Positions 1 to 48,991 of a stretch of 48,991 bases of DNA are shown here, piece by piece. The stretch comes from Archaeoglobales archaeon (GTDB lineage: Archaea > Halobacteriota > Archaeoglobi > Archaeoglobales > Archaeoglobaceae): contig QMZE01000003.1 in NCBI GenBank assembly GCA_003663025.1, positions 1-48,991 on the forward strand. Direction: 5' to 3'. A program made the position numbers and the translations under genes. Every line of letters begins with the position of its first letter. Positions within the stretch are counted from its first letter, which is position 1. The notes under the pieces were generated by a model. The model saw nothing but the letters and a program-made list of their open reading frames with translations, ran no database searches and had not been told where the DNA came from.

Positions 1-123
1 TGATTAACCTAGTAAGTCAGTATAATGCGGAGCTGATAGTTGACTCTACAGGCCTTGGTGATCCCCTCTACGACTTCATAGCGCAGAAGTATCCCAAAGT
101 TAGACCATATTATCTAAGCCCAA
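1..123. repeat. Terminal direct repeat identical to 48869..48991 (circular/permuted contig overlap)
   Basis: tgattaacctagtaagtcag...tctaagcccaa is present at both ends; the terminase ORF continues in frame across the junction. Confidence 0.95.
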
Positions 124-368
124 GCAGGAAGACAGCACTGATAGACAACTTGGCAATAATGATCGAGCAGGTTGAGATCACATTTCCTGAGATACCAGAA
201 CTGCTGACGGAGCTGGAGCTCTTCGGCATAGAGACGACGCCTACTGGGAGGCACAAGTACCAAGCGCCTAAGGGGCACCACGACGACTGCGTTATCGCCC
301 TCGCACTCGCGGCTTGGGCGTTGAGGAAGGGAGGATCACGTCCGGGCTTTGCATTCCTCGACTGGTAG
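3..368 (+). CDS. Terminase large subunit, C-terminal (nuclease) part, continuing from 48001..48991
   Basis: INLVSQYNAELIVDSTGLGDPLYDF...HDDCVIALALAAWAL: RNase H-like terminase nuclease motifs; in frame with the end of the window. Confidence 0.9.
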   Translation: MNLVSQYNAELIVDSTGLGDPLYDFIAQKYPKVRPYYLSPSRKTALIDNLAIMIEQVEITFPEIPELLTELELFGIETTPTGRHKYQAPKGHHDDCVIALALAAWALRKGGSRPGFAFLDW

Positions 369-374
369 GCAAAA

Positions 375-386
375 GCTTAATTAAGC
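375..386 (+). promoter_or_regulatory. Archaeal-type TATA/BRE promoter upstream of the 422 ORF
   Basis: aaaagcttaattaag about 35-45 nt upstream of the start. Confidence 0.4.
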
Positions 387-421
387 ATTTATGCCTCTTT
401 TAGAGTGTTGAAGTGGTGAGC

Positions 422-592
422 ATGAAGAAGCGGGTATTCTACGCCGATAAAGACGGAACTGTTGAAGCGCTCGGCATGAAGCTCGACGCGAAGCCCTCTG
501 AGCTTAGGATTCTCATCAACGGCGTGGACATCTCTGAGAGCGTATTGCTTGAACGGGTTGAAATAGTGGTCGAGAAGAAGGAGGAGGAGTAG
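422..592 (+). CDS. Small acidic protein of unknown function (56 aa)
   Basis: MKKRVFYADKDGTVEALGMKLDAKPSELRILINGVDISESVLLERVEIVVEKKEEE; RBS-like ggtgag; between terminase and portal. Confidence 0.6.
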   Translation: MKKRVFYADKDGTVEALGMKLDAKPSELRILINGVDISESVLLERVEIVVEKKEEE

Positions 593-593
593 C

Positions 594-2135
594 TTGCCTT
601 GGGTATCGGAGAAGCCTCCTGCGATAATCGAGAAGTCAACGAGGTCTGTAATCCCTTCTTACCACCTGAGTCCTGAGCCTCAGCTCCGCATCCCCAAATG
701 GAACTACTCCACGATCTATCAGGTGGCTGAGGAATCCTGGCTCATTCAGTCAATTGTAAGAGTGATAACTCAGGAGGTTGTGAGACCTGGCTGGAGGAGA
801 GAACCTCGCTTTAGGAGGAAGTGCGAGGAGTGCGGTGCTGAGTTCCAGGAGACGGTTGAAGAGTGCCCGATATGCGGTGGCAAGACCAGACCTCCAAGTC
901 AGGCTCAGGCAAGGCTCTTCGACAGGCTCATCCAGCACCCTAATCCGGATCACTCATTTGGCGATCTGATAAGAAGCATAGTCTACCACGACGTAATAGC
1001 TGACGACTGGTACGTCTCGATACTTCCGGCTAAGTTCAAGGATAAGGACGGCAACGTGGTCATAAGACCGGCTGAGATAAGGGTTGAAGATCCGAGGTAC
1101 TGGCGCCCCATAGCCGATGAGTACGGCAGGCTCGGAATCGACGAGTATTACTGTCCCATCTGTTACACTCCAGATGAGTACTACACGAAGCCAGGCAACT
1201 GTCCCAAGTGCGGTCTCCCTCTTGAGCGGACCGCATACGTGCAGATCGTTAATGGAGAGATAACTGCCAGATCCTCAGAGAACTGGATGATACACGGATC
1301 TACCGGTAGAGTACTGCCTGAACTCCACGGAAGACCTAAGATCATCGCAGTATGGGATCTGATACACACGATAAAGGTGATGGACGAGTACAACCTGGAT
1401 GCATACAGCGAGGGCAAGCTCGGAGGCATACTCAACTTCCCGGGCTATTCTCAGGAGCAGATCAAAGCTCTTCAGGCCGAGATACAGGCTGATATCAAGA
1501 GGAGAGAAGTGCAGGACGTTCGAGGCTTGCTGAGGACTAAGAAGACGATAAGGACCCTGATGCTCGGGTCTGAACAGCCCATTCAGTTCATAAGGGCCAT
1601 GCCTCCATTAGAAGACATGCAGTCACTCGACTTCTACATGGTCTACATACAGGCAGTATGTGCTGTATTCGGTGTTCAGCCCTTAGCGATCTCGTTTGCC
1701 ACTAAGTCCGTCAAGAGCTCTTCAGTAGCGCCTTATATCAGGCTTGAAGTGCAGAACAGGACGATAAAGGAGATACAGCGCGACAAGGAGGAGATGTTCA
1801 ACAACTTCCTATTACCTCGATTTGGCATCACAGACTGGCTCTTCAAGTTCAACCCGATAGAGCAGAAGGACGAGCTGAGGGAGGCTCAGATAAGGCAGAT
1901 AGACGCGAATACTCTGGTGACCCTGAGGAATGCTGGGTTCGATGCCAAGTTCAACGAGTACGGCAAGCTCGTGATACCCACAGAGCCAACCCTGTCTCAG
2001 GAGGAGATGCCTGCAAAGAAGAGACCGAAAGGCAAGACGCCTCAGAAGCCCAAAGTAAGCAGTGCGTCTGAGAGAGTTATAGCTGGGACAACCGTGGAGC
2101 GCTGGCCTCATGGAACACGAGGTGCTCCTGAGTAA
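594..2135 (+). CDS. Portal protein with two inserted zinc-ribbon-like Cys4 modules
   Basis: Follows terminase; portal-like sequence; CEECGAEF..CPICGG and CPICYTPDEYYTKPGNCPKCG. Confidence 0.8.
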   Translation: MPWVSEKPPAIIEKSTRSVIPSYHLSPEPQLRIPKWNYSTIYQVAEESWLIQSIVRVITQEVVRPGWRREPRFRRKCEECGAEFQETVEECPICGGKTRPPSQAQARLFDRLIQHPNPDHSFGDLIRSIVYHDVIADDWYVSILPAKFKDKDGNVVIRPAEIRVEDPRYWRPIADEYGRLGIDEYYCPICYTPDEYYTKPGNCPKCGLPLERTAYVQIVNGEITARSSENWMIHGSTGRVLPELHGRPKIIAVWDLIHTIKVMDEYNLDAYSEGKLGGILNFPGYSQEQIKALQAEIQADIKRREVQDVRGLLRTKKTIRTLMLGSEQPIQFIRAMPPLEDMQSLDFYMVYIQAVCAVFGVQPLAISFATKSVKSSSVAPYIRLEVQNRTIKEIQRDKEEMFNNFLLPRFGITDWLFKFNPIEQKDELREAQIRQIDANTLVTLRNAGFDAKFNEYGKLVIPTEPTLSQEEMPAKKRPKGKTPQKPKVSSASERVIAGTTVERWPHGTRGAPE

Positions 2136-5100
2136 TGAGGTTCCAAGAAATCGAAACTTACAACCCGAGATCGAAGAGGACTGATGTGCTTAAAGACGAC
2201 TATCGGTGGTGCTTTGCTTACTATGCTTCCAAGAAGATGGGCAGAAGACTTCGAATAAGCTATAAACAAATTATCGATCTAGCTAGTAAGATAGCTGAAG
2301 AGCTTCACAGGCGAGGCATAGAGTTCCATCCGGAGAGGTACAACGAGCACGGCAAGGAGCTCTTTAGAAAGATAGCGAGGAGGTTAGCGAGGAAGGGCAT
2401 CATCCTCAAAGCGCTGGACGGTCTCTACCTCGTCGAACCGCATGCGAAGCTGATATGGAAGGGCATGAAGACCCTGATCGTTAAGGCGAGGAGATATGAG
2501 AATCTCCTCTTCTATCCCATGTACCTCTGCGGTGACAAGGTGTACGGGATAATTACTCTTACAGGCGTGACTGAGGTTGACGAGAACGGCTTCCAGAACC
2601 TGAAGAAGCACCATTTAGTCACCGATAAGGAAGCAAGGGAGTGGTGGGGCGACAGAAACAGATACTACGTTTACAAGTTCTCGTTCAAGAGGTTCGACAA
2701 GCCGAAGGAGTACGTCAGGCCTCAGGGAGCTCAGGTAAAGATAGATGACGTTCAGATCAAGAAGATGAAGAAGCCTTTCTCCCATCCTCTTGGTAAGGAT
2801 CGACAAGTTTCCATATTTTTGGAAAACCTTCCTTCTCACAAGGTCTATGTAGAGCCGTTCGCTGGCGGAGCTTCACTCTTCTGGAGGAAGGAGCCTGTCG
2901 CTAAGGAAGTACTGAACGATATAGACGAGCGGTATGTGTTTCTCCTCAAGTTCTTGAAGAACGCGTCGGACGAACAGTTGGAAAAGCTCAAGAACATGGA
3001 CTACATGCCGTCTGAGGAGAAGTTTGAGAGACTCAAGAAGACCAATCCAGACGATGACGTGGAGAGGGCGTACAAGCTCATCTACCTGATAATACACTCA
3101 TACGGAGGCAACATGGAGGACTACGCGCACAGGAAGAAGCTGAGGAAGTGCGGTTATATCACTAATCCTGAGGACTACAGAGAGCGCCTCAAGAATACCA
3201 TCATCACCAACAAGGACTTCGAGGAAGTGATGAAGGAGTACGACTCGCCTGACACGTTCTTCTACCTCGATCCTCCGTACATGGACGAGGATATCAAGGA
3301 AGATCCTGAAGCTTTTAAGAGGAGGCTGTTCGAGGCGTGTAAGAAGCTCAAGGGCAAGTTCCTTCTGAGCTTCAGCGATGATCCCCTCATCAAAAAGCTG
3401 TTCAAGGATGCAGGCTTCGAAGTGAAGAGCTTCCTCGCCAAGAGACCTTTAAGCAAAGACTATCCAATTAAACGAGAGCTATTGATAGCTAATTATCCAA
3501 TTAAGATACCGAAGCTCAAGAAATCTGACGTAATGTTGAAGTTCTTGGGCACTAGAGGATACGTCGAAGAGAAGTCTGAGTTGCATAATAAAAGAGCTTC
3601 TTTGCTGATAGACGACGGCAAAACGAAGCTGTTGATAGACTGGGGAGACGTGAACGGAGAGCTTCCCGACTGCGATGCGATAATCATCACACATGCGCAT
3701 CCAGATCATTTGTTTGGTCTGAAGAACAAGGAAATAGACGTCCCGGTGTTCATCACGGATGCGACGACGCACTCCGAGTACTACAGAGAAGGGGTCTACA
3801 AGTTCAGCAAGACGGTGTTCAAGCGGAGGAGTGCATTCAGAGTTGGGGATATCGAGGTAATAAGCGTTCCGGTACTGCACTCGACCAAAGCTCCCAATAT
3901 CGCTCTGTTCATCAATGTGGGTGGATACAGGATCTGCTACGCATCTGACGTCTTGAACATAAGGAAAAAGCACAGGGACAAGTTCTTGAGAGGGTGCGAC
4001 CTGTACATCGGCGATGGATCCACGCTGAGGGAAGACGGTCTTGTGAGGTGGGACGAGAAGAGGGATGAGGCGATAGGACATGCTGGAATACCCAGGCAGA
4101 TAAAGTGGTGCGAAGAAGCCGGTGTGAAGCGGATGATCTTCACGCACTTTGGATCCGAGCCGATAAAGCTCGGCAGGAAGCTCGAGGAGAAGCTCGCTGA
4201 ATTAGGCGCTGAGATGGCGTATGATGGATGGGTCACAAACGTATTAGTCAGCAAAGCTGTTAACTTAGAAGAGATAGACGATGAATATGTCGAGAAGCTC
4301 AGCGATAAGAAGCTGAGAGAGCTGTACGAGGAGCTCCATGAGATATACGAGCGAGAAGGGCGAATTACTGAGCCTCTTTTAAACGCTGAAATATTCGTCG
4401 AGAACGAGATGAAGAGGCGGGGCATGGAGAGAAACATAAACGACAAATTGAGTCAGGAGGCGAGCTTCTGGGTTCAGGAGTATCCGCCTTGGGAGAAGGA
4501 GAAGAAGATCACGCTCCAGGAAGTGATAGACTCATTTCCAGACGTCATCAAGATACCGGCTGACGTACCGGCCATCTACATAGTCGGAGGTCTTGCCAAT
4601 CGAGGATGGGTTACCCACCACGACATAGACATTCGAGTAGCTTCAGATAAGTACCTGCCAGAAGTAAAGCGAGCTCTGATACACGCATGCACGAGGAACG
4701 ACATACGGGAGAAGCTTCAGTTCATATTCGACTCAAGGGGCGGAATAGGTCTGTCAATACCGCTCTACGTGCCGGCGGAGGATGGGCTGAAGAAAGATGA
4801 AGAACTCAGATTAGGGAAGCCTTCTCAGCCCCAGAAGCCGGCTACGGGATGGCAGAAGAACGAGTTCTGGAAGATAGAAGATGCGTGGACGAAGTGGGGC
4901 GCATCTAGGATCGACAGGGGGATCATGGAGCAACCCAAATACGATGGGATGAGCTTTCAGTGGCACATTAAGGATGGCAAAGTGATAGGCGTCTTCACGG
5001 AAGACCAGCTGAGGAACAGAATCGATGCATTCAAAGAATCGGTCGCTGAGCTTCCAAAGCTTCTGAGGGCGAAGGATGCGATACTCGTTGCCGAGATGGT

Positions 5101-7081
5101 CGAATACTCAGATGAGGTTGCATATCCGCAGTACGAGAAGATGTGGATGAAGTACAAGCAGATCCCGAGAGAGGATCTGGTTAAATGGATCGCGGCTAGA
5201 CCTTCCTCTCTTGATGACAAGCGTGTGATATTCCACGTTCACGATCTGCTCTACCTTGACGGCGAGAAGTGGTATGACAAGCCAGCGATCGAGCGGTATG
5301 AGAAGCTAAAGGAGGTATTGAAAGAGGGCAAGCACTTCCACGTCGTTGAGTCCAAGACAGCTCACAACATGAGGGAGTTCTTCGAGTATGCTAATTGGGC
5401 GAGGTATTTCCCGAACTCTGAAGGTGCTGTCTTCAAGACAACTGATTCGATCTACAAGATCAGATACGACAGAGCTTCGAGGAATAAAGATTGGTGCTTA
5501 ACCGGTGGAAGCTATGTCCTAACAGAAAACGGATTTGAGCGAGTAGCTTATCTTAAACCGGGCGTTCTGGTCTTCGCAAAGGATGGCGAACTCCACAGAG
5601 TGCTTAGGATTGCAAGGCGGAAAATCGAACCTCACGAACAGCTATTCGAAGTCAAGGATTACCATGGATTAACCGTCAGATTGACTTCAGAACATGAAGT
5701 ACTAACAAGGGAATGCGGTTGGCAAGAATGCTCAGCCTCATTCGGATTAACTCCGGTATTTCCGCGATTGAAGATTCCTAAGGAAAAACCGCCTGAAGAG
5801 CTTTGTTTATCATGGCACGGTTACGAAAAGATCATAAAATGTACTAAAGAGTTTTGGAAGCTTGTTGGTTTCTGGGTTGCCGAAGGTTCGCTAGGGAATA
5901 ACCGAAACAAGAATTACAGACGAGGTGAATTCGAATTCTCCCAGAAAGACGATCAAATATTCTCTGAGCTCGCTGATTTGGCAGACAGAATACTGAAGGC
6001 AAAGGGGAAAAGGTATTGCTATGATGGAGTGAACCGGTACATCGTCTGGGACAAGCCCTTCTGTGATTGGTTGAGTAAGAACTTCTTAGATAAGAACGAT
6101 GATAAGACCCTTCCTTGGTTTATCGCATACCTTGATGATGAGAAGTTTGAGGCGTTCTGGGAAGGTCTTTGGCTCGGAGATCGAAAAGCTCCAGATCGAG
6201 ATGCGATCTCGACCTCCGATAACTCTCTCGCTGGGAGATTATTCGCAATTCTGAATGTTCGCGGTGAGGAAGTCGGTATTCACAAACAGAGAACCAATAG
6301 AAAGGACAATTTCACAATCACAAGATTGAAACGACCCACTCATAAAATATTAGTCAAAAGGCTTTCAACAGACCATCAGGATTTGGTTTACGATATTGAA
6401 GTGGAGAATGAAGATTCGTTCTTAACTGGAAATCTCGTGTTACATAACAGTAAGCTCAAGAACCTCAAGGAGCTCGATGTAATGGTTCTAAAGCCCCACC
6501 TCGTCGAGGGCACCAAAGACGTGTTCACGTGGCAGGGAGTTGTCGGTCCAATTCCTGAGAAAGACCTGGACAAGTACAGAGAGCGAGACATTATGGAGTT
6601 CAAGGGCAAGAAGTACCTGAGGATTGGGACGTGCTACAACGTGAAGGGCAAGAAGCCCGAGGGCAGCATCCTGACCGTAATGCCGATTCGAATAGAGAAG
6701 AACACAACCGAAGACGGCAAGATATACTACACCTGGATGTTCCCGAAGGCTGGGCTGTGGAGACCAGAGAAGAAGGAGCCTGACCCGATCGATGTGGTCG
6801 AAAAGCTCTCGAAGCTGGGGACGAGACCGTTTGAGAAAGCTGGAAACGAGAAAGTGATAAAGATAGAGCTTCCTCTGTGTCCCGAAAAGTACGCGTTCAA
6901 CGAGGAGATCTGCCCTCTCATTAACAGAGTTAAGATACTCGTGGATGGTGTCTGGAAGTCTGACAAGCCGAAGGTGAAGCTTAAGGTTCAGGAGCTGAAG
7001 TATCCGATTGACTGCAAGCTGGCTAACTATTATAGATGCAGGAGAGTGAAGCCGTACTACTATGGGTGGCGAGAGGAATGA
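2135..7081 (+). CDS. Giant multidomain protein: ASCH-like N-terminus, D12 class adenine-N6 methyltransferase, metallo-beta-lactamase fold hydrolase, possible nucleotidyltransferase-like segment, ATP-dependent DNA ligase (intein-interrupted), Cys-rich C-terminus
   Basis: VYVEPFAGGASLF + FFYLDPPY (D12 MTase); THAHPDHLFG + THFG (MBL); IVGG..HHDIDIRV (NTase-like, weak); EQPKYDGMS and EGAVFKTTDS..K and W^SKLK (ligase motifs I, IV, V). Confidence 0.85.
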   Translation: MRFQEIETYNPRSKRTDVLKDDYRWCFAYYASKKMGRRLRISYKQIIDLASKIAEELHRRGIEFHPERYNEHGKELFRKIARRLARKGIILKALDGLYLVEPHAKLIWKGMKTLIVKARRYENLLFYPMYLCGDKVYGIITLTGVTEVDENGFQNLKKHHLVTDKEAREWWGDRNRYYVYKFSFKRFDKPKEYVRPQGAQVKIDDVQIKKMKKPFSHPLGKDRQVSIFLENLPSHKVYVEPFAGGASLFWRKEPVAKEVLNDIDERYVFLLKFLKNASDEQLEKLKNMDYMPSEEKFERLKKTNPDDDVERAYKLIYLIIHSYGGNMEDYAHRKKLRKCGYITNPEDYRERLKNTIITNKDFEEVMKEYDSPDTFFYLDPPYMDEDIKEDPEAFKRRLFEACKKLKGKFLLSFSDDPLIKKLFKDAGFEVKSFLAKRPLSKDYPIKRELLIANYPIKIPKLKKSDVMLKFLGTRGYVEEKSELHNKRASLLIDDGKTKLLIDWGDVNGELPDCDAIIITHAHPDHLFGLKNKEIDVPVFITDATTHSEYYREGVYKFSKTVFKRRSAFRVGDIEVISVPVLHSTKAPNIALFINVGGYRICYASDVLNIRKKHRDKFLRGCDLYIGDGSTLREDGLVRWDEKRDEAIGHAGIPRQIKWCEEAGVKRMIFTHFGSEPIKLGRKLEEKLAELGAEMAYDGWVTNVLVSKAVNLEEIDDEYVEKLSDKKLRELYEELHEIYEREGRITEPLLNAEIFVENEMKRRGMERNINDKLSQEASFWVQEYPPWEKEKKITLQEVIDSFPDVIKIPADVPAIYIVGGLANRGWVTHHDIDIRVASDKYLPEVKRALIHACTRNDIREKLQFIFDSRGGIGLSIPLYVPAEDGLKKDEELRLGKPSQPQKPATGWQKNEFWKIEDAWTKWGASRIDRGIMEQPKYDGMSFQWHIKDGKVIGVFTEDQLRNRIDAFKESVAELPKLLRAKDAILVAEMVEYSDEVAYPQYEKMWMKYKQIPREDLVKWIAARPSSLDDKRVIFHVHDLLYLDGEKWYDKPAIERYEKLKEVLKEGKHFHVVESKTAHNMREFFEYANWARYFPNSEGAVFKTTDSIYKIRYDRASRNKDWCLTGGSYVLTENGFERVAYLKPGVLVFAKDGELHRVLRIARRKIEPHEQLFEVKDYHGLTVRLTSEHEVLTRECGWQECSASFGLTPVFPRLKIPKEKPPEELCLSWHGYEKIIKCTKEFWKLVGFWVAEGSLGNNRNKNYRRGEFEFSQKDDQIFSELADLADRILKAKGKRYCYDGVNRYIVWDKPFCDWLSKNFLDKNDDKTLPWFIAYLDDEKFEAFWEGLWLGDRKAPDRDAISTSDNSLAGRLFAILNVRGEEVGIHKQRTNRKDNFTITRLKRPTHKILVKRLSTDHQDLVYDIEVENEDSFLTGNLVLHNSKLKNLKELDVMVLKPHLVEGTKDVFTWQGVVGPIPEKDLDKYRERDIMEFKGKKYLRIGTCYNVKGKKPEGSILTVMPIRIEKNTTEDGKIYYTWMFPKAGLWRPEKKEPDPIDVVEKLSKLGTRPFEKAGNEKVIKIELPLCPEKYAFNEEICPLINRVKILVDGVWKSDKPKVKLKVQELKYPIDCKLANYYRCRRVKPYYYGWREE
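5495..6448 (+). mobile_element. Intein (318 aa) with LAGLIDADG-type homing endonuclease core, inside the DNA ligase domain
   Basis: Begins C1 (CLTGGSYVLTENGFERV), has TSEHEVLT, LVGFWVAEGSLG, FWEGLWLGD, VYDIEVENEDSFLTGNLVLHN, then Ser+1; exteins rejoin as KDW^SKLKNLKELD. Confidence 0.92.
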
Positions 7082-10077
7082 GGATAACTCAGGACATGCT
7101 GTTGAAAGAGGAGCCCAAGATTCCGTGGTCTAAGCCCATCTACTTAGAGCTCCCTCCGCCTGAGAAGAACGGCAAAGTGAGATATGTGCTACAGCACCAC
7201 TGGAGAGGCCGTAGCGTGCACTGGGACTTCAGGTGCGAAGTGAATAACCATTTGATAGGTTGGAGCGTAGCTTTTGATGAACCCGTAATCATAAGACGAA
7301 ATGGGATGATCGAGATTCTTCCAGCAGAGTGCATCATAAATTTTGGCGGAACGGGGCTTGAGATAAAAGAAGTGGATGGATTAGAAATTCTCACCGGAAA
7401 CGGATTCAGGAAGGTGAAACGAGCTGCTAGGCATATCTTTGAACATGATCTTGTGAGAGTCGTGACTAGACGAGGAGCCATAGAAGTTACGCCCTCTCAT
7501 TCATTATTCCAGAACGGAACTCCAATAAGAGCTGGGGATCTCAAGAAAGGCGATTCTATAGATTTAGCTGAACTTCAAGTAGATATCCCGAATCTGGAGG
7601 TTGATAAAGATTGGGCATGGCTTTTGGGATATTTCTGTGCAGATGGTTACGCCGCACGAAGAAAACAGTGGGAAGCATGGATTTCAGATGAGGATTTGAG
7701 CAAGCTTAAATCAGCAAAGCGGAAGCTAATAAAGTTCGGCATTCCCTCAAGGATTGAGAGACAGGATAAGAATTGCTGGCGACTCCGCATATTATGGGCT
7801 CAGCCCTTATTCTTTAATCTATGTTATGTTGTAAATAAGAATACTTCGACTCATCGCCGTTATAAAATCGTACCTAAATTAATACTAAATGCCGATAAGG
7901 ATGCACGAGATGCCTTCTTAGACGGATTCTATACAGGAGATGGACATCCAGATGGGTCTGGTATGAGCTTTTCGATTCATTCTAAGGCTTTAGGAGCTGG
8001 GATTCTATTCTTAGAGGCGAATCGAGGAAGAGATTTCGGAATAAGTTCGGTGAGGAAGTATAATTCGCTTAATATCTATGTTTATGGGAGAAAGCGGAAG
8101 CCATTAAAGCCACCGAATGAGATAATCGATATCTACAAAGTCAATCGAGGCAAGAACTGCTACGTTTATGATTTTGAGACTGAGGACGGGACATTCATAG
8201 CTGGCGTTGGCAAGATACTTGCTCATAATACGATACTCGACAACCCGAAGATAGACCACGCTCCCACGCTTGAAGAGCTTCCATCCCTGATCGACAAGCT
8301 CGACTGGACGTTCAGACCTGTACCCGGAATGAACAACAAGAAGTGCAGGTGTGAAACTAAAGCAAGACAGCCTAAAGTATGGCTGTTTTGGAAGGAGGAG
8401 TGGGATCCGTGCTCTGCGATTCCCTTTGACCAGCTCTGGAAGCTAGACGTAGGTACTTCTTACGAGGTTGAGGTAAAGCCGGATGAGCTGATAGTGAAGA
8501 TGGACACCGGCGAGGTATTCGAAGCCAAGCCGGGTACAGTGGGAGCGACTAGGTACGAACCGGGAAGATTCCTCATTGTTGATAAGGGATACGTAACATT
8601 CGGAGCTCAGAAGCCTTGGTACCACGAGTACTTCCTCGATTCGATAGCAAAGAAGAAGCACAGGCTGACGTTCGAGAAGATAAGGGTGAACATGAGGGCT
8701 GTGGTTCAGGCGGTGATAGACCCTGAGACGAAGAAGCCCAAGCCGGGCAAGTTCGAGCTTATGTGGGAGGGATGGGTGCCTAAAGACCAGGACCCCTATG
8801 CGGTCGAGAGAGGGAGGAAGAAGGGCTGGGTACCTCCTAAGGGCTTCATTCCGATTCCCAAGTGGTGGATCGAAAAGCACAGGAAGGAGTTCGAGGAGTG
8901 GCTTGAGTGGGTGAAGGAGAAGTGGGCTGAGATAAAGGAGCTGATGAAAGCCGAGGGAGAGTACACGCTCCAGCAGATGAGCTGGAAAGGGCAGAAGGTA
9001 ATCCGTGATATTCCGGTGATGCACTGGTTCTTAAATATCAAACAGGGTGATAAAATCAGGACTTGGGAGCTGTGGTATAATCCTCTTTATGTGCATCCGA
9101 CTGCGGCAGGATACGTCGGTCAGGCTCCGAAGAAGTGGTTCGAGTTCGAGGGCAAGCTTAAACCGGGAGAGCTGTTCAACCCGCGGAAGAGGCTTAATGC
9201 AGACGTGAAGATACTCGACAAAGGCAAAGTATTCGTGGACGCCAAAAGGGTGAACGGACGAGAAGTGCTCGTGCTGTCGTTCTCAGGCAAGCTGGGCAAG
9301 TTCTGGAAGCTTGAGCAGGAGGAGCGGGGATCTGACCTCTACTCGTTCAGCAAGTCGAGCATCAAGAAGGCGTTCGGTAGCTTCGTGCTTCAGAAGCACT
9401 CGTGGAAGGGAGGATCGCACTACGATATCAGAATTGACGAAGGAGGAGATTACCTGCTTGAGTGGTCGCTCAACAAAGACCCGCGGAAGTTCAAAATAGA
9501 TGAGTCCGAGAAGGTGATCCTCAAGAAGTGCTACGACAAGAGCTGGCTCACGTTTGAGGGAAAGAGGAAAGTAGGAGGCGTAATAACCGACGTTAAGATT
9601 CTCGACAGCGGTAAGGTCGACTTCATAGAGAAGTCTCAGCTGTTCAGGAGCTTTGTCTTCCACGGTGACTCCCTGAAGGGCTACTACGTCCTGAAGTCGG
9701 ACGGCAAAGAGTGGAAGTTCATCAGGTCAGCTCTCCCGGGCATGAAGAAACAGCTGAGGTACGAGGAGAAGTCTGGATATATCAGAGTGCACCTGCACGA
9801 CATAAGGGACTTCACGAGGTGCGAGGGCGAGGAGAAAGCGAAGCGCTATAAGATACCGAAGCTACCAGAAGGGGTCGAAGCTAATATCTGTTTGTTCCCC
9901 AGACCAGGAACGATACACGGCGCTAAGATCCAATCGCTGAAGTTCGACAAGAGGCTCTGGAGCATAGAAAGGATTAAAAGAGAGTTCGACTTTAAACCAT
10001 TCGTTGAGTGGGAAGGGGTGCAGGTGAGGGATGAGCACAGGCGAGTACGTCCTCGTACCTTTAGACCAAGCTTCTGA
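7078..10077 (+). CDS. Protein with repeated LigD-type 3'-phosphoesterase-like modules, intein-interrupted
   Basis: YVLQHHWRGRSVHWDFRCEVNNHLIGW and SFVLQKHSWKGGSHYDIRIDEGGDYLLEWSLNKDP resemble the LigD PE core FVxQKH..HYDFRLE..LKSWA; further degenerate copies. The ORF track starts at 7036, but ATG 7078 overlaps the upstream stop (ATGA). Confidence 0.75.
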   Translation: MRITQDMLLKEEPKIPWSKPIYLELPPPEKNGKVRYVLQHHWRGRSVHWDFRCEVNNHLIGWSVAFDEPVIIRRNGMIEILPAECIINFGGTGLEIKEVDGLEILTGNGFRKVKRAARHIFEHDLVRVVTRRGAIEVTPSHSLFQNGTPIRAGDLKKGDSIDLAELQVDIPNLEVDKDWAWLLGYFCADGYAARRKQWEAWISDEDLSKLKSAKRKLIKFGIPSRIERQDKNCWRLRILWAQPLFFNLCYVVNKNTSTHRRYKIVPKLILNADKDARDAFLDGFYTGDGHPDGSGMSFSIHSKALGAGILFLEANRGRDFGISSVRKYNSLNIYVYGRKRKPLKPPNEIIDIYKVNRGKNCYVYDFETEDGTFIAGVGKILAHNTILDNPKIDHAPTLEELPSLIDKLDWTFRPVPGMNNKKCRCETKARQPKVWLFWKEEWDPCSAIPFDQLWKLDVGTSYEVEVKPDELIVKMDTGEVFEAKPGTVGATRYEPGRFLIVDKGYVTFGAQKPWYHEYFLDSIAKKKHRLTFEKIRVNMRAVVQAVIDPETKKPKPGKFELMWEGWVPKDQDPYAVERGRKKGWVPPKGFIPIPKWWIEKHRKEFEEWLEWVKEKWAEIKELMKAEGEYTLQQMSWKGQKVIRDIPVMHWFLNIKQGDKIRTWELWYNPLYVHPTAAGYVGQAPKKWFEFEGKLKPGELFNPRKRLNADVKILDKGKVFVDAKRVNGREVLVLSFSGKLGKFWKLEQEERGSDLYSFSKSSIKKAFGSFVLQKHSWKGGSHYDIRIDEGGDYLLEWSLNKDPRKFKIDESEKVILKKCYDKSWLTFEGKRKVGGVITDVKILDSGKVDFIEKSQLFRSFVFHGDSLKGYYVLKSDGKEWKFIRSALPGMKKQLRYEEKSGYIRVHLHDIRDFTRCEGEEKAKRYKIPKLPEGVEANICLFPRPGTIHGAKIQSLKFDKRLWSIERIKREFDFKPFVEWEGVQVRDEHRRVRPRTFRPSF
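7264..8229 (+). mobile_element. Intein (322 aa) with LAGLIDADG-type homing endonuclease core, inside the first PE-like module
   Basis: Begins S1 (SVAFDEPVIIRRNGMIEILP), VTPSHSLF, LLGYFCADGY, FLDGFYTGDG, VYDFETEDGTFIAGVGKILAHN, then Thr+1; exteins rejoin as HLIGW^TILDNP. Confidence 0.9.
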
Positions 10078-11284
10078 TCACGCTTTTGAAGAGGCTGAGT
10101 ACTACTCGGCTCCATGCTTCATCCTCAAGTCGGAGAAGAGGAGGTTCATCATAGCCGGCTACGCATCGGTGAACATAATAGACAAGGACAACGAGAGGAT
10201 ATCTCCAAAGGCGCTGAAAGAAGCATTCGAGAAGATGATGAGGAGGAAGTCAAGGCGCAACCTGATGCTCCACCACCAGAACATACAGATCGGAGAGATA
10301 CTGCCGAAGTACGTTGACAAGAACGGGAAGGTGTGGAAGAGCGGTGTTGACGACAAGGGACTGTTCATAGTCGCTGAGGTCTTTGACGATACGGTCACGG
10401 GGAGGGAAGTCATCGAGAAGATGAAGAAGGGACAGCTGATGAGCTTCAGCATAGGAGGGAGGGTTCTGCCAGGTGGTCGAGAGGTCAGGTGCGACGAGAA
10501 TAAATGCTGGACCGAGATAGTCAAGCTTGAGCTTTATGAAGTTACCTCGTGTGACGAAGGGAAGAACCCGAAGGCGAAGGCGTTTATAGTTGAAAAGGAG
10601 GATAACGCTGAGGACGACTGGGACGATAGCTTGGGTGAAACGTTTATTAATACGCATATATTAAAAAATCGGCGATCCAAAATGGAGGAAGAAGGAGAAA
10701 TTATCGAGAAGGCCGAAGTGGCGACCCTCATCGAGGAAGTCAAGAAGCTGACCGGCAAGCTCAATGAGGTCATAGTGCGCGCCGAGGAAGAGAAGAAGCT
10801 GGAGAAGGAGATCGAAGACTTCGCCGAGATATTAGACGTCGTGGACAAGGAGTCCTACAGGAGCTTTATGAAGAACTGCCTCAAGTCCGGCAAGAGCATG
10901 AAGGAATGCGCCCTCGAGTGGAAGAAGAAGAACAAGGCTCAGCCTCCTGAGGACGAGGCTGTCGAGGAAGAGACCGAGAAGGCCAAGAAGAAGAAGAAAA
11001 AGAAGAAGAAGGACGAGGAAGAGGAAGAGATGTACTACTACAAGTACCCGGAGAAAGAGGACTTTGAGAGCGAGGAGGAGTACAAGAAGGCTGTCGAGGA
11101 GTTCAACAAGCTCAAGGCTCGGATAATCAAGGAGCTGGGCTTGGAGAACGCCGAGGAAGTGATAAAGAAGAGCGTACAGCCGAAGGAGGACAAGCGGTTC
11201 GGGGGAGTCAACCTCGATGAGATCAGGAAGAAAGCCGACGAGGCTATAACTTTCAGGGACTTATTGTATATGGTAGGTGAGTGA
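10031..11284 (+). CDS. Prohead maturation protease (HK97/XkdF-like serine protease) fused to charged scaffold-like domain
   Basis: AGYASVNIIDKDNERISPKAL...LMLHHQNIQIGEIL...GQLMSFSIGGRV; Lys/Glu-rich C-terminal half; directly before the MCP. Confidence 0.8.
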   Translation: MSTGEYVLVPLDQASDHAFEEAEYYSAPCFILKSEKRRFIIAGYASVNIIDKDNERISPKALKEAFEKMMRRKSRRNLMLHHQNIQIGEILPKYVDKNGKVWKSGVDDKGLFIVAEVFDDTVTGREVIEKMKKGQLMSFSIGGRVLPGGREVRCDENKCWTEIVKLELYEVTSCDEGKNPKAKAFIVEKEDNAEDDWDDSLGETFINTHILKNRRSKMEEEGEIIEKAEVATLIEEVKKLTGKLNEVIVRAEEEKKLEKEIEDFAEILDVVDKESYRSFMKNCLKSGKSMKECALEWKKKNKAQPPEDEAVEEETEKAKKKKKKKKKDEEEEEMYYYKYPEKEDFESEEEYKKAVEEFNKLKARIIKELGLENAEEVIKKSVQPKEDKRFGGVNLDEIRKKADEAITFRDLLYMVGE

Positions 11285-11288
11285 GAAG

Positions 11289-12572
11289 ATGCTACCCAGA
11301 CTTCCATACGGAAAAGAGTACTTAGACTGGTGGTACAACAAGGGCGGAATGGTAGCCACGCTCCTAGGACTTGACAGCGTTGGAGGAGCCTCTGCGGTAT
11401 CCGACGCGATAAAGAAGGCGATAGGACCTTGGGATGCACCCAACTCTCCGTACGCCGAGTACTTCGAGCCAAAGTTCTCGGCTACGGTGCAGATGTGGGT
11501 CGAGCGCAGTACAGAGGTCTGGAAGCTCCTGAGGAAGACCACGTTCCTTGCAGAGGGAGACTCGCTGAAGTACGTCGAGTCTGACCTCTCATCGATACAG
11601 GGAGTGACCGGATCTTCGACTCCATTTGCGTCCGGAACCAACGAGTCTGCTCCAACGGTGGCGACACTCGAGGAGATAGAGCCGGCTTACCTTGTGGATG
11701 CATGGGAGACGACACTCCCGTCTAGGACGAGGAGCACATGGCAGTCTGAACCCAAATTAGACCCCAAGTGGATCAAGCAGTACCACGCCGAGCTGTTCCC
11801 GCACCAGATAGACGCGCTCCTGTGCAGGACGATCGACACTCCGAACAACGACGGCTCTTCTGTGTTTTTCATAGAGTCGATAGACAGGATATGCTCTGGA
11901 AACGCCGAAGCTTCGACGACATATGTATCAGACGCGGCTGACCCTGACATACACTGGGGCAAGAGCACTGCCTTAATCGACAGATCTGCCGATACGGACG
12001 ACACGTTCGGGTGCGGTGCGGGAGATGGGCTTTCACTTCCGGATACCGGTGCGGCTCGAACCCTCAAGCTCGACTACATAGACGACGTGGTTGCCGCGAT
12101 CGTTCCGTACAGCAAGAACAAGAGATTCATAGGAATAACAGGACCCAAGACCCTCAACGAGATGCAGAAGCTCATCGATCCAAAGCAGAGGTACCTGAAC
12201 GTCCCTGTCGACGTGCAGGTGACAATAAACGGTGTCTCGACGAGGAAAGGAGCGAAGGCGGGCTTCACTGTAGGAGCCTACGTCGCGTCGGGAATAGAGA
12301 TACCATTCTTCACCTCAAGACACATAGCGAACGAGACTTCAGCGAACAGGTCTGCGACGATAACCGATGCCGACATAGGCAACATTTACATCATAGACTT
12401 GGATACGATTGAGATAAGGACGGCTGTGCCGGTAACCTACTTGGAGACGCCACCGCACGCAATGCTGACCGGAGACATGCTGAAGACAAGGCACATGCTC
12501 ATGTACGGCGCCCAGCTGATATGCACCAACTTCAGGGCAAACGGCGCGGTCAAGTACCTCAAGAGCTCGTAG
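11289..12572 (+). CDS. Major capsid protein (HK97-fold, inferred from position and size)
   Basis: About 427 aa after protease/scaffold and before adaptor-type genes. Confidence 0.75.
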   Translation: MLPRLPYGKEYLDWWYNKGGMVATLLGLDSVGGASAVSDAIKKAIGPWDAPNSPYAEYFEPKFSATVQMWVERSTEVWKLLRKTTFLAEGDSLKYVESDLSSIQGVTGSSTPFASGTNESAPTVATLEEIEPAYLVDAWETTLPSRTRSTWQSEPKLDPKWIKQYHAELFPHQIDALLCRTIDTPNNDGSSVFFIESIDRICSGNAEASTTYVSDAADPDIHWGKSTALIDRSADTDDTFGCGAGDGLSLPDTGAARTLKLDYIDDVVAAIVPYSKNKRFIGITGPKTLNEMQKLIDPKQRYLNVPVDVQVTINGVSTRKGAKAGFTVGAYVASGIEIPFFTSRHIANETSANRSATITDADIGNIYIIDLDTIEIRTAVPVTYLETPPHAMLTGDMLKTRHMLMYGAQLICTNFRANGAVKYLKSS

Positions 12573-12584
12573 AGGTGCTGAGCC

Positions 12585-12854
12585 TTGGCGTTCAGCTACA
12601 CTCTTGACGGCAGGACGATATTCGGGGACAAGTGGGTGTCCTGGGGCAGGTTCAGCAACGGAGGCAGTGATACCGGAGGAGATATAGATACAGGCCTCTC
12701 AGTGGTCGAGGCCATGTTCCTCCAAGAGACGGGCAGTGCAGTGGTCTCAAACGCGTCAGTGTGCAACGAGACCTTCCCGGTGAGCGGTGGAGTCGTCACG
12801 ATAGTGACCGATGCGGGCGTAAGCGGTCTCTGGTTCGCCATAGGCCGAATGTAA
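12585..12854 (+). CDS. Small putative virion protein (decoration/head)
   Basis: 89 aa, TTG start, beta-rich, directly after the MCP. Confidence 0.5.
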   Translation: MAFSYTLDGRTIFGDKWVSWGRFSNGGSDTGGDIDTGLSVVEAMFLQETGSAVVSNASVCNETFPVSGGVVTIVTDAGVSGLWFAIGRM

Positions 12855-12865
12855 GCCCAAGCTTC

Positions 12866-12875
12866 CCTATTTTTT
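12866..12875 (+). terminator. Putative T-rich terminator CCTATTTTTT
   Basis: T-tract just after a stop codon; same 10-mer at 21801, 26131 and 28701. Confidence 0.4.
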
Positions 12876-12877
12876 GT

Positions 12878-12900
12878 TTATTCGTCTGCAAATCGAATAA
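12878..12900 (+). promoter_or_regulatory. Leader hairpin directly before RBS GAGGTGG
   Basis: TTATTCG-tctgcaaat-CGAATAA. Confidence 0.4.
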
Positions 12901-12912
12901 GAGGTGGTGGAT

Positions 12913-13218
12913 TTGAGAGAGCTCGGACCCGTAAAGGTACTGGATGGCGTTGAGAGTACCGGAGCATCTTCGGCGTACAACACGAACGGTAGAGGAAAAA
13001 TCACCATGATAGTTGTGGCTTCCGGTGTGACCAGCGGAGCGACCGTAGCGCTTGAAGGATCTGCAGATGGCTCTAGTTGGTATACTATAGGGTCAATAAA
13101 CGTTACAGCCAACGGTGCTTTTTACATCTCGAAGAACGAAGCTCATCCGATGATAAGGGCGAACATAACTTCGAGGACTGACGGGAAGTATATCGTGTAC
13201 CTGTACGCGGGAAGGTAG
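12913..13218 (+). CDS. Small putative virion structural protein
   Basis: About 100 aa beta-rich; TTG 12913 follows gaggtggtgg; the ORF track starts at 12904. Confidence 0.5.
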   Translation: MRELGPVKVLDGVESTGASSAYNTNGRGKITMIVVASGVTSGATVALEGSADGSSWYTIGSINVTANGAFYISKNEAHPMIRANITSRTDGKYIVYLYAGR

Positions 13219-13227
13219 GCGATAGAA

Positions 13228-13518
13228 GTGGGCTCGAGGAGGCTGACCGCTAAGGAGTGCTTGGCTGTCCTTGAGGAGAGGATAAATAACCTGACGAAGA
13301 GGTTCGACAAGTTCGAGGAGTCTCAGCAGGTGCTGGTCGACCGCGTTATCAAGAACATGAGGAGCATAAACGACCTGTCGCACTCGGTGAAGATGCTCAT
13401 GGACGAGAGAGAGGCGAAGATGGAGATCGACAGGAAGTGGAAGTTCCTCTTCGCTTCCAGCTCGCTTACTTTCCTCTTCTACGTGATCCTCGAGATCGTC
13501 AAAGCTTTTATACTCTAA
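13228..13518 (+). CDS. Coiled-coil protein with C-terminal transmembrane segment (XhlA-like topology)
   Basis: EERINNLTKRFDKFEESQQ then WKFLFASSSLTFLFYVILEIVKAFIL. Confidence 0.5.
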   Translation: MGSRRLTAKECLAVLEERINNLTKRFDKFEESQQVLVDRVIKNMRSINDLSHSVKMLMDEREAKMEIDRKWKFLFASSSLTFLFYVILEIVKAFIL

Positions 13519-13546
13519 TATCTTATTTCTTATGAGGTAGTAACCT

Positions 13547-14296
13547 ATGTCGTATTCACCTAAATACACTTCTGAATCACTTGTGGAAGCAGTCACGCAG
13601 ATAGATATAACGGAGACGACCAATCCCAGCTCCTCTCAAGTGCTGACCTGGATAGAGGAGGTCGAGAAGGAGGTCGAGGAGAGAAGGCTTGGATCTCACA
13701 CCGCGACTGACGTGTACATAGACGTGCCCTCGCTCGAGGAAGTATCCGGCTACTACGACGTGACGTACAGGGCGAGGACAGGACAGCTCTTCGTCCTGAC
13801 CAGTGTGGGAGCTGGGAGACTCGTGCCCCTGACGAACATAAAGGGGCCAATCATTTCAATAACCTCGCTCTACAAGAACGATAAGGATCCGACTCAGGCG
13901 CCTGACTGGGTTGAGCTGAAGGAGGGACCTGGCTCCGGTACGCACTTCCTCCTCTTAGAATCCGTATCTGGCAGTAAGACGTTTGGATACGCGCTCTGGA
14001 TATACGACAAGATGCCACTGCCAGGACCTAAGAGGCTGAAGATGAGCTATACATACGGGTACAACATAAGCGAGAAGATACTGCAGGAGTGGTGCACTCT
14101 TAAGGTCGCTGTCAAGGTGCTACAGGCGAAGATGGGCACGAGCAGTGGTGAAGGTCTGACCGAGTTCGTAGGAGGAGATTTGGGCACGTACATTCCAACT
14201 CAGTACCAGACGAGAATCAACCTCTTCAGGCAGAGGATAGCCGAGATAGAGGCGACGTACTTCCCTCATGAGCTTGCAGTGGCCATATTGTCTTAA
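13547..14296 (+). CDS. Head-tail connector/adaptor-like protein
   Basis: 249 aa at the end of the head module; composition and order fit a gp6-like adaptor. Confidence 0.45.
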   Translation: MSYSPKYTSESLVEAVTQIDITETTNPSSSQVLTWIEEVEKEVEERRLGSHTATDVYIDVPSLEEVSGYYDVTYRARTGQLFVLTSVGAGRLVPLTNIKGPIISITSLYKNDKDPTQAPDWVELKEGPGSGTHFLLLESVSGSKTFGYALWIYDKMPLPGPKRLKMSYTYGYNISEKILQEWCTLKVAVKVLQAKMGTSSGEGLTEFVGGDLGTYIPTQYQTRINLFRQRIAEIEATYFPHELAVAILS

Positions 14297-14500
14297 CCAG
14301 TGTATTAGCTAAAGCTATACTAAAGCTTGACCAGTGCATTGGTCTGATATAGAGAGAAAATTATATGTGAAGTTGTCTCAACAGTAAAGAGACTTATACA
14401 AGACACTGCTAGGAATCGCCGATGAAAGTTGAGAACTGTGTGAGAGGGCATCTGTCACTTGTCCCGAAAAAAATATCTGTCATATATTGAAATTCAAGGT

Positions 14501-14698
14501 TCAATCTTCATCTTCTAGGACTTCTTCGTATCTTCGTATTGTTTTGGCCAAAGCGATTATTGTTCGTTCTAAATCGTGGATTCTTGCTCTTAATCTGTCC
14601 TTTTCTTGATATGCTTCGTTTAATAGTTTTAATAACTGTTTTCTAGTATAATTTTCGTAAATCTCTTCTAAAAATTCTGAATCCTCCGTTTTCAACAC
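14501..14698 (-). CDS. Small coiled-coil protein
   Basis: MLKTEDSEFLEEIYENYTRKQLLKLLNEAYQEKDRLRARIHDLERTIIALAKTIRRYEEVLEDED. Confidence 0.5.
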   Translation of the reverse strand: MLKTEDSEFLEEIYENYTRKQLLKLLNEAYQEKDRLRARIHDLERTIIALAKTIRRYEEVLEDED

Positions 14699-14771
14699 CT
14701 CCTTTCAATTTTTCATACATTCACAAAAAAAAATTGGGAAATTAGTGTTTATCTGTTGAATCACTGTTATT

Positions 14772-14999
14772 TCACTTGTTTTTCTTAACTTCAACGATTT
14801 TTAGGTCGCCATCTGCCAAATCGTTTAGCAGGCCTTTAACTATCTGTGCGAACTCTTTGTTACTTTGTGTACCGACGAATTTCAGCATTTTTTGAACTTC
14901 TGGACTTGAACGTTTGCCGAAGTTAACCCAGAAATTGCCTTTTGTTGATTTTTGTACTTGTTCTTTCACGTAGCGATCTCTCAAATTCATTTTCATCAA
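14772..14999 (-). CDS. Small protein of unknown function, paralogue of 19267..19470
   Basis: FVGTQSNKEFAQIVKGLLNDLADGDLKI aligns with FGTSSPKELGQILVGLAKDLKAGKAQI; own upstream TATA. Confidence 0.55.
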   Translation of the reverse strand: MMKMNLRDRYVKEQVQKSTKGNFWVNFGKRSSPEVQKMLKFVGTQSNKEFAQIVKGLLNDLADGDLKIVEVKKNK

Positions 15000-15033
15000 C
15001 TCTCATTTAGCGTAATAATATTCGTTAAACTCA

Positions 15034-15042
15034 TATATAAAC
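15034..15042 (-). promoter_or_regulatory. TATA box of the 14999 (-) transcription unit
   Basis: gtttatata in reverse complement, about 38 nt upstream of the start. Confidence 0.5.
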
Positions 15043-15074
15043 TTTTCTATACTTGTTCAATATTCAACATGTTC

Positions 15075-15106
15075 AATATTAAATAAATACGTATTTATTT
15101 AATATT
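15075..15106. promoter_or_regulatory. 32-bp perfect palindrome, copy 1 of 3
   Basis: AATATTAAATAAATACGTATTTATTTAATATT. Confidence 0.9.
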
Positions 15107-15108
15107 CA

Positions 15109-15160
15109 CTAATCAGCGTACTAATTAGTCACTAATTAGTGATCTAATTAGTCGCTAATC
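15109..15160. repeat. Five-copy CTAAT(T/C)AG iteron-like array
   Basis: CTAAT at 15109, 15121, 15132, 15144, 15155 (spacing 12/11/12/11 bp). Confidence 0.85.
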
Positions 15161-15170
15161 AACATGTCCA

Positions 15171-15214
15171 ACACTTGTATACACTTGTATATCAAGCACT
15201 GGTCGTTGGTCGTT
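15171..15214. repeat. Short tandem repeats: ACACTTGTAT x2 (15171-15190) and GGTCGTT x2 (15201-15214)
   Basis: Read directly. Confidence 0.8.
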
Positions 15215-15445
15215 GGAGTATAGATATAGGCGCGCGAGGTGAAAGTGGAAGTGTGGGCCATATTATCACCACCTATCTCTTCACCACCTCTTCACTTCTC
15301 AGCGTTATCGGTCTTATCGGCTTCCACCCGCGCTCTTTCTTCTCACATGCACTTATGAATCTTTAACTTCTCTACGCTGATTTTAAAAATTCTTTAACGA
15401 TTTTTGCGAATTTCGTAAAAACGAATACAGAATTGTATCCGAATG

Positions 15446-15455
15446 CTTAAATATC
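15446..15455 (+). promoter_or_regulatory. Promoter (TATA-like cttaaatatc) of the 15485 operon
   Basis: About 35 nt upstream of ATG 15485. Confidence 0.45.
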
Positions 15456-15484
15456 GTTAAGGATTATTTAATACGTGAGTTAAA

Positions 15485-16024
15485 ATGAGAGTTAAAAAGT
15501 TACCGACCTGTTCCAAAACCGATAAAGCCGAGTTTTCCAGCGATTACATCAATGCCATAAAGCAATTGCCATACGAACTGCTGACCAAGGAGGAGAAATG
15601 CGTTATCAGGCGTTTGGAGCGTGAGAGTTTAGCATACGAGCGGTTTCTTAGGCGCATGGGCATAGCATACAAAGGCCAGTTGACTCCAACTGAAGTCAAG
15701 ATCCTCAGACGGGCTAGGAAGCGGGATCTGGAGCACCAGAAGGTGGTCGACGAGATACGGCGCTCCAGGCTCGAACCTACGCCTCAACAGCTCCACAAAG
15801 TGCCGACTCAGCGTGAAAAACCAATGTTCTTCTTCAGGCTCTGGCCAACCGGCGAATCATGCAGTTATGAGCGGTTCATGCGGGAGTACTGGCCAGCCAT
15901 CAAAAAGCGGTATGAAAAGCTCGAAGCCGAACAGCGGAAGCGTAAGCGCAGGTCCAGGCGGGTCCGTGAGAATGCGTATGCCGATTTCAAAAAACGGCTT
16001 CTGGGAGGTGGTCAAACTGATTGA
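15485..16024 (+). CDS. Basic protein of unknown function with C-terminal YxxFxxRLL tail
   Basis: Ends ENAYADFKKRLLGGGQTD. Confidence 0.6.
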   Translation: MRVKKLPTCSKTDKAEFSSDYINAIKQLPYELLTKEEKCVIRRLERESLAYERFLRRMGIAYKGQLTPTEVKILRRARKRDLEHQKVVDEIRRSRLEPTPQQLHKVPTQREKPMFFFRLWPTGESCSYERFMREYWPAIKKRYEKLEAEQRKRKRRSRRVRENAYADFKKRLLGGGQTD

Positions 16025-16184
16025 ACAAATAAGTCTGAAGATCATAGCACTGGTTTGCGAAATCACCCGACTCAGCCGTCTTCCTGATGTCAGCTCTGAA
16101 AGGATCTCGAGAATTAGACTTCAACTCCTCGGAGAACTTAAACGACAAATCTCGGAGCTTGAGGTGATGGTTGCTAATGACTGA
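16008..16184 (+). CDS. Small helical protein
   Basis: GTG start overlapping the upstream stop; VVKLIEQISLKIIALVCEITRLSRLPDVSSERISRIRLQLLGELKRQISELEVMVAND. Confidence 0.45.
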   Translation: MVKLIEQISLKIIALVCEITRLSRLPDVSSERISRIRLQLLGELKRQISELEVMVAND

Positions 16185-16299
16185 AAGCTGTGTCCTGTTC
16201 TTCAAGCGCCATGTTCAGTGCTTCGGTTCGTTGAAGTGTCCAACTAACTCCACCTGCCCTCTCTTTTATTTGTGCTATATGGTCAAGCTGTCACGCGGA

Positions 16300-16344
16300 C
16301 TTGGCTCCATCTCCGCTCCAAGCGGGTGGAGAGGAGAGACCAAG
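16300..16344 (+). ncRNA. Leader hairpin element A (cis-acting RNA candidate)
   Basis: CTTGGCTCCATCTCCGCTCCAAGCGGGTGGAGAGGAGAGACCAAG followed by TTAAGGAGGTGG and a TTG start. Confidence 0.7.
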
Positions 16345-16360
16345 TTAAGGAGGTGGTAGT

Positions 16361-16612
16361 TTGATAAACGTATGTGAAGGTAAGGATATCCAGAGAAGTG
16401 AGGGCAATCCTTGGAATTCTTGGGAGGCTTACTTGGATGACGAGGGCAGACCAATCAAACCATACAGTTTTGTTACAGGTGGTTGGTTGCGTTTCTTCCA
16501 ACACCTCAAGGAATGCGAGAAATGTCGTAAAGCCAACAACATAAGCCTTAGAGAAGTCAGAGAAGAACTTGAGTCTCTTGAAAAGGAATGGAAGGAGGTA
16601 ATGGGCAATTGA
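16361..16612 (+). CDS. Small protein with H-x3-C-x2-C motif
   Basis: FFQHLKECEKCRKANN; TTG start after AAGGAGGTGG. Confidence 0.55.
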   Translation: MINVCEGKDIQRSEGNPWNSWEAYLDDEGRPIKPYSFVTGGWLRFFQHLKECEKCRKANNISLREVREELESLEKEWKEVMGN

Positions 16613-16773
16613 ATGAGGAAATTATTGATGAATTACTGACCACCCTCAATTTGCTCCGGCATGATACCGACCATATAAAAGCTCACCTTAGTGCTCTGGT
16701 CAGAGAGCTCCAAGAGTTGAACAAAACTCTTCAAAGCTTTCAAAATTTCAAAATTGTTATAAGGACTAAATAG
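16588..16773 (+). CDS. Small helical protein; true start probably TTG 16609
   Basis: LNEEIIDELLTTLNLLRHDTDHIKAHLSALVRELQELNKTLQSFQ. Confidence 0.4.
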   Translation: MEGGNGQLNEEIIDELLTTLNLLRHDTDHIKAHLSALVRELQELNKTLQSFQNFKIVIRTK

Positions 16774-16816
16774 GATTCAAATTCCTTCCCCACTTTTTTT
16801 TCTTCTTCTCCTCTTT

Positions 16817-16861
16817 CTTGGCTCCATCTCTCATCAAGTCGATGAGAGAGGAGAGATCAAA
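16817..16861 (+). ncRNA. Leader hairpin element B (cis-acting RNA candidate)
   Basis: CTTGGCTCCATCTCTCATCAAGTCGATGAGAGAGGAGAGATCAAA; apical CTCTCATC/GATGAGAG. Confidence 0.7.
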
Positions 16862-16877
16862 GTTGGGAGGTGAAATA

Positions 16878-17207
16878 TTGGATATAAAAATAAGACAACT
16901 CTTTAGTGGACAAGAGACGTTCTGTCTACCACCAAAGCAAAGCGGGCAGTATCTCCGTATGTTTCCTAACGCACCAACCCAGAACGGGTTGGTGGTCTGC
17001 AGAGTTCCAGAGGAATACAAAGTTTCGGGGCAAGCAGGGTCCATAAAAATCGATGGCACCATCATCGAGCATCCAAACGGCTATTCATGGTTCATCCTAG
17101 TTTCCAAAAAATGGCACTACACCAAGGCGTTTGCTGGCATAGCAAAAAGTGTTCAAGAGGCGAAGAAGCAAATCCAAAAATTGTTCCTCCAAATCAATCC
17201 TAACTAA
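16878..17207 (+). CDS. Protein of unknown function
   Basis: TTG 16878 after GGGAGGTG; the ORF-track start at 16818 would translate the hairpin. Confidence 0.55.
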   Translation: MDIKIRQLFSGQETFCLPPKQSGQYLRMFPNAPTQNGLVVCRVPEEYKVSGQAGSIKIDGTIIEHPNGYSWFILVSKKWHYTKAFAGIAKSVQEAKKQIQKLFLQINPN

Positions 17208-17235
17208 TCTCTCTCTCCTTTTTTTTCCTCTTGTT

Positions 17236-17279
17236 CTTGGCTCCATCTTTGCTCAAACGAGTAAAGAGGAGAAACCAAG
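17236..17279 (+). ncRNA. Leader hairpin element C (cis-acting RNA candidate)
   Basis: CTTGGCTCCATCTTTGCTCAAACGAGTAAAGAGGAGAAACCAAG; apical CTTTGCTC/GAGTAAAG. Confidence 0.7.
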
Positions 17280-17300
17280 TTAAGGAGGTGATATGAGAAG

Positions 17301-18656
17301 TTGGGAGAGTGGCACGAGATAGCCTATCCCATCTCGCTCCAGTATAGAAAGCACTGGGGCGAGTGGGAGGCGATAAGAGAGATAGTCCAGAACAGCTTGG
17401 ACGAGTGCGAGTCCTTTGAAATCCTCCAGACCGATGAGGGTACTGTGATCCGAGACAGCGGTTCAGGATTGGCAGTTAAGCACTTACTCTTCGGAGTGTC
17501 AGAGAAGAAGTCTAAGGACTCCAGAGGTCGATTCGGTGAGGGCCTGAAGATAGCTCTCGTGGTCTTAAAGCGGTTGGGCTACGACGTCACGATAAGGTCC
17601 AACGGTCTTGAAGTGAAAACTTCAACTCACGAAATAGAGGGCGAGCGGTGCTTGAAGCTCCTGTACCGCAAGATCGATAACCACACAGACGGCACTGAGG
17701 TGATAATACACGGCTATAAGGGCTCAGCATTCGAAGACAGGTTCACAATAAATAAGACTCCCGTCTGGAGAGGAACAACGATCTTCGGCGACAAGGCAGA
17801 AATCTACGAGGAACAGCCAACGAGGCTCTATGTCAAGGACATTTATGTTCAGGACCTGCCAAACGCTATGTTCAGCTACAACCTGTGGGACGTCAGGCTC
17901 GAAGAGTCGAGGAATATAGCCGACTCGTGGAGCTTGAGCTACGAGATTGGTCGGTTGTGGATGAATGTGGGCGACTACAATCTCCTGGTCAAGTTCATGG
18001 AAGCCATTAAGCTCAAGAAGTGGGAGTACCACAATTGCTATTTTAACTACTCCAGCAACCACCCACACGAGTTCGTCAAGGCGTTCAAAGAGGTCTTCGG
18101 GCAGAATGCATTCGTTAAATGCTCAAATACATGGAGTTCAGAGGCTGAGTGGAGAGGCGGTGTCCCCGTCGAGTTACCGTCCGAGCTTCAAGAAGGATTC
18201 ATCAGATCAGGAATACCAACAGACGAAGCATTCGTCCTGATGAAGTCTGGCAGAACAAGAGTCCCGGTTGACGACTCAGAGCTCTCCGAGACTCAACTCG
18301 AAAACTTACTGAAGCTCAGGAAGGTAGCAAAGCGACTCACCGAGCACCGGGATAAGAAAATCCAGGTGAGGGCGTTTAAACTCCCTCCGGATGAAGAGGG
18401 AGTCTGGATGAAGCAGTCCGGTGTAATAGCCATCTCGACCAGCGCCCTCAACAGCTTCCTCCATGCCTTCTCAGTGTTCCACCACGAGCTCACCCACGCG
18501 CTCTACGGAGTCGGAGATGGAACACACGGCATGATCCATGCACTGTCCAAATGTGCGGCTCTTATAGCCTCCGAGTTCGACATACCTGGTAAGGTCAGAA
18601 TCCCAAGAAATCCGTACAAGGATTTCAAGCAGAGGCTTCTTGGCTCCAGCCAATAG
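17301..18656 (+). CDS. GHKL-type ATPase fused to HExxH zinc metalloprotease-like domain
   Basis: AIREIVQNSLDEC (N box), DSGSGL (G1), GRFGEGLKIAL (G2); VFHHELTHALYG (HExxH); tail NPYKDFKQRLLGSSQ. Confidence 0.75.
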   Translation: MGEWHEIAYPISLQYRKHWGEWEAIREIVQNSLDECESFEILQTDEGTVIRDSGSGLAVKHLLFGVSEKKSKDSRGRFGEGLKIALVVLKRLGYDVTIRSNGLEVKTSTHEIEGERCLKLLYRKIDNHTDGTEVIIHGYKGSAFEDRFTINKTPVWRGTTIFGDKAEIYEEQPTRLYVKDIYVQDLPNAMFSYNLWDVRLEESRNIADSWSLSYEIGRLWMNVGDYNLLVKFMEAIKLKKWEYHNCYFNYSSNHPHEFVKAFKEVFGQNAFVKCSNTWSSEAEWRGGVPVELPSELQEGFIRSGIPTDEAFVLMKSGRTRVPVDDSELSETQLENLLKLRKVAKRLTEHRDKKIQVRAFKLPPDEEGVWMKQSGVIAISTSALNSFLHAFSVFHHELTHALYGVGDGTHGMIHALSKCAALIASEFDIPGKVRIPRNPYKDFKQRLLGSSQ

Positions 18657-18721
18657 CACCAACGCTTTACGCTATATAGTGAAGAAGAGAGTTCAGAGTT
18701 TAAGTTGGAGAGCTGGTCAGG

Positions 18722-19051
18722 ATGGGCTTGACTCTCGACGAGTTAAAGAAGCGAGTGTATGAAGAGGCGGAAAAGATAGACGACTGGAAGCTCTACATCC
18801 ACTTAAGGCGCCTGAAGATAAGACGCCTAACGCCGAACCTCAGAACCTTTCATATCCTCAAAGTCCTCATAGCCATGAGGAGGCTTCATTTGCCCATCAA
18901 CTCCAATACCGTGACCTGGATCTTCCCGAACGAACACAACCTCTTCAACAAGCTCCACAACCTCGGAGACAAGCACCTGATAATCTTAAAACGGAAGGAA
19001 AGAACCTACGAGTGGATCTTGAACGAAGAACTGCTTGGTGACTTCCTATGA
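18722..19051 (+). CDS. Putative winged-helix DNA-binding protein
   Basis: LIAMRRLHLPINSNTVTWIFPNEHNLFNKLHNLGDKHLIILKRKERTYEWIL. Confidence 0.5.
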   Translation: MGLTLDELKKRVYEEAEKIDDWKLYIHLRRLKIRRLTPNLRTFHILKVLIAMRRLHLPINSNTVTWIFPNEHNLFNKLHNLGDKHLIILKRKERTYEWILNEELLGDFL

Positions 19052-19260
19052 AAGAGCGCATCAGACTTCCATCGGATGCACTCATGAAAGCCTCAAAGAT
19101 CTGGGGACTTAGAGAGACAGAAACTGAATACATCGTTGAGTCTCCAAACTTCATATTCTTTTGTGAAAAGCTCGTTTGGAAGAAAGATAAGCCTCGGGAG
19201 AGGACTGACCCGTACAGGCGGTTCCTCCAGACGAGGCTCCTAGCCTCGAACAAGAGGTAG
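19048..19260 (+). CDS. Small protein with shared C-terminal tail
   Basis: Ends TDPYRRFLQTRLLASNKR; ATGA overlap with the upstream gene. Confidence 0.55.
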   Translation: MKERIRLPSDALMKASKIWGLRETETEYIVESPNFIFFCEKLVWKKDKPRERTDPYRRFLQTRLLASNKR

Positions 19261-19266
19261 TTAAAG

Positions 19267-19470
19267 ATGGACTTTAGAAAGTATGTTGCGAAGAAAGTAT
19301 CCACCGGAGAGCCGAAGAAGCACTACATAGGGCCCATCGAGAACCCAGAGGACTGGACAGTGATAGTCGAGGTCTTCGGCACGAGCTCTCCTAAAGAGCT
19401 CGGCCAGATACTCGTCGGCCTTGCTAAGGACCTGAAAGCCGGTAAGGCTCAGATATCGTTCACCGACTAA
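19267..19470 (+). CDS. Small protein, paralogue of 14772..14999(-)
   Basis: FGTSSPKELGQILVGLAKDLKAGKAQI. Confidence 0.55.
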   Translation: MDFRKYVAKKVSTGEPKKHYIGPIENPEDWTVIVEVFGTSSPKELGQILVGLAKDLKAGKAQISFTD

Positions 19471-19516
19471 GCATCGAAGTTCCAGAGCGTTCTTCCAACT
19501 TCCCCTCTTTATTTTT

Positions 19517-19552
19517 GTTCTAAAGCCTCTCAGCAAGCCTGAGAGGCGGAAC
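19517..19552 (+). ncRNA. Leader hairpin with related layout
   Basis: GTTC-taaa-GCCTCTCAG-caagc-CTGAGAGGC-g-GAAC, followed by TTAAGAGGTGG. Confidence 0.6.
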
Positions 19553-19568
19553 TTAAGAGGTGGATGAG

Positions 19569-19781
19569 TTGAAAAGAGGAGAAAGAGCTTTGTTGGAAGT
19601 CCTGACGCATATCGATATAATACGAGAGGTTCTTAGCGGAGCGGAAAAGGCGCCAGGCATCAGCGCCTACACCGTCAGTACCATTCACCACCAGCTGAAC
19701 GAGCTCGAAGCTCAGATCAAGGAAGAGCTGAAGAACTTAATGTGGGCTGAGTTCTGCACCAAACACAATATCAAGGAGTGA
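19569..19781 (+). CDS. Small helical protein
   Basis: TTG 19569 after AAGAGGTGG; the ORF track starts at 19560. Confidence 0.5.
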   Translation: MKRGERALLEVLTHIDIIREVLSGAEKAPGISAYTVSTIHHQLNELEAQIKEELKNLMWAEFCTKHNIKE

Positions 19782-19787
19782 TCTCCA

Positions 19788-20177
19788 ATGCTCAGGACCA
19801 ATCTAATCAATGCACTGGAACACGCCAAGGAGATGACGCTTGAGATAGCGAACTCCACGAAGCATCCGGTGAGGAAGAAGCGTGCTTTGGAAGCCTATCA
19901 TCAGGCATGTGAGCTCAAGGACTTCCTTGAGCATCCATCGCTTTACAGACAGACAGACAAAGCAAGGTACGAGAGACTAGCCAATATCTTCAAACAGATG
20001 ATGTGGTGGTTATTCGTCAAGAAGCCAAAGAGGAGGCGTGTGTACTCGATAGCCCTCGGTCTCTACAAGCGTGCTTGGTTCTTTGATCTCTACTATTTCA
20101 TCAAAGTTGAGCAGTCCACTAATGCCACATTCAGAATCGGAGTTCCAACCGGTTTTGGCACATTCTACGGTGATTGA
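19788..20177 (+). CDS. Hypothetical protein
   Basis: 129-aa ORF, gene-like codon usage. Confidence 0.5.
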   Translation: MLRTNLINALEHAKEMTLEIANSTKHPVRKKRALEAYHQACELKDFLEHPSLYRQTDKARYERLANIFKQMMWWLFVKKPKRRRVYSIALGLYKRAWFFDLYYFIKVEQSTNATFRIGVPTGFGTFYGD

Positions 20178-20179
20178 GT

Positions 20180-20419
20180 ATGGGTAAGAAGAAGAAAGAG
20201 GTTATACAGTTGGACTGCGAAAGACTGCACATGGCATTCGAGAGGCTCATGGAAGTATTCGACGAGCTGGCAGAGAAGGGTGTCACCGAGGGAGAGCTGG
20301 TCATGGCCGCACACTTTGCTTTCGAAGCCAGACTGCTGACCATTTATACGGCTAACCTCCTCAACACTCTTGTGATCGGGCTTGCAGAACAGCAAAGGGA
20401 GGAATCCTACGCCTCGTAA
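20180..20419 (+). CDS. Hypothetical helical protein
   Basis: MGKKKKEVIQLDCERLHMAFERLMEVFDELAEKG... Confidence 0.5.
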   Translation: MGKKKKEVIQLDCERLHMAFERLMEVFDELAEKGVTEGELVMAAHFAFEARLLTIYTANLLNTLVIGLAEQQREESYAS

Positions 20420-20438
20420 GCACAGGGAGGAAGAGTAG

Positions 20439-20789
20439 ATGGGTCAGTACTTCTTAATAGTTAACCTATGCAAGGGCGAGTACCTCCATCCGCATAAGAT
20501 GGGGTGTAGTGCCAAGCTCTACGAGTTATGCACTGATCCGAGGATGGGAGTGCTGATTTACCTGTTAAGGAAGAGCGACGAAAGCGGTGGCGGAGATATC
20601 CATCCGCTCAAGAACTTTCCCAACGCAGGAAGATGGGCTGGCGATGCGATAATGGTCATCGGAGACTACGACTCAAGCGACCTCTACTTCTACGTCAGGG
20701 AGCACTTCAGGGAGATAACCAATTTGATCAAAGACGAGTATAACAAGTTCGTTGGAGATGAAAAATTTAGAATTGGAAAGGAGGGATGA
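20439..20789 (+). CDS. Conserved viral hypothetical protein (MGQYFxxVNLxKxEYLHPHK...GRWAGDxIMVxGDYD type)
   Basis: Motif set recalled from other phage hypothetical proteins. Confidence 0.6.
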   Translation: MGQYFLIVNLCKGEYLHPHKMGCSAKLYELCTDPRMGVLIYLLRKSDESGGGDIHPLKNFPNAGRWAGDAIMVIGDYDSSDLYFYVREHFREITNLIKDEYNKFVGDEKFRIGKEG

Positions 20790-21019
20790 GAATGTATATT
20801 AGAATATTCGTCTGGGAAGAAGACGGCTGGGAGATCAAAGCCGGATACGTCTGCAGTCCGAAGAAAGCCGAGAGGGTTCATAAAATACTCAAATCCGACC
20901 TAAACGATGGTCTGATACGCTGGTTCAGGAGCTTTACACTGCACGGCTACAACATAGACCCGATAGACCTACCGAACATTCAAATAAAAGATGGAAGACT
21001 CATATTAAGGAGGAAGTAG
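20786..21019 (+). CDS. Hypothetical protein
   Basis: 77 aa, overlaps the upstream stop. Confidence 0.5.
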   Translation: MRMYIRIFVWEEDGWEIKAGYVCSPKKAERVHKILKSDLNDGLIRWFRSFTLHGYNIDPIDLPNIQIKDGRLILRRK

Positions 21020-21020
21020 G

Positions 21021-21254
21021 ATGAAGTGCCCAAACTGCGGAGAGGAGATAAGAACGATACTCGTGGAAGGCACAGAGCTGGTCTGGATCAGGGAAGTCTA
21101 TGAAGAGACCGCCGACGGCTCGTTTAAATTCAGCCGTGTCGAAGACGAAGACGCAGTCGATTACGAAATGGAAGAAATTCTCTGTCCAAAATGTGAGAAA
21201 CCGATAGATCCTAGTCTGGTAAGATTCATAAGGGAGGAAAACAAGCGTGCCTAA
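21021..21254 (+). CDS. Zinc-ribbon protein
   Basis: MKCPNCGEEI...LCPKCEKPI. Confidence 0.6.
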   Translation: MKCPNCGEEIRTILVEGTELVWIREVYEETADGSFKFSRVEDEDAVDYEMEEILCPKCEKPIDPSLVRFIREENKRA

Positions 21255-21498
21255 GTGTCCGAAGTGCGGTAAAGAGATAGACCATCTGGTTTACCAGTCG
21301 TATGAGCTGGTAACGGCAACGGCGCTCTTGACTCCAGCTAATACGATAGACTACGCAAGCTGGGAATTGCGTGGAATAACGAGAGACCCGCCTGAGTACA
21401 GATGCCCAGAGTGTAGTGCTACTCTATTCGATAATGAAGAGGACGCCGAAGCGTTCTTGAGAGGTGAAATGAAGGATGGTGACCGAGAGACAGCTTAA
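21247..21498 (+). CDS. Zinc-ribbon protein, tandem relative of 21021
   Basis: MPKCPKCGKEI...YRCPECSATL. Confidence 0.6.
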   Translation: MPKCPKCGKEIDHLVYQSYELVTATALLTPANTIDYASWELRGITRDPPEYRCPECSATLFDNEEDAEAFLRGEMKDGDRETA

Positions 21499-21718
21499 GA
21501 TAGCATATATACTCGGCCACTTTGGTTCAGTGTGGATTCGGACGACCCGATCGAAGTTCGGCATTCCATCTCTTGCCTTTCCCCTCAAAGAGATCAGAGA
21601 GACTACAAACGAAATCCTGAGGAAGACGGATCCATACGGACTTGGGGAGATCAGCGACGACGAGATCCGGGAAGTGCTCAGGCTCCTCGGTATGGAAGAG
21701 TACATAATCGAGGAGTAG
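21476..21718 (+). CDS. Hypothetical protein
   Basis: 80 aa ORF in the operon. Confidence 0.45.
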   Translation: MVTERQLKIAYILGHFGSVWIRTTRSKFGIPSLAFPLKEIRETTNEILRKTDPYGLGEISDDEIREVLRLLGMEEYIIEE

Positions 21719-21720
21719 AC

Positions 21721-21879
21721 ATGATCGACACCATCTTCCTCGTCTATAAAGCCCTCTACATGAAGTTCAGGATCTACTACTGCCGTCCCCTAGCTTCCCT
21801 CCTATTTTTTATCGCCCGTCTGCACATGAGGTATGAAGCTCATCGGGTAAAGAGGCTTCTGGATGAGGGGAGGCGGTGA
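21721..21879 (+). CDS. Small hydrophobic/basic protein
   Basis: MIDTIFLVYKALYMKFRIYYCRPLASLLFFIARLHMRYEAHRVKRLLDEGRR. Confidence 0.4.
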   Translation: MIDTIFLVYKALYMKFRIYYCRPLASLLFFIARLHMRYEAHRVKRLLDEGRR

Positions 21880-21948
21880 TCGAGCTTGTCCGCTCTTGAT
21901 GCTTGGATGAAGAAAGAGATCGAATAGGAGCCTCGCCACCAGAACCTT

Positions 21949-21960
21949 TATAAACCGATG
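21949..21960 (+). promoter_or_regulatory. TATA promoter of the 21985 gene
   Basis: cctttataaacc about 30 nt upstream of ATG. Confidence 0.5.
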
Positions 21961-21984
21961 CGCATACTTATCGGATGATGGGAT

Positions 21985-22260
21985 ATGTTCGAGGTAGTAA
22001 AGAATATAGCGTCCGGAATGGTCTCGGGCCTTGTAACCGCATTCTTGGGCTACATGAAGAGCAAAGACGAGGAGTTTGATTTGGGCAAATTTGCTCAGAC
22101 GCTCGTAATAGGCGGACTCGTGGGTGCGGTAGCTCAAGTAGCCGGTATGAGCTACAACGACGCATATGACTACCTAGCCTCAGTGGGAGCCATTTCTCTT
22201 CTAGAGTACTTGAAAAAAACGGTGTGGCGCCGGTGGCTCAGCAGGTTCTTCAGGTCTTAG
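21985..22260 (+). CDS. Small membrane protein (holin-like topology, function unknown)
   Basis: Two hydrophobic segments and a basic C-terminus. Confidence 0.5.
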   Translation: MFEVVKNIASGMVSGLVTAFLGYMKSKDEEFDLGKFAQTLVIGGLVGAVAQVAGMSYNDAYDYLASVGAISLLEYLKKTVWRRWLSRFFRS

Positions 22261-22281
22261 ATGCATATATGCACTTCAATC

Positions 22282-22313
22282 AATATTAAATAAATATGTA
22301 TTTATTTAATATT
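22282..22313. promoter_or_regulatory. 32-bp palindrome, copy 2 of 3
   Basis: AATATTAAATAAATATGTATTTATTTAATATT. Confidence 0.9.
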
Positions 22314-22331
22314 CATCGAAGTAGCAATAAC

Positions 22332-22340
22332 GCTTATATA
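22332..22340 (+). promoter_or_regulatory. TATA box of the MoxR/VWA operon
   Basis: gcttatata. Confidence 0.45.
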
Positions 22341-22395
22341 CTCAAATCGAGAATTACTAATCCGCTCTTGAGTTGAGTTAGAAGCGTGAGTTGGA

Positions 22396-23418
22396 ATGGA
22401 CCAACAGTTGAGAGATCAATTGGTCGAGTGTTTTAGGGAGAAAGGAGACTGGACAGTAAGCGAGCTTCTCGAACGGCTTCAGGTCTCTTCTCAGGAGCTT
22501 CTGAGCCAGCTTTCGATTCTGAGAAGTACAGGTCAGATAAAGAAAGTGGGTCGCAACACTTGGGTTGCTGTGAACATACCCGGTAAGTCAAGCGAAGAAG
22601 AGAACCCGCTCATACCGAAGAACGTCATCTATGATGACTGGCAGGGCATAGTGTCCAGACTTCTCAAGTGCTACAAGCTCGGATTGAACGTGCTCCTCAT
22701 CGGTCCAGCCGGTACAGGGAAGACCGAGGCCGTGCGCAAGGTGGCTGAGATCCTCAAGAAGCCTCTTAGGATCATTCCATGCTCTCTTAGAACGAGAGAG
22801 CACCACATAATAGGTAGGCTCGATACGGATGAAAATGGCAACCTGTACTTCAAGAAGGGACCTCTGATTCTGAGTATGGAGGAGGGAGGCATCTGCTACC
22901 TCGACGAGCTGAATATTATGGAGCCTGATGCGCTTATGAGGGTGGACGAGGCATTAGACCAGAGGAAGGAGATAAACGTAGAGGGTCAGACGTTCAGGGC
23001 GAAAGAAGGATGGTGGTGCGTAGCCTCGATAAATCCTCTCGACAAGCTCCACCTAGGCACTAAGACGCTCTCATCTCAGATAATCTCGAGATTTCCTGTC
23101 AAGCTGAGGCTCGCTTACCCAGACGTCTCCACCGAATACAACATAGTCAAGCTCCACGTACCCGAGATAGCCAAGTATTCGTCTAAGATGATCGAGCTCA
23201 TCAAAGCGATTCAGTTCTTAAGGACCACCGATCTGCCCTACGTTCCGACTATCAGGGAGAGCATAGCGTTAGCGAAGCTGATAGCCAGCGACGTCAAGCC
23301 CTACGAGGCGGTTAAGATGGTCCTCATAGACGTTTACGCTCAGTGGGGTGAAGTCGTCATTCGTCAGGCTACCGAATTAATTGAAAGCAAGATAGGGAAA
23401 TTGGAGGTGTTTGTTTGA
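22396..23418 (+). CDS. MoxR-type AAA+ ATPase with N-terminal winged helix
   Basis: LLIGPAGTGKTEAV Walker A, GGICYLDELNIM Walker B, HTH-like N-terminus. Confidence 0.8.
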   Translation: MDQQLRDQLVECFREKGDWTVSELLERLQVSSQELLSQLSILRSTGQIKKVGRNTWVAVNIPGKSSEEENPLIPKNVIYDDWQGIVSRLLKCYKLGLNVLLIGPAGTGKTEAVRKVAEILKKPLRIIPCSLRTREHHIIGRLDTDENGNLYFKKGPLILSMEEGGICYLDELNIMEPDALMRVDEALDQRKEINVEGQTFRAKEGWWCVASINPLDKLHLGTKTLSSQIISRFPVKLRLAYPDVSTEYNIVKLHVPEIAKYSSKMIELIKAIQFLRTTDLPYVPTIRESIALAKLIASDVKPYEAVKMVLIDVYAQWGEVVIRQATELIESKIGKLEVFV

Positions 23419-23672
23419 GCGATCCGATAGAGGAGTCCATAGCGCTGACGCTTACGGAATCCGTTGGAGAGGAGATAACGGTAGTGGCGATGAAGAGCAG
23501 GAAGCAGAGCTCGCTCCCTTACTCAAGACTCCCGAGTGGTAAGATAGTCCTCTTCGAGGAGCGAGATCCGTTCTCCTACAGGATAAAGCCCGGAGATGTG
23601 GTTGACTGCGTTATCAAGATAGTCAAACCGAGCTATATAATAGTTAAACCAATCAGGATAAGGAGGCGCTAA
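23415..23672 (+). CDS. Small OB/TRAM-like protein
   Basis: GDVVDCVIKIVKPSYIIVKPIRIRRR; between MoxR and VWA genes. Confidence 0.4.
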   Translation: MSDPIEESIALTLTESVGEEITVVAMKSRKQSSLPYSRLPSGKIVLFEERDPFSYRIKPGDVVDCVIKIVKPSYIIVKPIRIRRR

Positions 23673-23673
23673 T

Positions 23674-25275
23674 ATGATCAAGCTGGTCGATCCAGATGAA
23701 GTGCTGAGCTTTTTAGCGAGGGCGTGGAGCGAAGACAAGGAGACGCTGATAAGGCGGGATAGTTGGTTCTTCGCCAACGTGGAGAGCAAGATCATATTCC
23801 TCCCGAGCTACTTCCAGAAGCTCCCCATGGAGAAGCATATGAACCTGGCGAACATAAGGAGGTGGAGGTTCTATAGGTTCTCAGCATGGCATGAGGCACA
23901 GCATATACGCTTCAGTCCCTTCAAGCAGGAAATCATCCCGAAGATAGAGGAGAAGCTTGAGAAGATGGGATTTAGCGTCAAGGGCTCCCTCGTAGAAGCT
24001 CTCGTTGACGTCTTCGAGGACTACAGGATCGAAAAGCTCGGCCTCAGGGACTACAAGTACGAAGAGGAAAAGAGGTTCGTGGATGAGATAGGAAGAATAG
24101 CTTCGGAGAAGGCATTTGAGAAGATAGCTGATGAATGGAACATATATAGCGCGGTCTTGACCGGGTACCTCCTCTTCGATGCCAAGATACCGAACACCGT
24201 AGCTGTAGATCCGGCATTCCTCCAGGCTCTCGATGAAGTCAAGGAGAATATGCTGAAGATAGAGACCGTCGAGGACTTGGAGGATGCGGTCGTCAAGAGC
24301 TATCCGCTACTTCACGAACACTGGCCCAAGTACATAACATGCCCAGATGCGAGGGGCATACGCCTCGTGGGAGCCACCCTCATCTTCGAGGGCAACGTCA
24401 AGCTCGACGCTGAGATCCCAGAGGAGATAAAAGAGGAGTTCAGAACTATGATGAAGTCCATCCAGAAGTTCAACGAGGAGATGAGGGATTTGCAGAAGCT
24501 CGCATCCTCGCTTGGAGGAAAAGTGCAGACCGAATTAGGCGACTGGAACCTGATATACGATCCCGTGAGGACATACGCAGAGATACTCAAGAACCAGCTG
24601 ACGAAGTGGAAGGTGGGATGGGTCGAGCACCTGAGCCATGTTGGAGACGACATAGAGCCCGAGTCTTACCTCCTCTCCAGGTACTACGATTCATACGAGA
24701 AGCCGAAGTTCCTGATAGACGAGGAACAGCTCTCCCAGAAGGCTGACTTACTACTGCTCGTGGACATGTCGGGTTCGATAGATCAGCATCTCGAGCTCTA
24801 CAAGCGGAGCCTGGCAGTGATAACCTCTGCTCTCGATTACGTCGGTACTAAGTTCTCGTTGTTCACATTCTCGGGTAAGAAGATATCAGTTATCAAGGAC
24901 TTATCGACTCCATTCGACATTCACACGAAGGAGAGGGTAGCAGGTCTCGAGGCGAGCGGAGGCACTCCTCTCGGCCATATTCTCAGAGTCCTCAACGAGA
25001 AGTACCTCGGTGGAATCGATAGGATAGTTGTGGTAACGGATGGATTCCCCGACAATCCCAAGGTTGCTTTGGAAGAGATTAAAAGGATAAGAGAGCGAGG
25101 TAAGAAGCTTGGAGTCATGCTCCTCCAGAGCGAGGAAGTATCTAACCTAATCGGTTTCGATCTTTATAGGGAGTTCGAGTCGCTCCTGTCGAGAATTCCA
25201 AACAGCTACATCCGCGTCGGGAGCGTGAAGGAGCTCCCCTTGCAGTTCTTCAGGCTCCTCATGTACATGAGGTGA
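23674..25275 (+). CDS. VWA-domain protein (MoxR partner)
   Basis: LLLLVDMSGSIDQHL MIDAS DxSxS, VVTDGFPDN. Confidence 0.8.
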   Translation: MIKLVDPDEVLSFLARAWSEDKETLIRRDSWFFANVESKIIFLPSYFQKLPMEKHMNLANIRRWRFYRFSAWHEAQHIRFSPFKQEIIPKIEEKLEKMGFSVKGSLVEALVDVFEDYRIEKLGLRDYKYEEEKRFVDEIGRIASEKAFEKIADEWNIYSAVLTGYLLFDAKIPNTVAVDPAFLQALDEVKENMLKIETVEDLEDAVVKSYPLLHEHWPKYITCPDARGIRLVGATLIFEGNVKLDAEIPEEIKEEFRTMMKSIQKFNEEMRDLQKLASSLGGKVQTELGDWNLIYDPVRTYAEILKNQLTKWKVGWVEHLSHVGDDIEPESYLLSRYYDSYEKPKFLIDEEQLSQKADLLLLVDMSGSIDQHLELYKRSLAVITSALDYVGTKFSLFTFSGKKISVIKDLSTPFDIHTKERVAGLEASGGTPLGHILRVLNEKYLGGIDRIVVVTDGFPDNPKVALEEIKRIRERGKKLGVMLLQSEEVSNLIGFDLYREFESLLSRIPNSYIRVGSVKELPLQFFRLLMYMR

Positions 25276-25284
25276 AGAAATCAC

Positions 25285-25301
25285 GGTCACTAGACGTGAC
25301 C
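25285..25301 (+). repeat. Short intergenic hairpin
   Basis: GGTCAC-tagac-GTGACC. Confidence 0.5.
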
Positions 25302-25347
25302 CCAGCCATGGGTTAAATGGCGTAAACAAACAGGAGGATTGAGAGAG

Positions 25348-26115
25348 ATGGTAGATCTGTATGATATAGATTTGGAGAAGGAAGCCGAGAAACTAGCCAA
25401 GCAGGCTGAGCTCCCCAAGGAGCAGGTCCTAGCAGAGATCCAGAGGATAATATCTGAGGAGAACAGACCGCCACTGGTCGCAGTGATAGTCTGGAAGACG
25501 AGGAACAGCTTCCAATTAGGCGCAGGGAAGGTCGAGATGATAGGCAGGGTCATAGCCAAGGAGCCGATGAGGGATACGGGAGAGAACAAGGTCGCAACGA
25601 TACACTTCGCATGTGAGGACCCGGACACCCACGACATAATCTTCAGACCAGCATCGCTGTGGGGCGAGGACAGGATCAATCAGTACTTCGACCTATTCGA
25701 GCTGGACAAGTGCTACAGCTTCAAGTGCTCCCTGAGGAACGACGGTCGAATAATCCGCATTAGAGACGTCCAGGAGGTAGCTGAACCAGCTCCGGTGCCG
25801 AAGATCACCGACATAGAGCCGACTCCACTCGATAGGCTGGTCGACTCAGGAGGCAACAACGACCTGACGCACGGATGGGTTGGACGTTTAGTTACCCGGA
25901 GGGACACCAACGAAGTTCTGGGCATAGACATAGCGGACATAGAGTCTCCGCTACCCGTCACGGTCTGGTTCGGAGGTCAGTATTCGAGGATGACCGAGGA
26001 GCAGGAGCAGTTGGCGATGAGCCTACAGCCAGGCGACGAAGTTCTGGTGTTCGGCTACGTCAACATAACAGGCTCGAACGTCAGCATGAGGGCGATACGC
26101 ATAGTGAAGCTTTAG
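25348..26115 (+). CDS. OB-fold ssDNA-binding protein candidate (RPA-like)
   Basis: GRVIAKEPMRDTGENKVATIHF and GDEVLVFGYVNITGSNVSMRAIRI beta-barrel-like segments. Confidence 0.45.
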   Translation: MVDLYDIDLEKEAEKLAKQAELPKEQVLAEIQRIISEENRPPLVAVIVWKTRNSFQLGAGKVEMIGRVIAKEPMRDTGENKVATIHFACEDPDTHDIIFRPASLWGEDRINQYFDLFELDKCYSFKCSLRNDGRIIRIRDVQEVAEPAPVPKITDIEPTPLDRLVDSGGNNDLTHGWVGRLVTRRDTNEVLGIDIADIESPLPVTVWFGGQYSRMTEEQEQLAMSLQPGDEVLVFGYVNITGSNVSMRAIRIVKL

Positions 26116-26130
26116 ACCACCAATACCTCT

Positions 26131-26140
26131 CCTATTTTTT
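26131..26140 (+). terminator. Putative T-rich terminator CCTATTTTTT
   Basis: Intergenic, after stop 26115. Confidence 0.4.
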
Positions 26141-26154
26141 ATGGAGGCGGGAAG

Positions 26155-26391
26155 ATGGGAGAATTAATTCTAATGAAGTGCAAGTCTAAGATGGAGGAGT
26201 GGATCGCAAAAGAAGAAAACGGACTCATCCGAACTTACTACATCTACCTCTCAGAGGGCGAAGGAGAGCAGAAGAGAATCAACGCTATAAAGTGGGAAAA
26301 CTCTCTCGGAAAAGAACAGATGGCGACCAACTTCGATATCAGAGCTATACTCCAGATAGTCGAAAAAGGAGGCTACGAGCTTGAAGGCTGA
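26155..26391 (+). CDS. Hypothetical protein
   Basis: 78-aa ORF with gene-like context. Confidence 0.45.
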   Translation: MGELILMKCKSKMEEWIAKEENGLIRTYYIYLSEGEGEQKRINAIKWENSLGKEQMATNFDIRAILQIVEKGGYELEG

Positions 26392-26767
26392 GAAGAAAAT
26401 AGTGGATAAGATCGTCGAGAACCTTCAGTCCAGGCTTGGAGATTTTACTAGTGAGGTCGAGCGCTACATCAAGCACCTCAAGGATGCTAAAACGGTCGAA
26501 GAGGTAATGATACTCAAGCGGAGGATCTTGGAGGCTTGGGTGAGCTCGATACCCCTCTGGAGCGATACGTGCTACTTCTGCATCAAGTACAAAAGCGGAC
26601 TCGTCTATCCGGACTGCGAGTGCTGTCAGTACGCCGAGCACCATGGCATATGCGTCGAGAAGGGCTCCTCGTGGCACAAGATCAACTCTCTGAGATGGAA
26701 GCTCTACGATTTGATAGTTGATGAGTACTACAAGGGTGAGGTGTATGAGCAGGAGACCAATAAGTAA
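26381..26767 (+). CDS. Cys-rich hypothetical protein
   Basis: CYFCIKYKSGLVYPDCECCQYAEHHGIC. Confidence 0.5.
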   Translation: MKAEKKIVDKIVENLQSRLGDFTSEVERYIKHLKDAKTVEEVMILKRRILEAWVSSIPLWSDTCYFCIKYKSGLVYPDCECCQYAEHHGICVEKGSSWHKINSLRWKLYDLIVDEYYKGEVYEQETNK

Positions 26768-27566
26768 GCCCTCGTTCATACCGGATACCGTACCTCAAGA
26801 ACAAGTGTTCTCGATCGAGGTAATAGGCGAGCCTGACCAGGGCAAGACGCACTTCAGCGCCACATTCCCTAAAGCTCTCTTCCTCGATACGGAGCACAAA
26901 GCTGACATAGTGCTGAGGAAGATGCCGGAGAAGGGGCATGTGTGGAAGAGAGTGACGTCGTGGCAGGACATAGAGCTGGGGGTGGAGTGGGCTCTTCAGC
27001 AACCTGATATCAGGACCATAGTAATAGACTCAGGTGGCGATATACGGGACTTAGCATTAGAGGAATGGAAGAGACGAACCGGCAAGAAGTCTCCCGTAGC
27101 ATATATAGACGGTCAGGCGGTACCTGTGCTCTGGGCTCAAGTGTACGAAATAATCGACAACGTGGTGAGGAAGATCCAATTAGCTAGGAAGTATCTTGTA
27201 GTAACCTGCAGAACCAAAGACGAGTACATAGCTCATGTGCCTACGGGGAGGAAGATAAGGGACGGCTACAAGAAGTTCCCGTGGAACCTCAGCATGGCAA
27301 TATGGATACAGAACGGCATAACAGATCCTAAGACCGGCAAGGTGCACTTCAAGTTCTACAAGTTCGGCAAGGTGATCAAAAACAACTTCTGGGGAGTGGA
27401 CGTAAAGAAAGGAGTGACGTACCAGAAGCCCTACCTCTTCGACATATCCTACGAGGGCATATGCAACGAGATGCTGAAGCCTTGGGGACCTGTGAAGCTC
27501 TCCGAGGTTACCGAGACGATAATCAAGGAGGCCGAAGAGTGGCTGAAAGAGAAAGGCTTGTTATGA
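26745..27566 (+). CDS. RecA-fold ATPase, Sak4-like recombinase candidate
   Basis: VIGEPDQGKTHFSATFPKALFLDTE Walker A; IRTIVIDSGGDI Walker B. Confidence 0.65.
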   Translation: MSRRPISKPSFIPDTVPQEQVFSIEVIGEPDQGKTHFSATFPKALFLDTEHKADIVLRKMPEKGHVWKRVTSWQDIELGVEWALQQPDIRTIVIDSGGDIRDLALEEWKRRTGKKSPVAYIDGQAVPVLWAQVYEIIDNVVRKIQLARKYLVVTCRTKDEYIAHVPTGRKIRDGYKKFPWNLSMAIWIQNGITDPKTGKVHFKFYKFGKVIKNNFWGVDVKKGVTYQKPYLFDISYEGICNEMLKPWGPVKLSEVTETIIKEAEEWLKEKGLL

Positions 27567-27724
27567 GCAACGGTATTTACTGCCCGAACTGCGGACACAA
27601 GCGTCTTCAGGTAAAAGTGACGGAAAATGGCACTAAAATCTGGTGCCCAAACTGCAAAAATTCGTATCTGATTAGATTCCTCGGAATACATTCTGGATTT
27701 ACAAGAGGTGGACCTGAGGAATGA
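27563..27724 (+). CDS. Small zinc-ribbon protein
   Basis: MSNGIYCPNCGHKRLQVKVTENGTKIWCPNCKNSY. Confidence 0.6.
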   Translation: MSNGIYCPNCGHKRLQVKVTENGTKIWCPNCKNSYLIRFLGIHSGFTRGGPEE

Positions 27725-28074
27725 ATCAAGAAAAACGCACTTTAGACGACCTGATTCAGACAAAGGAAGTCGATTTACCCAACGAGATCAGGGTCTGCTA
27801 CTCTTTCTACTGTGCCCTGACAGTCGGCATCTCAAAGATGCTACCGGAGAAGATGCAGGAGAAGTGCAGGGAGATGGCAAGGAGAGACTTGAAGGACGAG
27901 ATCAAGAAGCTGGCTGTCAAGAGCATCGCGGAGTCAGCCGTAGAGCTCTCGAATCCTGTCGAGCTCAGAGATGTCAAGATGATGGTAATGAGGAACGTGG
28001 AGCTGGACAGGCCTCTGCTCTTAGTCAGCCCTAAACACCTCGATAAGATATGGAGGAGGAGTGAGCAGTGCTGA
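27721..28074 (+). CDS. Hypothetical protein
   Basis: ATGA overlap, 117 aa. Confidence 0.5.
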   Translation: MNQEKRTLDDLIQTKEVDLPNEIRVCYSFYCALTVGISKMLPEKMQEKCREMARRDLKDEIKKLAVKSIAESAVELSNPVELRDVKMMVMRNVELDRPLLLVSPKHLDKIWRRSEQC

Positions 28075-28212
28075 TAATCAATAAGATCTGTGCGTGCAAG
28101 GTGGAACTGACAGAGGAGGGCTGGAAGTTCCACATCCTCAGCCAAGACTCCGACGTCGAGATAACCGTGCTCAACGACTTCAGTCTGAGAATCAGACAGG
28201 AGAGGCCGAAGG

Positions 28213-28458
28213 ATGAGCAATCTGAAAGACGTCTATGATGGCGACTACCCGAAGCCCCACAAGGGTTATGTAGTGATACACGATATAAACTTCGAAGAGG
28301 CTCAGAGGCTCTACAGGCTGATGAAGGATGCGGGCTTGGACAGGCTGACGTACTGGTGGTCCTACGAGGAGATGAAGAAGGTAGATATAGCGGCCGGATT
28401 TGCCATAATCATGCATGGATTCCCCAATCCGAAGAGACCCGTAAAGGTGAGCGAGTAG
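28213..28458 (+). CDS. Hypothetical protein
   Basis: 81 aa ORF in operon. Confidence 0.45.
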   Translation: MSNLKDVYDGDYPKPHKGYVVIHDINFEEAQRLYRLMKDAGLDRLTYWWSYEEMKKVDIAAGFAIIMHGFPNPKRPVKVSE

Positions 28459-28668
28459 ATGAGTAGCTCTGATCACGTCCAGATAACATTCAAGAACAAA
28501 GTGTACTCCAGCAAGGACTTTAAATCAATGCTCAGGTCAATCCTGGAGTTCGCTGAGAAGATGGAGGGAGACACTGAGCTCACATTCGCTTCCATCAAGA
28601 TCAAGATGACGTTCAGGGAGGTGGAGAAGGCTGACCCTGTACGACGAAGGCCTCAAAATACTCAGTGA
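28459..28668 (+). CDS. Hypothetical protein
   Basis: 69 aa ORF in operon. Confidence 0.45.
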   Translation: MSSSDHVQITFKNKVYSSKDFKSMLRSILEFAEKMEGDTELTFASIKIKMTFREVEKADPVRRRPQNTQ

Positions 28669-28675
28669 GAGGAAA

Positions 28676-29749
28676 GTGATATTCGCCGAGCGCTTCATCC
28701 CCTATTTTTTCATGTCTTACGGAGCTCACATCTTCAACCTGATGAACTTCAGGAGACACATCTACTTCGAACACGGAAGGATACCTGATATGCGGTGCCA
28801 TCTTCTGTTCTGTGCTCCACCGGGATTTAGCAAGTCCTTCTTTATGAAGCAGTGCTTCTCCGAGGACTTCGGCATACTCAACACCCCGACGATCAAGACC
28901 ACGTTTCAGGGCTCGTGCACTGAGGCAGGGTTCGTAGGAACGATAGAGAAGAACAAGGGAACTCCAATTAAGCGCATGGGCTTAGCAGAGGAGTACAAAG
29001 ACGGCATAGTTGCGATAGAGGAGTTCACCGCGATAACCAAAGTTCTTGAGCAGAAGCATTCTCTAACGTTTGAAGCCCAGCTCAACTCTGCATTATTCGG
29101 AGGTCTCGTCAAGAAGAGGCTAGCTTCAGGCAGTATAAGCTATAGGACGAGGGTAACGCTCATAGCCGGAACACAGATAGCGAAGTTCGACATAAGCGGT
29201 GGTCTGGGAAGGAGATTGAGCTATATTTATTGGGTGCCTTCTCCTTCAGACTTTAGAAAATTAGCACAAGCTGTTAGGGAAGGAGAGAACGTTCCGTTGG
29301 ACAAGCGCTCCTTGGTCGAGTACAGAAACAGGCTAATGGACCTCCAGAAGTCGCTCGACAGGATAAGGCGTGTGACTTTCTCGGACGACCTCTACGACTT
29401 CCTCAGCAGTAAACCGCACTTTGAGATCCTTCTCTACAAGAAGATGGCTCTGGGGTACAACCTGTTTACGAAAGCTATATCTCCAGACTTCGAGGTTACT
29501 CTTGACGCTAGACTAAAGCTTTTGTTGAGACGTGCTATGAAGTGGAGAGAACAGCTCTTAGCAGACCCAGAGGGAGCTCAGGTCATCGAGATACTGAAGA
29601 GGCACGGAGGCTTGATGAGCAAAGAGGACCTGCAGACCGAGCTCCTGCGCTACTCGATAAACTGGGAGACCTCTTCCCGAATTATAGACAAGCTCTTAAG
29701 GTTGAGGAAGATAAGGTGGACGAGAGGAGGCAAGCTAGCAGTTGTGTGA
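28676..29749 (+). CDS. Putative ATPase/helicase-like protein with C-terminal winged helix
   Basis: LLFCAPPGFSKSFF P-loop-like, DGIVAIEEFTAI Walker B-like, wHTH-like C-terminus; start could be GTG 28676 or ATG 28712. Confidence 0.5.
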   Translation: MIFAERFIPYFFMSYGAHIFNLMNFRRHIYFEHGRIPDMRCHLLFCAPPGFSKSFFMKQCFSEDFGILNTPTIKTTFQGSCTEAGFVGTIEKNKGTPIKRMGLAEEYKDGIVAIEEFTAITKVLEQKHSLTFEAQLNSALFGGLVKKRLASGSISYRTRVTLIAGTQIAKFDISGGLGRRLSYIYWVPSPSDFRKLAQAVREGENVPLDKRSLVEYRNRLMDLQKSLDRIRRVTFSDDLYDFLSSKPHFEILLYKKMALGYNLFTKAISPDFEVTLDARLKLLLRRAMKWREQLLADPEGAQVIEILKRHGGLMSKEDLQTELLRYSINWETSSRIIDKLLRLRKIRWTRGGKLAVV

Positions 29750-29933
29750 AATAGTTATCCAATCGCACTGGACGCTTAAGAGGAGAAAGATCAGGTTTAA
29801 AGAGAATCCGCTTAAGTGGTTCGTTCAGCTGGTACTGAGAAGACCTATGGGACCAGAAGTGCCTATGCGCCATTTCGATCTAAGGCTCACGGATGAAGGG
29901 CTGATGGGCTGGACGCTAGACGGGGGGGGATGA
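29742..29933 (+). CDS. Short LigD phosphoesterase-like fragment
   Basis: WFVQLVLRRPMGPEVPMRHFDLRLTDEGLMGWTLDGGG. Confidence 0.55.
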   Translation: MCEIVIQSHWTLKRRKIRFKENPLKWFVQLVLRRPMGPEVPMRHFDLRLTDEGLMGWTLDGGG

Positions 29934-30373
29934 AGATGCCGAGACCTAAGAAAGAGGAGCCTATGAGCTTAACAACGGTTTATATCCCGACGAAAGCTCT
30001 GGAGTGGATAAGGACGAACAGCAGGTCGATAGCAGGGTTCATCAGAGAGGCTGTGGTCGAGAAGATAGAGCGTGAGCAGAGCTACCAAGCTCAGATAGAG
30101 AAGCTCGAAAAGGAGATCCAGGAGCTGAACGACAGGATAAAGTTCAAGAGGATGAAGCTTGAAGAGTTGAGGAAGAAGAAAGAAGAGTACGAGAGGCAAC
30201 AGCGCCTGATGGAGCTTAGGGAGAGGATAGCGACCGCGATAGTCAACATCCACTACACCGACTACTTGGAGTGCGCAAGGGATTTAAGGGAGCTGGGCAG
30301 AGATATGGAGTGGGAAGAGTGGCGAGACCTAGTTAAATCGGTATGGGATGAGGTGAGGATAAACGGATTCTGA
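29930..30373 (+). CDS. Putative ribbon-helix-helix plus coiled-coil DNA-binding protein
   Basis: MSLTTVYIPTKALEWIRTNSRSIAGFIREAVVEKIEREQ. Confidence 0.55.
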   Translation: MKMPRPKKEEPMSLTTVYIPTKALEWIRTNSRSIAGFIREAVVEKIEREQSYQAQIEKLEKEIQELNDRIKFKRMKLEELRKKKEEYERQQRLMELRERIATAIVNIHYTDYLECARDLRELGRDMEWEEWRDLVKSVWDEVRINGF

Positions 30374-30389
30374 TTCTGAGGAGTGGTCT

Positions 30390-31055
30390 CTGTACAGGAT
30401 CTGGGTTACAGACCTCGGAACTTGTCCTCGTAGGATACAGCTGAGGTATCAGGAGGTTGAGATGCTTCCACCGCACTTCTACCAGCTCAAGGGCGAGATT
30501 ACACACGAAGCTATTGAACAAATACTGAGAGGCGAAGAGCCAACCATAGAAGCAGACGAGGAAGTGAAGCGGGAGGTGGAGAAGCCCTTGTCCAACTTTC
30601 AGAAGTGGCTTGAGTCTACGGAGCTAGACATATCTGGTGCACAGTACGAGCTGAAGCTTGAGATGCCCGTGCCTCTCTCAACTCCGAACAGCGAGGAGTA
30701 CGTCTTAGTCGGCAAGCTTGATCTGATCACTCCGAACCTCATCATAGACTTCAAGACCGGTACGGCTCAGAGGAGGAAGGAGCACAAGATCCAGCTCGTT
30801 GCATATAAGATATTAGCCGAGCACAACAAAGTGGCCAAAGATCCGAGACTGGTCAACGTCTTTCTTGGAGGCAAAGAGCCGAAGGAGGTCGAGTACACGA
30901 ACGAGGAGATCAGGAAGGTCGAATCCGAGTTCTACGATCTGGTGAACGAGCACGTGGGGATGCTCGAGGCGATAAAGAGGGGCATGAAGATGCCGTGCCA
31001 GATCAGCTTTAAATGTGTTTACTGTCCTTTCGTCCACATATGCAGGGGGTATTGA
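30390..31055 (+). CDS. Cas4/RecB-like PD-(D/E)XK nuclease with four-Cys cluster; start codon uncertain
   Basis: WVTDLGTCPRRIQLRY (upstream of ATG 30462, same frame), LVGKLDLITPNLIIDFKTG, CVYCPFVHICRGY. Confidence 0.7.
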   Translation: MYRIWVTDLGTCPRRIQLRYQEVEMLPPHFYQLKGEITHEAIEQILRGEEPTIEADEEVKREVEKPLSNFQKWLESTELDISGAQYELKLEMPVPLSTPNSEEYVLVGKLDLITPNLIIDFKTGTAQRRKEHKIQLVAYKILAEHNKVAKDPRLVNVFLGGKEPKEVEYTNEEIRKVESEFYDLVNEHVGMLEAIKRGMKMPCQISFKCVYCPFVHICRGY

Positions 31056-31056
31056 G

Positions 31057-31194
31057 ATGGATAAGAAAGTAATACTGCACGGAGAACTTTCCAGACTGCT
31101 GTACAGATTGGGTCATTCAGACCCATCTGAAATAAACCACATAGTCTCGAAGATGGTCGATGCGTATTTCAGAGCGAAGGAGGAGATCGGATGA
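31057..31194 (+). CDS. Small hypothetical protein
   Basis: MDKKVILHGELSRLLYRLGHSDPSEINHIVSKMVDAYFRAKEEIG. Confidence 0.45.
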   Translation: MDKKVILHGELSRLLYRLGHSDPSEINHIVSKMVDAYFRAKEEIG

Positions 31195-31379
31195 AGCTGA
31201 AACGTGTGCTCTGGATGGCTTTCGGGATACTCGTGACCCCAGCGATCCTCTATCTTACACTTATGCGGGCATTGTACAACCACCTGCAGGCGAGACGCAT
31301 CATCAAGAGAGTGGCGAAGAGCAATAATCCAAAGGATCGCCTCATAAGATTCCTCGTCTATAAGATATTCGGGATGTGA
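31191..31379 (+). CDS. Small membrane protein
   Basis: MKLKRVLWMAFGILVTPAILYLTLMRALYNHLQ. Confidence 0.5.
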   Translation: MKLKRVLWMAFGILVTPAILYLTLMRALYNHLQARRIIKRVAKSNNPKDRLIRFLVYKIFGM

Positions 31380-31383
31380 TGCA

Positions 31384-31668
31384 GTGAACCCTCTATTCCA
31401 CCTTATTCGCTACAGGATCATAAAGCTGTTACTAATACGTCAGCCAATTAGCTGTAAAGAAGTAGCTGAAACTTTGGACATAGATGAAGAGACTGCATCG
31501 TTCCACTTGGCGAAGCTCGATATAGAGAAATTGGTGATAAGCGAGATAAGGGAGAACGAGAAATACTACAGGCTCAACGAAAATGAGCTCTTCCTATGCT
31601 TGGAAGAAGCTCAGGACGAGATCAGGAAGATGATTAGAAAGCTTTATATGAACAAGGACAGGAGGTGA
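31384..31668 (+). CDS. ArsR-like winged-helix transcriptional regulator
   Basis: RYRIIKLLLIRQPISCKEVAETLDIDEETASFHLAKLDIEKLVISE. Confidence 0.65.
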   Translation: MNPLFHLIRYRIIKLLLIRQPISCKEVAETLDIDEETASFHLAKLDIEKLVISEIRENEKYYRLNENELFLCLEEAQDEIRKMIRKLYMNKDRR

Positions 31669-31672
31669 AATA

Positions 31673-31861
31673 TTGAAGATACTGAACGATAAAGAGCTGG
31701 AGGGAATCTTTGAGATGCTCCAAGAAGTGAAGGACAGGATAGGCATAGTGAGGGACCACCTGTTCGACCTCAAACACAACCTCATGGCTTATCATTTGAG
31801 CGATGCACTCAAGATGATCGACGAAGTGGAGGACATATTGTTCAGCGAAGAAGAAAGATAA
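31673..31861 (+). CDS. Small helical hypothetical protein
   Basis: 62-aa ORF. Confidence 0.45.
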   Translation: MKILNDKELEGIFEMLQEVKDRIGIVRDHLFDLKHNLMAYHLSDALKMIDEVEDILFSEEER

Positions 31862-31877
31862 AGAGGCGGGAATGTAG

Positions 31878-32028
31878 GTGGGCCAGCAAGCCCCGAGAAG
31901 AGCCACTTGCAACGACCCGCTCATTACGAGTGGTGCGGACGGCAGCTCCGTTGCGCAAACAACTAGCTCTTCCTCCTTGCGAGCGGGAAGGAGGATAGGG
32001 GCAGGCTCACCGATCCTAGAGCCTCAGA
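31878..32028 (+). ncRNA. Candidate structured RNA / non-coding insert (low confidence)
   Basis: CGCTC-attac-GAGTG; TGCGgACGG/CCGTtGCGCA; CCTCCTT-gcgagcggg-AAGGAGG; codon usage of the overlapping ORF is atypical. Confidence 0.3.
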
Positions 32029-32232
32029 GTGAGGGTGCTGTGCTTGCTAAAGCTAGCCGTGACAATATGGTTCGCACTTGTGCTGTGTGCTGAGGCGGTG
32101 AATATGGTCTACAGAATGATAACAGAGAGGGATCGAAAGGGCACGTGGAAGGAGGATGCGCTGTCGAGCTTTATATCAGCTGTGGTGCACGCAGTGTTCC
32201 TGACTTGGATGCTGATAAGGTGGTGGATTTGA
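32029..32232 (+). CDS. Small membrane protein
   Basis: LLKLAVTIWFALVLCAEAV...ISAVVHAVFLTWMLIRWWI. Confidence 0.5.
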   Translation: MRVLCLLKLAVTIWFALVLCAEAVNMVYRMITERDRKGTWKEDALSSFISAVVHAVFLTWMLIRWWI

Positions 32233-32234
32233 AG

Positions 32235-32396
32235 ATGGAGCTGTTGATATGGGAGAGACCCAAGAATACTTCGGAGAGCGATAGACTCGTTGAGTTGAGG
32301 TAGTGCCCGCTAGTGCAGAGCTTCATAGATGCGGTCAGATGCACCAACTGTCCGTACGCTAAAGATACGTCGGGAGAGTGCGGGTATGACTGTTAA
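32235..32396 (+). other. Small ORF with in-frame TAG at 32301-32303, followed by a four-Cys segment
   Basis: MELLIWERPKNTSESDRLVELR*CPLVQSFIDAVRCTNCPYAKDTSGECGYDC*. Confidence 0.4.
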
Positions 32397-32730
32397 GAAG
32401 TACCGGATCACTACCAAAGACCTCGATGTAGAGGTTGAAGCTGAGAGCAGAGAGGACGCCATACGCAACTTCTTCAGACTTCTGAAGGTGCTCTGGCACG
32501 AGTGGAAGGATAAGATAGGGCAGATAGCGTCGGTGCACGATGAGGGAGAGGAGTATCCGTTCAGATTAGTTCCGAGCCTCTACAACATGGGTCTGATAGA
32601 TGAGGAGACAGCTGTGGCAAACCTGCTGAGAGTATTCGAAGAACAGCCAACACCTGAGGCTATAAGCGACGCTAAGACCATGCTCTGGGTACTGGCTGAA
32701 GTAGACAGGTGGATGACAGAGGATGAGTGA
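32386..32730 (+). CDS. Hypothetical protein
   Basis: MTVKKYRITTKDLDVEVEAESREDAIRNFF... Confidence 0.5.
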   Translation: MTVKKYRITTKDLDVEVEAESREDAIRNFFRLLKVLWHEWKDKIGQIASVHDEGEEYPFRLVPSLYNMGLIDEETAVANLLRVFEEQPTPEAISDAKTMLWVLAEVDRWMTEDE

Positions 32731-32962
32731 AGAAGCCCACAACGAGGTATTAGACCTCTTAACTAAAGCATGGCTGAGATCTATAGACTCGGGAGACTAC
32801 TACCTGATAGGCGAGGACTTGGAGAGGCTCATACTGAAGCTCAGACCGCCTTATCTGCCGTGCATGAGGTGCGGTAGGAGGATGTCCTGGCTTAAATATC
32901 ATATCAGACAGGGCGTGTGCATGGAGTGCGCTGAAGAAATGTCTAAGGAGGCAGATGACTGA
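32723..32962 (+). CDS. Zinc-ribbon-like protein
   Basis: CMRCGRRMSWLKYHIRQGVCMECAEEM. Confidence 0.55.
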   Translation: MSEEAHNEVLDLLTKAWLRSIDSGDYYLIGEDLERLILKLRPPYLPCMRCGRRMSWLKYHIRQGVCMECAEEMSKEADD

Positions 32963-33135
32963 TGGGAGAGAGTCCGGCAATCAAAATGAGAGTATTTTCG
33001 AGAGCTCTCTCAGAAGCGGAGATCAAAGCGATATATGAAGGACGAATTAAGTCTCTCAGGTGCAGGCGGTGTGATCTCTGGTTTGTTAATAGGTCAGAAT
33101 TAATGATGCACATCTGGGAGGTGCATAGGAGGTGA
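32962..33135 (+). CDS. C2H2 zinc-finger protein
   Basis: LRCRRCDLWFVNRSELMMHIWEVHRR. Confidence 0.6.
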   Translation: MGESPAIKMRVFSRALSEAEIKAIYEGRIKSLRCRRCDLWFVNRSELMMHIWEVHRR

Positions 33136-33374
33136 AGCTTCCCGAAGACAAATGGGTGTGGGTGGCGTGGGGCTGGAGCCCATACGGTGAGAATGTGGAG
33201 ATTGTGTCGGACAGGTTCGATGTAGATCTGCTGAAGTGCAGGTGCCCTCAGTGTGGCTCCCGCGACGTTATGGTTCTAGAGGAAGAAAATGCAGTGCTCA
33301 TCATCTGCAGGAGCTGTGGAAAGAGAACCGCCTGTTCGAGAAAGCAGCTCTTGGAGGATGAGATGTGCCGATAG
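33132..33374 (+). CDS. Zinc-ribbon protein
   Basis: CRCPQCGSRDVMVLEEENAVLIICRSCGKR. Confidence 0.55.
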   Translation: MKLPEDKWVWVAWGWSPYGENVEIVSDRFDVDLLKCRCPQCGSRDVMVLEEENAVLIICRSCGKRTACSRKQLLEDEMCR

Positions 33375-33470
33375 CTCTCCTCATCCTTTTTCCTCATCAT
33401 CTTACCATTCGACTATTCCCATCCGAACGACATGCCCCCATCCGAGAAGTACAGGCAGGAGTGTGGGTAA

Positions 33471-33617
33471 ATGATCGAAATAAAGAAGTCAGGCGTGTAC
33501 TGGGAAGTAATAAAGGACGGACACCTGTTCTGTCTATGCAGGACTAAAGAGCTCGCCGAAGAAGTAAAGGAGGATCTCAGGAAGATTGAGAGAAGTCTGG
33601 ACAAGAAAAGGCGCTAG
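33471..33617 (+). CDS. Small hypothetical protein
   Basis: MIEIKKSGVYWEVIKDGHLFCLCRTKELAEEVKEDLRKIERSLDKKRR. Confidence 0.45.
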   Translation: MIEIKKSGVYWEVIKDGHLFCLCRTKELAEEVKEDLRKIERSLDKKRR

Positions 33618-33624
33618 GATAACG

Positions 33625-33804
33625 ATGCACAGAGCCACTAGAGAGCTGAAGTGCGATGGAGATTGCGGTTTTTATATTCAACCTAACGGGTATTATGTCG
33701 AGGTCAATACGCCTATTGAGACCAAGCTTGGGATCACTTATATAACTAAGAGGTACTGTTTAGAGTGCTGGAAAGTGTATAAGCACGAGTACTTGAGGGA
33801 GTGA
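33625..33804 (+). CDS. Cys-rich small protein
   Basis: MHRATRELKCDGDCGFYIQ...YCLECWK. Confidence 0.45.
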   Translation: MHRATRELKCDGDCGFYIQPNGYYVEVNTPIETKLGITYITKRYCLECWKVYKHEYLRE

Positions 33805-33805
33805 T

Positions 33806-34327
33806 ATGCCACGCAAGAAGTCTCACTCAAGGCTCGGCAAGACATTTGAGTACGAGGTATCGAGATCATTAAAAGCTTTTAAGAACAGGCATCCCAACAC
33901 GTTCTTCTGGCACAGACTGAGCGACACCATGAGCTACATTCAAGTACCGAATGTGGTAATACCCAAGCAACCCGGAGACTTCATAGCGCTCTACAGAGGC
34001 ATGTTCTACCTCATCGAGTGCAAGTCCATGCACGTCGACAGGTTTGACATGGACCACCTGCTACCTCACCAGAGAGAGGGGTTAGCACAAGTAGTGAAAG
34101 CTGGAGGAAGAGGAGTCTTATTGTTCAGCTTCAGGAAGAAAAGGCCTGTAGCATGCTATGCGGTCCACTACTTCGATTACAAAGTCCTCGAAGATGCGCT
34201 GAGGGGAGAGAGAAAGAGCATACCGAGAGATGCACTTGAGAGGATAGGAATTAAGCTTGACAGGATACCTCGCGTAGGATGGGATCTCTCTAAGGTATTT
34301 ATACCCAGAACGAGAATAAAGGAGTGA
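33806..34327 (+). CDS. Holliday junction resolvase-like (Hjc/RecU-type) nuclease
   Basis: GKTFEYEVSRSLKAF...PGDFIALYRGMFYLIECKS PD-(D/E)XK. Confidence 0.65.
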   Translation: MPRKKSHSRLGKTFEYEVSRSLKAFKNRHPNTFFWHRLSDTMSYIQVPNVVIPKQPGDFIALYRGMFYLIECKSMHVDRFDMDHLLPHQREGLAQVVKAGGRGVLLFSFRKKRPVACYAVHYFDYKVLEDALRGERKSIPRDALERIGIKLDRIPRVGWDLSKVFIPRTRIKE

Positions 34328-34333
34328 TGAGAT

Positions 34334-34639
34334 ATGAGAGAAGCAGAGATAGATAAGCTGATAAGGAGCAAGCCCAACGTCTTGAGCTGGAGAGACGACC
34401 TGACGAAGGTGAAGAACGGAAGGGACACAGGCGAACCTTGTATTACGGTGTTCGTTGCGAGGAAAGTAAAGGCATCGGAGCTCAGACCAGACGAGCTGAT
34501 ACCTCCAGAGATAGACGGTAAGAAGACAGACGTGGTGGAGCTCGCACCAGAGGACTTTGAAATAGGAGAAACTAAAGTTGGCAAACTACCTCCCAGCGTT
34601 CAGAAGAGGATAGCGGGAGGAGTGAAGGACTTTGAGTAG
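34334..34639 (+). CDS. Small propeptide/inhibitor-like protein preceding papain-like protease
   Basis: KPNVLSWRDDLTKVKNGRDTGEPCITVFVARKVKASELRPDELIPPEIDGKKTDVVE. Confidence 0.5.
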   Translation: MREAEIDKLIRSKPNVLSWRDDLTKVKNGRDTGEPCITVFVARKVKASELRPDELIPPEIDGKKTDVVELAPEDFEIGETKVGKLPPSVQKRIAGGVKDFE

Positions 34640-35318
34640 AGCTGACTGGAGGAAGTACTGCCCTCCGATAAGAGACCAGGGCGCATGTGGCTCCTGCACA
34701 GCATTTGGCACAATTGGAGTCATCGAAACGGTCTTGAGAAAGCTCGGTAAAGAAGTGGATTTATCGGAGGCTCACTTGTTCTTCTGCGGAGGAGGAAGTT
34801 GCCAGTTCGGTGCATCACTCTATGATATATTAGACCAAGCTGAAAATGGGATATGCACCGAGAAGTGTTGGCCTTACGAGGCGAGACAGCAGAGGTGCAT
34901 ACCGTGCTGGAGGTGGCGGAAGGGTGCCTACAGAATCCGAACCTGGAAGAAGCTGATGGACGAAGAGGAGATCAAGGAGGTACTGAAGCGTAAACCGCTG
35001 GTATCAGTCATGGCCGTGTATCAGTCCTTCCTCCACTACAGGAGAGGAATCTATCATCCCCTCAAGAACGATCCCTTCGTGGGATTCCACTGCATAGCCG
35101 TGGTGGGATACGACGACGAGAAGCAAGCGTGGCTGATAAGGAACAGCTGGGGTGAGGAGTGGGGAATGAACGGTTATGCATGGGTAAAGTACGACACCTG
35201 TCTGATGTACGCTATGTACGAGCTCGAAGTGGATCCTCGGCCGATCGAGGAACCTCGATTCAGTCTCTTAGAGCTTTTAGTGAACTTTCTCATCCGAATC
35301 ATCCGTTGCCTACATTGA
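34632..35318 (+). CDS. Papain-like (C1A) cysteine protease with hydrophobic C-terminus
   Basis: PPIRDQGACGSCTAF, GFHCIAVVGYDD, WLIRNSWGEEWGMNGYAWV. Confidence 0.9.
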   Translation: MSRADWRKYCPPIRDQGACGSCTAFGTIGVIETVLRKLGKEVDLSEAHLFFCGGGSCQFGASLYDILDQAENGICTEKCWPYEARQQRCIPCWRWRKGAYRIRTWKKLMDEEEIKEVLKRKPLVSVMAVYQSFLHYRRGIYHPLKNDPFVGFHCIAVVGYDDEKQAWLIRNSWGEEWGMNGYAWVKYDTCLMYAMYELEVDPRPIEEPRFSLLELLVNFLIRIIRCLH

Positions 35319-35567
35319 GTCTATGATTTCCCTCAAGACCGACTTTATATCTCCCGTCTCAAGCCTCCTTATGAGCTTCTCCTTCTCCTTCTTCTTGATC
35401 TGTTCTATGCACTCCTTTAGCTCTGCCTCGTCTCCCTCATAGTGAAGGGTGAATACTTCGTCGCCCGGATTCCTCTCTGCATACTCAACATCCACTCCAG
35501 CATCTCTCAGAGCCCTCAAAACCTGAGGGATCTTTTCAGGTCTTATCTTAATTCTCGTTCTTCTCAT
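35310..35567 (-). CDS. Small hypothetical protein at the end of the tail operon
   Basis: MRRTRIKIRPEKIPQVLRALRDAGVDVEYAERN... Confidence 0.5.
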   Translation of the reverse strand: MRRTRIKIRPEKIPQVLRALRDAGVDVEYAERNPGDEVFTLHYEGDEAELKECIEQIKKKEKEKLIRRLETGDIKSVLREIIDSM

Positions 35568-38428
35568 GGCACGTCCTCCAGATAGCTCACACCTCTGACG
35601 TCTGAAGCGGGATACCTCATCCATGCAGTCGGATTAGTCATGCTCGTTGAGTTACCGCACCCAAAGCGGTATTCAAGTTCTAATGTTTCATTCTCGCTCC
35701 CGAGGTAATCCAGTGCATCGCTCCAGACCTCCTCGAAGCTCGTACTGCTTCCTCTCTGCACCATCACAAATGGAACATTCGACAGATATGCGCATCCGTG
35801 CCAGAACTCAACGTTAAATCCCGAGTCGAGCATTTCAATATCGATTCTGTAAATATTACTTTTATTTGGATTTCCAACTTGGCTCATTTCACTGAAGGGC
35901 TTGACAACTGCACCGTAACCTTGTACACTCACATCGAAATAGAAGTAATCAGAAGTTGAACTCATGAGCTTTATCCTTATATTCCATGAATTCGATCCGC
36001 TAACGTAGTAGTCCATACCAAAATAGTCGTAGGCACTCCAGTCTCTGCCGCCTGGCGGGATCGTTAAGTGCAGTATCCAGCGCTCGTACCCTGCGCCTGG
36101 AGTGCTTGTGGAAGATACCCGTCTAGATGAATGCTCCCTCGTGTGTAGATAAGGATAGGAGCTATTCGTATCGGTATCGTAAGTATAGTCTCCGCTTCCT
36201 ATCTGCTCAAGGGAAGCCGTGAACCCTCCGCTGAGGATCGTCCTGCTTACTGTTTGGCCTCCAAAGATTACGAACACATCGCAGAACATGTAAGTGCCAC
36301 CGGTTTCGCACTTCAGCTCCGCTCCTAGCTTCCTCAGCCGATATCTGAGCTTCTCTTCGGCGAGGATCTCCCGCGTGTATGGCGAGGTTCCATACTCATG
36401 CTTGTAGTCGCTGTCTATGCTCGCTGAGTATTCCTTGAACTTCGTATAGAGAAATTCGACGCTCTTAGTACCGATCGTGGGTGCAACCTTGTCGATGGAG
36501 ACTGCCTGAGCCACTATCTTCTCAGTCGTTACGCTGTTGGCCGAGAGCTTTTCAGCCGTGACCGCACCCGCGTTGAGTTTCTCCGTGGTGACCGCTCCGG
36601 CTGATAATTTCTCGGTCGTAACTGCACCCGCACTCAAATGCTCGGTCTGGATCGCACCTGCGGATATCTTCTCAGCCGTGACGACATTTGCCGCTAGCTT
36701 CTCGGTCGTCACCGCCTCAGCGCTGAGGTGATCGGTTTGTATCGCGCCTGAGGCTATCTTTGATCCTTCTATTGACCCATCGTTTATTTTAGATCCGTCC
36801 AAGTCCGTGATATAGATATCTCCTATCGGAAACTTCGGAATGTAGCAGACGATACTACCGTCATAGAATCTGAGCTGATTTAGATCGCTCCTCCACCACA
36901 GCCTCCCCGCCACGAGAGCCGGATCTGAAGTCAGTCTATCAAGATTGATTTTTTCGGTGGTGATTGAGCTCGCCGCTATCTTCTCGGAGGTGACCGCTCC
37001 TGCGACCAGCTTCTCCGTGGTTATCGAGTTCGCAGCTATCTTCTCAGCCGTCACCGAGTTAGCCTTGAGCTTCGGCGTGGAGATGGAGTCGTCAGCTATT
37101 TTCGTCTCCGTTATCACGCCGTCAAGAAGCTGATCCGTTTCTTTTACGAGAGGCCTGTTCGATCCGTCAACGTAACTGGCACTCGTCTTCTTGTACGAAG
37201 ATCCGTCCTGAATATCGTCTATCGTTCCCTGAAGCTTGCCCAGTTCCGACGACGCTACGAATACCCACTCAGACCCGTTCCATCTGTAGAACTTGCCCTC
37301 GTCGCTCCTGTAGAAGATATCGCCAACTGATGGAGATGAGGGAAATGAGTTGCCTTCACCAGAGGTCTTCGCTATCTTGTCCCACGAGGAGCCGTTGTAC
37401 CTGAAGCACGTGTCTAAGTCGGTTCTGTAGAAGAGCTGACCGGGAGAGGGATTGGAGGGAAATGAAGTGCCTGATGGTACCTCCAGATGCGATGAGACTA
37501 TGTAGATGCCCAGCTCCTCCAAGTTCGAGAAGTGGTTCCTTATCCTGTCCATTATCGTCTTGTCCTTGGTCTCAAGCTCGACTTCCACCCGATCTATCTT
37601 CTTCGTTATTCGAGCTATTTTATAAGAGGATGACAGGCTCCTCGTCTCGTCGTAGACCGTGATCCTGTCTCCAGAGTTGAGATATGCTCCTTCGTCTATC
37701 ATCAGAATTATCTTACTGCTCGAAGCTTCGGTATTGAGCTCGCTGAGCTTCCTCTGGGCTATGTTCTGAAGCGTGGTCAGATCAGTGGCTTTCCTCTCGA
37801 AGAACACTTTAACCCTGTCGCCCGATCCGGCTTCGGCGACTATCTCATTCCCATCTCTGTCATATCCCCTGACTATCACCTTGTTGTAGATTCTGGCCCT
37901 GTTTATTTCGCGCTTGCCTATAGAGGTCGGAGATACCTCGCCTCTGTCTTCACCCTTGTCTCCTATGTTGAACTTACCGTCTGATGTCCAGAAGTCTTTG
38001 TTGAGGCAGTAGGCTAAGAATGTGGCGGCAATCCAACAATCAGTACTTATGAACTTGACCGATACGGAGTCGGATGGACACTCACCAGCGCTCACTCCAG
38101 CGCTTGCGCATATATCTGAAAGTATGGTGCTAGCTGGGGTATTCGTGTAGTCTCCCGAGTGTATCTTCCCGTCCATGCTGTAGTAAACGCTATCGTAGGC
38201 TATCGCCTTCAAGACCTGAGCTTCGTACTTCGCACCCGTGAGCGTACCTTCGAATACCGTTGTACCGTCGTATTTGATAACTACTGATCTATCAGATCCT
38301 ACCAGATCTCTATTATCGTCAGTATTAGGAAGACTAAATCGGGCATAGCGTATGCCGTCAAGCTCATCAACTATCTTATCAAGACGAGCATCTACAAGCT
38401 CACCGTCTATGTAGATCTCCCAGCTCAT
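35564..38428 (-). CDS. Baseplate hub / tail fibre fusion with VTTEKL repeats
   Basis: gpD/hub-like N-terminus; FPSSPSVGDIFYRSDEGKFYRWNGSEWVFVAS repeats; AGAVTTEKLSAGAVTTEKL repeats. Confidence 0.7.
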   Translation of the reverse strand: MSWEIYIDGELVDARLDKIVDELDGIRYARFSLPNTDDNRDLVGSDRSVVIKYDGTTVFEGTLTGAKYEAQVLKAIAYDSVYYSMDGKIHSGDYTNTPASTILSDICASAGVSAGECPSDSVSVKFISTDCWIAATFLAYCLNKDFWTSDGKFNIGDKGEDRGEVSPTSIGKREINRARIYNKVIVRGYDRDGNEIVAEAGSGDRVKVFFERKATDLTTLQNIAQRKLSELNTEASSSKIILMIDEGAYLNSGDRITVYDETRSLSSSYKIARITKKIDRVEVELETKDKTIMDRIRNHFSNLEELGIYIVSSHLEVPSGTSFPSNPSPGQLFYRTDLDTCFRYNGSSWDKIAKTSGEGNSFPSSPSVGDIFYRSDEGKFYRWNGSEWVFVASSELGKLQGTIDDIQDGSSYKKTSASYVDGSNRPLVKETDQLLDGVITETKIADDSISTPKLKANSVTAEKIAANSITTEKLVAGAVTSEKIAASSITTEKINLDRLTSDPALVAGRLWWRSDLNQLRFYDGSIVCYIPKFPIGDIYITDLDGSKINDGSIEGSKIASGAIQTDHLSAEAVTTEKLAANVVTAEKISAGAIQTEHLSAGAVTTEKLSAGAVTTEKLNAGAVTAEKLSANSVTTEKIVAQAVSIDKVAPTIGTKSVEFLYTKFKEYSASIDSDYKHEYGTSPYTREILAEEKLRYRLRKLGAELKCETGGTYMFCDVFVIFGGQTVSRTILSGGFTASLEQIGSGDYTYDTDTNSSYPYLHTREHSSRRVSSTSTPGAGYERWILHLTIPPGGRDWSAYDYFGMDYYVSGSNSWNIRIKLMSSTSDYFYFDVSVQGYGAVVKPFSEMSQVGNPNKSNIYRIDIEMLDSGFNVEFWHGCAYLSNVPFVMVQRGSSTSFEEVWSDALDYLGSENETLELEYRFGCGNSTSMTNPTAWMRYPASDVRGVSYLEDVP

Positions 38429-41061
38429 CGCCTATACACCTTGTACCGCTTGGTGAATGTCCTCATCGCGTTGTGGGCTAGATCTTGGGGTAGTGACTCG
38501 CCGTTTCCAATTGGCACGATGAGGAAGTAGTCGACGTAGATCGAGTTTGTATTCGTAGTTCTCTTCCAAGCGTTAAAATTAACTTGATCACCAGACTCAT
38601 CATCTGTTAAATCGAAGACCACACTATAATATGCAAAAGAGCTTGTGAGTGTAAAGGTTGCAGTAGTCCTCTCTTCATTTAGAAATCTCGAATCGGTTGA
38701 GTTAAAGACTTCGACCCCTAAATCATTCGAAACTTGATTCGTATCTTTTGCTCTTACGAAAAGCAGATACCGTCCTTTTGGCAATTTATTTAAAATATCT
38801 GTTAGAGAAAACTGAATTTGTTCGTACTGCGCATCCAACAGTATCGAGTCTCCACTGTCATCTGTTTGTGTTGTATCGGTTGTAGCTCCGTTCATAAGCG
38901 TCGCATTCTCAGCTTCCTTGAAGAGATTGGAGACTTTGTTGAAAGGAACTAAAGCAAGGAAAGCTTTGTCAGACTCTGCGAAGTGAATCAGTAATCGGTA
39001 AGCCGAATCGAATTCCAAATCTCGCTTCTTATTATTCCCAGCAATAAGGAGACAAAGCTCCGAAGTAGTAAAAGCACATCCAAAATTGTCGTTATCGAGT
39101 AAATCTTGGAATGTAATTGATAATGCTTTATCGCCAACTATATCGTCGGCGTGAAACGCATAGTCCACAATGTAATTATTGAAGTGAAGTTTTCTTGAAG
39201 GATAATCGTTTTGTGCTTCCAGAAACTCAAAGTCTAATCGATACGAACCTCTTTTCAGCCTCAAGCCAATTTTCCGATCAGAATAACCTGTCTTAGGCGA
39301 GTAAAACGTCACGTATACTTCTTCGGTAGTTATACTCTCGACTTTTAAGTTTTCCCACCAATCATGCCCATACCACATAATCTTCCAAGGCCCAGCCCAT
39401 TCTCCATTCCAATAACTTGCGTATAAAATCGAGTCCGAGTTCTGGAATTTAACTCGAATTAATCCATTCTCAATTACGCAATCTCCCACGAACTGATGGT
39501 TCACGTCGAAGACTCTTTGCCAATCGCTCTCATCATCGCTTCCCATCGTATCATAGACCTTCACTTCGCCCCGGTCATTGCCTCCATCGAACTTCCACTC
39601 GCCGACCAAGCCGTCAGTCACTTCGCCTCCGTTGTACAGCGTTTGAATTTCGCTCTCGCTTAGTGCGCGGTTGTAAATGCGGACTTCATCAATGAGACCA
39701 TATCCATAGTCATCCCCTTGAGATTTGCATAAAACTAACGGATAACCTTCGAACACATCCAATTGTTCAAACGTATCCGTTCGTTGGGTATCGAGTTCTC
39801 CATTCACGAATGTTTTTATATCTCCGCTTCTAATGGAAATTGCAAAATGATACCATTTGTTCGCTTCATAGAATATTGAAGTCCAATAAATTTCTTTAGT
39901 TGGAGTGCAGAAACCCCAATAAATCTTCCCGTCATGCTCAAGTAAAATTCTTACTGTATAATTGCGAAAAACTACTCTGCTACCTTTATAAACATATAAT
40001 TTTTTATTCGTTGCGAAAGGATAGAACCACCCCACAAGAGTTACTTCATTAGGCGTTTGAATACTCGAAGAATCGACTATTTCTACATAATCATCCTCCC
40101 CATCAAACTCAAGGCACTTGCCGAACTTTCCATTCCTTCGCCATGTCGCTCCATGCACCGTTCCGTGATTCCCATTTCCTGAAGTATCCCATGCGCGTTT
40201 GAGTAGCTCCTCTCCCTCGCCTCTGTAAGCGTCGTCATCGAGATCGTATACAACCTTGAAGTCTGGATAGGTGACGCGGACGAAATCACTGCTGACGGTT
40301 CGGTTAGTTGTTTCCGCATTATGGAACAAGAAATGAACGTATCCGCTATCGAATAGCAAATCTAATTCAAACGGACTACCGGAGACTTCATCGCTTGATT
40401 CATTAATGCTTCCAGTTCCATCATGAAAGTAGAAGTGCGTATGGTTATGTCCACTTTTATTCTCTTCGAATTTAATGCGAAATGTTCCCTCCGAACTAGA
40501 GATCGTCGTCGTTGTTAACAGTTGAATCCAAGGTCCCGAAACTCTTTTATATATTTCGATCTCGTATTCTGTTGTCGTTGCAATTATTCTGAGCAGTATG
40601 GCATTCGAATGAGCATCCGGTGCTTCGTTGTTTTGATCCGAAATAACAAAGTCAAACCAAAATGAATCACTACTTGCGAGAGAAGGTAATTTTAAGTGAA
40701 CATCAATAATGGTCTCGTCGAGAAGAGGAATTTTCGATCGTGTTGAAATCCATCCTTTTCGAAAAGTTCCTCCAGAATCGCTTCTTCCCGTCAGCTCCAA
40801 GCTTCCCGATCCATTCAGCTTCGCCGTAAATTCTTGTATGCTTCCGTCATCGCCCTTCTTCCACATTCCCTCGAGTACTTCACCGACGAACTCATCACCT
40901 CCGAACAGTGGAACGATTACTTCAGCTCCGTCCTTGCCGTGTCTGTAGAAGTACCAATCAACTGGGATCTCTTGCGTTGAAGTTTTGATCCGGATATTCT
41001 TTGCCCCGGGGGGAAGCGCAATTTCGTAATTAGGCACTTTCCTCAGCCTCCAGATCTTCAT
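38425..41061 (-). CDS. Minor tail protein with LamG/concanavalin-like domain
   Basis: GNGNHGTVHGATWRRNGKFGKCLEFDGEDDYVEI...GLIDEVRIYNRALSESEIQTLYNGG. Confidence 0.75.
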   Translation of the reverse strand: MKIWRLRKVPNYEIALPPGAKNIRIKTSTQEIPVDWYFYRHGKDGAEVIVPLFGGDEFVGEVLEGMWKKGDDGSIQEFTAKLNGSGSLELTGRSDSGGTFRKGWISTRSKIPLLDETIIDVHLKLPSLASSDSFWFDFVISDQNNEAPDAHSNAILLRIIATTTEYEIEIYKRVSGPWIQLLTTTTISSSEGTFRIKFEENKSGHNHTHFYFHDGTGSINESSDEVSGSPFELDLLFDSGYVHFLFHNAETTNRTVSSDFVRVTYPDFKVVYDLDDDAYRGEGEELLKRAWDTSGNGNHGTVHGATWRRNGKFGKCLEFDGEDDYVEIVDSSSIQTPNEVTLVGWFYPFATNKKLYVYKGSRVVFRNYTVRILLEHDGKIYWGFCTPTKEIYWTSIFYEANKWYHFAISIRSGDIKTFVNGELDTQRTDTFEQLDVFEGYPLVLCKSQGDDYGYGLIDEVRIYNRALSESEIQTLYNGGEVTDGLVGEWKFDGGNDRGEVKVYDTMGSDDESDWQRVFDVNHQFVGDCVIENGLIRVKFQNSDSILYASYWNGEWAGPWKIMWYGHDWWENLKVESITTEEVYVTFYSPKTGYSDRKIGLRLKRGSYRLDFEFLEAQNDYPSRKLHFNNYIVDYAFHADDIVGDKALSITFQDLLDNDNFGCAFTTSELCLLIAGNNKKRDLEFDSAYRLLIHFAESDKAFLALVPFNKVSNLFKEAENATLMNGATTDTTQTDDSGDSILLDAQYEQIQFSLTDILNKLPKGRYLLFVRAKDTNQVSNDLGVEVFNSTDSRFLNEERTTATFTLTSSFAYYSVVFDLTDDESGDQVNFNAWKRTTNTNSIYVDYFLIVPIGNGESLPQDLAHNAMRTFTKRYKVYRR

Positions 41062-41281
41062 TTAGAGGCACGTACTCGTCAGCTAAGTCAGCGAACAGTT
41101 CAGTCCTCTTCTTGTTCACCACCTTCTTCACGTAGCTGAGGAAAGCTTCTCTGTCCTCGAATGACAGAAGCTCGTCAACCGTCTTCTTGATGGTCAGCCG
41201 GTGTATCTTGCCTCTGAAGTCGAACTCCACCTCGAATACCACCGTATCGCCCTCTCTTCCTATACCTACTATCTTTATCAC
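41030..41281 (-). CDS. Small tail-associated protein
   Basis: 83-aa ORF in the tail operon. Confidence 0.45.
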   Translation of the reverse strand: MIKIVGIGREGDTVVFEVEFDFRGKIHRLTIKKTVDELLSFEDREAFLSYVKKVVNKKRTELFADLADEYVPLNEDLEAEESA

Positions 41282-41291
41282 CTACACCACC

Positions 41292-41702
41292 TCATATATT
41301 CCAATCATTCGTTACCTTGCTTAAATTAGTTACCCTGTAGCCCTGGGTATGAGAGCCAAGACCGCCGTATAAGTACAGCTCAACTTTGACCAGCTTGTAG
41401 CCCGGTGGTCCACCTCTCTTGTCCTCAGATATTGCGCTGATGAAGTAGAAGCCATCGTACTCGGTATCATCACTTACTACTCTGATCGGCTGAACCAGTG
41501 TATTCCTCTCAAGCTCCATAAGCTCAACTGAAGTGGTCTCTGACAGGTGAGCTTCGAGGGACAGGACTAGCGGTTTAGATCCCAAGGAGTAGATGAACGG
41601 GTTCTGGTTTACTATCGGGATCGACTTGAGCGACTGAGAGCTCTTCCTCGACACCTTCCGGGGATTCCTGTCAAGCTCTATTGATCCCAGATGCCAGGTC
41701 AT
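41292..41702 (-). CDS. Distal tail-like protein
   Basis: Position after tape measure; 136 aa beta-rich. Confidence 0.4.
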   Translation of the reverse strand: MTWHLGSIELDRNPRKVSRKSSQSLKSIPIVNQNPFIYSLGSKPLVLSLEAHLSETTSVELMELERNTLVQPIRVVSDDTEYDGFYFISAISEDKRGGPPGYKLVKVELYLYGGLGSHTQGYRVTNLSKVTNDWNI

Positions 41703-43417
41703 CCCATCACCTCCCTCACCGCTTCACTTATCGCATCCGTAACAGCATCGCTGACTTCATCCAGATCCATAGAGCTCGATATAGACTCGATGGTTATGGG
41801 AGCTGAGATCGAAATGTATTGAATGGGAGACGCGGATGGTGAAGCCACAGTTCGCGGCGTGATGCTGGCTCCTATGCTCAGATCAGCCCTGCTGAACACA
41901 TTCTGAGCCTCGCGCACGCTCTCGATTGCGCAAGACAGATCCCGAGCTATCGTCTTGCCAATCGAGTGCTCATAGAGCTCTGAAACTGTGTTGCCAAGCT
42001 CCCTCTGGCTCCTCCTGAACTCGTCCGTCTTGCTGATTATTCCTCCAAACAAGTTCATGACCGAAGATGCAAAGCCCAGAAAGCCCTTCTTCAAGCTCTC
42101 TATCCAGTCCAAGAACCCCCTGAACGCGTTCTGGATCGCACCGACGGCTCCCAGCACGGCGTTCTTTATCGTCTCCCATGCTTTGTTAACGGCTTTCCTG
42201 AAGTTCTCGTTCGTGTTGTAGAGGTAGACGAGAGCCCCGACTACAGCCATAATAGCCACAACAACCGCGACCATAGGATGAGCCGCTAAGAATGAGAACG
42301 CACTCCCGAGAGCCCCCACAGCCCGCACGATTCCTGACTTAATAAAGCTCCCCAGCTTTGAAAGTGCTCCCGCAACACTTGATAGGCCCGACCTGAATGG
42401 ACCTTTGAAGAAGTTGATCAGCCCGCCTACACCGCCTCTCAGGAAGTCAAACGCAGTCTTCAAAGCACTTATGGGATGCCTCAGAACGCCCAGGATCTTG
42501 GGCAGGTGGGAAATCACACTTCCGAACAGCTGAAGCAAGGGAGTGACAAAGTAGAGAGCCGTGCCCAAGCCCATGAGCAGGGGTGCGAGGGGAGCGAATG
42601 CGCCTGCGAGCTTTGCCAGAAACGGGACGAAGGGCTTCAGAATGCCGAGCACGGCTTGGTAGACGGGTATCGAATCCCTCAAGCCCTGGATGACGGGCGG
42701 GATAGCCGAAACAGCGATTTCCTTCAGGGTGGGCAGGAACCCAACAAATACGCTGAGGAGCTCGTTAAGAGCCGGAAGAACGGTCTCCCTGACGATGGGC
42801 GCGAGGCCCCGCAATAAATCACCGAGCTTGTAGAAGAGCTCGGCAAGAGGCTCGCCCGCCTGAACGACCAGGCCTATGAGAGCGGACTGAAAGTAAAGGA
42901 ATGCACCCTGAACTTTCGGCCCCTGCTCGGCTAATCCTTCTAAGGTCTCCTGAAGGTACTCCTGGCGCTCACCCGTTAGCTGACCTGCAACCGCCAGGAG
43001 ACCCATCGAGGTCGCAACTGTGTCCAGAGACCTCTCCCAATTGGTCAGGGTGTTAATCGCAAAATTGACAGGCTTGACCATCCACCTCATGACAATCCTG
43101 CCCATCATCATCAGACGGTATGCCATCCATGAGAGGCGCCATCCCAATATACTGATCCGTTTCCCAAGATTCTCAAATCCCCTGCTGGTTGATGCAGTTG
43201 CCTCTTCCGTCTCCTTGGAGGCGCGCTTCGTCCTCAGAAGCTGGTCGTGGACAGCTCCAAAACCGTAGATAAGAGTCTTCTGAATGTTCTGGGCAGTTTG
43301 ACCAAGCGTTTCGAGATTCGCCCTGATCGCATTTAGCTGGCTGACTAGCTTCTCCCCTACCTCCTTGTTCTGTTCAAGCCACCTTACTATTACTTCTATT
43401 CTCCTTTCCTCAGACAT
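41699..43417 (-). CDS. Tape measure protein
   Basis: Long helical protein with hydrophobic segments between chaperone-like and distal tail genes; start MSEERRIEV. Confidence 0.75.
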   Translation of the reverse strand: MSEERRIEVIVRWLEQNKEVGEKLVSQLNAIRANLETLGQTAQNIQKTLIYGFGAVHDQLLRTKRASKETEEATASTSRGFENLGKRISILGWRLSWMAYRLMMMGRIVMRWMVKPVNFAINTLTNWERSLDTVATSMGLLAVAGQLTGERQEYLQETLEGLAEQGPKVQGAFLYFQSALIGLVVQAGEPLAELFYKLGDLLRGLAPIVRETVLPALNELLSVFVGFLPTLKEIAVSAIPPVIQGLRDSIPVYQAVLGILKPFVPFLAKLAGAFAPLAPLLMGLGTALYFVTPLLQLFGSVISHLPKILGVLRHPISALKTAFDFLRGGVGGLINFFKGPFRSGLSSVAGALSKLGSFIKSGIVRAVGALGSAFSFLAAHPMVAVVVAIMAVVGALVYLYNTNENFRKAVNKAWETIKNAVLGAVGAIQNAFRGFLDWIESLKKGFLGFASSVMNLFGGIISKTDEFRRSQRELGNTVSELYEHSIGKTIARDLSCAIESVREAQNVFSRADLSIGASITPRTVASPSASPIQYISISAPITIESISSSMDLDEVSDAVTDAISEAVREVMG

Positions 43418-43580
43418 AGACCCCCATCCTCGCACGCGATCTCCTGATCAGCTCTCTGGTGCTAGTCGGCTCGGTTGCCTCGGCCTTCGATAGCACCACG
43501 GCATCGAAGAGGAGGCGCTCTATCGGAGTCCCTTCGTACTCAACGAGATCCGAAGGCCTAATGCCGAGCAGTACGCTCAT
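43410..43580 (-). CDS. Small tail assembly chaperone-like protein
   Basis: MSVLLGIRPSDLVEYEGTPIERLLFDAVVLSKAEATEPTSTRELIRRSRARMGVYV. Confidence 0.55.
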   Translation of the reverse strand: MSVLLGIRPSDLVEYEGTPIERLLFDAVVLSKAEATEPTSTRELIRRSRARMGVYV

Positions 43581-43581
43581 G

Positions 43582-43983
43582 TTAGCTACGAGCCTTCCGA
43601 GAGGCCCATCTGCGAAAGGACTTCGGGAGCTTCTCAGCCAGATTGCTTATTCCGCTGAAGTCCATTATCTCGAATATCAGGGCTATCTTGTCGCCTGTTC
43701 TTATCTCGTCGACTGACAACGCGTCTTCAGACGGTTCACCAGCCACGATTTTAGGCTCTTCTACTCCAGCTGGCAGGAGCACTCTTGCGAGCTCGGGCAA
43801 GTACTCAACCGCATTCTGAGCACTCACCTGTCCAGCAGGCATCCTCGCGTAGAGCTTCTGAAGCTCACCGAACGTCACTATGTCTATCTCCCGTATTTTG
43901 AAGACCGCGCCTGACGGAGTCTCGACCACCTTAGTGCGCGGGGACTTCCTCCTGTACTCGGACGGTGAGGTTATCCTTTTCAT
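43582..43983 (-). CDS. Tail assembly chaperone-like protein
   Basis: Position between tail tube candidate and tape measure. Confidence 0.5.
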   Translation of the reverse strand: MKRITSPSEYRRKSPRTKVVETPSGAVFKIREIDIVTFGELQKLYARMPAGQVSAQNAVEYLPELARVLLPAGVEEPKIVAGEPSEDALSVDEIRTGDKIALIFEIMDFSGISNLAEKLPKSFRRWASRKARS

Positions 43984-43995
43984 TCACTCCGCCTC

Positions 43996-44973
43996 TCATG
44001 GAGATGACTTGGTATTGACGACCTCGACCTGTATCGCATATCCGCTCGCGCTGTCGCGCAGAGCCTCGAATCCAAGCCTCTGGACTATCCTTGATCTCCT
44101 GTCAAAGTTCGCATTCGAGGTATCAAGACTGCACTTGGGAAGCGTTATAGCTAGCTTGTAGTTCTCGTACCCAGATGTGCCAGAGCCCGTGAGTCCTCCT
44201 GTTGCTGTGAGCTCTATCTTGACCGTATTGGGTGTCTCAGAAGGTTCAGTTGCGGATAAAGACCCGTAGAACAGCTTGTAGTAGTCCCACGAGGTAAAAG
44301 CTATGTCCATCTCTCCGGTTATCTCTCCTCCCTCAAGCCTCAGGGCTGGCAAGAACATGTCGTTCAGTACAAATGCATCGTCCGGTATGCTGTTCGAAAT
44401 ATCGAGCCTGAAAGCTTCGACCGTGGCTACTACTGAATCCTCAATTTCGACAGAGGAGTTGTTGAATGGCAGAGGCGATATGTTAGCGAAAGACGGAGTA
44501 GTACTTGATGGAGATATCAGCTCCTCCTTAGCGCCGAGTATTCCTATCGTGGCAGTTAGAGGAGACCCCGCTTCTGCCTCCAGCCTCATGGAAAGTATGC
44601 CGACACCGCTTATCTGCCTCGAGTAGTCGCTTGGAGACTCAGGGAATATTTCGAGTGTGTAGGAGGGCAGTGAGTTAGCTGGTGTGAATGTATGTTTGTA
44701 TGCGGTGACTTCTCCGTCGTTCTCGGTCGATACGCTCCCCAGCAGTCCTTCAAGGAATTTAGTTATGCTCTGTGCGTCCACGTAGAGGTTGATATCACCG
44801 CTCTCTTTGAAACCTCCCGGAATCTTGTCCCTTGCAAATCTGTACCCAGCCTCTTCGAGCTTCACCCTGTCCCAGTCTGGTGCTACGCTTTCGCTTATTA
44901 TGTTAATGTATTCGGATGGGCTCACGGCAGTTCTGTACGTCGATTCTTTACCTATCCCGAGGAATCTTACCAT
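43996..44973 (-). CDS. Major tail tube protein
   Basis: 325 aa beta-rich, position. Confidence 0.65.
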   Translation of the reverse strand: MVRFLGIGKESTYRTAVSPSEYINIISESVAPDWDRVKLEEAGYRFARDKIPGGFKESGDINLYVDAQSITKFLEGLLGSVSTENDGEVTAYKHTFTPANSLPSYTLEIFPESPSDYSRQISGVGILSMRLEAEAGSPLTATIGILGAKEELISPSSTTPSFANISPLPFNNSSVEIEDSVVATVEAFRLDISNSIPDDAFVLNDMFLPALRLEGGEITGEMDIAFTSWDYYKLFYGSLSATEPSETPNTVKIELTATGGLTGSGTSGYENYKLAITLPKCSLDTSNANFDRRSRIVQRLGFEALRDSASGYAIQVEVVNTKSSP

Positions 44974-45022
44974 CTCTCATCCTCCCTACCAGCCATCCCG
45001 TCTTGCGAGACGGCTTGGCGAG

Positions 45023-45484
45023 TTATCCTCCTCTCAACCAGCTCTCTATTTCCTCAGCCGTAATAGCGCCGGCCCTGCTTTTAAGCCTTATGTAAGTCCT
45101 CATGCCGAACGGATTGGGGTGAGTGCCTGGATGGTGCAGTACAGTTCCAGCTCTGAAGAACAGGTTCCGCTTTCCTTCCCTCTCAGCCTTGTCCCTCAAG
45201 CTAAGAGGCCTCGACAGGACGATATCGTGAGGTCTTGTTCCTCGTTCAACTGCAACTGCGTATTCCGCGTCGCACCTTATCCTGACCTCTCTGTCCTGTA
45301 AGGAGGATATGTGATAGATCGTCGACTTTAGGTAGCCCGTCTCCTCTGGAGCCTCTTCTCTCATAATTTCTTCCCCCTCCTTGCCGACTCTATCTAAAAG
45401 CCTCGTCCAGAACGCGTTTTCCCTCTGGAGAATTTCCGGTATCTCCTCAAGCTTTCTGTCTATCTTGTATTCTACATAAGCCAA
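45023..45484 (-). CDS. HK97 gp10-like head-tail/neck protein
   Basis: REEAPEETGYLKSTI...YAVAVERGTRPHDI...RTYIRLKSRAGAI. Confidence 0.65.
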   Translation of the reverse strand: MAYVEYKIDRKLEEIPEILQRENAFWTRLLDRVGKEGEEIMREEAPEETGYLKSTIYHISSLQDREVRIRCDAEYAVAVERGTRPHDIVLSRPLSLRDKAEREGKRNLFFRAGTVLHHPGTHPNPFGMRTYIRLKSRAGAITAEEIESWLRGG

Positions 45485-45549
45485 CTTTATCTCGCTTCCT
45501 CACTCATTCACTCACTCACCAAGAAGATGGAGACGGAGGTATTAAAAGC

Positions 45550-45984
45550 TTATGCCGATACCCGGATCACCTGGGTGTCTATCTCGATGAATGCATAGTA
45601 GAAGACGACTGACCTTACGGCGCGCCATGAGTACGATACTCTCGTAACTTCAGTCGTCTGGACATATGAGTTGCCCAATGTTCTATCACTCTCTATCTGA
45701 TCTATTATCTCCCCAACGTAGCTTATTATGTTGTTTAGATCAGATTCAGTACCCGTACCTTTGCTGTGTACCTCTATTCTCCAGATCAGGTGGTGGAAGG
45801 TGTGGGATGGACCACTCATCTCGTGCCTGTCTTCTCTCAGCCTCAAGAATGCAACGGGGTAGCTGAGACCGCTCAGGTCTTTCACATAATCTGCGAATGT
45901 GTTAGCATCTCCGAATGAGTCGGTAGCTTTTATCGTGCTCAAGATAGAAGACTTCACACTCTTAACGACGTCTGAGTATCCCAT
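45550..45984 (-). CDS. Tail completion/terminator-like protein
   Basis: Position at head of tail operon; 144 aa. Confidence 0.5.
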   Translation of the reverse strand: MGYSDVVKSVKSSILSTIKATDSFGDANTFADYVKDLSGLSYPVAFLRLREDRHEMSGPSHTFHHLIWRIEVHSKGTGTESDLNNIISYVGEIIDQIESDRTLGNSYVQTTEVTRVSYSWRAVRSVVFYYAFIEIDTQVIRVSA

Positions 45985-46015
45985 TTCCTTCTCGCTATCT
46001 TATTGACAAGGCGCT

Positions 46016-46024
46016 TATATAAAG
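46016..46024 (-). promoter_or_regulatory. TATA box of the tail operon
   Basis: ctttatataag in reverse complement, about 34 nt from the start. Confidence 0.55.
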
Positions 46025-46057
46025 ATTGTCAGCGTTCTATTTAATGCTTCGGACATG

Positions 46058-46089
46058 AATATTAAATAAATATATATTTATTTAATATT
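46058..46089. promoter_or_regulatory. 32-bp perfect palindrome, copy 3 of 3
   Basis: AATATTAAATAAATATATATTTATTTAATATT. Confidence 0.9.
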
Positions 46090-46112
46090 CGTTCTAGAAG
46101 CACTATACAAGA

Positions 46113-46121
46113 CTTAAATAG
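46113..46121 (+). promoter_or_regulatory. TATA-like box of the packaging operon
   Basis: cttaaatag. Confidence 0.4.
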
Positions 46122-46163
46122 CAGTTTGTGTTATAAGCGATTCAGAGAAGAAGGTGAGCCTAA

Positions 46164-46463
46164 TTGGTTGAAGGCGTCATTTGGTTCAACTACCCGAGGG
46201 CTTTTAACCAATTGATGACTGAAGGAGAGGTATTCACGCTCAGGAAGACGATAAAGAACGGCGTCTACGTCGTCCTCAGCAAGCTCGTATTGAACCCGCC
46301 TAAGACGGGGAGGCTAGCGAAAGTGGAATATATCGGTCAGGTATCGAGCAGAGAGGAGCTTGAAGACTACGTGAGGAAGTCGGGATACAAGACGGTCGAT
46401 GATTGGGTGAAAGAGGCGAAAGATGCGGTTCACCTGCACAGAGTGCTTCTCTTGACACCATGA
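46164..46463 (+). CDS. Small ASCH-like protein
   Basis: EVFTLRKTIKNGVYVVLS...AKVEYIGQVSSREELEDYVRKSGYKTVDDWVKEAK. Confidence 0.4.
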   Translation: MVEGVIWFNYPRAFNQLMTEGEVFTLRKTIKNGVYVVLSKLVLNPPKTGRLAKVEYIGQVSSREELEDYVRKSGYKTVDDWVKEAKDAVHLHRVLLLTP

Positions 46464-46479
46464 ATGGAGGTGCAACAAT

Positions 46480-46947
46480 ATCCCCCGTGTATGCAAGACA
46501 TGTGAGCATCCGGACGTTGCTGAGATAAACGAACTTCTGTTAAAAGGAGTGCCGATCAAAGTAGTGGCCGAGCGCTTTAATCTCCCTTATGACTCAGTCA
46601 GGAGGCACAAGAAGAACCACTTGGCTGAGGAGATCAGACAGCTTAAGAAGATCAAGAAGATAGAAACGAAGAAGCGGATACTCTCAACGCTCGAGTACTA
46701 CGACAGGTTTCTGGAATACTTCGCCGACAACCCCGAGAAGTTCTTCGAGCAGATGACGTTCAAAGATCTGCTGAGGATACTCGAGGACAGGTCAAAGCTT
46801 CTGGGCGAAGAAGTATCGCCTCCGAGGATAGAGATAGTCTGGGGAGCTGGGCTGGGAGAGGAGTTTAAAGAGGAAGCCTTCACCATCAAGATACCGGTCG
46901 TGAAAGAGGTTGAGAAGAAGAAAGAGACTGATGAGAAGATGGTCTGA
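46480..46947 (+). CDS. HTH terminase small-subunit-like protein; non-canonical start suspected
   Basis: CKTCEHPDVAEINELLLKGVPIKVVAERFNLPYDSVRRHKKNHL; directly upstream of the packaging genes. Confidence 0.6.
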   Translation: MPRVCKTCEHPDVAEINELLLKGVPIKVVAERFNLPYDSVRRHKKNHLAEEIRQLKKIKKIETKKRILSTLEYYDRFLEYFADNPEKFFEQMTFKDLLRILEDRSKLLGEEVSPPRIEIVWGAGLGEEFKEEAFTIKIPVVKEVEKKKETDEKMV

Positions 46948-47128
46948 GCGGGAAATAGAAGTGTTGAAGGAATATTACGGGAGGATACCGACGAGAGACC
47001 TCGCGAGGATACTCAGTAGGACCGTGGATGCGGTCAAGCAGAAGGCGAACACATTGGGCTTGAGATTCCCTGAAGGTTCGGTCGATGAAGAGCTCTTAAA
47101 GAAAATCTTGGAGGTAAGAGAGGGATGA
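46931..47128 (+). CDS. SANT/Myb-like HTH protein
   Basis: RRWSEREIEVLKEYYGRIPTRDLARILSRTVDAVKQKANTLGL. Confidence 0.6.
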   Translation: MRRWSEREIEVLKEYYGRIPTRDLARILSRTVDAVKQKANTLGLRFPEGSVDEELLKKILEVREG

Positions 47129-47997
47129 TAAACAACAAGTGGACTCCACCTCCTGAGCCTCGGACTTTATCAGTGAAGTTCAAGCGAGTGGTGGCGTTCG
47201 TGGCGGATACACACATTGGTTCGCGGTATGCGATATTCCCTCCGAATGTTCTCAGCAAGGAAGGAAACAACCTGAGCGCTATGAGGAACGCTGGTCAGGT
47301 GAAACTCTACGAGTACTGGCAGAAGTGGGAGGAAATATGCGATGCGTGGGGAGCCGATACGGTTATCCTTCTAGGAGACATAATACAGGGCAACAACCCA
47401 GCCGGACGGGGTGTCGGGACGATAACCACCGACCTCGACGAGCAGAAGGACGCGGCGGTTACCCTGCTATCCACAATCTGTAAAGACCGGATAGTACACT
47501 GTCTATCCGGTACGCCTTACCACGAGTCGATAGACACGAGGATACACTACGACATAGCCAAGGAGTTAGGAGAAACCGTAGCGAAGGAGTGGCACTTCCA
47601 CGGTCTCTTAGCGAACATAAAGCTCAAGGGTACTGGTCGGATACTCAACTTAGCTCACGGGGTATCAGGAGCTTCGATCTACAGGACAACATTGATGGAT
47701 CGAGAGGCGCTGTTCGAGGCGGCGGCGTACGGATTGGGAGACTTAGACTTCCTCCCCGATGTGGTCGTGAGAGCGCACTGGCACAGATTCATCCACATTC
47801 ACTTGCCCAACCAGCACATACTTCAGCTTCCTTGCTGGTGTGCGTGGTTCCCCTATAGGGGCACTCTAAAGCTCTACGGCAAGCTTCAGCCCCACATAGG
47901 CGGTGTGATACTCTTCATAGACGACCACGATAGAATTACAATTCACCACTACCTCTTCAAGCCTCCAAGGATAGCCGACTACCTGAAGGAGGGATGA
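47125..47997 (+). CDS. Calcineurin-like metallophosphoesterase
   Basis: FVADTHIGS, ILLGDIIQG, GTPYHES, AHWHRFIHIHLPN. Confidence 0.75.
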   Translation: MINNKWTPPPEPRTLSVKFKRVVAFVADTHIGSRYAIFPPNVLSKEGNNLSAMRNAGQVKLYEYWQKWEEICDAWGADTVILLGDIIQGNNPAGRGVGTITTDLDEQKDAAVTLLSTICKDRIVHCLSGTPYHESIDTRIHYDIAKELGETVAKEWHFHGLLANIKLKGTGRILNLAHGVSGASIYRTTLMDREALFEAAAYGLGDLDFLPDVVVRAHWHRFIHIHLPNQHILQLPCWCAWFPYRGTLKLYGKLQPHIGGVILFIDDHDRITIHHYLFKPPRIADYLKEG

Positions 47998-48000
47998 GAT

Positions 48001-48991
48001 GTGTCGGTTCAGCAGGTCGTGATAAACTACAGGCCCCATCCAGGTCAAGCTAAGGTGCACAGGAGCAAGGCTAGATTCAGAGTGGTCAGAGCTGGCGTGA
48101 GGTGGGGCAAGACCAAGATGGGAATCTACGAGTGCCTGTGGTACCTCGGCAAGCCCAAAGCAAAGGTGTGGTGGTTAGCTCCATCGTGGTTCGAAGTAAA
48201 CGTAGCATGGAGAATGTTCTTGGAAGAGATACCCAAAGCTTTAATAGCTAAGGTAAACCACTCTGAACGAGCTATACAGATGGTCAACCAGAGCTGGATA
48301 TGGTTCAAGAGCGCTGAGGACTACGAGCACCTGAGAGCTCAGGGGCTTGACTTCGTTGTGCTTGACGAGGCGGCCAGAATGAAGCGAGACGTGTGGTTCG
48401 AGTGTGTGAGGCCAAGGCTCTCAGATCCCGACAAGTTCGGCAAGGCTCTGTTCATCTCTACTCCTCAAGGAATGAACTGGTTCTATGAGGTGTACATGAT
48501 GGGGCATATAAAAGGAGGAGAGTGGGAGAGCTTCCACTTCCCCACTTGGACGAACCCATTCATCCCAAAGAGCGAAATAGAGTCTGCAAGGAGGAGCATG
48601 CCGGAGCGCCTGTTCAGGCAGGAATACGGAGCTGAGTTCCTCTCCGATTTGGGCTCTATCTTCAGGTTCAGGAGGCATCCTACGACTAACCGAATAATGA
48701 ACATTAAAGGAGACTTTGAGCTTCCGAGCAAGGAGAAGAGGTACGTAGCCGGCGTTGACTTCGGCAAGAGGACTGACTTTACAGTGGTATTCGTCTTGGA
48801 TGAGAACGGTCATGTAGTCGCATGGGACAGGTTCAAGAGCGTGGATTGGCCAGCTCAGGTAAGGCGTGTGATTAACCTAGTAAGTCAGTATAATGCGGAG
48901 CTGATAGTTGACTCTACAGGCCTTGGTGATCCCCTCTACGACTTCATAGCGCAGAAGTATCCCAAAGTTAGACCATATTATCTAAGCCCAA
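48001..48991 (+). CDS. Terminase large subunit, ATPase part (continues at 3..368)
   Basis: VVRAGVRWGKTKMG Walker A, LDFVVLDEAARM Walker B, AGVDFGKRTDFTVVFVLD nuclease motif. Confidence 0.92.
   Translation, partial: MSVQQVVINYRPHPGQAKVHRSKARFRVVRAGVRWGKTKMGIYECLWYLGKPKAKVWWLAPSWFEVNVAWRMFLEEIPKALIAKVNHSERAIQMVNQSWIWFKSAEDYEHLRAQGLDFVVLDEAARMKRDVWFECVRPRLSDPDKFGKALFISTPQGMNWFYEVYMMGHIKGGEWESFHFPTWTNPFIPKSEIESARRSMPERLFRQEYGAEFLSDLGSIFRFRRHPTTNRIMNIKGDFELPSKEKRYVAGVDFGKRTDFTVVFVLDENGHVVAWDRFKSVDWPAQVRRVINLVSQYNAELIVDSTGLGDPLYDFIAQKYPKVRPYYLSP
48869..48991. repeat. Second copy of the terminal direct repeat
   Basis: Identical to 1..123. Confidence 0.95.

Follow-up and report, generated by a model that had tools for sequence, protein, structure and literature searches.

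Here we report that a 32-bp palindrome occurs three times in the complete genome of a tailed archaeal virus, and that its copies stand upstream of the TATA boxes of four promoters. We read this palindrome, with a probability of about 0.5, as the operator of one virus-encoded regulator that would be supplied by the early operon and would activate the middle and late genes. A more specific version, in which an early winged-helix activator encoded by the virus binds the palindrome and turns on replication and both virion operons together, is put forward tentatively. The observations behind this reading are the sites, their uniqueness, the TATA boxes, the operon layout and a motif frequency in related genomes that does not rise above the control level.

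The window, by which we mean the whole stretch of 48,991 nucleotides that was analysed, begins and ends with the same 123 bases:

48869-48991, plus strand: 123-bp repeat of positions 1-123, circular closure of the genome

Because of these identical ends, and because the gene for the large terminase spans the join (48001 to 368), the contig is the complete 48,868-bp genome of a tailed archaeal virus. Its tailed-virus genes encode a portal, a prohead protease, an HCTV-1-like major capsid protein, a tape measure and neck proteins, and the portal and capsid proteins have relatives in haloarchaeal and methanogen viruses at about 20-30% identity. The capsid protein has one distant relative among 397 genomes of the phylum, none in the genomes of the family and none in a scan of GTDB species genomes; no close relative came to light. 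A nucleotide search of the family with positions 14400-34300 gave weak matches alone outside the window, and no CRISPR array was found at those loci. The bin containing the virus contig consists of 335 contigs and is 72% complete; among its larger contigs (C1, C2, C4-C7 and C10 examined) GC spans about 0.36-0.60, and several of them have a viral look. With such different GC values in one bin, its lineage may be other than that of the virus's host. Two very large reading frames with intein-like insertions occupy 2135-10077 and join adenine methyltransferase, beta-lactamase-fold, DNA-ligase and LigD 3'-phosphoesterase-like domains; a related set is present on another contig of the bin (L043/C6).

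The genome is 93% coding, with a non-coding share of 6.7%, and the order of its genes points to five transcription units, for which the labels early, middle and late are taken from gene content alone:

14501-14999, minus strand: small two-gene unit downstream of palindrome copy 1 (14772-14999 and 14501-14698)
15485-22260, plus strand: early operon, small genes including a winged-helix protein
22396-35318, plus strand: replication/middle operon downstream of copy 2 (MoxR-type AAA, VWA, OB-fold, Sak4-like, PD-(D/E)XK nuclease, RecU-like)
35310-45984, minus strand: tail operon downstream of copy 3 (neck, tail, tape measure)
46164-48868 and on across the circular join, via the terminase (48001 to 368), to 14296, plus strand: packaging/head operon downstream of copy 3 (terminase, portal, capsid)

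The replication operon ends in a papain-family cysteine protease (34334-35318, E 4e-37), preceded by a small protein that matches a protease PHROG. Within the early operon, a leader hairpin of the form CTTGGCTCCATCT...AGAGGAGA.A.CAA occurs in three copies (16300-16356, 16817-16873 and 17236-17292), each ending at a Shine-Dalgarno-like GGAGGTG before the early genes 16361, 16818 (or an internal start) and 17301. In its upper stem both sides change while pairing is kept; it has no Rfam match, is absent from the other bin contigs that were fetched, and looks like a repeated translational control element. The early proteins 15485-16024, 17301-18656 and 19048-19260 are otherwise unlike one another and have in common a C-terminal tail, (N/D)xYxxFxx(x)RLL(G/A), that is possibly a docking tag for a shared partner.

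All three copies of the palindrome are intergenic, one in each of three AT-rich promoter gaps (GC 0.30-0.34):

15075-15106, no strand assigned: palindrome copy 1, centre CG, perfect over 32 bp
22282-22313, no strand assigned: palindrome copy 2, centre TG
46058-46089, no strand assigned: palindrome copy 3, centre TA, perfect over 34 bp (46057-46090)

Copy 1 reads AATATTAAATAAATACGTATTTATTTAATATT and equals its own reverse complement, as a preliminary description of this DNA had stated. The three copies are identical at 30 of 32 positions and vary only in the central dinucleotide, so that the recurrence described at 22282 and 46058 holds, with the refinements that the symmetry of copy 2 is broken at its centre and that of copy 3 extends beyond 32 bp. 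The same description saw no further copy, and none is found in the window at up to three mismatches, a search that returned the three copies against zero in 100 dinucleotide shuffles. Next in length among the window's perfect palindromes is one of 16 bp, and the maximum in first-order Markov sequences of the window's length (n=40) was 20 bp; the 32-bp palindrome is genuine and far above chance. Every centre is a pyrimidine-purine step, as expected with a DNA kink at the dyad, which at three copies is suggestive only. Outer inverted GAAG-type arms at copies 2 and 3 were noticed post hoc. Terminators and RNA hairpins were ruled out, as each site precedes a TATA box and lacks a following T-run, and coding repeats were ruled out by the intergenic position of every site.

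The same specific site is present at four promoters of the virus and, outside the virus contig, nowhere in the bin or in 39 other genomes. Searching related genomes for the motif had been suggested as a check in the preliminary description; the outcome is that a relaxed 24-bp core occurs at the level of reversed controls across 55 genomes of the family (the bin and 54 others), that the exact palindrome has no match in one-per-species GTDB genomes, and that there are no coding copies. A blastn search of copy 2 against phages gave weak AT-rich matches only (best E 0.1). Confinement of the motif to the virus contig, together with its control-level frequency in the family, favours a virus-specific regulator. 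It also makes it very unlikely that the palindrome is the site of a host transcription factor borrowed by the virus: archaeal viruses do rely on host RNA polymerase and initiation factors (PMC5569661), but a factor of this lineage would meet its motif in the bin and the other family genomes no more often than controls predict, with the caveat that the bin may not be the host lineage.

The position of the sites relative to the core promoters, with distances measured centre to centre, is as follows:

15034-15041, minus strand: TTTATATA, TATA box for the minus-strand pair; distance to the copy 1 dyad, 53 bp
22333-22340, plus strand: CTTATATA, TATA box for the replication operon; distance to the copy 2 dyad, 39 bp
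46113-46120, plus strand: CTTAAATA, TATA box for the packaging/head operon; distance to the copy 3 dyad, 43 bp
46016-46023, minus strand: TTTATATA, TATA box for the tail operon; distance to the copy 3 dyad, 54 bp
15446-15453, plus strand: CTTAAATA, TATA box for the early operon; distance to copy 1, 359 bp

The four palindrome-associated boxes lie at a plausible distance from start codons, the dyads are 39-54 bp upstream of them, and no site overlaps a TATA box, BRE or start region. In three of the four cases the spacing is near a whole multiple of 10.5 bp, which is suggestive only. The measured range is close to the roughly 40-54 bp given in the preliminary description, which was also right that the copies precede different transcription units, namely the minus-strand pair, the replication operon and the divergent virion operons. 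One correction concerns copy 1, which it had placed in a divergent early control region: this copy belongs with the minus-strand pair only; the TATA box of gene 15485 is far off, and the early operon promoter carries no palindrome copy. Its proposal of an operator for one viral regulator remains the best reading of a virus-specific, intergenic site with TATA boxes nearby, and the regulon it had described as one of three operons comprises four promoters.

From these observations we infer that a protein binds the palindrome, that this protein is viral, which protein it may be, and that it activates rather than represses. Host RNA polymerase would first read the palindrome-free early promoter (TATA at 15446), and the early operon would then supply the regulator. 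A symmetric, sequence-specific protein, dimeric or tetrameric, would bind all three palindromes and, from its place upstream of the four TATA boxes, would help TBP/TFB assembly and thereby turn on the small minus-strand pair, the operon for replication and both of the divergent virion operons. Three proteins were considered as the binder:

18722-19051, plus strand: predicted winged-helix protein of the early operon (AF2 from single sequence, mean pLDDT 72.7)
29930-30373, plus strand: RHH-like N-terminus and coiled coil, as called from sequence in the preliminary description
31384-31668, plus strand: ArsR-type HTH (Pfam HTH_20, E 7e-9)

Of the three, the predicted winged-helix protein of the early operon, 18722-19051, is the leading candidate; its structural matches are weak (best E 0.38) and mostly to ArsR/SmtB-type proteins. 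No RHH family match was found for 29930-30373 in Pfam, PHROGs or PDB searches, and the PDB holds no sequence relatives of any of the three. Both 31384 and 29930 are encoded within the palindrome-controlled replication operon.

We prefer an activator to a classical repressor operator because the sites are found upstream of BRE/TATA, the usual binding place of activators in archaea. Archaeal sites upstream of these elements tend to activate, and repression tends to come from sites that overlap or follow the core promoter, TrmBL1 being an example (PMC4706686); similarly, the CopR motif is found directly upstream of BRE at genes that CopR raises (PMC7830388). Position alone does not prove activation, since repression by SvtR is exerted from a site some 80 nt upstream of TATA/BRE (PMC5569661), and 30 conserved positions exceed the need of a simple dimer.

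The SvtR precedent lends some weight to the opposite sign of control, which we regard as a serious rival, though the less likely reading: an SvtR/AvtR-like viral RHH protein (e.g. 29930-30373), or the ArsR-like protein 31384, would keep the middle and late genes silent during early infection or a carrier state, either by spreading toward BRE/TATA or by bridging distant sites. Both SvtR and AvtR are viral proteins that recognise imperfect, AT-rich inverted repeats at several promoters of their viruses and act there as repressors (PMC5569661); the window does encode an ArsR-type HTH protein, and in the related virus vir519 a palindrome present in multiple copies occupies a repressor position. 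Here, however, none of the four sites overlaps a core promoter element, both candidate repressors sit in the very operon that they would shut off, and a lysogenic state is not evident, as no integrase was found in the proteins scanned.

The preliminary description had also offered a replication or recombination site as an alternative, which gained no positive support, with no recombinase in the proteins scanned and an iteron-like array missing from two of the three copies. Sites for replication origin, partition or genome organisation are improbable. In their favour are AT-rich perfect palindromes and the setting of copy 1, which occupies the largest non-coding gap (485 bp) next to an array of short repeats:

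15109-15161, no strand assigned: five CTAATYA repeats at 11-12 bp spacing (15109, 15121, 15132, 15144 and 15155), beside copy 1 only

This array is a separate second element, either a second operator array or iterons, but the other two copies stand without it at the promoters of unrelated modules. Cumulative GC skew tracks gene direction and does not switch separately at the copies; neither a recognisable partition gene nor a match to an initiator family was found. Recombination or inversion sites, or cruciform-forming sites for a resolvase, are extremely unlikely. Symmetric arms flanking a variable 2-bp core, a single strand that can fold into a 14-bp hairpin and an encoded RecU-like resolvase (E 2.5e-9) are consistent with that view, yet two of the three cores read as palindromes in their own right and could not set direction, and the promoter positions would be left without explanation. 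Neither an integrase nor a serine or tyrosine recombinase was found in the proteins scanned (Pfam and PHROGs, with some small ORFs outside the scan), and weak recombinase-type matches are restricted to the coiled-coil part of 29930.

Set beside described systems, the viral operator that we favour would work most like SvtR, AvtR and the SIRV2/SMV2 elements, and can be assigned to none of them, because the regulator here is known only as candidates. SvtR of the rudivirus SIRV1 is likewise a small viral regulator acting at several viral promoters through an AT-rich inverted repeat, with one distant upstream site, but it is an RHH repressor of a different virus class with an imperfect consensus, ATnnTTCAAnAnnnnnAAAATG, in contrast to the perfect 32-bp palindrome and putative regulator of this virus (PMC5569661). 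AvtR of the lipothrixvirus AFV6 has several viral sites, controls a divergent gene pair and activates or represses; it differs in its short imperfect consensus, ATnnTnnTAnnACnTT, and in an oligomer that spreads over about 100 nt, whereas here there are three near-identical long sites (PMC5569661). By eye, the 32-bp sequence is different from both consensus sequences. In SIRV2, SMV2 and their relatives a virus-specific early-gene sequence is common to several promoters, with inverted repeats in SMV2, but these elements lie around the core promoter (BRE/TATA) of early genes, not upstream of it at replication and virion operons (PMC11065993). TrmBL1 and CopR of Pyrococcus share a palindromic or semi-palindromic site upstream of BRE/TATA that is tied to activation; they are cellular regulators, with motifs unrelated to the 32-bp palindrome (PMC4706686, PMC7830388).

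Among tailed archaeal viruses, vir519 (BK063666) has the same capsid-protein family (phrog_24667) and likewise repeats a single palindrome at several of its promoters, as seven exact or near copies of the 20-bp AAGGTACTGATCAGTACCTT, at 2774, 3807, 27047, 28566, 36181, 37930 and 38598. That sequence is unrelated to ours, and most of its copies lie directly after a TTTATAA box, about 25 bp before the CDS start; the set is likely a repressor regulon. Multi-promoter palindromic regulons thus occur in such viruses with different sequences and positions. BJ1 and Hardycor1 have GC-rich palindrome families only, apparently a composition effect, the first 50 kb of vir335 contains one weak palindrome pair, and no palindrome family was found in psiM2.

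Little is established about the way in which tailed viruses of archaea schedule gene expression through the eukaryote-like transcription machinery of the host. The literature that we found on archaeal viruses concerns chiefly repressors and early-gene elements, and a dedicated activator of middle and late genes would, if true, differ from these. Four promoters, one palindrome and few candidate proteins make up a compact and directly testable switch, and the contrast with vir519, where the palindrome is in the repressor position, provides a natural pair for asking whether the position of a site decides between activation and repression in archaea.
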